35,110 nucleotides of DNA, taken from a virus. This document shows positions 1 through 35,110 of this stretch, in pieces. How positions within the stretch are numbered: position 1 is the stretch's first letter; every line of letters starts with the position of its first letter. The notes under the pieces are model-generated. The model was not told the origin of the DNA. It was given only the letters and a program-made list of their open reading frames with translations, and did not search any database. Where the stretch lies: the IMG/VR virus record IMGVR_UViG_3300046454_000570, positions 1 to 35,110 of that record. One strand, given 5' to 3'. Position numbers and translations under genes: made by a program.

Positions 1-2
1 TG

Positions 3-158
3 CGGAAGCGCAGCTCAAACAAGTCCAAGAAGAAATTTGCTGCGCTTGTACCAGGGACGCTGTGCGGACGTCCACCGGAAAAGCTGCGGGGCAAGGATCA
101 GCCGACCGTCTCACGACGGGTTCGACGCACTTGCCACGAAGTATTATTTTACGGCTGA
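3..158 (+). CDS. Possible 3' end of a basic protein (partial at window start)
   Basis: Reading frame 3 is open from the window edge to a TGA at 156-158 and gives 51 residues, Lys/Arg-rich at the start, with a GRPPEKLRGK stretch in the middle and two Cys residues. It could be the C-terminal tail of a DNA-binding or regulatory protein lying upstream of the packaging genes. Two other frames are also open here (frame 1 to 387, frame 2 to 244), so the assignment rests only on residue composition. No domain is recognised. Confidence 0.25.
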   Translation, partial: RKRSSNKSKKKFAALVPGTLCGRPPEKLRGKDQPTVSRRVRRTCHEVLFYG

Positions 159-471
159 GGACGTCTCCCGCAGGAGTCCCGGTCCATCGCCACCCCATCA
201 CGGCTGCTCATGGGTTTTTGAGGCCCAGCGGAACAACCGTGTGACGCCCGGGATGCTTGGGATCAATGTGGCTCTTCTGAGCGAGCCTATCGGAAGAGGT
301 CTGGGCGCCGACCTGCATTCCATTTCCGAGGATACTGGTTTCTTTCCTGGGTCGCAAGTAGAATGCGGACGGGAACGGTCGGAGTAGCTACCGACCGGCG
401 AATCCCAGGACCGAGGTTGTCCCCTTGCGGCCTCGCTTTCCTGGGTTCGTCCCCTCACAAGGGAGCACATC
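159..471 (+). promoter_or_regulatory. Structured leader upstream of the HNH/terminase cluster
   Basis: About 310 bases hold no convincing gene, although a frame-1 ORF spans part of them. They contain a stem-loop CGGTCGG/CCGACCG at 376-382 and 391-397 with an 8-nt loop. A second, longer stem-loop pairs CCCAGGA (404-410) with TCCTGGG (439-445) and, inside it, CGAGG (412-416) with CCTCG (431-435). An AAGGGAG ribosome-binding site follows just before the ATG at 472. No clear -35/-10 pair is seen. The place, immediately upstream of an HNH gene and the terminase cluster, is where cos or packaging-start sites are found in many phages, but no cos end can be identified by eye. Confidence 0.4.
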
Positions 472-1011
472 ATGCCGGATCAGCAGAAACTTCGTGGCTA
501 TCTTTGCCAGCATGGCCTGACGTACCATCGGTATTTGAACAGTGAGCACTGGCAGGATTTCCGGGAATGCTATCGGATCTCGAATCTTCCTCAGCACTGT
601 CTGGTCTGTGGTGATTCCGTCTACGAGTTGCACCACATCACTTACGAGCGGATCGGTCAGGAAAGGCTGAATGATGTGGTTCCGCTTTGCTGGAACCATC
701 ATGAGAAACTGCACGAGTGCGAGCAGTCCGGAGAAACCAGGAAGGTTCAGGATCTTTTCGTGCATGCTTTCCGGATGACTCCCGAGCAGTCCAGGAAGGT
801 GCTCCGGCCGTTTCTTGAAGGTCCTGCCAAGATGGTTTACGCCGAGGCGCTGACTCGCGAGGTGGAGCGTCAGGTACATCTTCAGGAAGCGAAGATGAGG
901 TGCAGTATCGGTAAGGATCGTGATCAGCATCGGATCTGTCTGGAATTGCTCCAGTCGATCCAGAAGCAGGCACGGCTGGCGTCACGCACTTCTTCCCTGG
1001 AGCGCCCATGA
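472..1011 (+). CDS. HNH endonuclease (packaging-associated type)
   Basis: This 179-residue protein has an HNH nuclease fold in its first half. A zinc-binding C43-x2-C46 pair is followed by the HHIT motif (H54-H55), then N67-D68 before VVPLC (C73) and the final HH pair (H76-H77). All expected metal and catalytic positions look intact. The rest (about 85-179) is a helical, charged tail with no recognised domain. HNH proteins beside terminase genes (HK97 gp74 is the reference case) assist the terminase in cutting cos DNA, and this position fits that role. The ATG has an AAGGGAG Shine-Dalgarno. The next gene overlaps by ATGA, so the two are translationally coupled. A free-standing mobile nuclease is the alternative. 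Confidence 0.85.
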   Translation: MPDQQKLRGYLCQHGLTYHRYLNSEHWQDFRECYRISNLPQHCLVCGDSVYELHHITYERIGQERLNDVVPLCWNHHEKLHECEQSGETRKVQDLFVHAFRMTPEQSRKVLRPFLEGPAKMVYAEALTREVERQVHLQEAKMRCSIGKDRDQHRICLELLQSIQKQARLASRTSSLERP

Positions 1012-1253
1012 TCACTCCGCAAGAGCAGGCGTATGTGCAGCGCATGGCGGATGAGTCGCTCACCAAACTGGTGGACAACCTGAGCAACCTCTCGAAGCGG
1101 GAGTTCGAGGTCCTGGCTATCACGCTGATGGAGATCGGTGTGGAGGAGTTCCGCACCATGATCCGGGATTTTCCCGTGCTGGCCCCGATCATCCAGGACA
1201 TGGCGGCGATTGCTTTTGTGCAAGCGATGCGTGCCAAGGCGGAACGGGAGTGA
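1008..1253 (+). CDS. Small helical phage protein, function unknown
   Basis: This 81-residue protein overlaps the HNH gene by 4 nt (ATGA). It is predicted to be almost all helical, with an acidic, amphipathic N-terminal half (YVQRMADESLTKLVDNLSNL) and a hydrophobic C-terminal helix around IIQDMAAIAFVQAM. No Cys, signal peptide or known motif is seen. The start context CTGGAGCGCCCATGA is repeated exactly at the next gene, which supports both starts. A small helical protein coupled to an HNH nuclease could be a packaging accessory factor, but that is only positional inference. Confidence 0.75.
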   Translation: MITPQEQAYVQRMADESLTKLVDNLSNLSKREFEVLAITLMEIGVEEFRTMIRDFPVLAPIIQDMAAIAFVQAMRAKAERE

Positions 1254-1273
1254 GCCCTTTTTCTGGAGCGCCC

Positions 1274-2128
1274 ATGAACGAGATGCGAATCCCTGTGTAC
1301 TGGCGAACCGTGACGGAACACATCGGCTTCCCCACCCTCTCTGCGGAGGGGACGCTCCTGATCGGGCATGTGCTGGGTGAAAAGGAGAATGTGAGCCTAC
1401 CGGTGTATCCTCGAGATCATAGCGTTCTGGGAGTGCGTGCTCTGAACAAGCTGAGCTGGGTCACCATGAGCGCCGCCCAGGCCATCGCGCATGCGCGTGC
1501 CGGTCTGGATGGTCTGACGTTCGTGGACTGGGACGGACGCACCGCGAAGCTGCTGGATCGCACGACAGTCCTGGATCAGGTCGTGGAGCCCGTGGCGGTC
1601 ACCCTGGTACAGAAGATAGTAGAGTCGGTACAGCAGCAGGATGCGTGTGTGCTGGAATCTGTGAGTGAGCAGAGCCGGGAAGAGGTCGTGCCCCGGAACA
1701 AGGCGGGCAAGCCCATGAGTTTTGTTGCCAGGTTCGATGGACCACCTGTGCTGAACAGTCCAGTGAGAAACGCGATGCTGTCGGTGCCACAGATTGCTCC
1801 AGGAGGCCCACTGGAGCGTTCCGGAGTATCCAAGGCAGAAAAGGTCCACGCTGTTCCAGGAACTCCTTCTGAGCCCGTCCAGGAGCCTGTGCGCCTGGAG
1901 GGTGATCCGGAAGGCACCGAGACGCTGCATGTGGAGTTCACGAAGTCCACGAAGAAAACGTGGCGGTTCGTGGAGCCCTATCCGAATCGCTTCCTGCCTG
2001 TTTCTTATGACCCAGGAGATCTCCTGGAGGCTTCAAAGCGGTTCATGGTAGAAAAGGGCCAGGATCTTCCGGAAGCTCCTCCTGAGCCTGTCCAGGAGAC
2101 CTGGCGCGACCGCAAGTCCCTGCTCTGA
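1274..2128 (+). CDS. Unknown protein with Pro/Glu-rich C-terminal half
   Basis: The start at 1274 is preferred to the in-frame GTG at 1250, because the 15-nt element CTGGAGCGCCCATGA (1263-1277) is the same as at the previous gene and places GGAG five bases before the ATG. The product is 284 residues. The first ~120 residues look globular (IPVYWRTVTEHIGFPTLSAE, then a VDWDGRTAKLL segment). The C-terminal part is proline- and glutamate-rich and carries a repeated EPVQE motif in three places, as in linkers or interaction tails. No known family is recognised. It is followed by the terminator at 2184-2229, so it is the last gene of this small cluster. Confidence 0.78.
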   Translation: MNEMRIPVYWRTVTEHIGFPTLSAEGTLLIGHVLGEKENVSLPVYPRDHSVLGVRALNKLSWVTMSAAQAIAHARAGLDGLTFVDWDGRTAKLLDRTTVLDQVVEPVAVTLVQKIVESVQQQDACVLESVSEQSREEVVPRNKAGKPMSFVARFDGPPVLNSPVRNAMLSVPQIAPGGPLERSGVSKAEKVHAVPGTPSEPVQEPVRLEGDPEGTETLHVEFTKSTKKTWRFVEPYPNRFLPVSYDPGDLLEASKRFMVEKGQDLPEAPPEPVQETWRDRKSLL

Positions 2129-2183
2129 TCTTGACGCCCTGGATAGCATGGAACATCTGACTGTCGTGGGTCAGATAGGTGGG

Positions 2184-2229
2184 CCTCCGGAAGGCGGGGA
2201 TGCAAGTTCCCTCTTTCCGGAGGTTTTTT
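2184..2229 (+). terminator. Intrinsic (rho-independent) terminator
   Basis: A 9-bp perfect stem, CCTCCGGAA (2184-2192) with TTCCGGAGG (2215-2223), is followed at once by six T (2224-2229). The loop can extend the hairpin through GGGGA (2196-2200) with TTCCC (2208-2212). It lies 55 nt after the stop of the gene ending at 2128 and before the start chosen at 2280, and would separate the HNH cluster from the terminase cluster. Confidence 0.72.
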
Positions 2230-2235
2230 CTTTGG

Positions 2236-2251
2236 ATAGCATGAATGCTAT
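2236..2251. promoter_or_regulatory. 16-bp perfect palindrome, operator-like
   Basis: ATAGCAT (2236-2242) and ATGCTAT (2245-2251) form a perfect inverted repeat around a 2-nt spacer, just after the terminator T-run and about 28 nt before the next start. Half of the element (GGATAGCATG) also occurs at about 2141-2150, before the terminator. The arrangement suggests a dimeric regulator site, but no good -35/-10 pair is visible nearby. Confidence 0.35.
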
Positions 2252-2279
2252 TCCTTTCTGGGACGCCGGGAGACCTTAC

Positions 2280-2540
2280 ATGGAATCCGATCTTGTGACG
2301 ATAGCCACGCGCTGGCTGGATGCGCATCTGGGGGATCAGAGACATTACGAGGGTGTGCTCGTGGAGATCGTGGCGCCTCTGCTCGCGGACGCAGGCCACA
2401 CGGACCTCGGGAGCGCCCTGATCGTGCAGCCCACATTTCGCCCTGGACCGTTTGCGGTCTGGGCCGACAGGGATCATGGTCCTGCGGTGATATACTGCGA
2501 ACCCCAGGAGGAGGAACATGCGCCTGAAGCCCGTGACTAG
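2280..2540 (+). CDS. Small hypothetical protein
   Basis: The ATG at 2280 has GGAG seven bases upstream. Longer in-frame starts at 2148 and 2241 would either run through the terminator or sit in the palindrome, so they are less likely. The 86-residue product begins MESDLVTIATRWLDAHLGDQ and is a compact alpha/beta-looking acidic protein with one Cys near the end. It resembles the short proteins found near head-tail and packaging genes, but no family can be named. Its 3' end overlaps the next gene by 23 nt, which implies coupling. Confidence 0.62.
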   Translation: MESDLVTIATRWLDAHLGDQRHYEGVLVEIVAPLLADAGHTDLGSALIVQPTFRPGPFAVWADRDHGPAVIYCEPQEEEHAPEARD

Positions 2541-2904
2541 GCTCCGCTATGCCGTGCATCCCGGTATCGTCTACTCCTTGAGCGGTGATCGGCACTTCCT
2601 CTCCTTCCACCAGCTCGTGAACTTCTACGGGGTGGATGTGCTGGCCTGTGTCGATGCCAGCCGGCCGCGGCAATGTCTTGGACTCGATCTGAGCGTGCTC
2701 GTGCACCTGCACCCGCGGGCGGATGGCCAGTACACGAAGATCACTGATGAGGACGAGGCTGTCCAGGATCTTCAGGGTGTGCCCGTGCAACTGCTCGAGC
2801 CTGTGAGGCCCACGCGCGTGGGTCTGCTCGTGCCGAAGCTCTGGGAGGCTCTGGTGCAGAACTGCGAGGACTCGGCGGCCTATAACGGCACGGTACAGGG
2901 GTGA
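2518..2904 (+). CDS. Hypothetical packaging-cluster protein
   Basis: This 128-residue protein has a strong AGGAGGAGGAAC Shine-Dalgarno just before the ATG. It is beta-rich, with a GIVYSLSGDRHFLSFHQLVN segment near the N-terminus and a central LGLDLSVLVHLHPRADGQY stretch. No known domain is recognised. Its TGA abuts the next gene (2902-2904 against 2908), so it is cotranslated with the probable small terminase. The gene layout and GC-rich codon choice match its neighbours. Confidence 0.78.
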   Translation: MRLKPVTRLRYAVHPGIVYSLSGDRHFLSFHQLVNFYGVDVLACVDASRPRQCLGLDLSVLVHLHPRADGQYTKITDEDEAVQDLQGVPVQLLEPVRPTRVGLLVPKLWEALVQNCEDSAAYNGTVQG

Positions 2905-2907
2905 GTG

Positions 2908-3477
2908 ATGGCGAGCACATCGCGGCGGGGCAAGGAAGCGGAGTCGAAGCCGAGGCGCCGCAAGGCGGATGCGAAGCTCACGCCCCGGGACTTCCTGAAC
3001 GAGATCACGAAGACCTCGACCATGGATGTGCCCCTGCCGCCCCTGGAGGAGGTGCTCCAGGCTTTCTATCCTCCGGGTGACAACCGGCATGATCACGCCC
3101 TGGCCATCGCGAGCCACGTCAAGGGCGCCACGGATGTCAAGCACAACGGCGAGCCTGATCCGGGACCCGTGGGCTTGAAGCACACGAGCCCGAACCATGA
3201 CTTCCCGTGGTGGGACCCGCGCGGGCACATGATCGATCAGCTCGCCGAGGAGACCGATGATGGTCTCCCTAAAAGCTTTCATCTGGCCAAGGTGCTGGTG
3301 AACCAGGCGATCAACGGTGACCTCAACTCGGCCAAAGAGGTCATGGACCGCGTGCTTGGCAAGAGCACACAGCATGTCGAGATGCGTTCGGAGCAACATA
3401 TCAACCATTACGATGTCAGCGCAGACCCGGTTGCTTTTGACGTGGTTGTACGTGTGGATGAGACCAAAGATGAGTAA
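2908..3477 (+). CDS. Probable terminase small subunit
   Basis: The 189-residue product starts at ATG 2908 (GTG 2905 is adjacent and possible), after an AGGGGTGAG Shine-Dalgarno. The N-terminus is very basic (about residues 4-25). The C-terminal part has the pattern KVLVNQAINGDLNSAKEVMD then RVLGKSTQ, which is like the 'lvekAleGD..Alk.ildRv.GKp.Q' signature of many small terminase or DUF5681-type packaging proteins. The small terminase recognises the packaging site and loads the motor. Its place two genes before the large terminase supports this. No classical helix-turn-helix is obvious, so the assignment is tentative. Confidence 0.58.
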   Translation: MASTSRRGKEAESKPRRRKADAKLTPRDFLNEITKTSTMDVPLPPLEEVLQAFYPPGDNRHDHALAIASHVKGATDVKHNGEPDPGPVGLKHTSPNHDFPWWDPRGHMIDQLAEETDDGLPKSFHLAKVLVNQAINGDLNSAKEVMDRVLGKSTQHVEMRSEQHINHYDVSADPVAFDVVVRVDETKDE

Positions 3478-3904
3478 TCACATCTATCAGACCCCGGACG
3501 GCATGGTTCACGACATGCGCCTGGGGATACCTCATCTCCTGAGTCATTTCTGCAAGATCCCTCCAGACTACAAGCTCGTGGACAATCCTCATCCGTTCAC
3601 GGCCGAGATCCTGGGCGACGATGGGGTCTGGATGCCCCCCTGCCCGTACTGCAAGCAGCCGCTGGCTGCGGCCAGCGAGCATTTCTCCTTCGTGCGCTGC
3701 GAGATTGCCTATCGCTGCTGGGACTGTGGGATCGTGATGGTGAACAAGGACACGGGCGAGCCTCGGCGGCCCAGGTGGAAGTGCTGGTGCGGGTGTGTCG
3801 ATCACATTTACTATATCAAGGACCCCACCGAGGCGCGCCATCGTGGCTGCGATCACCTTCTGGAGCCCATGAGGATGCCCGAGGAAGTTCGGGAGAATCT
3901 CTGA
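3470..3904 (+). CDS. Zinc-ribbon protein between terminase subunits
   Basis: The start at 3470 overlaps the previous gene by 8 nt. The 144-residue product carries three Cys clusters: CPYC near residue 60, CEIAYRCWDC around 80-90, and CWCGC near 105. These would bind one or two zinc ions in a ribbon fold. No catalytic motif is seen. The TGATG overlap (3902-3906) couples it to the large terminase, so it may be a DNA- or protein-binding accessory of the packaging motor. It is one of several Cys-x2-Cys proteins in the late operon. Confidence 0.8.
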   Translation: MSNHIYQTPDGMVHDMRLGIPHLLSHFCKIPPDYKLVDNPHPFTAEILGDDGVWMPPCPYCKQPLAAASEHFSFVRCEIAYRCWDCGIVMVNKDTGEPRRPRWKCWCGCVDHIYYIKDPTEARHRGCDHLLEPMRMPEEVRENL

Positions 3905-5334
3905 TGTCCGTGGACCTGAGCGCACCGACGGCGAACAGGCTCAAGCTCTTCGGTGGCTCGAAGGAGCAGTGGTGGGCACAAGATAAAGAAGTGCTCATGA
4001 CTGGACCTGCCGGTACTGGAAAATCGGTTTCCATCATCGCGAAATATCATTCCATGTGCCTGGTGAAGCCAGGCTGCCGAATCCTCTTCGTGCGGAAGAA
4101 CCGCGAGAGTATGAACGAGTCGGTACTCTTCACCTACGAGGAGATCGTGCTCAAGATGCTCCCGATCGGGGCGCCGGTCGGTGTCAACGAGATCCAGCGC
4201 CGCAACCGTGACAAGTACGTCTACCCCAACGGCTCCGAGATCATCGTTCGCGGCATGAAGCACAATGGGGCTGATAACAAGGCCGCGGTCATGTCAAACG
4301 AGTATGACGCGATCTATGTGCAGGAAGCCATCGAGCTGACCGAGAAGGACTGGCAGGACCTCACCACCCGGCTCCGCAACTACAAGACCCCCTACCAGCA
4401 GATCACGGGCGACACGAACCCGAGTTCTCCCACGCACTGGCTCTACCGCCGTTATCAGGCCAGGCGCATCCGCTGGATCGAGACGGACCACCGCGACAAC
4501 CCGCGGTACTACGATCATGACAGGAACGACTGGACGCCTGCGGGCAAGGACTATGTGCTCGGGACCCTGGCGAATCTGATCGGCCTGGAGCGGGAGCGGC
4601 TCTACAAGGGCCTCTGGGTGCAGGCCGAGGGTGTGGTCTATCCGGGCTGGGACCCGCGTATCCACATGATCGACAAGTTCGAGATCCCTGGGTCCTGGAG
4701 GCGTATCCGATCTATTGACTTCGGATTTGTTAATCCTTTCGTGTGTCTCTGGGCGGCCGTGGATCACGATAACGTCCTCTACATTTACCGTCAGCTCTAC
4801 CGTACACATCAGACTGTCAAGGTACACGCAAAGCGGATCATTGATCTGGATCGAGGTGATTCTATTGCCTATACCGTTTCTGACCACGATGCGGAGGATC
4901 GGGCAACTCTGGCCGAAAATGGTATCGGTACAGTGAACGCTCGCAAGATGATCCGCCGCGGGATCGATCACGTCACGGAGCGGCTGAAGCTGCGCGGTGA
5001 TGGTAAGCCTGGTCTGCGGGTGCTCCGGGATTCTCTACTGGAACCTGATCCGCAGCTTCTTGAAAAGGGCCATCCGATCTGTCTCGAGGATGAGATGGGT
5101 GCGTACATCTGGCCTCCGGGAAGAGATACGAAGAACGATAATGAGGTTCCTCTGGACCTTCATAACCACGCGGAAGATTCTTTGCGCTATCTCGTTATGA
5201 GCATAGATTATCAGAAAGCACCTGTTGTTCCTGCGACCCAGGAAGAAAATATCCTTCAGATCAAGGAACAGGAGGAGTGGCGCGAACGGAAGCAGATCGA
5301 GCACCTGATGACGTATGGGTGGAATAGCGCATGA
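3904..5334 (+). CDS. terL: Terminase large subunit (ATPase-nuclease)
   Basis: This is the DNA-packaging motor, which cuts concatemeric DNA and pumps it through the portal. The 476-residue length is normal for the family. Walker A is GPAGTGKS at residues 34-41. The Walker B strand is AIYVQE (E141 catalytic), with Gln where Asp or Glu is common. The C-terminal RNase H-like nuclease shows its acidic residues in SIDFGFVNP, SDHDAEDRATL and NHAEDSLRY. The start is ATG 3904 in a TGATG overlap; a longer in-frame start at 3775 would lie inside the upstream gene. The assignment is firm. Confidence 0.96.
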   Translation: MSVDLSAPTANRLKLFGGSKEQWWAQDKEVLMTGPAGTGKSVSIIAKYHSMCLVKPGCRILFVRKNRESMNESVLFTYEEIVLKMLPIGAPVGVNEIQRRNRDKYVYPNGSEIIVRGMKHNGADNKAAVMSNEYDAIYVQEAIELTEKDWQDLTTRLRNYKTPYQQITGDTNPSSPTHWLYRRYQARRIRWIETDHRDNPRYYDHDRNDWTPAGKDYVLGTLANLIGLERERLYKGLWVQAEGVVYPGWDPRIHMIDKFEIPGSWRRIRSIDFGFVNPFVCLWAAVDHDNVLYIYRQLYRTHQTVKVHAKRIIDLDRGDSIAYTVSDHDAEDRATLAENGIGTVNARKMIRRGIDHVTERLKLRGDGKPGLRVLRDSLLEPDPQLLEKGHPICLEDEMGAYIWPPGRDTKNDNEVPLDLHNHAEDSLRYLVMSIDYQKAPVVPATQEENILQIKEQEEWRERKQIEHLMTYGWNSA

Positions 5335-5353
5335 GGAGGAAGGAGGAACTCTC

Positions 5354-5977
5354 GTGTCCAGATCGGAGCGAGTCCGGTTCAACGGTAGGATCTACCGGAG
5401 GTACCCGGATTCACCGTGGTGGGCGGATCGTGTCTATTTCACATCTCGGGATGGGCAAAGGTTGCACCGGGCGGTCTGGGAACATCATCACGGACCAGTC
5501 CCTGAAGGTATGGAGGTGCACCAGAAGAATGGCAACCTTCTTGATAATGATATTGAGAACCTTGAATGTCTTTCCAGCAAGGATTACCGGAACCTTTACC
5601 TCCGGCTCAGCGAGGAACTCAAGGATGCGTTCCGGGACAAGATCCGGGACGGTCAATCGTTTTCCGGCGCCTGGCATGAAAGCCCGCAGGGGATTGCCTG
5701 GCACAGGGAGCACAACAGGAAGCCCCATGAGAAGCGAACCCCTCGATCCTTTGTGTGTGAACAGTGCCGCAGGCCCTTCGAGTCCATGGCTTCCCATGGA
5801 AGAATCCGGTTCTGTTCCAACAACTGCAAATCAGAGAGCCGCCGTGTTTCCGGAGTTGATGACGTCATCCGGGTCTGCGAGAGGTGTGCGGCTCCTTTCA
5901 AGGTCAACAAGTACACCAAGGTGCGGTACTGTTCCCGTCTCTGTAGCGCTCGTTCACGGCACAGGCAGCGTGCGTGA
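5354..5977 (+). CDS. HNH homing-type endonuclease with zinc fingers, possibly inactive
   Basis: The 207-residue product starts best at GTG 5354, five bases after AGGAGGAA; an ATG at 5315 lies inside terL. The N-terminal HNH_3-like domain reads LHRAVWEHHHGPVPEGMEVH, then QKNGNLLDNDIENLE. At the catalytic position family members normally have a second His (VHH or VDH); here it is Gln57 (codon CAG), while N65 and N69 remain. Two Cys4 ribbons follow (C135, C138, C154, C158 and C175, C178, C193, C197), probably for DNA binding. Such genes are selfish elements that insert between late genes. The missing His suggests a decayed nuclease, though a repurposed binding protein is possible. Confidence 0.88.
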   Translation: MSRSERVRFNGRIYRRYPDSPWWADRVYFTSRDGQRLHRAVWEHHHGPVPEGMEVHQKNGNLLDNDIENLECLSSKDYRNLYLRLSEELKDAFRDKIRDGQSFSGAWHESPQGIAWHREHNRKPHEKRTPRSFVCEQCRRPFESMASHGRIRFCSNNCKSESRRVSGVDDVIRVCERCAAPFKVNKYTKVRYCSRLCSARSRHRQRA

Positions 5978-5983
5978 CGGTGG

Positions 5984-6035
5984 GAACTCAGCATAAGGTG
6001 TTGCGGCGTTCAGATGTTCGGCGTATTGTGAGTTC
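5984..6035 (+). repeat. Inverted repeat before zinc-ribbon gene
   Basis: GAACTCA (5984-5990) and TGAGTTC (6029-6035) form a 7-bp inverted repeat enclosing 38 nt, immediately before the AGGAGGTG ribosome-binding site of the next gene. CGGCGT occurs twice inside the loop. It sits at the right boundary of the endonuclease gene and could be a boundary relic or an RNA element. The stem is short and may be chance. Confidence 0.3.
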
Positions 6036-6049
6036 AAGGAGGTGTCAAG

Positions 6050-6325
6050 ATGGGCAAGACGAGCAAGCCATATACGTTCCTGGGAGTTCCGCTGTCCAGA
6101 CCAGTGAACGAGCAGCCGAAGACTCTGTTTGGGATACCGATTGTCTGGAGTGATGAGGTCTCTGGACCTCCCGAGGGCGGCAGCGAGATGGAAGCTCCTG
6201 TGTTCACAAAGCCGAATTACTATATGTGGACGTGTCTTGTCTGCGATGCCTGGTTCTCAACTGCGGGTCGTGATGATTGTCCGTTTTGTCGAGAGCCCCT
6301 TCCGGAAAAGCTGAGGGCCACTTAA
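6050..6325 (+). CDS. Small zinc-ribbon protein
   Basis: This 91-residue protein has a near-consensus Shine-Dalgarno (AAGGAGGTG) seven bases before ATG. The N-terminal half contains two similar pieces (FLGVPLSRPV and LFGIPIVWSD). The C-terminal half is a rubredoxin-like ribbon, CLVC-x12-CPFC, likely zinc-binding. Its stop is one base before the GTG of the portal gene, so it belongs to the head module. The role is unknown; small ribbons like this often bind nucleic acid or other proteins. Confidence 0.83.
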   Translation: MGKTSKPYTFLGVPLSRPVNEQPKTLFGIPIVWSDEVSGPPEGGSEMEAPVFTKPNYYMWTCLVCDAWFSTAGRDDCPFCREPLPEKLRAT

Positions 6326-6326
6326 C

Positions 6327-8699
6327 GTGCCCGTACCTGCTTCCTTTCGCCGGCTTTCTCCCAGGCGGTCTCCTGTGGCCAATCGCGGCAGCGGCGCGAA
6401 TCCCAGGGGCCGCATCCGGGTGGTGTACGGGACCGGGAGTCAGGGTCCTTCCGACGCCTTCGGTCAGAAGCGACCGCTGGCGCCGATCGAGCTGGTCCAG
6501 AAGTTCAAGAACGCGGTGTACGTGTGCGCCAGTGTCAAGGCTGGAGCGGTGGCCAGCACGAGCAAGCGCCTGTATGCCACGACCAAGAGCGGAGAGAACA
6601 CGCCGCGGCTGAAGACGCGGAGGTTCTACGAGGTCGAGCGCCGCCGCATGGAGCGATACCTGGAGAGCAATGCGGGACCGGATGTCTCCAAGCGGCTGGC
6701 GGGTGTGGATCGGGTGGACGAGGTCACTGAGAGCCCGATCCTCCGCGCCTTCAAGAAGCCGAACCCCTGGCTCACAGCCTTTCAGCTCGTGGAACTGGCG
6801 CAGCTCTACCGGGAGATCGAGGGTCGCGATTTCTGGTACTGGACCATGGGTCCCCTGGGGATTCCCGAGGAGATCTGGCCGCTGCCCTCCTGGATGGTGT
6901 ACGTGCAGCCGGATTTCAGCGGTACGGATGTGGTAAAAAATTATATCTTCACGGGTGGTGGTGCCAATTCTGTCCTCGATCCGAGCCGGTTGATTTACGG
7001 CAAGGAACTGAACCTTGTCGATCCTTACACATCAGCCACCTCCTGGCTCCGCGCCAACAGTCAGCTTGCGGATATTTACGACAGTCAGATCAGTTATCGC
7101 CAGAGCACGCTCCGGAATCGAGGTCGTCCCGACGCCATGTTGATCCCCAAGGAAGAGGGGGGCGAGGTCACGGTGGACAGGGATGCGATCGAATCGATCA
7201 AGATCGAGTATGAGCAGGAATACTCGATGTCGGGTGCTGGGCGGCTCTGGGTGCCCCCTGGAGGCATGGAGCTGAAGCCGGTGTCCTGGTCGCCCACGGA
7301 CATGGGTGAGATCGCCCTGTCCACCTCGGTGCTTCATGACGTGGCCAGAGCCGCACGGGTGCCTATTCCCCTGGTGGACGGCACGGCGGCCAACCGCGCC
7401 AACATGGATGCGGCTCTGCTCTGGTTCAGCAGGGATGCGGTGAGACCGTGCTGCTGGAAACTGGCCGAGCACTGGAATGCACACTTCATTACTCTTTACG
7501 ATAAAGACGATGATGGCGAACAGTTGGAACGCCAGTTCATCGCGTTTGACGATCCGGTTGCGGCGGATCGGGTACAGGAGCGAGAGGAGCATGAGAGCGG
7601 TCTGCGGGAAGGCTACATGCAGACCAATGAGGTTCGGCGATCCGTAGGTCTGCCACCCGTGGAAGGGGGTGATATCATCCGGGTGCCCGTAGGCTACGTG
7701 CCGCTGGAGTATGCCAACGATCCTACCAGGCTTGCAAAGGCCCAGGCAGCAGGGAAACCCGCCGATTCCGGAAGTGCCAAGCTCTCGCGCGGCGACAAGA
7801 ACCAGAACGGCAAGAAGCGGCCCACGGGAGCCAACGATAAGCCATTTGCCGAGGAAGATGATGTTGGCAGCAACAATGGCAAAAAGAAGGCTCTCGAGGG
7901 TGTGGAACGGGAGGGTGAGTATCGCAGCCCTTTCGCTGGTAAGGACCCGGGAGCCCAGGCCATCCTGGATCATGCTCTCGAGGTCCTGGATGAGGATCTG
8001 CTCACAATCACGCCTAGGCGCCGCTATGACCTCCTGCACGTGATCCGGAACGAGGCCCGCTCGTATTTCCGGGTTGAGGCCCAGAGTCTCACGGAAGCGA
8101 TCCTGGAGGCCCAGGCGAAGCCCGAGAAGCGCCTGCTCGGTGATCTTCGCGACAAGGCAGGTACGTTCTTCAAACGGATGGGTCGATCGCTCCGCGAGTT
8201 CATCACCGCGGGCGTACTGGCGCTCTCGGGTCCCCGCTCACTTTCCGAGGACGACAGAGACAGGATCGACGAGGCGCTCAAGTACCACCTTTCCTTCATG
8301 CGGAAGTTTCAGCGCGACCTTCAGGATCGCGGGCTCTCCACCCAGGTCGCCGACACAACGCCGACACCTTACTCGCCAGATCAATTCGCGGCCCAGGCGG
8401 AACTCTACGGGGGTGCGGTCTGGCCCAGTGCGATCAACTTCGTGCGCTCGCACATGATCGGCTCCATCGTCTTTTCCCTGGAGCGCCGCAAGCACATTGG
8501 TCTTGACGTACCGTGTGATGATTGCATCTACCAGCAGGATCTTGGTATTGTGCCCATAGGAACTCTTGATCCCATCGGCGATAGCGTTTGCATGTCGAGC
8601 TGCCACTGCATCTTCATTTTCTATGTGGACGCGGATGACGAACAAGGCTGGATTGCGGGTCGCGGACCACTGGATGAACTGGCGTTTGGAGAACGGTGA
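6327..8699 (+). CDS. Portal protein fused to a MuF-like C-terminal domain
   Basis: The portal forms the dodecameric ring at one capsid vertex through which DNA enters and leaves. Residues ~45-500 match an HK97/SPP1-type portal: an N-terminal wing with NPWLTAFQLVELAQLYREIE, a stem and clip region, and the LWFSRDAVRPCCWKLAEHWN helix. At 790 residues it is far longer than usual (~400-500). After a charged Gly/Lys-rich linker (~490-540) comes a helical region and a C-terminal Cys cluster (C730, C733, C755, C759, C761), reminiscent of the MuF head-morphogenesis domain. The GTG start at 6327 has a weak GAGGG site; an in-frame GTG at 6375 is an alternative. Confidence 0.92.
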   Translation: MPVPASFRRLSPRRSPVANRGSGANPRGRIRVVYGTGSQGPSDAFGQKRPLAPIELVQKFKNAVYVCASVKAGAVASTSKRLYATTKSGENTPRLKTRRFYEVERRRMERYLESNAGPDVSKRLAGVDRVDEVTESPILRAFKKPNPWLTAFQLVELAQLYREIEGRDFWYWTMGPLGIPEEIWPLPSWMVYVQPDFSGTDVVKNYIFTGGGANSVLDPSRLIYGKELNLVDPYTSATSWLRANSQLADIYDSQISYRQSTLRNRGRPDAMLIPKEEGGEVTVDRDAIESIKIEYEQEYSMSGAGRLWVPPGGMELKPVSWSPTDMGEIALSTSVLHDVARAARVPIPLVDGTAANRANMDAALLWFSRDAVRPCCWKLAEHWNAHFITLYDKDDDGEQLERQFIAFDDPVAADRVQEREEHESGLREGYMQTNEVRRSVGLPPVEGGDIIRVPVGYVPLEYANDPTRLAKAQAAGKPADSGSAKLSRGDKNQNGKKRPTGANDKPFAEEDDVGSNNGKKKALEGVEREGEYRSPFAGKDPGAQAILDHALEVLDEDLLTITPRRRYDLLHVIRNEARSYFRVEAQSLTEAILEAQAKPEKRLLGDLRDKAGTFFKRMGRSLREFITAGVLALSGPRSLSEDDRDRIDEALKYHLSFMRKFQRDLQDRGLSTQVADTTPTPYSPDQFAAQAELYGGAVWPSAINFVRSHMIGSIVFSLERRKHIGLDVPCDDCIYQQDLGIVPIGTLDPIGDSVCMSSCHCIFIFYVDADDEQGWIAGRGPLDELAFGER

Positions 8700-9034
8700 T
8701 GAGTGATCTTGGTAGACGAGTTCGGGTCTTGCGGATTGGCGATCAATTTATTTCGATGTTTTTTGGAGATTTTGAGCATCACTACAAGATCGTCAAGGAT
8801 GCTATTCCTCTTGGTGCCAGGGTGGTTCGTTGTGAGATGAGTCCGGGATTTCTGCCAGAGTTTCGGCTTCTTCTTGAGAGCCCTGAGTTCGGTCCAGTTG
8901 ATGACGGGTGTGCTATTCCGGAGATCAATCCGATGATTACTAATATCGGATCTTCTATCACAGAAGCAGATATTGATCGAATTCAGGCCGAGGAAGCTGT
9001 TTCGGAATCAGTGAAGTTTCGGGAGTTCCTCTGA
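8699..9034 (+). CDS. Small hypothetical protein, AT-richer than neighbours
   Basis: The 111-residue product overlaps the portal stop by one base and ends two bases before the protease start. GGAG lies seven bases before the ATG at 8699; GTG 8696 is the alternative. It opens with a basic beta-like segment (RRVRVLRIGDQFISMFFGDF) and ends in an acidic helix. No family is recognised. Its codons are visibly richer in A/T than those of the portal and protease genes, for example around 8740-8780, which suggests a later insertion. Confidence 0.72.
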   Translation: MSDLGRRVRVLRIGDQFISMFFGDFEHHYKIVKDAIPLGARVVRCEMSPGFLPEFRLLLESPEFGPVDDGCAIPEINPMITNIGSSITEADIDRIQAEEAVSESVKFREFL

Positions 9035-9035
9035 G

Positions 9036-10532
9036 ATGTCGTCCGTACCTCTCGAGAAATACTATCAGTCCGTGTCCCAGGATGGTCCTGTGGGTGATGA
9101 CGAGGCGATTGTCATCATCAACACGGATCGACTGGATCGTGATCGTGAGGTCGTGGTGCCCTCGGGAGGGCGGTTTGACGACTATCGCCGTAACCGGGTG
9201 GTGATGTTCGGGCATTCCAAGGGAAATCCCTCGGATGGGGATGCGGCTTTTCCGGTTGCTAAAAATATATGGATCAAGCCGACGGAGGATGGTCGCGGCC
9301 TGATTGCCAGGCACCAGTTCAATACGAAGCTGGAACTGGGCCAGAAGGTTTGCCAGCAGGTCAAGGACAATTTCCTCTCCAGTCATTCCATCAAGTTCCT
9401 GCCGATTCGCTGGGGACCACCGACTCGTGCCGAGATCCAGAAGAATCCGAGCTGGGCGGATGCCAAGACGGTGTATCGCGAGTGGTCGCTTCTGGAGTAT
9501 TCCGTACTCGTGTTTCCGGCCAACCCGGATGCCATCACGCTGGTGAAAGGGGCCAGGTCCATGGGCGACGTACTTGATCACGAGCCGGTGAAGTTCGCGA
9601 AGGAACTGGTTCAGGAAGCCAGCGAGTTCGTGGCGTCCCAGGAAGAAGCGAGCGAGATGATCGCGCGCTCCTGCACGAGCGAGACGATCTTCAAGGGCTT
9701 TCTGGATCATGCCGAGGCCAAGGGTGAGAAGCTCGGGGATGTGCGCGTCGCCATGCTGCGGCCGATCGTGGACGCACTCACGAGTTCCCTGAACTCCTAT
9801 CTCTGGAGCGTGATCTACGACTGGCGCGAGGAGCCGGGTTCGTATTCCGACAAGATCGGTGCGGCGTGCACCGAGTTCTGCGAGGCGGCAATCACGGCGT
9901 TCGAGGCGTTCGAGCCTTTGAAGATTCAGGACGAGAAGAACCTCAAGATGGAGGCCCTGGTCAAGGGGATGTCCCTGGAGTCGATCGATCTCTTCGGTGA
10001 TCCAGCCCAGATCCTTGCGGATGGTCTGGCTGAGGCCATGGAATCCAAGGAAGTGGACGAGGGTGACGCGGTGGAGCGGGCTCAGAGCGTTGTTGAGGAA
10101 GAAGAGGAAGAGGACGGGGACGAAGGTCCTCCGATCAAGCCAGGGGATCATGTCAAGTGCATGGCGTCTCATGTCAAGGGGTACGCCAAGTGCATGAGCG
10201 TGCATACCAAGGAGATGGTTCCGGATGTCGAAGATGACATCATGGGCAGCAAGGAAGATCCCGCGGTTCGTGTGAAGATGTACAAGAAGATGGGTGATGG
10301 TTACACACCGACGGCACACCATCGGGGGCTCAAGATGGCGGATTGCAAGAAGACGGAACCCTTGAAGCCACCGAGCAAGGCCAAGGCCCTGGAAACCAAA
10401 GAGGATCTGTCATCCTGGAACGACTCCGATATGGCTGTCGCCGTGGAGATGATCCGTTCGACTCCGGAGCACAAAAAAGCGATGGAGGTTGCGGTCCTCG
10501 ATCAGATTGCGGTAATGTTGGGACGAGTGTGA
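9036..10532 (+). CDS. Prohead protease (HK97 type) with long C-terminal extension
   Basis: This is the maturation protease (family S78) that trims capsid and scaffold in the prohead. The family N-terminus is clear: INTDRLDRDREVVVPSGG, with catalytic His60 (MFGHSKG), Ser118 (SSHSIKF) and Glu154 (LLEYSVLVFPANPDA). The normal protease ends near residue 180-200, but this protein is 498 residues. Residues ~180-340 are helical and acidic, as in a fused scaffold. The last ~130 contain a Cys/His-rich repeat (HVKCMASHVKGYAKCMSVHT) with an acidic run before it. No separate scaffold gene is visible, so the extension is probably the scaffold. Confidence 0.9.
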   Translation: MSSVPLEKYYQSVSQDGPVGDDEAIVIINTDRLDRDREVVVPSGGRFDDYRRNRVVMFGHSKGNPSDGDAAFPVAKNIWIKPTEDGRGLIARHQFNTKLELGQKVCQQVKDNFLSSHSIKFLPIRWGPPTRAEIQKNPSWADAKTVYREWSLLEYSVLVFPANPDAITLVKGARSMGDVLDHEPVKFAKELVQEASEFVASQEEASEMIARSCTSETIFKGFLDHAEAKGEKLGDVRVAMLRPIVDALTSSLNSYLWSVIYDWREEPGSYSDKIGAACTEFCEAAITAFEAFEPLKIQDEKNLKMEALVKGMSLESIDLFGDPAQILADGLAEAMESKEVDEGDAVERAQSVVEEEEEEDGDEGPPIKPGDHVKCMASHVKGYAKCMSVHTKEMVPDVEDDIMGSKEDPAVRVKMYKKMGDGYTPTAHHRGLKMADCKKTEPLKPPSKAKALETKEDLSSWNDSDMAVAVEMIRSTPEHKKAMEVAVLDQIAVMLGRV

Positions 10533-10535
10533 AGC

Positions 10536-10620
10536 CCCGATCGATATCGGGCCTGGGGCCGCCCCCAGTTCTTCCTGTCTATCAAGGTGTGCGTAAGTGT
10601 TAGCCTGGGGCCGCCCCCAG
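10536..10620 (+). promoter_or_regulatory. Three stem-loops with an 18-bp direct repeat before the capsid gene
   Basis: The gap between protease and major capsid gene holds CCCGAT-CGAT-ATCGGG (10536-10551). GCCTGGGGCCGCCCCCAG then occurs twice (10551-10568 and 10603-10620); each copy folds as CTGGGG/CCCCAG with a 4-nt loop. No T-run follows, so these are not classical terminators. They could stabilise a processed capsid mRNA or attenuate transcription. The capsid Shine-Dalgarno ACAAGGGG follows at about 10650. Confidence 0.6.
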
Positions 10621-10665
10621 GGGGAGACATCCGCATCGCCGGGTTCCCGCACAAGGGGACCATTC

Positions 10666-12093
10666 ATGGCACTGAAGACGTATGTGGTCGCCAAGAGCTT
10701 CATGAACCTTCCGGTTCAGTCGGAGCATGAGTTTGAAGAGGCGGATGTCGTCGAGCTGCTTTCTTCGGGCAAGCTCCTGGTCAAGGACGACAACGGCATG
10801 AAGGAGGCCAAGGTCAAGGCCATGTCCGACTACCAGGACATCGCCCAGACCATCCTCAAGGGCCTCACCAAGGCCCTGGGCGAGTCCTCCAAGAAGGGGC
10901 TCGACTTCTCCGTGGTGGGCCAGGAGCAGGCCAAGCCCAAGGAGGAGCAGTCCCTTCGTGAGTGCCTCCAGGCTATCGGGTGGGCGGGCTCCACGAGCCA
11001 CGACACCATGGGCGGTTTCTATACCAAGGGTATGAACCTGCTCTCCAAGAAGTACAACATGCCCGTGTCCAAGGAGTTCAACGGGCAGTTCGATGAATCC
11101 ACTCGCATGGAAAAAGTGAGTGACGACGGGACGGTCGAGAAGGCCCAGACGACCCAGGCCGAGAACATCGGAGCTTACGGCGGTTTCGCCCTCAAGCCCG
11201 AGTTCAGCCAGACCTTCTTCACGCTCATGGGTATGAAGTCGGTGCTGGTGGAGCGAGTCACGAAGCGGATTGTGACTACGCTCGACTACTACGAGCCCAC
11301 CAAGGATTACTCCCTGGGCGGCAACGGCGCCTCGCCCTTCCTCGCCGGCATGACGGGGTCCTGGCTCCAGGAGAACATGCCGTTCAACAACACCGTGATG
11401 GCGATTCGTCAGATCCATCTCAAGATGAATCTGTTCGGTGCCTTGACGGTAGTGCCGCGTCAGCTTCTGTTCGACAACGCTTATGCGTTCGAGTCGATGC
11501 TGACCGAGAACTTTGCCGAGACGGCGGCCTTCTATCTAGCGCAGTCGATCTTCAACGGTTCCGGTGCGGCCCAGCCTTCGGGCATGACGAATGCGACCTC
11601 GGCCCTACCCCGCAATCGCACAGCGGCTGCCAACGGCGCACTGCTCTCCGACCTGGCCACGATGGTCAGCCTGATGCTTCCCGACGAGGGGGCGCAGAAC
11701 CGGTACTTCTGGATGGTGAGCCCCTCGGCGTATGCCGCTCTCCTCCAGTTGACCGATGGTACGGGTCGCGTCATCTTCCTGCCCAACTTCCCGGCAACCA
11801 CGGGTGGTCCCGCCACGGTGCGGACCCCGATGATGCTCTTCGGGATGCCGGTGGTCCGCAGCCAGTTCCCGTCGTCTTCCGGGACGGCACGGGACATCTG
11901 CCTGATCGACCCCATGCCCTACCTCCTGGGCCTGCGCCAGGAACTCGAGGTGGCCTCGAGCGAGCATGTTAACTTCCAGAGCAATCAGATGACCTATAGG
12001 TTTCTGTTGCGTGCCGATGGTAAGAGCGCATTGAATACTTATCTGACGTTGGCCAACGGCGACACGGTGGCTCCGGTCATCTACCTCAACTGA
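10666..12093 (+). CDS. Major capsid protein (HK97 fold)
   Basis: The 475-residue product starts at ATG 10666 after an AAGGGG site; an in-frame ATG at 10597 lies in the stem-loop region and is unlikely. The first ~120 residues are charged and helical, like the scaffold-like delta domain that the protease removes. The HK97 fold then begins around GAYGGFALKPEFSQ. The C-terminus shows the typical pattern MLFGMPVVRSQFPSSSGTA, then DICLIDPMPYLLGLRQ and MTYRFLLRADGKSAL. It forms the shell hexamers and pentamers. Only one copy is seen, directly downstream of the protease. Confidence 0.95.
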   Translation: MALKTYVVAKSFMNLPVQSEHEFEEADVVELLSSGKLLVKDDNGMKEAKVKAMSDYQDIAQTILKGLTKALGESSKKGLDFSVVGQEQAKPKEEQSLRECLQAIGWAGSTSHDTMGGFYTKGMNLLSKKYNMPVSKEFNGQFDESTRMEKVSDDGTVEKAQTTQAENIGAYGGFALKPEFSQTFFTLMGMKSVLVERVTKRIVTTLDYYEPTKDYSLGGNGASPFLAGMTGSWLQENMPFNNTVMAIRQIHLKMNLFGALTVVPRQLLFDNAYAFESMLTENFAETAAFYLAQSIFNGSGAAQPSGMTNATSALPRNRTAAANGALLSDLATMVSLMLPDEGAQNRYFWMVSPSAYAALLQLTDGTGRVIFLPNFPATTGGPATVRTPMMLFGMPVVRSQFPSSSGTARDICLIDPMPYLLGLRQELEVASSEHVNFQSNQMTYRFLLRADGKSALNTYLTLANGDTVAPVIYLN

Positions 12094-12130
12094 TCCTGTT
12101 CGTCCAGAGTTTTCGTTTCTTCTTTCACGA

Positions 12131-12145
12131 ATCCTCCAGGAGGAT
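12131..12145 (+). promoter_or_regulatory. Inverted repeat over the ribosome-binding site
   Basis: ATCCTCC and GGAGGAT are perfect inverted halves around one A, and the right half contains the AGGAGG Shine-Dalgarno of the gene at 12151. As RNA this can fold as ATCCT-CCAGG-AGGAT and hide the ribosome site. It may tune the amount of this protein relative to capsid. It could also be a chance effect of a strong Shine-Dalgarno. Confidence 0.35.
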
Positions 12146-12150
12146 GTTCC

Positions 12151-12594
12151 ATGTACTCAAACAGGATCAGTGAGACGCACAACCTTGTCTCGACGATCCA
12201 GGCGAAGAACGGCACGGGCAGCTATTACGGTGATGCGATCTCGCTGGATAGCACCATCGGCCGTCGCTTCGTGGCCTACGTCAACGAGGGGACTATTGGC
12301 TCCTCGGGGACCGTGGACTTCGAGTTCCAGTGGAGTGCCACTTCAGGTGGCACCTATGCCACGATCACCGGCGCCAAGATGGTGCAGGACCTCACGGGCG
12401 GCAAGACGTTCCAGGTGGAGATCGCCACCGAGGCGATCATCCAGCTTTTCCCCACTGCGAAGTGGATGAAGCCGTACCTGAAAACGCTCGTGGCGGCCAC
12501 GCCCACCTCCGTCATCGTTGTGGCCACCGAGATGGCCTATGTCCCCTGCCCTCAGAGCGCGGCGAACGCGGGTGCGGTCGTGGCGGTTCCTTGA
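12151..12594 (+). CDS. Probable capsid decoration or minor head protein
   Basis: This 147-residue, beta-rich protein lies just after the major capsid gene with a strong AGGAGG site. Its pattern VDFEFQWSATSGGTY, then ITGAKMVQDL and a later YLKTLVAATPTSVIVVATEM segment, is that of small beta-sandwich phage head proteins. Decoration (cement) proteins commonly occupy this position and bind the outside of the shell. The family is not certain, and a minor tail role cannot be excluded. No signal peptide; one Cys near the end. Confidence 0.75.
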   Translation: MYSNRISETHNLVSTIQAKNGTGSYYGDAISLDSTIGRRFVAYVNEGTIGSSGTVDFEFQWSATSGGTYATITGAKMVQDLTGGKTFQVEIATEAIIQLFPTAKWMKPYLKTLVAATPTSVIVVATEMAYVPCPQSAANAGAVVAVP

Positions 12595-12606
12595 TCGGAG
12601 GTCTTC

Positions 12607-13104
12607 ATGCCGCGTCTCAAACTGTTCGTGAATCACCTTGTGGTGGCGCCTCTTGATCCTCCGGCTCCGTGCTGTGATCCCCACAAGGATCATGGCGCGG
12701 GCGAGGACTGCAAGAGGGCGCAGCGAGGTGTTGTGCTGTTCGTGGGTCCTGGCAAGGCGGCTTATTCGATTGCCTTCAAGCCAGGGGATGTGGTGTGGTA
12801 CGATCAGGGGGTCGGACACTGGGCTTCTGTCGGTGAGAATGATGTCGTTGTGATCGACGATTCCGAGGTCTTTGCGCTGGAGAGCGACCTGGAGCACGAG
12901 ACCGCCATCAAGAAGAAGGCACGGCAGGTGCTTCAGGATGCGGGGATCACCGTGGACGGCAAGTTCGAGGTTGATCCCAAGGTCTCGATCTGGCATGAGG
13001 ATGACGATCAGGATCACAAGGACACAGGCACGGAGCATGCTGCTGACCTTGGCCCTGATCCGCTTTCGGAATCCAGCCTGGGCCTCAAGAAGGCCACGGT
13101 TTAA
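12607..13104 (+). CDS. GroES/cpn10-like protein, degenerate mobile loop
   Basis: The 165-residue product has GGAGG six bases before ATG. Residues ~5-95 follow the cpn10 barrel: LVVAPLD strand, then RGVVLFVGPGK (G41-K50), FKPGDVVWYD and NDVVVIDDSEVFAL. Where GroES has its mobile loop with the GG-IVL GroEL contact, this protein has PAPCCDPHKDHG-AGEDC (C22, C23, H26, H29, C35), which looks metal-binding and lacks the hydrophobic tripeptide. The C-terminal 65 residues are acidic and His/Asp-rich. It lies directly before a better cpn10, so the pair may form mixed rings. Phage cpn10 such as T4 gp31 helps the capsid protein fold. Confidence 0.75.
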   Translation: MPRLKLFVNHLVVAPLDPPAPCCDPHKDHGAGEDCKRAQRGVVLFVGPGKAAYSIAFKPGDVVWYDQGVGHWASVGENDVVVIDDSEVFALESDLEHETAIKKKARQVLQDAGITVDGKFEVDPKVSIWHEDDDQDHKDTGTEHAADLGPDPLSESSLGLKKATV

Positions 13105-13121
13105 CCACACGAGTCCAAGCG

Positions 13122-13820
13122 ATGGTCCACCGCATCTCGCTGTTTGATGACTACATCGCGATCCTGCCCCTGGAGACCTCCTCGGTCTCCCAGGGCGGGA
13201 TCTTGATTCCCGAGACGGCGCGCAAGAAGTCTCAGCGCGGCCGGGTGCTGTTCGCGGGGCCAGGACGTCCGAAACCGGATGGTGAGAGCCGCTGGCCGAT
13301 GCCGGTGAATCCTGGCGACATCGCTCTCTACATGCAGTATGCCGGTCACGAGATCGATTCCAATGGGCATACGATCACGGTCATGAAGGCCAGCGAGCTG
13401 CTGGGCAAGATCGAGGAGATCGATGATCCGGCACTGAACGAGATCTTCAGGCCAGAAGAAGAGCCAGAAGACGAGATTCTCGATGTTCCCGAAGGCATGG
13501 AGAAACCCGCCTGTCCCCGATGTGGTCTGGAGTTGGTTCAAGAGGCATTCAGCTACAAATATTACGACAAAGAAATCCAGGCTTGTGGATGCGAAGATTG
13601 TGGACTGATCCGGATCAACGAGGACGGAACCACGGAGCGGATCTTTGGGCGGTGCAAGAGCTGCCAGAAGGTGGATGTGGTCAGGGCGACTCCGTTTGCT
13701 CTGGGCTGTCAATTCCGGGTCTCGGGATGTACTTGCCAGGATTCCCGGTTCGATCAACTGACTCGCGAGCAGGCCCTTCCCTACATCCGTGCTTACGATA
13801 GAGAGGAGGTGTCGCTGTGA
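13122..13820 (+). CDS. GroES/cpn10 co-chaperonin fused to zinc ribbons
   Basis: Residues ~4-97 are a clear cpn10: FDDYIAILPLE, a mobile loop SSVSQGGILIPETARKKS with the GroEL-contact tripeptide at G26-I29, then RGRVLFAGPGR, VNPGDIALYM and the last strand TVMKASELLGKI. Residues ~105-125 are an acidic linker. Residues 131-205 hold ten Cys in pairs (C131/134, C155/157/160, C178/181, C196/203/205), likely two zinc ribbons. A cpn10 with a zinc-ribbon tail is unusual. It would cap the host GroEL and may deliver the phage capsid protein. Start is ATG 13122 with a weak ribosome site, in keeping with coupling to the gene before. Confidence 0.88.
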   Translation: MVHRISLFDDYIAILPLETSSVSQGGILIPETARKKSQRGRVLFAGPGRPKPDGESRWPMPVNPGDIALYMQYAGHEIDSNGHTITVMKASELLGKIEEIDDPALNEIFRPEEEPEDEILDVPEGMEKPACPRCGLELVQEAFSYKYYDKEIQACGCEDCGLIRINEDGTTERIFGRCKSCQKVDVVRATPFALGCQFRVSGCTCQDSRFDQLTREQALPYIRAYDREEVSL

Positions 13821-14152
13821 AGATCCGCATTCTGGGTGAGACCGATCGTCCCGGGTTCTATCAGTTCTGTTATGTCACAGCCTCGCCTCGCTCCGAATCC
13901 AAGGAGGTCAAGACCGAGGCCAAGGACACCAGCCTCAAGGGCGACGAGTCGAAATCCAAGGAGTCCGATTTCGAGCTTGATCCGGATTTCGAGACCGATT
14001 CCGAGCCCAGGGAAGAGTGGGTGGATCAGACGGATGGCGGCAATAACGCCTATGACTCCGATGGCCGGAGGGTTCCCGTGGGTGTGATTGTCGATTCGGA
14101 GGTGACGGCTCTGGGTCACCGCATCCTCTGGAACCCGGAAGGCCCATCATGA
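13817..14152 (+). CDS. Acidic low-complexity protein
   Basis: The GTG start at 13817 has GAGGAGGTG six bases upstream and overlaps the previous stop by 4 nt. The 111-residue product starts with a beta strand (MKIRILGETDRPGFYQFCYV), then a highly charged Ser/Lys/Glu/Asp segment (~25-75) predicted disordered, and ends with GRRVPVGVIVDSEVTALGHR. No domain is recognised. It ends in ATGA with the glycosyltransferase gene. It may be a partner or substrate of its neighbours; this is inference from position only. Confidence 0.72.
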   Translation: MKIRILGETDRPGFYQFCYVTASPRSESKEVKTEAKDTSLKGDESKSKESDFELDPDFETDSEPREEWVDQTDGGNNAYDSDGRRVPVGVIVDSEVTALGHRILWNPEGPS

Positions 14153-15240
14153 GCCGTCTTCGCGTGGGCTTTCTGGTGCCCCAGTTGAGTCGGACGGGCG
14201 GCACCGAGACCTGGCACCAGATCCTGATCAGGAGCCTCAAGGATCATCCTGAGATCGAGGTCGTGGGCCTTGGTGTTGTCGAGGATCATCCGACCCACGA
14301 AGAAATTCGGCCTTTCGAGGATCTCGGGTGCTTTGTGGGCCGGTGCCCTTCGGAGGTTTCCGGGATCATCCAGGAGTCTCATATCCTGATTACCTGGGGA
14401 ATGGGTGATCTCGAGTTCATCCAGAAATCCAGCGATGTGGCACGGGTCACGATGGTCGCGCACGGCGACGGCCAGTTCCCCGAGTTCGTCCAGGCCAACC
14501 ATGATGCCTCACCCTGGGTGGATCAGTATGTTGCGGTCTCCCAAGCTGCGCTGGAGGCGATTCCAGAAGATCGTCGCGAGGACGCCACGGTCATCTGCAA
14601 CGGTGTCAATGAGGACCGTCTGGTTCCTCGGATTACCCGTGTGGGTCAGCGTGATCTCTGGGGAATCCCCCAGGGTGCCAGGGTGCTGGGCATGGTGTGT
14701 CGCGCGTCCCAGGAAAAAGACCCCAAGGCCCTGATCCGTGCCATCAGCAATCTGCCCGATTACTGGTACGGTGTGCTCGTGGGTGATGGTCCCGAGCTGC
14801 TCAACTGCGCCGCCAGCGCCTATGGCCAGACGACCCGGTGTTTCTTTCCTGGGGCGCAGGAAGATATTGGTAGTGCCTATCTGGCCATGGACTGTCTGCT
14901 CTCGGCCAGTCTCTCCGAGGGGTTCGGATATTCGGCACTGGAGGCCATGATCCTGGGGTTGCCCGTGGTGGCAACGCCTGTGGGCATCCTGCGCGATGCG
15001 GAGAAATCACACGCATGTCCCGTCGAAATCGTCCCAGTCCACAGCCCAGGCAACCTGCTGGCTCAGGCAGTGGAGCGAGCCGCGATCAAGATCACGAACG
15101 AACAGGGCCAGAACCTTCTGAGGTTTGCGAGCCTGACCGTGAAGACCAGTTACTCGGCAGAGACGTTCTGCCGGAAGTGGACCGATTACCTTCTGAGGCT
15201 TCCATGCAAGAACAGAGCGCTTTCCTCGACAGCCCCTTGA
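14149..15240 (+). CDS. Glycosyltransferase, GT4-like (GT-B fold)
   Basis: The 363-residue product matches the GT-B group 1 family, which moves sugars from NDP-sugar donors. The N-terminal Rossmann domain has LVPQLSRTGGTE with the acceptor GG loop. The C-terminal domain has VLVGDGPELLNC and the family E-x7-E motif, SEGFGYSALEAM (E257 and E265), then GLPVVATPVG. No membrane segment or signal is seen, so it is cytoplasmic. It overlaps the previous gene by 4 nt and lies within head genes, which points to glycosylation of a virion protein, host receptor or nearby acidic protein. The length is standard for the family and it looks intact. Confidence 0.9.
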   Translation: MSRLRVGFLVPQLSRTGGTETWHQILIRSLKDHPEIEVVGLGVVEDHPTHEEIRPFEDLGCFVGRCPSEVSGIIQESHILITWGMGDLEFIQKSSDVARVTMVAHGDGQFPEFVQANHDASPWVDQYVAVSQAALEAIPEDRREDATVICNGVNEDRLVPRITRVGQRDLWGIPQGARVLGMVCRASQEKDPKALIRAISNLPDYWYGVLVGDGPELLNCAASAYGQTTRCFFPGAQEDIGSAYLAMDCLLSASLSEGFGYSALEAMILGLPVVATPVGILRDAEKSHACPVEIVPVHSPGNLLAQAVERAAIKITNEQGQNLLRFASLTVKTSYSAETFCRKWTDYLLRLPCKNRALSSTAP

Positions 15241-15548
15241 AGCCGTCACTCGAACAGAAATCTCCGGTGATTCCGGATGTGGTCTGCCCTCGCTGTGCTT
15301 CTCTGGCGCCTCCCCAGAAGGTGGAGGACCGTGGCACCTATATGGTGTACAAGCGCCGGTGTCCAACCAGTTTGCCCACGATTGACGGTATGAAGACGTG
15401 CGGGCCAATTGCGAACATCGGGACTCATGAGGAGTTCCAGAAGCTCGCTCCGGCCAACATGCAGATCACCCAGGATCAGTGGCGCCAGCTCATGGCCGCT
15501 CTCGTGGCGAATGTGGCTGTCAAGTCTCTTCAGGGAGCAGGTGTTTGA
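15204..15548 (+). CDS. Small Cys-x2-Cys protein
   Basis: The ATG at 15204 has GAGG five bases before it and overlaps the glycosyltransferase end by 37 nt; a longer reading at 15015 is within that gene and is rejected. The product is 114 residues. A CPRC pair (~28-31) and two later Cys (RRCPTSLP and MKTCGPIAN) suggest a zinc ribbon. The C-terminal half is helical (TQDQWRQLMAALVANVAVKS). The function is unknown. It sits between the glycosyltransferase and the connector gene. Confidence 0.78.
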   Translation: MQEQSAFLDSPLKPSLEQKSPVIPDVVCPRCASLAPPQKVEDRGTYMVYKRRCPTSLPTIDGMKTCGPIANIGTHEEFQKLAPANMQITQDQWRQLMAALVANVAVKSLQGAGV

Positions 15549-15551
15549 ACG

Positions 15552-16802
15552 ATGCCTGTGATCCCGCTGGTGACTCTCTCTCAGGTCGTGGGAGAGCTTT
15601 CCGGAGCCTTGCCGCAGGATCAGAGTGCCCTTCCGGCTCTGATCCTTGCGGCTTCGCGTGCCGTGCAGAAATACTGCACGCGGGATTTCGCCTACTGGAA
15701 TTATGACGAGACCTATGACGGCAACGGTTTCTCGCAACTGGTGCTCCGGCAATACCCCATCAACCGCATCTACCGGCTCTCCTGTAATCCCACCCCTGCG
15801 ATCACGATTGATAACCGAGACACGTCTAACAATCAGATCGCGCTCGTCAATCTGGCGACGATCGGTGATAGCGACTCCGGTCTCTCCGTGGTGGGCCTCT
15901 CCCTGAGTGCCACGGCATCAGGGGTGACCACGAGCTACGGGTTCTTTTTCAACACACCGCCCGTGTTCACGTTCACGGTGGCGGCTTCAGGTACGGGAGG
16001 CTCGATCGCTCCCGGAACGTATCTGTGTGCCTATTCGATCGTGGGCTCCTCGGGCGAGAGCGTGCCCTGTCCGCTTCAGTCCGTGACGGTGACCTCGGGC
16101 CAGGTGCTCACGTTCGATCTTCCGCTCCTGCCGGTGAACGGCACGGGATACCGGATCTATGTCTCCACCACCAACGGAGGGGCCGGTACGATCACCCGCC
16201 AGGTCACGGGTGTCACGGGCGTGGTCACGCTCTCCTCGTTGACCTCCGGAGCAGCTCCAGCTGCTGCTGCGAACCTCACGATCCAGGCGCTGACCAGTGC
16301 GATCAATGGCCTCAGTACAGCCTGGGTCGCAAAGACGATTCAGAACTTTGCCCTTTATCCTACAGCCGATATCCGGCCCATCCTGAGCGTGCAGGGAGCG
16401 CTCCAGGGGAATGGGAGCGGAGCAAGCCTGGACGTCTACGCTACGGAGCTTTCCGGTTACACTCCGAACTATACCAGGGGAATCATCAATCTAGGCACGG
16501 GCGGCAATTATGATCCCGTGTTTTCCCTGGGTGGCACGAGTGTGTTCTCCGGTTTTCCCTGGGGCGTCCAGAATATTCGCGTGGTCTACGATGCTGGCTT
16601 TGCCACGGTGCCCGCGGATGTCCAGCAAGCGGTGATCTGCACGATTCAGGACTGGATCTGGCAACTGAAGAAGGCGTGGGTGTTTCGCAAGGAGACGGGT
16701 GATCGTTATTCCTACGAGTTCTTTGATCGCAAGCGCATGGGCCTTCCCGATAACGCCAGAGCCATCCTGAACAACGGCTGGCGATCGTACCGGAGGAATT
16801 GA
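15552..16802 (+). CDS. Head-tail connector (gp6-like) with an inserted beta-sandwich domain
   Basis: The N-terminus (1-75) is typical of gp6/YqbG-like connectors that form the ring under the portal: LILAASRAVQKYCTRDFAYW, then QLVLRQYPINRIYRL. The C-terminus returns to that family (IRVVYDAGFATVPADVQQAV, then IQDWIWQLKKA). Between them, about residues 145-225, is a fibronectin III-like insert with GSIAPGTYLCAYSIVGSSGE and GTGYRIYVSTTNGGAGT. The 416-residue length is more than twice a usual connector (~100-190), because of this and a Ser/Thr/Gly-rich part. The next gene starts within its stop. Confidence 0.82.
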   Translation: MPVIPLVTLSQVVGELSGALPQDQSALPALILAASRAVQKYCTRDFAYWNYDETYDGNGFSQLVLRQYPINRIYRLSCNPTPAITIDNRDTSNNQIALVNLATIGDSDSGLSVVGLSLSATASGVTTSYGFFFNTPPVFTFTVAASGTGGSIAPGTYLCAYSIVGSSGESVPCPLQSVTVTSGQVLTFDLPLLPVNGTGYRIYVSTTNGGAGTITRQVTGVTGVVTLSSLTSGAAPAAAANLTIQALTSAINGLSTAWVAKTIQNFALYPTADIRPILSVQGALQGNGSGASLDVYATELSGYTPNYTRGIINLGTGGNYDPVFSLGGTSVFSGFPWGVQNIRVVYDAGFATVPADVQQAVICTIQDWIWQLKKAWVFRKETGDRYSYEFFDRKRMGLPDNARAILNNGWRSYRRN

Positions 16803-17188
16803 TGCTCAATGGTCCCTCGCCAAACATCACCACGAACACCATCGATATCTACGCGAGAGCAACGGCGTACTCGGGCGATGGCGATCTCGATGGTAATGCA
16901 GGTTATCCTTCGATTGGAACGCCGTCTTTTTCGACCGTCCCCTGTTCCGTGCAGCTATACAACGCTGACCTTGCTGATCCGTCACTCAAGGCGAATGTGA
17001 TTTTTTTTGGCTCCGTGCTCTTCAATGTGGATGATTTTCCTGCGGGTTACACGCCGAGGTATCGTGACAAGTATCTCTGGATTGATGGTCTAGGAACCAC
17101 ACATACGCTCTTCACGACATTGCCGATCGATCAGGCAGGGGGCGGCAAGGCGTTCGAGGTTCCGGTAATCGAATACACCAGGGGATGA
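16802..17188 (+). CDS. Probable head closure / head-tail joining protein
   Basis: The ATG at 16802 overlaps the TGA of the connector by one base, after GGAGG. The 128-residue beta-rich product has VIFFGSVLFNVDDFPAGYTP and a late LFTTLPIDQAGG segment, in keeping with stopper or head-closure proteins that follow the connector in this gene order. The family match is weak and rests mainly on size and position. Confidence 0.65.
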   Translation: MLNGPSPNITTNTIDIYARATAYSGDGDLDGNAGYPSIGTPSFSTVPCSVQLYNADLADPSLKANVIFFGSVLFNVDDFPAGYTPRYRDKYLWIDGLGTTHTLFTTLPIDQAGGGKAFEVPVIEYTRG

Positions 17189-17195
17189 GACTGGT

Positions 17196-20100
17196 ATGTC
17201 AGCAGTTAATTGTATCGCCAGCGTGGCCTTGTCGGGCGAGACGATCATCGTTGCGCTCACAGATTTTGGTGGTAGTCCCACGAATGTGCTGTCCTATGCC
17301 ACTACGGTCACCGAACTGATCGACGTCCGCGCGGCTGGTGGGACATACACGCTCGAATTTCCGCCCACAAGCGGCCACATAACCTCCGCTCTGGCGGTTG
17401 GTGCTCCGGCGGCGACGGTCCAGGCGGCGCTCGAAGCCCTATCCTCGATCGGAAGTGGCAATATATCGGTTGTGAGCGAATACCCTTATCAGGCGACCTT
17501 CCTTAACACGCTGAACACGCCTCAGCCGCTGTTCACGGTGGACAAGACAGGACTCTCGGCGACCTCCAGCGCCGCACCGCTCACGGCCGGAACGACGGCG
17601 CAGCAGATCCTCGATGCCAGCACAAATTTTGCGAAGGTCGGTGCTGCATGGACAGCTACCGGATTCGGGTCAGGGTCGGGCTGGAAGGTTGTTGCTGACG
17701 GATCGGGACTCAATACGGCTGAGTGGACGATCACCGGGCTCGCCACCGGAAACTACAATATTTATTATGCCAACAGCGGGCCAACGGGTTCTGGAAATGC
17801 TACGACCGTTCCCTGGCGGTTCTTCGACGGCAGCGCTCCGCGCGTGAAGACGATCGTCAATCAGCAGGCACTGGTTCCGGATAATTTCGCTCTGCCTGGT
17901 GATGCTTCTGACGCTTTTCAGCTTCTCGCTACTGTTTATATCTCATCTGGTACGCTCCGCGTCCTCGTGACCGATCAGGTTGCGGGTGGCGACATCGGCA
18001 AGCTCGTTTGCGTGAACAAGATCGGTATCGTGCCGGTTGATCCCGCTGTGAATTTGATCCTCGATGGTGCGCACACACCTGCCTATCTGTTCTTCGCAGG
18101 TGGATCTTGGGGGAGCTTTGCTGCCGACTGGAACAACTCCCAGCACTTCTCGAATGTGTCGGGCGGTTCGGCAACCTGGCTGTTCCTGGGACTCATTCCC
18201 GGCTCGACCTACAAGGTCCAGTCTCAGTGGGGCGAGCAGAGTAATCGATCTACGAACTGTGTCTATTCGATTATCGACAGTGATGGCACAACTGTGCTGG
18301 GGACGTCCTCGGTCAATCAGCAGGTCGCTCCCGCGGGCGGACAGACGCTCACCGATTCGTTGAGCCAGACGTTCACGTTTCAGGATCTTGGCACCTACAC
18401 GCCCACGGGGACCTCGCTCCGTCTTGTCCTGCCGATCGCCACGGGTGGTAACTACACGATCGCGTCAGGGGCACTGGTCCAGCTCCAGACCGCCGCAGGC
18501 TACGCCGAGCCGGTATCGTCTTCGGTGGCGAACCTCTCGACCGGGCCGCCCACGATCACGATCAACGGATCGGATACACGGACTTTGGTCAGTCCGAACT
18601 GGCCGACATCTCAGAACCCACCAGCCAATTTCATGGGGTTTCTTGTTCCTGGATCGCCGATCCTGACGACGGACACCGTGACGATCAGTATCTCGGGCAG
18701 CTCGATCGGTACATCAGCAGGAACGCTGCCCACCGTCACGAATCAGGCGGTGGTGAACTCGGTCGGCAAGTCGCTGGGCAGGACGATGCCGGGCTCGCGA
18801 CCGCTCAAGGTAGGATGGAATTTTGCTGAACTCGGGCAGGGATTTGTTCCGCTCTATGCCAACATGGTGAAGAATAACGTGGGCTGGCAAACGCTCGCGT
18901 CTGCGGCTGATCTGACCGCGGATCTCTTGCCCAGGTACACATCAAATACTGGCAATTATTTCATGCAGTTCGGTCAGAGTGGCCCGCCAAACGAGACCTC
19001 CTCGGAAGGCTTTCCGCTCTGGCCACAGACCGGTACGACGACTTTTATCCTGGATGGAGCGGTCACCGGGTTCCCGACGATCCTTCCCCAGCCGGGAACC
19101 ACGATGGCGTTTCAGTCGATGGACACCGGCCACGCCACCGGGAACACAATCAAGATCAACTTCGCCGTTGATGGCTCGAACACGACCTTTGCGCCACAGT
19201 TTAATTTCTACGCACCCACCGGGCTCATGGATATCTGCGACGATGCGGATACCGGGCGGTTCTCCATCGCGGCGGGGACATGGACGGTTCAATCGGGTGG
19301 ATGGAACGGTCACTATCATCGCAACAGCAAGCTCGCAACCGATAAGGCGGTGTTCACCTTCGGAGCGATCCCGGCGGGCAACTGGGAGGTCGCGATCTGC
19401 TGGGTCGGCAACGCCGCCAATACGACCACGGCAAATGTGGTCGTCAAGGAGGCGGGTGTATCGGTTGCGAGCTATACCGTTGATCAGACCACGTCACCAT
19501 CCGCAACTGTTAACGATTACAATCATGCGGTATTTGGATTCGACCTGGGGACGGATTTCGTCTCCACGGGCGGCATCATCACCGTCGAGATCACGGGCGG
19601 TACGGATGGGTGGTGCCTGGCCGATGCGGTGCGGATCAAGTGCGACAGCACGCTCGGCTCGCCGATCGTGCCGATGACCGACTTCAAGGTCTATCCGCCT
19701 GATCCGGACATTGATCCTGCCAGTCCGCCCAAGTTTCACCCGATCTTTCTGCGAAAGTTCGCGGGCGTGGGCTCGCTGCGCTCGATGATCCTGTTCGACT
19801 CGAACTTCGGCTGCTACACGGAACTCAGTGATTATGCGAGCCAGACGCAGCTTTATTATGGTGGCGAATGGGGGCAGAACCAGTACACCATCACGCAGGT
19901 AGAGACGTGGTCCGATCCGAACGGGGATTGGACGGCAAACGCGGATATCTGCCCGGCCCTGTTCACCGTGACGCCGATCAATGGAGCGCCGTTGCCCCTG
20001 ACCAAGGGATTCAAGGGCCAGTTCCCCACACCGCTCGTGGTCAAGTACACTGACTGGACCAGCGGCAACGGTCACGTCATCGACTTCTCCTTGCTGCTCA

Positions 20101-22214
20101 ACTGGATCGAGTACGATCCGGTCCACATGGCGACGAACCAGTTTGCCTGTGGAAATTTCGCTTTCGGGCCGCATGCCCTGACAACTCTGAACCCGACTGC
20201 GCCCTGCACCATCTCGTTCGGGCGTTCCGGGATTCCGATCGCAGACTACTTCGAGCTTTGTGTTGATGTTGGCTGTACTGTCCACCTGAATCTGACCTCG
20301 ACAGTCTCACAGACGTGCATCGACGACGTTGCGGCGCTCTACACGTCGATCGTGCCGGTTGGCACCAAATTTATCCTGGAAATCTCGAACGAGCCCTGGA
20401 ACTTCCGGTTTCCCGACTTCGGCTATTTCGGCGCACTCGACATCGAACTGGGTCTTGGTAGCGAGCTGCATGCCTACGCCAAGGTGGCCTCCGATCGTCA
20501 TGGCTGGATGACCACGGCGCTCGGCTCACGTTCGGGCGAGTTGATCCGTGCGTTCAACTGCCAACTCGACGATTTTTCCACCGGCGCACAGGTGCTCGAC
20601 TATTGCAACACGAATAGCAAGCCGGTGGATCTCATCCTGGTCTCGGATTATCTGGGGCCATATCCCGCATTGCAGCCGGGACTCGATGCTACTTACGAAC
20701 TGTGTACCGCTGGGCATTCAGTCGATTTCGTCGATGCTTGGCTGAACGTCTCGACCCGGTTCTCGGCTCAGTTCATCGGCTGGCAAGCCACGGCTGTCGC
20801 TCAATCGACGGCTGCGCCGCTTTCGCGGCATTGCGACTGGGGGATCTACGAAGGCGGCCAGTACACCAACGGCATGGGCGGGTCCACTCCGACCATCAAT
20901 CGGCAGTCCTATGCGGGTCGATACCATCCGCTCGAATACCAGGTAACGATCAGTTACATGGCGATGATGCAGTTCTATGGGGCCACTTACTACAATCACT
21001 TCTGCATCGATCAGAGCCCTGGAGCCTTTGCTCTGTTCGGCGTGTACTACGGCTATGACGCACTTGCGGGCAAGGGCGACGGCTCCGACGGCAAGCACAA
21101 TAACTTGCCGGATATCGCAGGTGTCCCGCCTGGTGTCGTGGACTTCAATACGGCGGTGACACCGATCGGTCAGGCATACGATGATTGGAACTCGGGCGCA
21201 ATTGTTGCCACGACCTACACGCTTACTGCGCCAGCACCCTCAACAGGAAAACCCGGAACAGCTTCCGCGGACTTCACGGTCCAGTGCGATGCCATACCAT
21301 CGTCTCCTGTGACCATCACGCCGGCTGTGGGCTCAGGTGGCGGCGGAACATTCACGCCATCAAGCCTTCTGGTCTCGGATGCCAATCCGCACACATTCAA
21401 ATACACACCTTTCAGTACCGGCAACAAGATCATCGCCTGCACCAATGATGGTGGGCTGACTGATCCAGGGGCCGTTACCTTCACGGCTTATTCGCTCGCG
21501 GTTTCGCCGGGTGCTCAGGAAGTTGCGGTCAGCACGGCGGCGACCATGACGGCAACGCTTACGGGTGGCACGGGCAGCCTCACGGCTTCAACAGATGTGG
21601 GAACGCTCTCCACGACCACGCCGACTTCCGGGACTCCGTTCACGCTCACGACTCCTTCAAGTGGGTCGGGCCATGCCACCGTGACCGTGACCGGTCCAGG
21701 CGGAACAAGCGCAGTGGCTCGGGTTTATTTCCCTGTAAGCGGTGCTCAGTACCCCTTCAGTCCGATCGGAGACAGAATGAACTTCCTGCCCTCGAATTAT
21801 CGGATCAACGTCTACAACGGACTCCAGGTCCCCACGCCACCCAACAAGATCACGCTCACACTCTCTCCCTATACGGTCGTGAGTGGGTCCAAGGTACCCG
21901 GAAGCGATGTACCGATCATCGCGCCCTCGGACGGATCACCCGCCAGTGCGGCCATTCCCGCAAGCTCCTATGGGGCAGCCGCCAAGATCACAGGGAACAC
22001 GAACCTTTCGGGCGATCTGGCCTGCTCGATTGACCTTTCTGGAGTGGCAGGTCTGAAGCCGGGAGGCACGATCTCCTTCTATCTTCAGGTCTGCGGAACC
22101 ACGATCAATCCACCCGATGGCAAGGGCCTGGTGGTGCTCACGATCCCGATTGACAAGGCGGGCGTCTTCACGGGAACGGTCTGTCTTGATGGACTGCTTC
22201 CGCTACTGAATTGA
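17196..22214 (+). CDS. Giant virion adhesin with golvesin-like modules and a GH-A-like glycosidase domain
   Basis: The 1672-residue product is modular. Residues ~40-125 contain a phage-type beta module (GGTYTLEFP, AATVQAALEALSSIGSGNI). Three golvesin/xanthan-lyase-like carbohydrate-binding modules follow at about 135-280, 290-435 and 680-818, with YKVQSQWGEQSN and GWCLADAVRI signatures. A TIM-barrel-like part (~870-1320) carries ILEISNEPWN (N1065-E1066), the clan GH-A acid/base motif, and IYEGGQ (E1219), a candidate nucleophile. Two Ig-like modules follow (~1331-1515). No signal peptide is seen. It probably binds and cuts capsule or exopolysaccharide on the virion surface. Its place between head closure and tail genes is unusual. 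Confidence 0.85.
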   Translation: MSAVNCIASVALSGETIIVALTDFGGSPTNVLSYATTVTELIDVRAAGGTYTLEFPPTSGHITSALAVGAPAATVQAALEALSSIGSGNISVVSEYPYQATFLNTLNTPQPLFTVDKTGLSATSSAAPLTAGTTAQQILDASTNFAKVGAAWTATGFGSGSGWKVVADGSGLNTAEWTITGLATGNYNIYYANSGPTGSGNATTVPWRFFDGSAPRVKTIVNQQALVPDNFALPGDASDAFQLLATVYISSGTLRVLVTDQVAGGDIGKLVCVNKIGIVPVDPAVNLILDGAHTPAYLFFAGGSWGSFAADWNNSQHFSNVSGGSATWLFLGLIPGSTYKVQSQWGEQSNRSTNCVYSIIDSDGTTVLGTSSVNQQVAPAGGQTLTDSLSQTFTFQDLGTYTPTGTSLRLVLPIATGGNYTIASGALVQLQTAAGYAEPVSSSVANLSTGPPTITINGSDTRTLVSPNWPTSQNPPANFMGFLVPGSPILTTDTVTISISGSSIGTSAGTLPTVTNQAVVNSVGKSLGRTMPGSRPLKVGWNFAELGQGFVPLYANMVKNNVGWQTLASAADLTADLLPRYTSNTGNYFMQFGQSGPPNETSSEGFPLWPQTGTTTFILDGAVTGFPTILPQPGTTMAFQSMDTGHATGNTIKINFAVDGSNTTFAPQFNFYAPTGLMDICDDADTGRFSIAAGTWTVQSGGWNGHYHRNSKLATDKAVFTFGAIPAGNWEVAICWVGNAANTTTANVVVKEAGVSVASYTVDQTTSPSATVNDYNHAVFGFDLGTDFVSTGGIITVEITGGTDGWCLADAVRIKCDSTLGSPIVPMTDFKVYPPDPDIDPASPPKFHPIFLRKFAGVGSLRSMILFDSNFGCYTELSDYASQTQLYYGGEWGQNQYTITQVETWSDPNGDWTANADICPALFTVTPINGAPLPLTKGFKGQFPTPLVVKYTDWTSGNGHVIDFSLLLNWIEYDPVHMATNQFACGNFAFGPHALTTLNPTAPCTISFGRSGIPIADYFELCVDVGCTVHLNLTSTVSQTCIDDVAALYTSIVPVGTKFILEISNEPWNFRFPDFGYFGALDIELGLGSELHAYAKVASDRHGWMTTALGSRSGELIRAFNCQLDDFSTGAQVLDYCNTNSKPVDLILVSDYLGPYPALQPGLDATYELCTAGHSVDFVDAWLNVSTRFSAQFIGWQATAVAQSTAAPLSRHCDWGIYEGGQYTNGMGGSTPTINRQSYAGRYHPLEYQVTISYMAMMQFYGATYYNHFCIDQSPGAFALFGVYYGYDALAGKGDGSDGKHNNLPDIAGVPPGVVDFNTAVTPIGQAYDDWNSGAIVATTYTLTAPAPSTGKPGTASADFTVQCDAIPSSPVTITPAVGSGGGGTFTPSSLLVSDANPHTFKYTPFSTGNKIIACTNDGGLTDPGAVTFTAYSLAVSPGAQEVAVSTAATMTATLTGGTGSLTASTDVGTLSTTTPTSGTPFTLTTPSSGSGHATVTVTGPGGTSAVARVYFPVSGAQYPFSPIGDRMNFLPSNYRINVYNGLQVPTPPNKITLTLSPYTVVSGSKVPGSDVPIIAPSDGSPASAAIPASSYGAAAKITGNTNLSGDLACSIDLSGVAGLKPGGTISFYLQVCGTTINPPDGKGLVVLTIPIDKAGVFTGTVCLDGLLPLLN

Positions 22215-22238
22215 TTCAGATCAAGGAAAGGCGAATGT

Positions 22239-22571
22239 ATGGCTGCCGACTTCATCAAGATCGCTCGTGACCAGTCCGCCGCTACTGAGTCAGCCGAACT
22301 GCTCTCGACCGTCCATGATTTGCGAAGTGTTTACGAGCGGTTGACCCGCATCCGCGCCAAGATGCGACACTGCTTTGATGACAGTGGCGGGGCCAACACG
22401 ATTGACTGGTCTGCCGTCGAAACTAACTGGGGTGTTCCGGCTGGTGGCACATCAGTTGGTCCGACCGCGCAGGGTGCGGCCGTGTTCACCCTGATAGACG
22501 GGGCCACAGGTGCAATGGAAGGAAGTTTCCAGAACACCTCGACGGTGGACCTGTCCACCCGGGTTGGCTAA
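22239..22571 (+). CDS. Small structural-region protein, unknown
   Basis: This 110-residue protein follows the giant adhesin with an AAGGAAAGG site. The N-terminal half is helical (ESAELLSTVHDLRSVYERLT) and the C-terminal half is Gly/Thr-rich, ending in a beta-type segment (AVFTLIDGATGAMEGSFQNT). No known domain is recognised. The composition fits a virion component, perhaps part of the tail-fibre assembly formed with its neighbours. Confidence 0.75.
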   Translation: MAADFIKIARDQSAATESAELLSTVHDLRSVYERLTRIRAKMRHCFDDSGGANTIDWSAVETNWGVPAGGTSVGPTAQGAAVFTLIDGATGAMEGSFQNTSTVDLSTRVG

Positions 22572-22574
22572 CTC

Positions 22575-23282
22575 ATGGCGCAATCGACCAAGAGCCTCCT
22601 GTTCGGTGGCGTCGACGGCCTGGTGAGCAGTGGCAACACCGCTGTCCTGGCCAGCGCGACCGCGTTCAGCGCCTCGTTCTGGGTCAAGCCCGACACTTCC
22701 CAGGGCAGCTTGCCCCGGCTCTTCCAGATCAACGATGCGGACAAGTTCTATTTCCTCCTCCTCGGCACCGCGACGGATATCCGCTTTTCCATCAACGGCG
22801 CGACGATCGATGGCACGATCACGGCGAGCGTGTGGAATCACGTCGCGGGGACGTGGAACGGAAGCACGTTCAAATTGTTCGTGGGCGGCACACAGGTCAA
22901 CAGCGGCTCTGTAAGCGGATCGTTCGATCCGACCGGAGTCAACCTCTCTCTCGGCAATCGGTTTTTGACGGATCGCCCATTCAAGGGTGGGCTCGATGAT
23001 ATCTTCATGTGGGCATCGGACATCGGCGCGACCAACGTCGCCAATATCGCCTCGGGCGCGACAGACGCGGCGACGCTCTCACCCGTCTTTTCCTGGCGAC
23101 TTGAGGCGGGCAGCGGCACCAGTGCGGCGGATGGCGTCGGCAGCAACACGGGCACGCTCTCGGGCGGCGTGACCTGGTCCAGCGACGTGCCGGCGGCGCT
23201 AGGCGGTGGCGGAGGCGGTTCGGCAGTCGGAGCGGACGCGATGCACTATTACTTGCGGCATGTCGCCGGGGCGGGGCACTGA
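22575..23282 (+). CDS. LamG/concanavalin A-like lectin protein
   Basis: The 235-residue product is one LamG-type jelly roll (about 8-185): FSASFWVKPDTSQ, WNHVAGTWNGSTFKLFVGG and LSLGNRFLTDRPFKGGLDDI are the family landmarks. It ends with a poly-Gly linker and a short C-terminal HYYLRHVAGAGH tail. LamG domains bind sugars. Here it would be a receptor-binding part of the virion, next to the glycosidase. It is separated by 3 nt from the gene before and ends on an ATG overlap with the next. Confidence 0.83.
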   Translation: MAQSTKSLLFGGVDGLVSSGNTAVLASATAFSASFWVKPDTSQGSLPRLFQINDADKFYFLLLGTATDIRFSINGATIDGTITASVWNHVAGTWNGSTFKLFVGGTQVNSGSVSGSFDPTGVNLSLGNRFLTDRPFKGGLDDIFMWASDIGATNVANIASGATDAATLSPVFSWRLEAGSGTSAADGVGSNTGTLSGGVTWSSDVPAALGGGGGGSAVGADAMHYYLRHVAGAGH

Positions 23283-25324
23283 TGTCGCTATTCAAAAATA
23301 CAGCCAGTCAAAAGGTGTACGTATTCGCGTTTGACGCCACGACGGGCCTACCCAAAACAGGCGACGCAGCCAACATCACGGCATCGATCGCCAAGGATTT
23401 CGGAGCAGCGGCGGACCTGACTGATACGTCCGCGACAGAGGTAGACTCGACGAAGGCCAAGGGTTATTATCTTTTCGACATCTCCCAGACCGAGACCAAC
23501 GCCGACGATATCGCGATCACCGCCCGCAGTTCGACCTCGAATATCGTGGTCGTCGGTGCGCCCGCTCGGATGGCGACTCGACCGCCGAACGCCGGAGCGC
23601 TGGCGATCGATTCCAGCGGTAAGGTGCTCTTGCAGGCGACGCAATCCGGCGTGACGATCCCCACGGTCACGAATCTGACGAACCTTCCCGCCGTGCCTAC
23701 TGATTGGCTCACAGCAGCGGGCGTCAAGGCGGACGCGGTGACGAAGATCCAGGCGGGTCTCTCCACCTATGCCGGAGCCGACACGAGCGGGACGACCACG
23801 CTACTGGCTCGGCTCACGGCGCTCCGAGCGGGCTACCTTGACAACCTCTCGGGTGGTGCGGTGGCGCTCGCCGCTGGTGTGATCGTGGCAACCAACAACG
23901 ACAAGACCGGCTATTCGCTCACGCAAGCCTTCCCGACAAACTTCGCGGCGACCTCGATCTCGGTAGGTGGCAAGGTCGCGGCGACGGTTGCATCGGGAGA
24001 CGATGCCGACGCGGCTTCGATCAAGACGACCATCGGCACGGCAGGCGTGGGACTCACGAATCTGGGTGATACACGAATTGCTCACCTCAACGCCGACGTG
24101 TCAAGCCGGATGGCGACTTACACGCAACCGACCGGCTTCCTTGCCGCGACATTCCCGAGCACCGTGGCGGACGAGTCCCTGATCATTGCGGCGACCAACG
24201 CACTGGCCACCGCCATCGGCTCGCCCATGCAGGCGGGCTCAACCGTAGTTCTGACAGACGCATCGCTCACCACGGCGAAGCTCGGAACGTTCGCGCTGGC
24301 CAAGGGGACGAACCTCACCGGATTCAATGACGTGACGGCGGCGGCGGTGCGGGACGTGGACAACACAAGCCCCGCCGCTGGATCGCTCGGAGCCAAGGTG
24401 AATTCCGCCGCTTCCGCTGGCGACCCGTGGGCAACGAACCTACCCGGGGCGTATGGGGCCGGCACGGCAGGAAATATCGTGGGTAGCCAGCTTGATGCGG
24501 CGGTCTCGACCCGTTCTACCTATGCAGGTGGAGCAGTCGCTTCGGTCACGGCTCCGGTCACGGCCGGTACGGTGACCGACAAGACAGGATATTCCCTGGC
24601 CAGTCTCCCTGCGATCCCCACCGACTGGATCAGCAGCGCAGGCGTCAGTGCGGCTGCGGTCACCAAGATCCAGGCTGGACTCTCGACCTATGCAGGTGGT
24701 GACACGAGCGGCACCACCACGCTCCTGACTCGGCTAAGTGGCACTCGAGCGGGCTACCTCGATAACCTTTCGGGCGGTGCTGTGGCACTTGCTGCTGGTG
24801 TGATCGTTACCACGAATAATGACAAGACCGGCTATTCCCTCACGACGCTTCCGGCTCTACCCACCGACTGGATCAGTGCGGCGAGCGTCTCGGCGGCAGC
24901 GGTGACCAAGATTCAGGCCGGGATCAGCGCGGCCTCGGTGTGGGACCTGGCTACAACGGGACACACCACCTCCGGTACGTTCGGTGCGGCCATGCAGGCA
25001 GCGGGCAGCTCCGGAGATCCCTGGGCCACGAACCTGCCGGGAAGTTATGGAGCGGGGACGGCTGGCAATATCCTGGGGACGTCCTCAGCAGGTGACAAGA
25101 CCGGCTATAAGCTCGCGGCCGATGGGCTCGATGCGGTCATGATCGAGACCGGAGTCAATGCTCGTCAGGCCCTCCAGGTCATCGGAGCCGAGGCCGCTGG
25201 TAAACTGGTAGTCGATGGATCGGGCGACTTCACTTTCTCGGCGCTGGCCAATCCTGGCACCATCCGAATTGTTGCGACCACGAATTCCACGGGACGAACA
25301 GCAGTCACCCTCACGACAACCTGA
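23282..25324 (+). CDS. Repetitive tail-fibre-like protein
   Basis: The 680-residue product starts with a small domain (1-100; KVYVFAFDATTGLPKTGDAA) seen in phage fibre or baseplate proteins. It is Ala/Thr/Gly-rich after that. A ~79-residue unit occurs at 135-213 and 442-520, with a partial third copy at 523-550, featuring PTDWISAAGVSAAAVTKIQ-like and AGYLDNLSGGAVALAAGVIV motifs. A second unit, DPWATNLPGAYGAGTAGNI, recurs at about 380-400 and 578-598. The C-terminus (640-680) is a beta module. It is likely an elongated trimeric fibre or adhesin. Confidence 0.82.
   Translation: MSLFKNTASQKVYVFAFDATTGLPKTGDAANITASIAKDFGAAADLTDTSATEVDSTKAKGYYLFDISQTETNADDIAITARSSTSNIVVVGAPARMATRPPNAGALAIDSSGKVLLQATQSGVTIPTVTNLTNLPAVPTDWLTAAGVKADAVTKIQAGLSTYAGADTSGTTTLLARLTALRAGYLDNLSGGAVALAAGVIVATNNDKTGYSLTQAFPTNFAATSISVGGKVAATVASGDDADAASIKTTIGTAGVGLTNLGDTRIAHLNADVSSRMATYTQPTGFLAATFPSTVADESLIIAATNALATAIGSPMQAGSTVVLTDASLTTAKLGTFALAKGTNLTGFNDVTAAAVRDVDNTSPAAGSLGAKVNSAASAGDPWATNLPGAYGAGTAGNIVGSQLDAAVSTRSTYAGGAVASVTAPVTAGTVTDKTGYSLASLPAIPTDWISSAGVSAAAVTKIQAGLSTYAGGDTSGTTTLLTRLSGTRAGYLDNLSGGAVALAAGVIVTTNNDKTGYSLTTLPALPTDWISAASVSAAAVTKIQAGISAASVWDLATTGHTTSGTFGAAMQAAGSSGDPWATNLPGSYGAGTAGNILGTSSAGDKTGYKLAADGLDAVMIETGVNARQALQVIGAEAAGKLVVDGSGDFTFSALANPGTIRIVATTNSTGRTAVTLTTT
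23684..23920 (+). repeat. Internal coding repeat, copy 1
   Basis: This 237-bp segment of the fibre gene encodes the unit that recurs at 24605-24841. The protein is nearly the same in both copies, but many third codon positions differ, so the copies are old and kept at protein level. Confidence 0.75.
24605..24841 (+). repeat. Internal coding repeat, copy 2
   Basis: Second copy of the 237-bp unit at 23684-23920. A third, partial copy starts at about 24848 (LPALPTDWISAASVSAAAV) and runs for some 84 bases before diverging. Copies 2 and 3 are adjacent. Confidence 0.75.
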
Positions 25325-25326
25325 AC

Positions 25327-25818
25327 ATGCCGTTCTATCCAGGCAACTACTACAACCCGACGGGACTTACACCGACCACTGATGTCGATCTGGTAGCGGC
25401 GTGCATCGCCTGGCTGCGCTCTTACAACAGCGGTTCCGTGGCATCCGCGTTTGGTGACACGGGACCAACCGGGAATAGCAAGTTCCAGTCCGATGACCCC
25501 ACCAACCAGGACCCGCCCTATCTCTTCTTTCTGGAACCGGAATCCCAGGAATCCTACGAGAACACCGGGGACTCGATCGAACAGGGAATCCTGGCTGTTC
25601 ATATCTTTGCGGGTAACCTTCGCCAGGCCAAGTCACTGAGCAAGCAAGTCATCGACGCACTCAACGATGTCCCTCTTGCTTTTTCTTCTGGGACGCTTCT
25701 TTATCTCCGGAACATCCCCAAATTTGTGCGACCTTCTTCCGAGCCGGGTGTGGGTATTCCTGTGGAGCGGGAGCGGATCATCGGCTTCCGGTATCTGATC
25801 GAGGGGGCCTCCTCATGA
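25327..25818 (+). CDS. Probable tail terminator / tail completion protein
   Basis: The 163-residue product has the general form of DUF3168-like tail terminator proteins: an N-terminal helix (DVDLVAACIAWLRSY), a PPYLFFLEPE strand, then ILAVHIFAGNLRQAKSLSKQ and VIDALNDVPL, ending with strands. These proteins cap the tail tube at the head end. The start is only 2 nt after the fibre gene stop with no clear Shine-Dalgarno, so it probably depends on coupling. The last bases overlap the next gene by 4. Confidence 0.65.
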   Translation: MPFYPGNYYNPTGLTPTTDVDLVAACIAWLRSYNSGSVASAFGDTGPTGNSKFQSDDPTNQDPPYLFFLEPESQESYENTGDSIEQGILAVHIFAGNLRQAKSLSKQVIDALNDVPLAFSSGTLLYLRNIPKFVRPSSEPGVGIPVERERIIGFRYLIEGASS

Positions 25819-26630
25819 ACTTATTCAACGTGGTCTGGAACTGGTTCGGCAAGGGCGCGACTCAGTACGTCGAGGACAAAGCCGATAAGTTCTTGATCCA
25901 GGTCGGCAAGGGCGCGGTGTCCTGGGCGCGTCATTACGTGCCCGTGGATACTGGAGAACTCCAGAATTCCATCGGCTTCACGTACCAGCAGCGCGACTCG
26001 AACGGCGAGAAGCGGCTCACTCTTCATGCCGATACGCACTATGCGTTCTTCGTGGAGTACGGCACCCGCTTCATGCTCCCCCAGCCATTCCTTCGCCCCG
26101 CACTCCTGAAAGCAATTCCCTGGAATGTGAGGACCACCCTGGAATTCGGGCAGATCCGCCAAGGTGGAGAGAGTATATTTGGAACCAGGGGTGGTAGTGT
26201 GCATGCTCCGAAAGCCAACGCTCAGGTGATTCATATCGGTAATCGCATGAATCGGGTGATCGATCAGAAGATTGCCTCCAAGTTCCGGGGTCGTACACCT
26301 CCTCGTCTGGAGTTCATGGGACGATCGGCTGCAAGTACCCCTCAAGTTCATGCCAAGTACGCAGGGGGAAGACCAGGCACAACCGGAACCGGGGGAAGAC
26401 CAGGCACAACCGGAACCGGAGGAAGGCCACGGGGCATGTCGGGATCGAGCAGAAGTGGTTCAGGCACAGCCCGAACAGGCGGCCAGCCTGCGAGACGAAA
26501 CAGAGTAGGCCAGATCAACTGGCACCGATTTTTACGAGGTGGCGGCGGCGGCGGCGGTGGTGGTGGAAATTATGGTCCAGAAACAGGTCCAGACTCTAAT
26601 GAGGAGTCCACCGATTGGCGACGGCACTAG
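25815..26630 (+). CDS. HK97 gp10-like neck/tail protein with low-complexity tail
   Basis: Residues ~1-105 match the HK97 gp10 family: HYVPVDTGELQNSIGF, YAFFVEYGTRFMLPQPFLRP. Such proteins join head and tail. The normal protein ends near 110-160; here 271 residues continue into a basic region (~105-180), then a Gly/Arg/Ser/Thr-rich segment with two GRPGTTGTG repeats and a run of ten Gly (~243-252). This part is predicted disordered. The low-complexity tail is encoded by a 27-bp tandem and GGC/GGT codons. Its role is unclear. Confidence 0.82.
   Translation: MNLFNVVWNWFGKGATQYVEDKADKFLIQVGKGAVSWARHYVPVDTGELQNSIGFTYQQRDSNGEKRLTLHADTHYAFFVEYGTRFMLPQPFLRPALLKAIPWNVRTTLEFGQIRQGGESIFGTRGGSVHAPKANAQVIHIGNRMNRVIDQKIASKFRGRTPPRLEFMGRSAASTPQVHAKYAGGRPGTTGTGGRPGTTGTGGRPRGMSGSSRSGSGTARTGGQPARRNRVGQINWHRFLRGGGGGGGGGGNYGPETGPDSNEESTDWRRH
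26364..26417 (+). repeat. 27-bp perfect tandem repeat (two copies)
   Basis: Two exact copies of a 27-bp unit (starting GGGGGAAGACCAGGCACAAC) lie head to tail at 26364-26390 and 26391-26417, with a partial third piece after them. The unit is nine codons, so copy number can change without a frameshift. Confidence 0.85.
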
Positions 26631-26857
26631 AACCCTTACCTCCGGACTGCCAGGACTGCAAGCACTGGTATCCTGTCCTCGGCGAGGACGGGATCTGCCG
26701 CGCGCACGCCCCACAATCCACCGTATTGATGACAGGGATCGATTCCTCCGATCAGCCCATCTTTCAGGTCGTCACACACTATCCCGAGACGCGAGCCACG
26801 GGCAACGGTTGCCACGAGCACGTGCCTCTCAAGCAGGAGGGTTCCCCTCGTGGGTAG
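26615..26857 (+). CDS. Small Cys-rich protein (CxxC)
   Basis: The 80-residue product starts at TTG 26615, nine bases after GAGGAG, and overlaps the previous gene by 16 nt. It has DCQDCKHW near the N-terminus, GICRAH at ~27-32 and NGCHEH at ~64-69: four Cys in the spacing of a small zinc-binding knuckle common in phage genomes. No role is known. The TTG start makes low expression plausible. Confidence 0.7.
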   Translation: MATALEPLPPDCQDCKHWYPVLGEDGICRAHAPQSTVLMTGIDSSDQPIFQVVTHYPETRATGNGCHEHVPLKQEGSPRG

Positions 26858-27374
26858 CATTGTCTCTGCCTCGATTCAGCCCCAGTTCAGCGCCAGCCAG
26901 GTCCCGTCTTCTTCATTCCTGACTTCTGGATCGCTGTCCATCACGGAAGCCCTGTCGCTCATCCTCAAGAACGGCACGGGCGTGGATCAGATCAACCTGA
27001 TCAGCGTGGCCACGTACACCTTCACGGGCACGACACCCCAGACCGCCAACCTCCAGGCCATGGTGGATATCCTGGGAGCCGCCGTCAATTTCGCCCGGGT
27101 CAAGCTGATCCTCTTCAAGCTTTACGGCACCAGCACGGACGGGGTCACGCTCACCCTGGGTAATGCGGGTGCTACCCCCTGGACGAGCTACATCACAGGG
27201 ACGGGAACCCTTATCCTTCAGGCTCCCAGCGTTACCAACGCCAACGGAGCCTTTCATATCGCTGCGGCTCCCAACGTCACGGGATGGATCGTGGGATCAG
27301 GCAACAAGAGCCTACTCATGACTCCCAGTGCAAACTGCACTCTCGATATCATTTTTGCTGGCGTGGACGTGTGA
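26850..27374 (+). CDS. Putative structural protein upstream of tail tube
   Basis: The start is GTG 26850 after AGGAGGG with a long spacer, overlapping the previous gene by 8 nt. The 174-residue, Thr/Ala/Gly-rich protein is beta-rich: VATYTFTGTTPQTANLQAMV, VKLILFKLYGTSTDG, VTLTLGNAGATPW and a C-terminal CTLDIIFAGVDV strand. Similar beta proteins recur in environmental phage genomes near tail genes. The function is unknown; a virion component is likely. Confidence 0.72.
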   Translation: MGSIVSASIQPQFSASQVPSSSFLTSGSLSITEALSLILKNGTGVDQINLISVATYTFTGTTPQTANLQAMVDILGAAVNFARVKLILFKLYGTSTDGVTLTLGNAGATPWTSYITGTGTLILQAPSVTNANGAFHIAAAPNVTGWIVGSGNKSLLMTPSANCTLDIIFAGVDV

Positions 27375-27401
27375 CCGGCGCCCCAGGAAGAGGAGAGATT
27401 G

Positions 27402-27806
27402 ATGGCCAAGCTCACGGGAAAATCCGGCACGATCACGATTGCCGGCAACCAGTTGAATTTCACCAAGTTCGGGACAAATGTGGCCAGGACCCTGGCAGAC
27501 ACCACAGATAACCAGAACTACGATTCGGGAAGCGACCTGATCTGGAAGAGTCAGCTTCCGGTCACCAGTAACGTCGAGATCGAGGTCTCGGGCTGGTACG
27601 ACACCTCGATCACCTCGGCCGCCCTCACCACCATTCTCTTTACTGGGGCGCTGGCAGTGTTGTGCTCGATCAAGTTCTCCACGGGCACCACCTTCGGTCA
27701 CGGCGCTTTCGACATCACCGATTTCAAGGCGGATGTGCCCGTGGATAACACCATTGGCTACTCCTGCAAGTTGGTATCGAACGGGGTGTTCGTGGCCAAC
27801 AGTTGA
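27402..27806 (+). CDS. Tail tube-like protein, paralogue 1
   Basis: The ATG at 27402 (TTG 27399 is adjacent) follows an AGGAAGAGGAGAG site. The 134-residue product is all-beta: a first strand set (GKSGTITIAGNQLNFTKFGT), VEIEVSGWYDTSI, LCSIKFSTGTTFGHGAFDIT and YSCKLVSNGVFV. Its size and place, before the tail chaperones and tape measure, fit the tail tube. The next gene encodes a clear paralogue. Which one builds the main tube is unclear. Confidence 0.75.
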   Translation: MAKLTGKSGTITIAGNQLNFTKFGTNVARTLADTTDNQNYDSGSDLIWKSQLPVTSNVEIEVSGWYDTSITSAALTTILFTGALAVLCSIKFSTGTTFGHGAFDITDFKADVPVDNTIGYSCKLVSNGVFVANS

Positions 27807-27831
27807 GCCGCCTGAATGAGGTCAACGGCTC

Positions 27832-28233
27832 ATGGCCAAGATTCTGGGGATAAATTCGCACTTCTTGATCAATGGTATCGAGCTACCATTCCGCGAGATG
27901 GACTTCGAGGTCCAGCGCATGGTCCAGGAGAACACCGGAAGCACGCACTATGATCCTGATGGTGGCGTGATCTATCGCACCCAGCGGGTGGTCAAGCTCT
28001 GGACATCCATGCGCGTGACCGGGCTCTATGACACCACGGCCGTTCCTGCGGCTCTCCTGGGCTTTCTGTTCTCGGGCGCCACAGGAATCCCCTGCACTCT
28101 TTTCAGTCCCGGATCTCTGATCTCGGGTCGTGGTTTGATGGATGTCCTGGAGTTCCGATCCCGGATACAATTCGACAACATCGTTGAATACAACTTGAAT
28201 GCAACATCTTATGGATTCTGGACGACCCTGTGA
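27832..28233 (+). CDS. Tail tube-like protein, paralogue 2
   Basis: This 133-residue protein aligns along its length with the one at 27402. GLYDTTAVPAALLGFLFSGA corresponds to GWYDTSITSAALTTILFTGA, and LMDVLEFRSRIQFDNIVEY to AFDITDFKADVPVDNTIGY. It starts 26 nt after its sister and ends with a GTGA overlap to the next gene. The pair likely arose by duplication. One copy could be the tube and the other a tail-end or initiator ring. Confidence 0.75.
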   Translation: MAKILGINSHFLINGIELPFREMDFEVQRMVQENTGSTHYDPDGGVIYRTQRVVKLWTSMRVTGLYDTTAVPAALLGFLFSGATGIPCTLFSPGSLISGRGLMDVLEFRSRIQFDNIVEYNLNATSYGFWTTL

Positions 28234-28883
28234 ATGATCTGGCGACACTCACTGGCCAGCCAAGGCCCCTGAAGATCCAGAGCAAAACGTACTGGCTCTA
28301 TCCCCAGACTCTTTTCACCCTGGGGCGCTTCCAGGTCTGGCTCGATCAGCAGAACCCTGACCCGGAAGAATCAATCTGCCGGAACCTCACGGAGTTTGCG
28401 CCCCAGGTGCAGAGATACCTGCTTGAGCGGGGGCTGGAACGGGCACTGCGAGGACGACCCGTGATCGGTAGTCCGCGGGCTCATTTCATGACGCACTCCA
28501 TTGGCGGCATCACGGAGCTGCTCTACCTCTCGATCCGTCGCGGTCGCAAATTCACACGATCCCAGGCATCTCTGCTTTATGGGCACCTGGGCCGGTATGG
28601 TGTGCGCACGGTCCTGAATACGATGTGGGGTGACGTACCGACTCATCGTGCTGAAGACGAGGAAGAGGAAGATCCGGATGGTCCCCACAAGGTGTTTGAC
28701 TGGTGGGGACTATTCCACTCGCTCATGAACGATCCATTCTGGCTGCCTCCCGACAAGATCCTCAAGATGACCTGGCCGCAACTGGTATGCCTGCGGAGCG
28801 ACGGGAAGTACAGTGTAGAGATCACGGATCAGGCAACTTACGAAAAAGCCATTGCTCGCGAACAGGGACCTCTCTGGGAATAA
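28230..28883 (+). CDS. Probable tail assembly chaperone, first ORF
   Basis: The GTG at 28230 overlaps the previous stop. The 217-residue product is mainly helical (YWLYPQTLFTLGRFQVWLDQ; QVQRYLLERGLERALRGRP; LGRYGVRTVLNTMWGDVP) and has an acidic run (EDEEEEDPDG) near 150. A C-terminal segment WLPPDKILKMTWPQLVCLRS is also helical. Its position between tail tube and tape measure is that of tail assembly chaperones (lambda G/T). It ends in TAA, is in the same frame as the next gene and is separated from it by a single codon. Confidence 0.65.
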   Translation: MNDLATLTGQPRPLKIQSKTYWLYPQTLFTLGRFQVWLDQQNPDPEESICRNLTEFAPQVQRYLLERGLERALRGRPVIGSPRAHFMTHSIGGITELLYLSIRRGRKFTRSQASLLYGHLGRYGVRTVLNTMWGDVPTHRAEDEEEEDPDGPHKVFDWWGLFHSLMNDPFWLPPDKILKMTWPQLVCLRSDGKYSVEITDQATYEKAIAREQGPLWE

Positions 28884-28886
28884 TCC

Positions 28887-29420
28887 ATGTCGCCAAGACG
28901 AAACAAATCCTCCGAACCCCCTCCATTTCTTTCTGGGACGCCCCAGGAGCCATCGCTCAAGGTTTCAGCCACTCCGGAGCCGGAAATGCCCCTGGACGCT
29001 CCTGAGCCCATCCTGGAGCCAATGGCGCTGTGCGTGGACGGCAAGGACTATCCGCTCAAGCGCATCGGCCTTCCGGAACTCACCCAGTTCCTCGCCTGGG
29101 TCAAGAAGCGCCGACCTGATCCTCTGGAGCAGATTGCTTCCAGGATGGACCTGTTCTCTCCAGCGCTTCAACAGATCATGATGAAGGAAGCTCTGGCCCA
29201 GTTTTATAAGCCGATCACGATGGCTTCATCCGAGTACCTGGAAGCTTTCATGACGGACGAGGGCCTCAAAGAGCTGGTCTGGTACTCGGTCCAGAAGACC
29301 GGACATGCAATCAGCCGTGAGCAATGTGATAAGGCAGTGGATGCGATCCAGGAAGAAGGGGGAGAGGGTCTGGGTCGGCTCTTTGCCACGGTTGCTCCGA
29401 ACATGAAGGGTCTCTCGTAA
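28887..29420 (+). CDS. Probable tail assembly chaperone, second ORF
   Basis: The 177-residue product begins with a Pro-rich stretch (about 8-46; PPPFLSGTPQ, then EPEMPLDAPEPILEP), then a helical domain (YPLKRIGLPELTQFLAWVKK; LFSPALQQIMMKEALAQFYK). It lies one codon after the previous stop, in the same frame, with only a weak GGGA ribosome site. In most siphophages the equivalent partner is made by frameshift; here a stop separates them, and re-initiation or readthrough would connect them. It ends in TAATG with the tape measure gene. Confidence 0.65.
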   Translation: MSPRRNKSSEPPPFLSGTPQEPSLKVSATPEPEMPLDAPEPILEPMALCVDGKDYPLKRIGLPELTQFLAWVKKRRPDPLEQIASRMDLFSPALQQIMMKEALAQFYKPITMASSEYLEAFMTDEGLKELVWYSVQKTGHAISREQCDKAVDAIQEEGGEGLGRLFATVAPNMKGLS

Positions 29421-31471
29421 TGGCTGCTGGATTCGCCGCTGGTGCTCTGACTATCGGCCTGAACATGCCGGTGGGCGCCTTCCTGCATGCGGTCGGCCAG
29501 GTGAGCAGGGCGATGGTTGGCCTGACTGCTCAGTTTGTTCGATTATCCATGACCAATCTTAGTGAGACCTTTGATCAGACCACCGTCAAGGCCATGAACC
29601 TGGAGACCCAGCTCGCGATCCTCAAGACCACCACGGGTCTTTCCGGTAAGGAGCTGCAAGGTCTCGGTAAGCAGATCCAGAACCTGGGCCGCACCATGTC
29701 GGGTGTGGACATCGAGAGCCTGTTCAGTGTGGCCACGTTTGCGGGTCGTATTGGTTTAGCCGGCGACAAGATCGTCGAGTTCACCAAAGATGTGGCCATG
29801 ATCCAGGCGGTTCTTCAGGACATCCCCGCGGACGAGGTGGCGCTGCGCATGCAGCAGATCCTCGACGTCTTCGGACTGGGTGCCGAGAAAGCGCTGCGGT
29901 TTGCCTCGGCCTTGAACGAATTAGACAAGCGATCCAAGGCCACGGGTCGTGAGATCATGGCCATGACCGCGCAAATGGCGGGACATGCGGTCATCCTGGG
30001 AATTACTGTACAGGAGACCATGGCCTTAGCTGCGGTCATGCGTGATGCGGGTATCGAGGTGGCGATCGGCACCACGGCGGTGGATCAGGTGCTTGCCCGG
30101 ATGGCCACGCATACTGCGGAGTTTGCGGCTGTTGCTGCGGCGGCTGATCCCTCGATCACATTCAAGAAGTTCTCGGAGGTCATGAAGACCAATGTCCTGG
30201 ACGCCCTGGGCCTGTTCATCAAGGGCCTGCGCCAGTTCGATAAGTTCAGCCAGTTCAAGGTTCTGGACGCCATGAACCTGGAGGGTCGGCGCACGGCTGG
30301 GACCTTGCTGAAGCTGGGCTCGCAGTTCGAGCGGCTCAAGACTTACATCCGGATGGCCAATGGAGAGTTTGCGAGTGGCGCCAGTATCCTGCGCGACTAT
30401 GCCACGATGGCCGAGACGACCGAGAACAAGCAGAAGCGCTTTCTTAATATTCTTGCGATTGCCAGTGCCGAGATCGGGACCAAGCTACTGCCCATCGTGA
30501 ATGCGTTCATGGACGCGATGATTGCTCTGACTGAAGCATTCATGCGTTTCTTCGAGTCCATCAAAGGAAAATTCACGAGCATTGCCGATGAGATCGCCAA
30601 GTTCGTCAGTATCTTTGGTTTAATCGGAGAGGATTTTAATGATGTTGTTGATTACATGCTCCTGAAGTTTCAGTCTCTCTGGGGAAATTTCAAGATTTTG
30701 TGTATTAATGCTATTGGTTTCATGATTGATAATTTTGAAGCAGCAGTTATGTTAATGTGGAAAATGGGAACAAAGATGTTTACTGCCATGTTTTCTCCTG
30801 GCTTTGGAAAGGGTGCAGATTTCGATCCGTTCAAGGCTCTCAGGGAATCCCTTGATGAAATGAGAAAAGAAATAGATCCCATCACTGGAAAGACACGTGA
30901 GTTCAGATTTGGTGATCTTTTCAAGGATGTTGGAGGAGACACACTCTCTGGAGAGGACGCGGAACGTCGGGATGAACTTGAGAAGAAGTTCACAGGAAAA
31001 CTCAGGAAACGAGAACGCGAGCGCAGGCGCGCCGAAGATCCCGAGAAGTTTGACAGGGAGATGATGCTTTTCGATCTGGAGATGGGTGCTTCTCCAGAAG
31101 AAATGCTTGCGGACCTCGTCAAAAAAAGAGTTGATGCTGCCATGTTTGATATCGAGACGGGACTCTCATCTCCCGAGGAGATCCTGGCTGGTGGTCCCGG
31201 AAGCGATCGCGCCAGCTTACATGGAAAACGGACCTTTGATGAGCATACGGGTAAAAAGACTCCAGGAACCTATGCCTTGGCGGAATACTACAAGGCCCTT
31301 CAGTCCGGATCGATGGAGAGCGATGCCAAGAAGACGCGCGAGTTCATCGCATCGATCGCCCGGGGTGAAGCCACTTTATCTGTCCGGATCGCAGGTGGTC
31401 CCGCTCCCGCGGTTCCCGGTTTCGGATTTGGGCCAGGCATGATCTTTGGTGGCCTCCTGGCGGGACCGTGA
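29420..31471 (+). CDS. Tape measure protein
   Basis: The 683-residue protein shows the PhageMin_Tail pattern: LETQLAILKTTTGLSGKELQ, LFSVATFAGRIGLAGDKIVE, ITVQETMALAAVMRDAGIEV and ILNILAIASAEIGTKLLP-like hydrophobic helices. Two hydrophobic stretches lie around 350-385 and 430-455. The C-terminal third is charged (KLRKRERERRRAEDPEKFDR). By the rule of ~0.15 nm per residue the tail would be about 100 nm. Codons between about 30600 and 31000 are AT-richer than the rest. The start is ATG in a TAATG overlap. Confidence 0.93.
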   Translation: MAAGFAAGALTIGLNMPVGAFLHAVGQVSRAMVGLTAQFVRLSMTNLSETFDQTTVKAMNLETQLAILKTTTGLSGKELQGLGKQIQNLGRTMSGVDIESLFSVATFAGRIGLAGDKIVEFTKDVAMIQAVLQDIPADEVALRMQQILDVFGLGAEKALRFASALNELDKRSKATGREIMAMTAQMAGHAVILGITVQETMALAAVMRDAGIEVAIGTTAVDQVLARMATHTAEFAAVAAAADPSITFKKFSEVMKTNVLDALGLFIKGLRQFDKFSQFKVLDAMNLEGRRTAGTLLKLGSQFERLKTYIRMANGEFASGASILRDYATMAETTENKQKRFLNILAIASAEIGTKLLPIVNAFMDAMIALTEAFMRFFESIKGKFTSIADEIAKFVSIFGLIGEDFNDVVDYMLLKFQSLWGNFKILCINAIGFMIDNFEAAVMLMWKMGTKMFTAMFSPGFGKGADFDPFKALRESLDEMRKEIDPITGKTREFRFGDLFKDVGGDTLSGEDAERRDELEKKFTGKLRKRERERRRAEDPEKFDREMMLFDLEMGASPEEMLADLVKKRVDAAMFDIETGLSSPEEILAGGPGSDRASLHGKRTFDEHTGKKTPGTYALAEYYKALQSGSMESDAKKTREFIASIARGEATLSVRIAGGPAPAVPGFGFGPGMIFGGLLAGP

Positions 31472-31472
31472 T

Positions 31473-32384
31473 ATGGGATTCAGTCCACCGTTTGAGATCA
31501 ACGGGATTCCTTGCGAGTTCTTCGTGCCTGGCGAGGGATCGCAATCTCTCGTGGAGTCATTTGTTCCCGGAGGTCCCACGGCCACCCTGCTCATCAAGTG
31601 CGCCTGGGCCGACCGCCAGGAGGTGATCCAGGGACTTCTGGGGCTGAACGGGTCCACAGGAGGAACCATCGATCGGATTCCTCCTCTCGAGTATTTTGAC
31701 TCGCTTGTGGCCGAGGACTTCCGGACCATCGGCATCGCGGGACCCTACTGGGTCTGCACCTCGATCCCCAATGTTTCCGGTATCGGCTGGATCACGAACC
31801 AGGAGAATGGATTTGGCGCTTATCAGGATGCGGTCCTTCAGTGCCAGTTCACGGTGCCGAGCTACAACCCGGGAGAGTTCGATCCTGCTAACCTGGATGT
31901 CCTGAACATCGCTTTCGTGACTCCCACAGTCCGCACCTCCACCGAGGTGTTCGTTCCGCCCACGAAGGCCACATTCTTCTATTCAGGAGATACCGCCAGA
32001 CCCCTGCTCAATAGCCACGTGGGCTTGCTTCAGGTCCATCTTGAACTGGAACTGATGCGCCATTATATGCCATTTACTGTAATCAATGCTATCATGACTA
32101 TTTCCGGCAGCGTCAACATGAACCCGGTACAGGTTGGTGATCGATCTTTCGGGCCAGAGCATGTCTTGTTCCTCATGGGAGAAATTAGCCCCACGGCAGA
32201 TCCTGCTACGGGAGGGCGACTCTGGGATATCCCTCTACGGCTACTCTGTAGCGCAAACCACACATGGAATGAGTTCCTGAATGAAAAGGGTGTTTACGAA
32301 ATCGTGAAAACGTCAGGAGCAGGTGGTGTCAGTCCCTATCCTGTCAGCGATATCTCCATACTCTTTGGTATCGACTTTACTTGA
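31473..32384 (+). CDS. Probable distal or minor tail protein
   Basis: The ATG at 31473 follows the tape measure stop by one base with GGCGGGA upstream; an in-frame start at 31446 within the tape measure gene is less likely. The 303-residue protein is beta-rich (FEINGIPCEFFVPGEGSQSL; WVCTSIPNVSGIGWITNQEN; VLQCQFTVPSYNPGEFDPAN). In siphophages the gene after the tape measure is often the distal tail protein; no sequence motif proves that here. Confidence 0.72.
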   Translation: MGFSPPFEINGIPCEFFVPGEGSQSLVESFVPGGPTATLLIKCAWADRQEVIQGLLGLNGSTGGTIDRIPPLEYFDSLVAEDFRTIGIAGPYWVCTSIPNVSGIGWITNQENGFGAYQDAVLQCQFTVPSYNPGEFDPANLDVLNIAFVTPTVRTSTEVFVPPTKATFFYSGDTARPLLNSHVGLLQVHLELELMRHYMPFTVINAIMTISGSVNMNPVQVGDRSFGPEHVLFLMGEISPTADPATGGRLWDIPLRLLCSANHTWNEFLNEKGVYEIVKTSGAGGVSPYPVSDISILFGIDFT

Positions 32385-32393
32385 GATTACCCC

Positions 32394-32828
32394 ATGTCCT
32401 GGCAGGGCCTCTACGGTCGTAGCTTCCCACTTCAGCGGCCCTACACTCCGCTGATCTTCACCAGTGCGCGCCGGATCAACCCCATGATCCAGGCGATCAA
32501 CAACCTGCACAGGCGCAGGGTGAATCCTGGGCTCATCAGTATCGAGGCGGCGGGTATCCAGAACGAGGTGGGGATTGGCACAGAAGAGGTCTACGCTCGT
32601 TTGATTGCCACCTCGGGCTCGGGAGGCGCATACACCTGGCAAGGAATCACAGGCGATCCTGCGGGCTCCACATGGCTCGATCTACCCGCAATTGTTTCCG
32701 ACAATGGTGGCGTGGATCTGGCCTATGAAGCCAACGGCAACTCCGCGCTCACCCTGCCAGTCAGGGTCTTCCTGCGCCGCGAGTCCGGATCGGGACGCTA
32801 CGTCTTCATCTATGGAACTTGCCCATGA
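32394..32828 (+). CDS. Tail-region protein, QRPYTP family member 1
   Basis: The 144-residue product begins with FPLQRPYTPLIFTSARRINP and MIQAINNLHRRRVNPGL, a helix motif shared with the next gene. The rest is a beta domain: YARLIATSGSGGAYTWQGIT ends with LPVRVFLRRESGSGRYVFIY, a pattern repeated in the next protein. No known domain can be named. It is likely a tail-tip or fibre-base protein. Ribosome site is weak. Confidence 0.72.
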   Translation: MSWQGLYGRSFPLQRPYTPLIFTSARRINPMIQAINNLHRRRVNPGLISIEAAGIQNEVGIGTEEVYARLIATSGSGGAYTWQGITGDPAGSTWLDLPAIVSDNGGVDLAYEANGNSALTLPVRVFLRRESGSGRYVFIYGTCP

Positions 32829-32837
32829 GGAGGAGTT

Positions 32838-33623
32838 ATGGGCTTCCGTAGTGAACACTATCAGCGGCCCTACACGCCTGTCAGTGCCCGCACCCTGAAT
32901 GGTCTGACCCAGGGCATCAATCAGCTCTCACGTGCACGCCGGAACCCGTACCTTCAGCCCCGTGGATTCTGGGCCAGACTTTCGGGCTCCTCTTCGCCCT
33001 ATCAGTTCGAGGAGGTCACGGGTACTGAGGTCATGGGCATCATCCTCTGGACCACCGTGCCTGGCGGGATCTCGGGAAGTACCGCGGTGGAGCTGAATGG
33101 AGTCAGCGGGCTCGATGCTCTTGTTGTTTTTCTGGAGAGCAGAGATGTGCTCGATGGGGGCTCATACATCTTCGAGTACCCACGTCGAGGAAGCAGTGGC
33201 GGCGGCACCAACAGCGGAATCCCGGGTTGTACCTGTTCGCCGATGCCCAACACGATCAATATGGTATCGAGCAAACCAGCCTCAAATAATGGGATATTTC
33301 AGAGCGCAACACTTCAATTTGGTCCGACACCTGGACCGCTCCTGCCTGTAGTCTCAGCAGCAAATTCCTATCTGAGCACAACGACGTTTTTTGACACGGT
33401 CCTCGCAGTCTCGTTTTATTACTTTCTTACATGCGTGACTGGGCAATATGTCCTAACGCGCGTCTATGAGACGTCTCCATTCGGATCACCCTTCCGTGAT
33501 AGTGTCCGCTACAAATGGACCCCTGGATTTCCGGGCAACTCCTGTGGGCCGCCATTCACAATGACAAATGGACAAATCTTTCTGGGTGGAGATTCATCTT
33601 GTATCGTAACTCTCTCGGGATAA
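32838..33623 (+). CDS. Tail-region protein, QRPYTP family member 2 with extra C-terminal domain
   Basis: A strong GAGGAGGAG site precedes the ATG. Residues 1-125 are paralogous to the 32394 product: HYQRPYTPVSARTLNGLTQG, INQLSRARRNPYL, a beta domain, LDALVVFLESRDVLDGGSYI. After a Ser/Gly linker and CTCSPMPNT comes a different domain (~130-261) with SFYYFLTCVTGQYVLTRVY and a Cys (NSCGPP). The AT-richer 3' half suggests a swapped domain, as for receptor-binding proteins. Confidence 0.74.
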   Translation: MGFRSEHYQRPYTPVSARTLNGLTQGINQLSRARRNPYLQPRGFWARLSGSSSPYQFEEVTGTEVMGIILWTTVPGGISGSTAVELNGVSGLDALVVFLESRDVLDGGSYIFEYPRRGSSGGGTNSGIPGCTCSPMPNTINMVSSKPASNNGIFQSATLQFGPTPGPLLPVVSAANSYLSTTTFFDTVLAVSFYYFLTCVTGQYVLTRVYETSPFGSPFRDSVRYKWTPGFPGNSCGPPFTMTNGQIFLGGDSSCIVTLSG

Positions 33624-33626
33624 CCC

Positions 33627-33848
33627 ATGCCAGTTCCTCCTTATAATGTTGGCGAAAGTGTCACCCATAGTAGTCCTCCCGCGGATTCCATGATCGGAAC
33701 GGGATTCGGACCATCCTATTACATCGTCAATCCTGGGACTGTTATTGACATGACAGGAATCATGATTGTTGAATGGGACAATGGCTCCATATCCTTGTAT
33801 GAGTTTGACGACCCGGGCCTGAATTTTATCGAGCCCACTCCACCATGA
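33627..33848 (+). CDS. Small beta-type protein, unknown
   Basis: This 73-residue acidic protein contains VGESVTHSSPPADSMIGTGF and MIVEWDNGSISLYEFDDPGL. The pattern is of one small beta-barrel. It starts 3 nt after the gene before and overlaps the next by ATGA. No homology can be stated. It is probably a small virion or tail accessory component. Confidence 0.68.
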   Translation: MPVPPYNVGESVTHSSPPADSMIGTGFGPSYYIVNPGTVIDMTGIMIVEWDNGSISLYEFDDPGLNFIEPTPP

Positions 33849-34099
33849 ATCCGGCCATGCGCGCCAGGATGGAAGCTCTGCGCGATTCCGTGCCGAAGCC
33901 CGAGTACAACCTGGCGATCGACGCCGTCTCCAACTGTTCTTCCCTGGGTCGTTCGCTCGAGATTCCCGCCCAGGACAACCCTTGTGGCTGTCTCGAAATG
34001 TATGTGTGTAGTACGAACGAGGGTATGCCTTCACGTCGTGGCGCCACCACGACCTATCACTGTCTCCAGTGCCAGTTCCGCAAACTTGGGATCACATGA
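33845..34099 (+). CDS. Small Cys-rich protein, last late gene
   Basis: The 84-residue protein overlaps the one before by 4 nt. The C-terminal part has CGCLEMYVC and CLQC (about residues 47-55 and 74-77), which could bind one zinc. The N-terminal part is helical (MNPAMRARMEALRDSVPKPE). It is the last + strand gene before a convergent minus gene, which it overlaps by 8 nt, with no hairpin terminator seen between them. Confidence 0.68.
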   Translation: MNPAMRARMEALRDSVPKPEYNLAIDAVSNCSSLGRSLEIPAQDNPCGCLEMYVCSTNEGMPSRRGATTTYHCLQCQFRKLGIT

Positions 34100-34742
34100 T
34101 CGATTCTTTCCAGTGATACTCCATCACGCATTCCCTTCCTACATACATGAACTTCCCCTTGTTCGATCCTTCCAGGACCTTGACGATCGCGTACTCGAAA
34201 TACTCATCTCTTCCAGAGGGTTTAATCGCTCGTCGCTTCATCGTGCGATCCAGGCGAAACAGGGTTACCAGCGTTCCCGCCTTCAGATAAACAACATGAT
34301 GATTGATCCGGACTTCTTCCCTGGCGGATTCGCTTTGCAGTCTGGGAGTCATGAAGGTTACCCAGTCCTTCAACCGCGACCCCGCAGCCACATCATGCTG
34401 ATCTGAATCAATCGCACAGAAAAGCATGTATTCCTTTCCAGGAATCAGGTCCAGGGGCTCATCAGGGACCCTGATCTTCCTGGTCTCTTCCTTCCTGGGA
34501 GCTTCGGGGATTTCCGGAGCGGGTGGTGGGGCTGGGACAGCCGCACCATCGATTCGCTGGATCGACCTGATCCGATTCCGGAACCAGCGCGAAGTTGTCC
34601 CGTCTGGACGATGAAAGATATAGCAGTCCCCGTCCATCTCGTAGCTGGTTATCTCGTACTTCAGGCCATTCACCTCGGTCACCTGGAACAAGGTAGACGT
34701 GGGCGCCTGCGCCAGAACAACCGCAACCAGAAGCGAAAACAT
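34092..34742 (-). CDS. Secreted or membrane-anchored protein, possible moron
   Basis: The only clear minus-strand gene. The 216-residue product starts with MFSLLVAVVLAQA, a short hydrophobic signal-like segment ending in AQA. A beta segment follows (FQVTEVNGLKYEITSYEMDG), then a Pro-rich linker (~70-85) and an alpha/beta domain to the end (EYMLFCAIDSDQHDVAAGSR; FEYAIVKVLEGSNKGKFMYV). No family is recognised. A single, oppositely oriented exported protein at the end of a late operon resembles a moron. GGAG lies nine bases upstream of the ATG. No good promoter is seen on this strand. Confidence 0.75.
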   Translation of the reverse strand: MFSLLVAVVLAQAPTSTLFQVTEVNGLKYEITSYEMDGDCYIFHRPDGTTSRWFRNRIRSIQRIDGAAVPAPPPAPEIPEAPRKEETRKIRVPDEPLDLIPGKEYMLFCAIDSDQHDVAAGSRLKDWVTFMTPRLQSESAREEVRINHHVVYLKAGTLVTLFRLDRTMKRRAIKPSGRDEYFEYAIVKVLEGSNKGKFMYVGRECVMEYHWKESIM

Positions 34743-34808
34743 TCGTGTGGCTCCGTGAAGTTAGGTGAACTACCCATCTTGAGCAAACGACCAATTCTAC
34801 AGATCACA

Positions 34809-34822
34809 TCGAGATTTCTCGA
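34809..34822. promoter_or_regulatory. Palindrome upstream of the promoter
   Basis: TCGAG (34809-34813) and CTCGA (34818-34822) are perfect halves around ATTT, about 18 bp upstream of the -35 box. It looks like an operator or activator site for the divergent region. Confidence 0.45.
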
Positions 34823-34839
34823 AATTTTCTTACTCATTC

Positions 34840-34868
34840 TTGACGGCGTTCCGGTCAAAGTCTAGTAT
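34840..34868 (+). promoter_or_regulatory. Sigma70-type promoter overlapped by a palindrome
   Basis: TTGACG (34840-34845), a 17-bp spacer and TAGTAT (34863-34868) form a close match to the sigma70 consensus. Transcription would start near 34875 and lead to the gene at 34918. The inverted repeat TTGAC...GTCAA (34840-34844 and 34854-34858) covers the -35 box and part of the spacer, so a bound repressor would block polymerase. Confidence 0.75.
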
Positions 34869-34917
34869 GTCCCATGTCTGAACTTTGATCGTGTCGTTCA
34901 AACCGGAAATCACCTTA

Positions 34918-35110
34918 ATGCCTGATACAGAAGGAGTTATCAACCTCAGAGAGGCTGCGATCGAGCTGCGCATATCGCCACAGGCCCTGGGTCAGATCGT
35001 GAGACGCCTGGGCATCTCGTCACAGCGCATGATCGGCAACTCCAAGGGCATAAGCGCCCAGGATCGCCGCCGCATTCACGAGTTCTTCGAGTCCCACAAC
35101 CGGAAGGAGA
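34918..35110 (+). CDS. Helix-turn-helix protein (partial, runs off window)
   Basis: An ATG at 34918 opens a frame that stays open to the window end (64 residues). INLREAAIELRISPQALGQI then VRRLGISSQRMIGNS has the spacing of an N-terminal MerR/excisionase-type helix-turn-helix, followed by a basic helix (DRRRIHEFFESHNRKE). It lies 43 bases after the predicted transcription start of the promoter described above. It may be a phage transcription regulator or excisionase. It is the first gene of the next, probably early, region. Confidence 0.68.
   Translation, partial: MPDTEGVINLREAAIELRISPQALGQIVRRLGISSQRMIGNSKGISAQDRRRIHEFFESHNRKE

Follow-up and report, generated by a model that had tools for sequence, protein, structure and literature searches.

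An intact Cpn10 with a cysteine-rich tail and a diverged Cpn10 lacking the GroEL-binding motif are encoded side by side in the head module of an uncultivated phage

In phage T4, the capsid protein requires the Cpn10-type protein gp31, which is built without roof loops, in order to fold (PMC6318259). The first-pass annotation of the DNA studied here drew on this precedent when it proposed that a phage Cpn10 can serve capsid folding. In the siphovirus B8b, a GroES gene lies within the structural cluster (PMC4294664). Arabidopsis Cpn10(1), a roofless protein that is inactive by itself, functions solely when it shares a ring with Cpn20, and GroEL binding is said to need no more than four working subunits of the seven (PMC4242682). 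A chloroplast Cpn11/20/23 heterotetramer sits on the ClpP core (PMC8889267), and HspA of Helicobacter pylori is described as a nickel-scavenging chaperone (PMC8779794). Here we analyze two adjacent genes, ORF1 and ORF2, from an uncultivated phage known as a linear virus record of 35,110 nt (IMG/VR IMGVR_UViG_3300046454_000570); the window is this whole record.

The head module runs in the order terminase, HNH gene, portal, S78-type prohead protease, HK97-type capsid, a 147-aa ORF, ORF1 and ORF2 (Table 1), so the two consecutive Cpn10 genes that had been noticed after the capsid genes are indeed there. On the 3' side of ORF2 come a short acidic ORF, which matched nothing in a family search, a glycosyltransferase gene, and then the connector and tail genes. 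ORF1 ends 17 nt before ORF2 and has a GGAGG ribosome-binding site; none is obvious for ORF2. Third-position GC is 0.68 in ORF1 and 0.70 in ORF2, and their codon-position GC resembles that of the neighboring genes. Because the acidic ORF overlaps ORF2 at its start and the glycosyltransferase gene at its end, these three genes probably form one transcription unit. A search of the record for groEL found none, so any GroEL partner would be the host's or encoded in genome sequence that the record lacks.

Table 1. Positions of the head-module genes and of the Cpn10 features within the window.
Feature	Coordinates	Strand	Remarks
Free-standing 144-aa zinc-ribbon gene	3470-3904	+	Upstream of terL, overlapping its listed start
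Terminase (terL)	3775-5334		Listed start GTG 3775
Portal protein	6327-8699	+	PF04860 E 2.3e-32
S78-type prohead protease	9036-10532		Pfam
HK97-type major capsid protein	10597-12093	+	PF05065 E 1e-29; TIGR01554 E 6e-38
147-aa ORF	12151-12594		Between capsid gene and ORF1
ORF1, 165 aa, diverged Cpn10 by sequence	12607-13104	+	Pfam/PHROG/NCBIfam Cpn10 E 5.6e-4 to 2.4e-3
ORF1 segment replacing the mobile loop	12655-12726	+	Residues 17-40, PLDPPAPCCDPHKDHGAGEDCKRA; C22, C23, H26, H29, C35
ORF2, 232 aa	13122-13820	+	Cpn10 (residues 8-97), acidic linker, Cys-rich tail
ORF2 mobile loop, GroEL-binding motif	13185-13226	+	Residues 22-35, VSQGGILIPETARK; aligned with viral Cpn10s
ORF2 ten-Cys tail	13512-13736	+	Residues 131-205; CxxC...CxxC ribbon and second CxxC...C...CxC set
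111-aa acidic ORF	13817-14152	+	Start overlaps ORF2 stop (GTGA)
Glycosyltransferase, GT4-type	14149-15240		Inside head module, 3' of the Cpn10 genes

Two other features of the record deserve mention. As listed, terL shares about 130 bases at its start with the zinc-ribbon gene; translation probably begins at a later position. Between the connector and tail genes lies a 1672-aa ORF (17196-22214) with a Golvesin C-terminal domain (PF25275, E 1.8e-13) and a NEPWN motif, as in glycoside hydrolases; its product is possibly a virion-borne glycan-active protein.

By sequence comparison, ORF2 is a genuine Cpn10. It matches Pfam Cpn10 (PF00166) at E 2.1e-15, its 56.9 bits lying well above the curated cut-off of 21.1, and PHROG 3188 at E 5.7e-16. 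Among solved structures, its sequence matches Cpn23 (7ekq, E 4.8e-18), M. tuberculosis Cpn10 (E 1.2e-15) and E. coli GroES (E 1.5e-6). An AlphaFold2 model, computed from an alignment with 51 other Cpn10 rows that included ORF1, shows a barrel in which most residues exceed pLDDT 90 (94-97 across residues 41-100), and Foldseek matches it to 1p3h (E 2.1e-8, TMt 0.79); the GroES β-barrel fold is present. The hydrophobic GroEL-binding tripeptide is intact within GGILIP (residues 25-30), as G25-G26-I27-L28-I29, and the loop sequence SVSQGGILIPETARKK is of the normal GroEL-binding type. The GG-ILI mobile loop read from the letters in the first-pass annotation is thus borne out, and the sequence gives good support to a role for ORF2 as a GroES substitute.

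Single-protein scans of viral contigs, species genomes and GenBank phages returned no close relative of full-length ORF1 or ORF2, and a scan of the viral contigs with the capsid protein returned none either. The three GenBank phage matches to ORF2 were set aside as uninformative: two are Acinetobacter "phage" records, of which the one we opened resembles a host contig, and the third is a 5-kb fragment. In the opened record (L007, CAKLQF020000019.1), titled Acinetobacter phage MD-2021a, bacterial metabolic genes surround groES-groEL; glpK, pckG and efflux genes are among its contents.

ORF1 is harder to recognize. In a protein scan it reaches 20.3 bits against Pfam Cpn10 (E 5.6e-4; cut-off 21.1) over residues 36-90 only, in a DNA-level search 21.1 bits, equal to the cut-off, and against NCBIfam GroES E 5.6e-4. 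A hidden Markov model of viral Cpn10s that held neither ORF1 nor ORF2 finds it at E 4.1e-5. Its Smith-Waterman score against the ORF2 barrel is 87 (z 12.7), compared with 26.8 ± 4.7 for 2000 shuffles (maximum 57). These comparisons indicate that ORF1 is a diverged Cpn10, and with them the reading of both products as Cpn10 barrels holds. ORF1 scores the same 87 against another viral Cpn10, L215, and is no closer to ORF2 than to that protein, so its origin by duplication within this genome is possible rather than demonstrated.

The AlphaFold2 model of ORF1 has a barrel with pLDDT of about 90 across residues 40-90, both terminal strands and a loose loop at about residues 16-37. Its significant Foldseek matches are all Cpn10s, including 1wnr (E 2.4e-5) and T4 gp31 (1g31, E 5.6e-3). 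Because the input was a Cpn10 alignment, which biases the model towards the barrel fold, we base the claim of homology on the sequence comparisons. Weak matches to cupins were also considered for ORF1 and ruled out by the stronger Cpn10 evidence and by the fold search, whose significant matches were Cpn10s alone.

What ORF1 has lost is the part of a Cpn10 that contacts GroEL. The hydrophobic tripeptide is absent, and PCCDPHKDHGAGEDCK stands in its place. The replacement segment is 3 residues longer than the ORF2 loop, is modeled with pLDDT 60-73, and carries the CC-H-H-C cluster that the first reading had picked out. These 3 Cys and 2 His compare with at most one Cys or His in each of 107 other viral Cpn10 domains (mean 0.10). 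Two further features had escaped that reading. The roof hairpin is incomplete, 6 residues shorter than that of ORF2 between GPG and PGD, a shortening also seen in the alignment in some ordinary single viral Cpn10s, and a 70-aa C-terminal extension has a predicted helix and a His/Asp-rich end.

Beyond residue 100, ORF2 consists of an acidic linker and the tail, whose ten Cys fall at positions 131, 134, 155, 157, 160, 178, 181, 196, 203 and 205. They had been described as zinc ribbons. The count and the CxxC-type spacing hold, and we pair the knuckles as C131/C134 with C157/C160 and C178/C181 with C196/C203/C205. However, no curated Pfam zinc-ribbon family matches the tail above its cut-off: the best, PF23548, reaches 21.6 bits against a cut-off of 27, and FGT1_2 (E 1.6e-4) and DUF7479 (E 2.6e-4) are likewise below threshold. 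The AlphaFold2 model of the tail has pLDDT of about 40-60 and no confident fold. With these matches below threshold and a model of such low confidence, it is the Cys spacing that suggests two zinc ribbons.

The free-standing zinc-ribbon gene upstream of terL may point to where the tail came from. Its product scores 74 against the ORF2 tail (31.7 ± 6.3, maximum 69, for 3000 shuffles with Cys held in place), the likeness lying in the first ribbon. A similar free-standing gene sits upstream of the portal in L311, a portal relative (E 0.0025 against this gene). The most economical account is the fusion to a Cpn10 of a ribbon module that these phages keep in their head modules. Zinc-ribbon-like proteins are unusually dense in the head module here: besides the ORF2 tail, three small genes carry CxxC motifs (3470-3904, 6050-6325 and 15210-15548).

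The position of the pair next to the capsid genes has parallels elsewhere. A single ordinary Cpn10 lies directly 3' of the portal in three of the five loci with related portals (L312, L313, which is the same as L208, and L314), a biased estimate because the query alignment of the portal scan held the Cpn10-bearing L208; L312 and L314 came in as new contigs, independent of that query. In all three, the genes after the Cpn10 encode a protease and a capsid protein that are likewise related to those of the ORF1/ORF2 phage, making these loci remote relatives of its portal-protease-capsid module. The post-portal Cpn10 of L312 (6365-6958) has a C-terminal extension of about 95 aa with no Cys cluster. 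In L165, a Cpn10 upstream of the portal and capsid genes is directly followed by a glycosyltransferase-like gene (PHROG 2456, E 9e-5), comparable to the one downstream of ORF2. A terminase was detectable in 19 Cpn10-bearing viral records, and in 9 of them it lies within about 6 kb of the Cpn10. The flanks of 80 loci with related terminases contained no Cpn10, nor did those of the 80 loci whose capsid genes are nearest, so most capsids of this kind manage with no Cpn10 close by.

Synteny in the remote relatives is supporting evidence, drawn from gene order, for a head-assembly role of Cpn10. Together, the portal synteny, the proximity to terminases and the precedents of gp31 and B8b support a role for ORF2 in folding head proteins, and we consider it probable that ORF2 works as a co-chaperonin for them. 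Judging by gene position, the major capsid protein would be the folding client.

To see how widely the pair occurs, we surveyed viral Cpn10s in two overlapping scans (69 and 80 loci), which together cover about 140 loci and 107 distinct domains. Neither a Cys-rich Cpn10 tail nor a separate short ORF1-like degenerate Cpn10 adjoining a Cpn10 was found in these roughly 140 other loci, and the ORF1/ORF2 arrangement was also absent from the 80 terminase-related and 80 capsid-related phage loci. Two Cpn10 matches occur in 7 of 50 Cpn10-bearing viral records, mostly far apart. In 14 of the 50, groEL is also present, and some of these may be host DNA.

One of the 7 is L162 (G036), where a 218-aa gene about 1 kb upstream of the terminase encodes an intact Cpn10 (VSKGGIIIPETAKKK) and, after it, another barrel that lacks the motif. 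This fusion indicates that the pairing of intact and degenerate Cpn10s recurs, and the coupling probably arose at least twice in phages. The first-pass annotation had called the arrangement new and suggested a search of phage databases for the pair. The search bears this out for the exact form, found in one genome only, but not for the pairing itself, which L162 already has in a single gene; a Cpn10 in a phage head cluster is likewise known already, from B8b (PMC4294664), and is syntenic in the remote relatives. With the pair confined to one genome, a joint function of ORF1 and ORF2 is without the support of co-conservation. A further two-Cpn10 locus (L129/L166) was dropped as a phage precedent since it adjoins groEL and may be host DNA. 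Directly upstream of groES-groEL in L166, a 276-aa protein (4384-5211, G028) has one clear and one weak Cpn10-like barrel; this unusual multi-barrel Cpn10 relative is perhaps the host's.

We propose that the phage supplies its own GroEL lid for head assembly. Seven copies of ORF2 would assemble into a ring like that of GroES, with the GGILI loop as its contact to host GroEL, and would assist the folding of head proteins, among which the product of the nearby upstream capsid gene is the likeliest client. ORF1 still has the barrel and the terminal strands for ring contacts, but neither the GroEL-binding motif nor the full roof. It would most likely enter mixed rings with ORF2 as a minority subunit, giving a lid that is more open and has a lower affinity for GroEL. 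The Cys/His loop of ORF1 and the tail of ORF2 may bind metal, which would stabilize the ring or recruit a client. We put the probability of the proposal as a whole at roughly 40%. Its least secure part is ORF1: we favor mixed rings weakly and tentatively, because ORF1 is homologous to the ORF2 barrel, its terminal strands are modeled, and the L162 fusion and the Arabidopsis case offer parallels.

A stronger version would make the pair a metal-dependent hetero-oligomeric GroEL lid, an ORF1/ORF2 ring of fixed composition. Its opening would come from the loopless, short-roofed ORF1, whose Cys/His cluster would bind metal, and ORF2 would select head-protein clients by its zinc tails. We regard this as distinctly unlikely; if true, such a ring would be, to our knowledge, the first viral obligate mixed-ring co-chaperonin. 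As far as we know, phage Cpn10s that tune host GroEL for capsid folding are always a single protein.

The most serious alternative leaves ORF2 as the sole co-chaperonin and takes ORF1 to be repurposed, the old Cpn10 barrel now serving as a head decoration, another structural protein or a metal-binding protein. The loss of the only GroEL-contacting element, the gain of the Cys/His cluster and the 70-aa extension, and a place in a structural operon, between the ORF behind the capsid gene and ORF2, all fit this idea. Yet the barrel and terminal strands have been kept, an intact Cpn10 lies only 17 nt downstream, and the L162 fusion suggests that degenerate copies remain with intact ones; we find repurposing doubtful, though well worth keeping in mind.

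ORF1 might instead act as a brake or spoiler that enters rings of ORF2 or of host GroES and lowers their affinity for GroEL, thereby setting when head proteins are let go or drawing GroEL away from the clients of the host. A loopless subunit is expected to weaken the multi-loop binding of a ring, given the four-of-seven threshold quoted in PMC4242682, and ORF1, upstream of ORF2 and with the stronger ribosome-binding site, could be made in excess. Arabidopsis Cpn10(1), however, raised rather than lowered the activity of mixed rings (PMC4242682), and we judge a brake unlikely. That ORF1 is a functionless, decaying Cpn10 copy would account for the lost loop motif and partial roof, but we hold it to be very unlikely: the frame is intact, the ribosome-binding site good and the codon-position GC normal, and random decay is not expected to yield five loop Cys/His against a mean of 0.1 elsewhere. 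Finally, that the rings cap a target other than GroEL, as chloroplast Cpn11/20/23 does on the ClpP core, with the zinc modules choosing the target, is hardly credible: the top solved-structure match of ORF2 is the Cpn23 of a Chlamydomonas ClpP complex, but rank among Cpn10s says little about function, the ORF2 loop is of the normal GroEL type, and the prohead protease of this phage is S78-type rather than ClpP.

With a loopless protein beside an intact one, a combination seen again in the L162 fusion, the pair would be a simple natural system for asking how many GroEL-binding loops a lid needs and whether the make-up of a lid determines how large the cage is and which clients it takes. The Cys-rich tail would be a possible client-recruiting or metal-sensing addition, one not described for GroES in the papers we found. 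H. pylori HspA resembles ORF2 in being a Cpn10 with a metal-binding C-terminal extension. The HspA tail is short, His-rich and nickel-binding; HspA is cellular rather than phage-encoded, and its tail is not a ten-Cys domain. The L162 gene also joins an intact to a degenerate Cpn10 in a phage head and packaging region, but in one polypeptide that has neither Cys cluster nor zinc tail. The B8b GroES gene of Pseudoalteromonas shares the location inside a structural cluster, but it is a single copy of 125 aa for which neither a second Cpn10 nor a zinc tail is reported (PMC4294664).

A pair is also known in chloroplast Cpn10(1)/Cpn20, in which an inactive, roofless Cpn10 needs another Cpn10-type protein (PMC4242682). 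That system belongs to a plant plastid, its Cpn10(1) retains the mobile loop, and the metal-binding loop is absent; the phage pair could help to explain why plastids evolved mixed lids. T4 gp31 is likewise a phage-encoded Cpn10 fold, and ORF1 is similarly short in the roof, its model matching the gp31 structure. The gp31 loop is longer but working, and gp31 acts alone, whereas here there are two genes, one without the GroEL-binding motif and one with a Cys-rich tail.

Follow-up and report, generated by a model that had tools for sequence, protein, structure and literature searches.

The locus analysed here raises the question of why a virus should carry the gene for a giant, glycosidase-like protein between its head-closure and tail genes, and where the product would act. 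The window (the whole stretch of DNA that was analysed) is a 35,110-base IMG/VR virus record from an uncultured tailed phage, a fragment without tRNA genes. Its genes run from TerL, portal, head protease, major head protein, GroES-like genes, glycosyltransferase, adaptor and probable stopper through the giant protein, a 110-aa protein, LamG, a fibre-like repeat protein and tail completion to HK97-gp10/Neck1, a major-tail-like gene and the tape measure (Table 1). An earlier note on this DNA had set the gene between head closure and tail genes, and this placement was confirmed by the phrog_442 adaptor upstream and by Tail_completion_gp17, HK97-gp10 and the tape measure downstream. The stopper candidate had no family match, and a gene of similar size occupies the equivalent place in the sister locus L284. 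Neither the major head protein nor the adaptor of the window found relatives when scanned against IMG/VR. Other features of the head block were also observed. Two adjoining head-module genes (12607-13820) match the GroES co-chaperonin family (phrog_3188), the second at E 5.7e-16 and the first weakly. A GT4-type glycosyltransferase gene (14149-15240), whose product possibly decorates the virion or the host surface, lies within the head block before the adaptor. The adaptor itself is unusually long, its adaptor-family matches being split by an apparent beta-rich insert that is perhaps a neck decoration.

Table 1. Features of the giant-protein locus, in window coordinates
Feature	Coordinates	Strand	Basis or remark
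Head-tail adaptor (phrog_442)	15552..16802	+	Long insert in the middle
Probable head-closure (stopper) protein	16799..17188	+	Position after adaptor
Giant modular protein, 1672 aa	17196..22214	+	Single open frame; family profile match
N-terminal module, aa 1-135	17196..17600	+	Related segments at 61 IMG/VR loci
Golvesin-like module 1 (weak), aa 136-285	17601..18050	+	Pfam at E<=1
Golvesin module 2, aa 285-436	18048..18503	+	Pfam; module 3 query
Predicted barrel strand 1 (aa 538-542, KVGWN) and beta-rich segment of family N-terminal part	18795..19235	+	Model
Golvesin module 3, aa 680-814	19233..19637	+	Best Pfam stretch; predicted to nest between barrel strands 1 and 2
Rest of predicted GH-A-type barrel, aa 829-1335	19680..21200	+	Paludisphaera prophage relative; model
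E1066, predicted acid/base, end of strand 4 (SNEPWN)	20391..20393	+	47/47 in alignment, partly circular
E1219, predicted nucleophile, end of strand 7 (YEGGQ)	20850..20852	+	45/47 in alignment
C-terminal part, aa 1337-1672: Ig-like-looking modules and C-terminal domain	21204..22211	+	Appearance only
Small protein, 110 aa	22239..22571	+	
Laminin_G_3 lectin-like protein	22575..23282	+	Pfam E 3e-21
Repetitive fibre-like protein	23282..25324	+	Relatives in at least 260 IMG/VR stretches
Tail completion gp17-like protein	25327..25818	+	Pfam E 7e-5, just below curated cut-off
HK97-gp10 / Neck1-like protein	25815..26630	+	phrog_5 E 8e-15; Pfam
Major tail protein-like (weak)	27399..27806	+	phrog_1407 E 1.6e-3
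Tape measure protein	29420..31471	+	phrog_13339 E 3e-26; PhageMin_Tail

The reported length of 1672 residues was exact, in one open frame. As a whole, the giant protein matched none of 50,697 phage genomes by tblastn and nothing in the PDB by phmmer, and an IMG/VR scan with it as the query found no relatives. Golvesin_C (PF25275) was the sole Pfam family detected on it (E 1.8e-13; 51.1 bits against a gathering cut-off of 31.6); a relaxed limit of E<=1 gave three stretches, the best at residues 680-814. When this third module alone was used as the query, the 285-436 module was recovered at E 3e-7 (best of 500 shuffles, E 2.5e-3) and the 136-285 module was not. Therefore, of the three golvesin-like modules claimed previously, modules 2 and 3 are firm and module 1 is weak. 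The Ig-like modules had no Pfam match and are so read by appearance. Segments related to residues 1-135 occur in many phage proteins, mostly as internal modules; an attachment role for this N-terminal module was considered and dropped, since such a distribution does not evidently mark an anchor. No neck-attachment domain was recognisable in the giant protein, and no signal sequence was evident.

The affinity of the catalytic part emerged from weak tblastn matches in plasmids, which pointed to Shinella, Rhizobium, Novosphingobium and Gloeothece proteins with E-x-SNE-x-WN and YEGG in common; the Shinella plasmid member (L002 3335-4861) has an O-antigen ligase gene on one side and a polysaccharide export gene on the other. 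A family HMM built without the window scored the giant protein at 91.7 bits (E 2.7e-26 at Z=10,000), and the best of 200 shuffles reached 6.9 bits. The profile match and the presence of both motifs place the giant protein in this SNExWN/YEGG family, from the rest of which it diverges (14-21% identity in alignment A3, 47 sequences). The family was found in at least 116 IMG/VR stretches by profile scan and at 56 loci in bacterial genomes of many phyla, both scans relying on the SNExWN pattern. Most members are 500-600 aa long and without golvesin modules, and Golvesin_C was absent from 43 viral records carrying the family. For the catalytic domain, no Pfam, NCBIfam or PDB family was found with the giant protein or the members searched, 0 of the 47 sequences in A3 matched PHROGs, and no Pfam GH model assigned the giant protein or its relatives to GH5, GH39, GH51 or GH79 by sequence. 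Against the 50,697 phage genomes, the GH part alone gave a chance match only, and two viral family members gave none. A literature search of partial coverage found no published family with these features, which counts as weak evidence. Some cellular members look secreted, and the family as a whole resembles an as yet uncharacterised type of exopolysaccharide enzyme with a spread across many phyla.

Residues 525-1340 were modelled with AlphaFold together with 47 sequences. The model had a mean pLDDT of 58 and a pTM of 0.70, with values of about 90 or above for strands 3-5 and below 50 for the inserts. Strands were modelled at residues 538-542 (1), 1028-1033 (3), 1059-1063 (4), 1116-1123 (5), 1146-1150 (6), 1214-1220 (7) and 1263-1268 (8), and strands 1 and 3-8 follow one another in barrel order. 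The best VIA-align matches were GH51, GH79, GH39 and GH5 barrels (Z 18-22, with a maximum of 21.9, over ~260-330 residues), which we take to be members of clan GH-A; Foldseek matches were weak, the best being a galactanase at E 1.2e-3. The giant protein resembles these enzymes in its barrel, in Asn-Glu at strand 4 and in Glu at strand 7, but shares only 8-14% identity with them in the structural alignments. These results support a predicted clan GH-A-type (beta/alpha)8 barrel at residues ~535-1335; the model and the independent family profile thus agree with the GH-A-like domain of the earlier note and with its view that the fold lies outside the common phage beta-helix depolymerase class.

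The first strand was assigned from the model (pLDDT about 85, with VIA alignments beginning at model residue about 9), in a region where the family HMM has no score. Strand 2, not resolved in the model, is expected at LRSMILF (861-867) from the LRFMDW motif of the family; a strand at residues 831-833 was considered for this role and proved to be KVY of the preceding beta segment. Given the order of strand 1 in the model and the strand-2 motif, golvesin module 3 would be nested between strands 1 and 2, at the site of the family's beta-rich insert, which would set the protein apart from the clan GH-A enzymes above. A further insert (~880-1000) lies between strands 2 and 3.

The proposed catalytic residues fit this model. 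NEPWN begins at residue 1065 and IYEGGQ at 1217, as had been read; N1065-E1066 follows strand 1059-1063 and E1219 lies within strand 1214-1220, so that both glutamates are at the expected strand ends, and both are conserved in the alignment. For E1066 the conservation is in part circular, as relatives were searched for with the SNExWN pattern, whereas the YEGG motif was no part of that search and the conservation of E1219 is independent of it. By analogy with the clan, the predicted glycosidase would use a retaining mechanism. Binding-only barrels are known in general, and the divergence of the giant protein from its family (14-21% identity) would suit a catalytically dead barrel that serves as a lectin; however, both catalytic glutamates and the surrounding motif residues are intact, and such a loss of activity is very improbable. 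The giant protein is, with high confidence, an active GH-A-type enzyme.

The nearest relative is a 983-aa protein, LamG fused to GH, in a prophage-like region of Paludisphaera soli (Planctomycetota). It is 24% identical to the giant protein over 534 columns (E 1.8e-26) and has both glutamates and a GDGSDGK...PIG motif in common with it. The same region holds a TerL segment 41% identical to the TerL of the window and a major-head-like gene; its GH gene lies downstream of the tail genes, with a 693-aa presumed tape measure upstream of it. Searches of 294 planctomycete genomes with the GH part gave one strong match (Paludisphaera) and two weak ones, and relatives of the window's major head protein occur in 29 of 392 genomes of the Planctomycetota, the phylum searched. 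The window TerL also resembles those of actinobacterial phages. A planctomycete-like host is plausible.

The position of the gene was compared with that in other phages, the locus coordinates of relatives having been renumbered by hand to those of their contigs. In L092, an unrelated myophage, the order is protease, MCP, phrog_302, two proteins, the GH family gene, Neck1, sheath and tape measure. L054/L058 have TerL, the GH family gene and the tape measure, with a tail-fibre-like gene beside the GH gene, and in L013 the GH gene follows TerL and a presumed portal and precedes a presumed major head gene (the last two identified by eye). The GH family gene comes after the tape measure in L070, L067 and L076. 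That host-binding enzymes are usually encoded after the tape measure is a fair general rule, but the position in the window is not unique, since the family precedes the tape measure elsewhere.

The syntenic sister L283/L284 keeps the adaptor (38%), the fibre, tail completion (31%) and the 26850 gene (45%), and has two other large proteins in the slot of the giant protein (L284:2885-4573 and 4576-7533). These look like parallel beta-helices by eye; PDB searches and two beta-helix Pfam models did not establish this, nor did a single-sequence AlphaFold model (pLDDT 34). The fibre protein at 23282 had no match in the 50,697 phage genomes (INPHARED). Just upstream of fibres of its type, LamG was found in 4 of 27 records and beta-helix proteins in two. 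These arrangements support the view that surface-glycan modules are exchanged as a cassette in the slot between head closure and tail completion, with a barrel version in the window.

Gene order alone does not show where a product sits in the virion. The gene block suggests that the giant protein is probably a virion component. It could instead be a soluble late enzyme that acts outside the particle and, once freed by lysis, loosens the host matrix; soluble phage depolymerases do exist (PMC5380687). A non-structural role is possible because some relatives resemble secreted proteins of cells, and the L013 relative (9332-10885) begins with a lipoprotein-like signal, which may indicate a phage version of the glycosidase exported by the cell. 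The giant protein itself, however, has no evident signal sequence, and its many adhesive modules and its place in the structural block beside a fibre gene suit a virion protein, so that we consider the soluble form improbable.

Attachment at the neck or head is plausible because the slot recurs in unrelated phages and because neck fibres with carbohydrate-binding modules are known. In the part of the literature covered, the neck passage structures of lactococcal 936 and P335 phages have fibres with carbohydrate-binding, beta-helix or esterase-CBM-like domains, one fibre module bound host cells, and no barrel glycosidase appears among their classes (PMC6669499). The gene of the giant protein likewise lies near connector and tail-completion genes. 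In contrast to the lactococcal fibres, no BppU-like N-terminus was recognised in the giant protein, which had no PDB sequence match; the two would be alike in concept and are unlike in fold. Phage depolymerases are generally found in tail fibres or tailspikes and are beta-helical, with one pre-neck appendage named as an exception (PMC5380687). Compared with beta-helix tailspike depolymerases, the giant protein would do the same job, degradation of host surface polysaccharide, with a different fold and gene place.

That general rule also favours the same enzyme being carried on the tail tip or tail tube, its gene having moved as a cassette, in which case gene position would say nothing about placement. 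The position of the family gene varies among phages, and the nearest homologue and the L070, L067 and L076 relatives are encoded after the tape measure, presumed or recognised, which also speaks against the neck. On the other side, a coupling to connector assembly is suggested by the use of one slot in the window, in L092 and, with other proteins, in L284. We regard a tail location as possible but rather unlikely, and a mounting at the neck or head rather than the tail tip as having a somewhat less than even chance.

Our best explanation for the locus, with about even odds as a whole, is a structural, polysaccharide-degrading phage enzyme from an exchangeable slot, perhaps mounted at the neck. 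In this scheme, the golvesin modules and the adjoining LamG protein would hold the host surface polysaccharide, the adjoining repetitive protein would serve as a fibre, and the products of the block would most likely project from the head-tail junction. In the barrel, E1066 would act as acid/base and E1219 as nucleophile in the cleavage of a glycosidic bond, and the glycan would be cleared as the particle advances to the envelope.

The top viral structural match, a GH5-domain protein of Pseudomonas phage POR1 (BFVD; Foldseek E 1.6e-3; 14% identity), indicates that barrel glycosidases have a precedent among phages. The assignment of the giant protein as a barrel glycosidase of an unnamed family is well supported, and its gene occupies a position that is unusual but recurs in other phages. 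The family has no library entry, yet it occurs in more than 100 viral stretches and many bacterial phyla, and it is directly testable, as small cellular members exist. The fullest reading, a new clan GH-A family that supplies tailed phages of planctomycete-like hosts with a depolymerase mounted on the neck, its barrel containing a lectin-like module and its gene lying in an exchangeable slot at the head-tail junction, is tentative and on balance doubtful. A barrel glycosidase in a neck slot would add to the enzyme toolbox and broaden the view of the sites at which phages place their sugar-cutting enzymes; it would also offer a way into the surface glycans of planctomycetes, which have been little studied.
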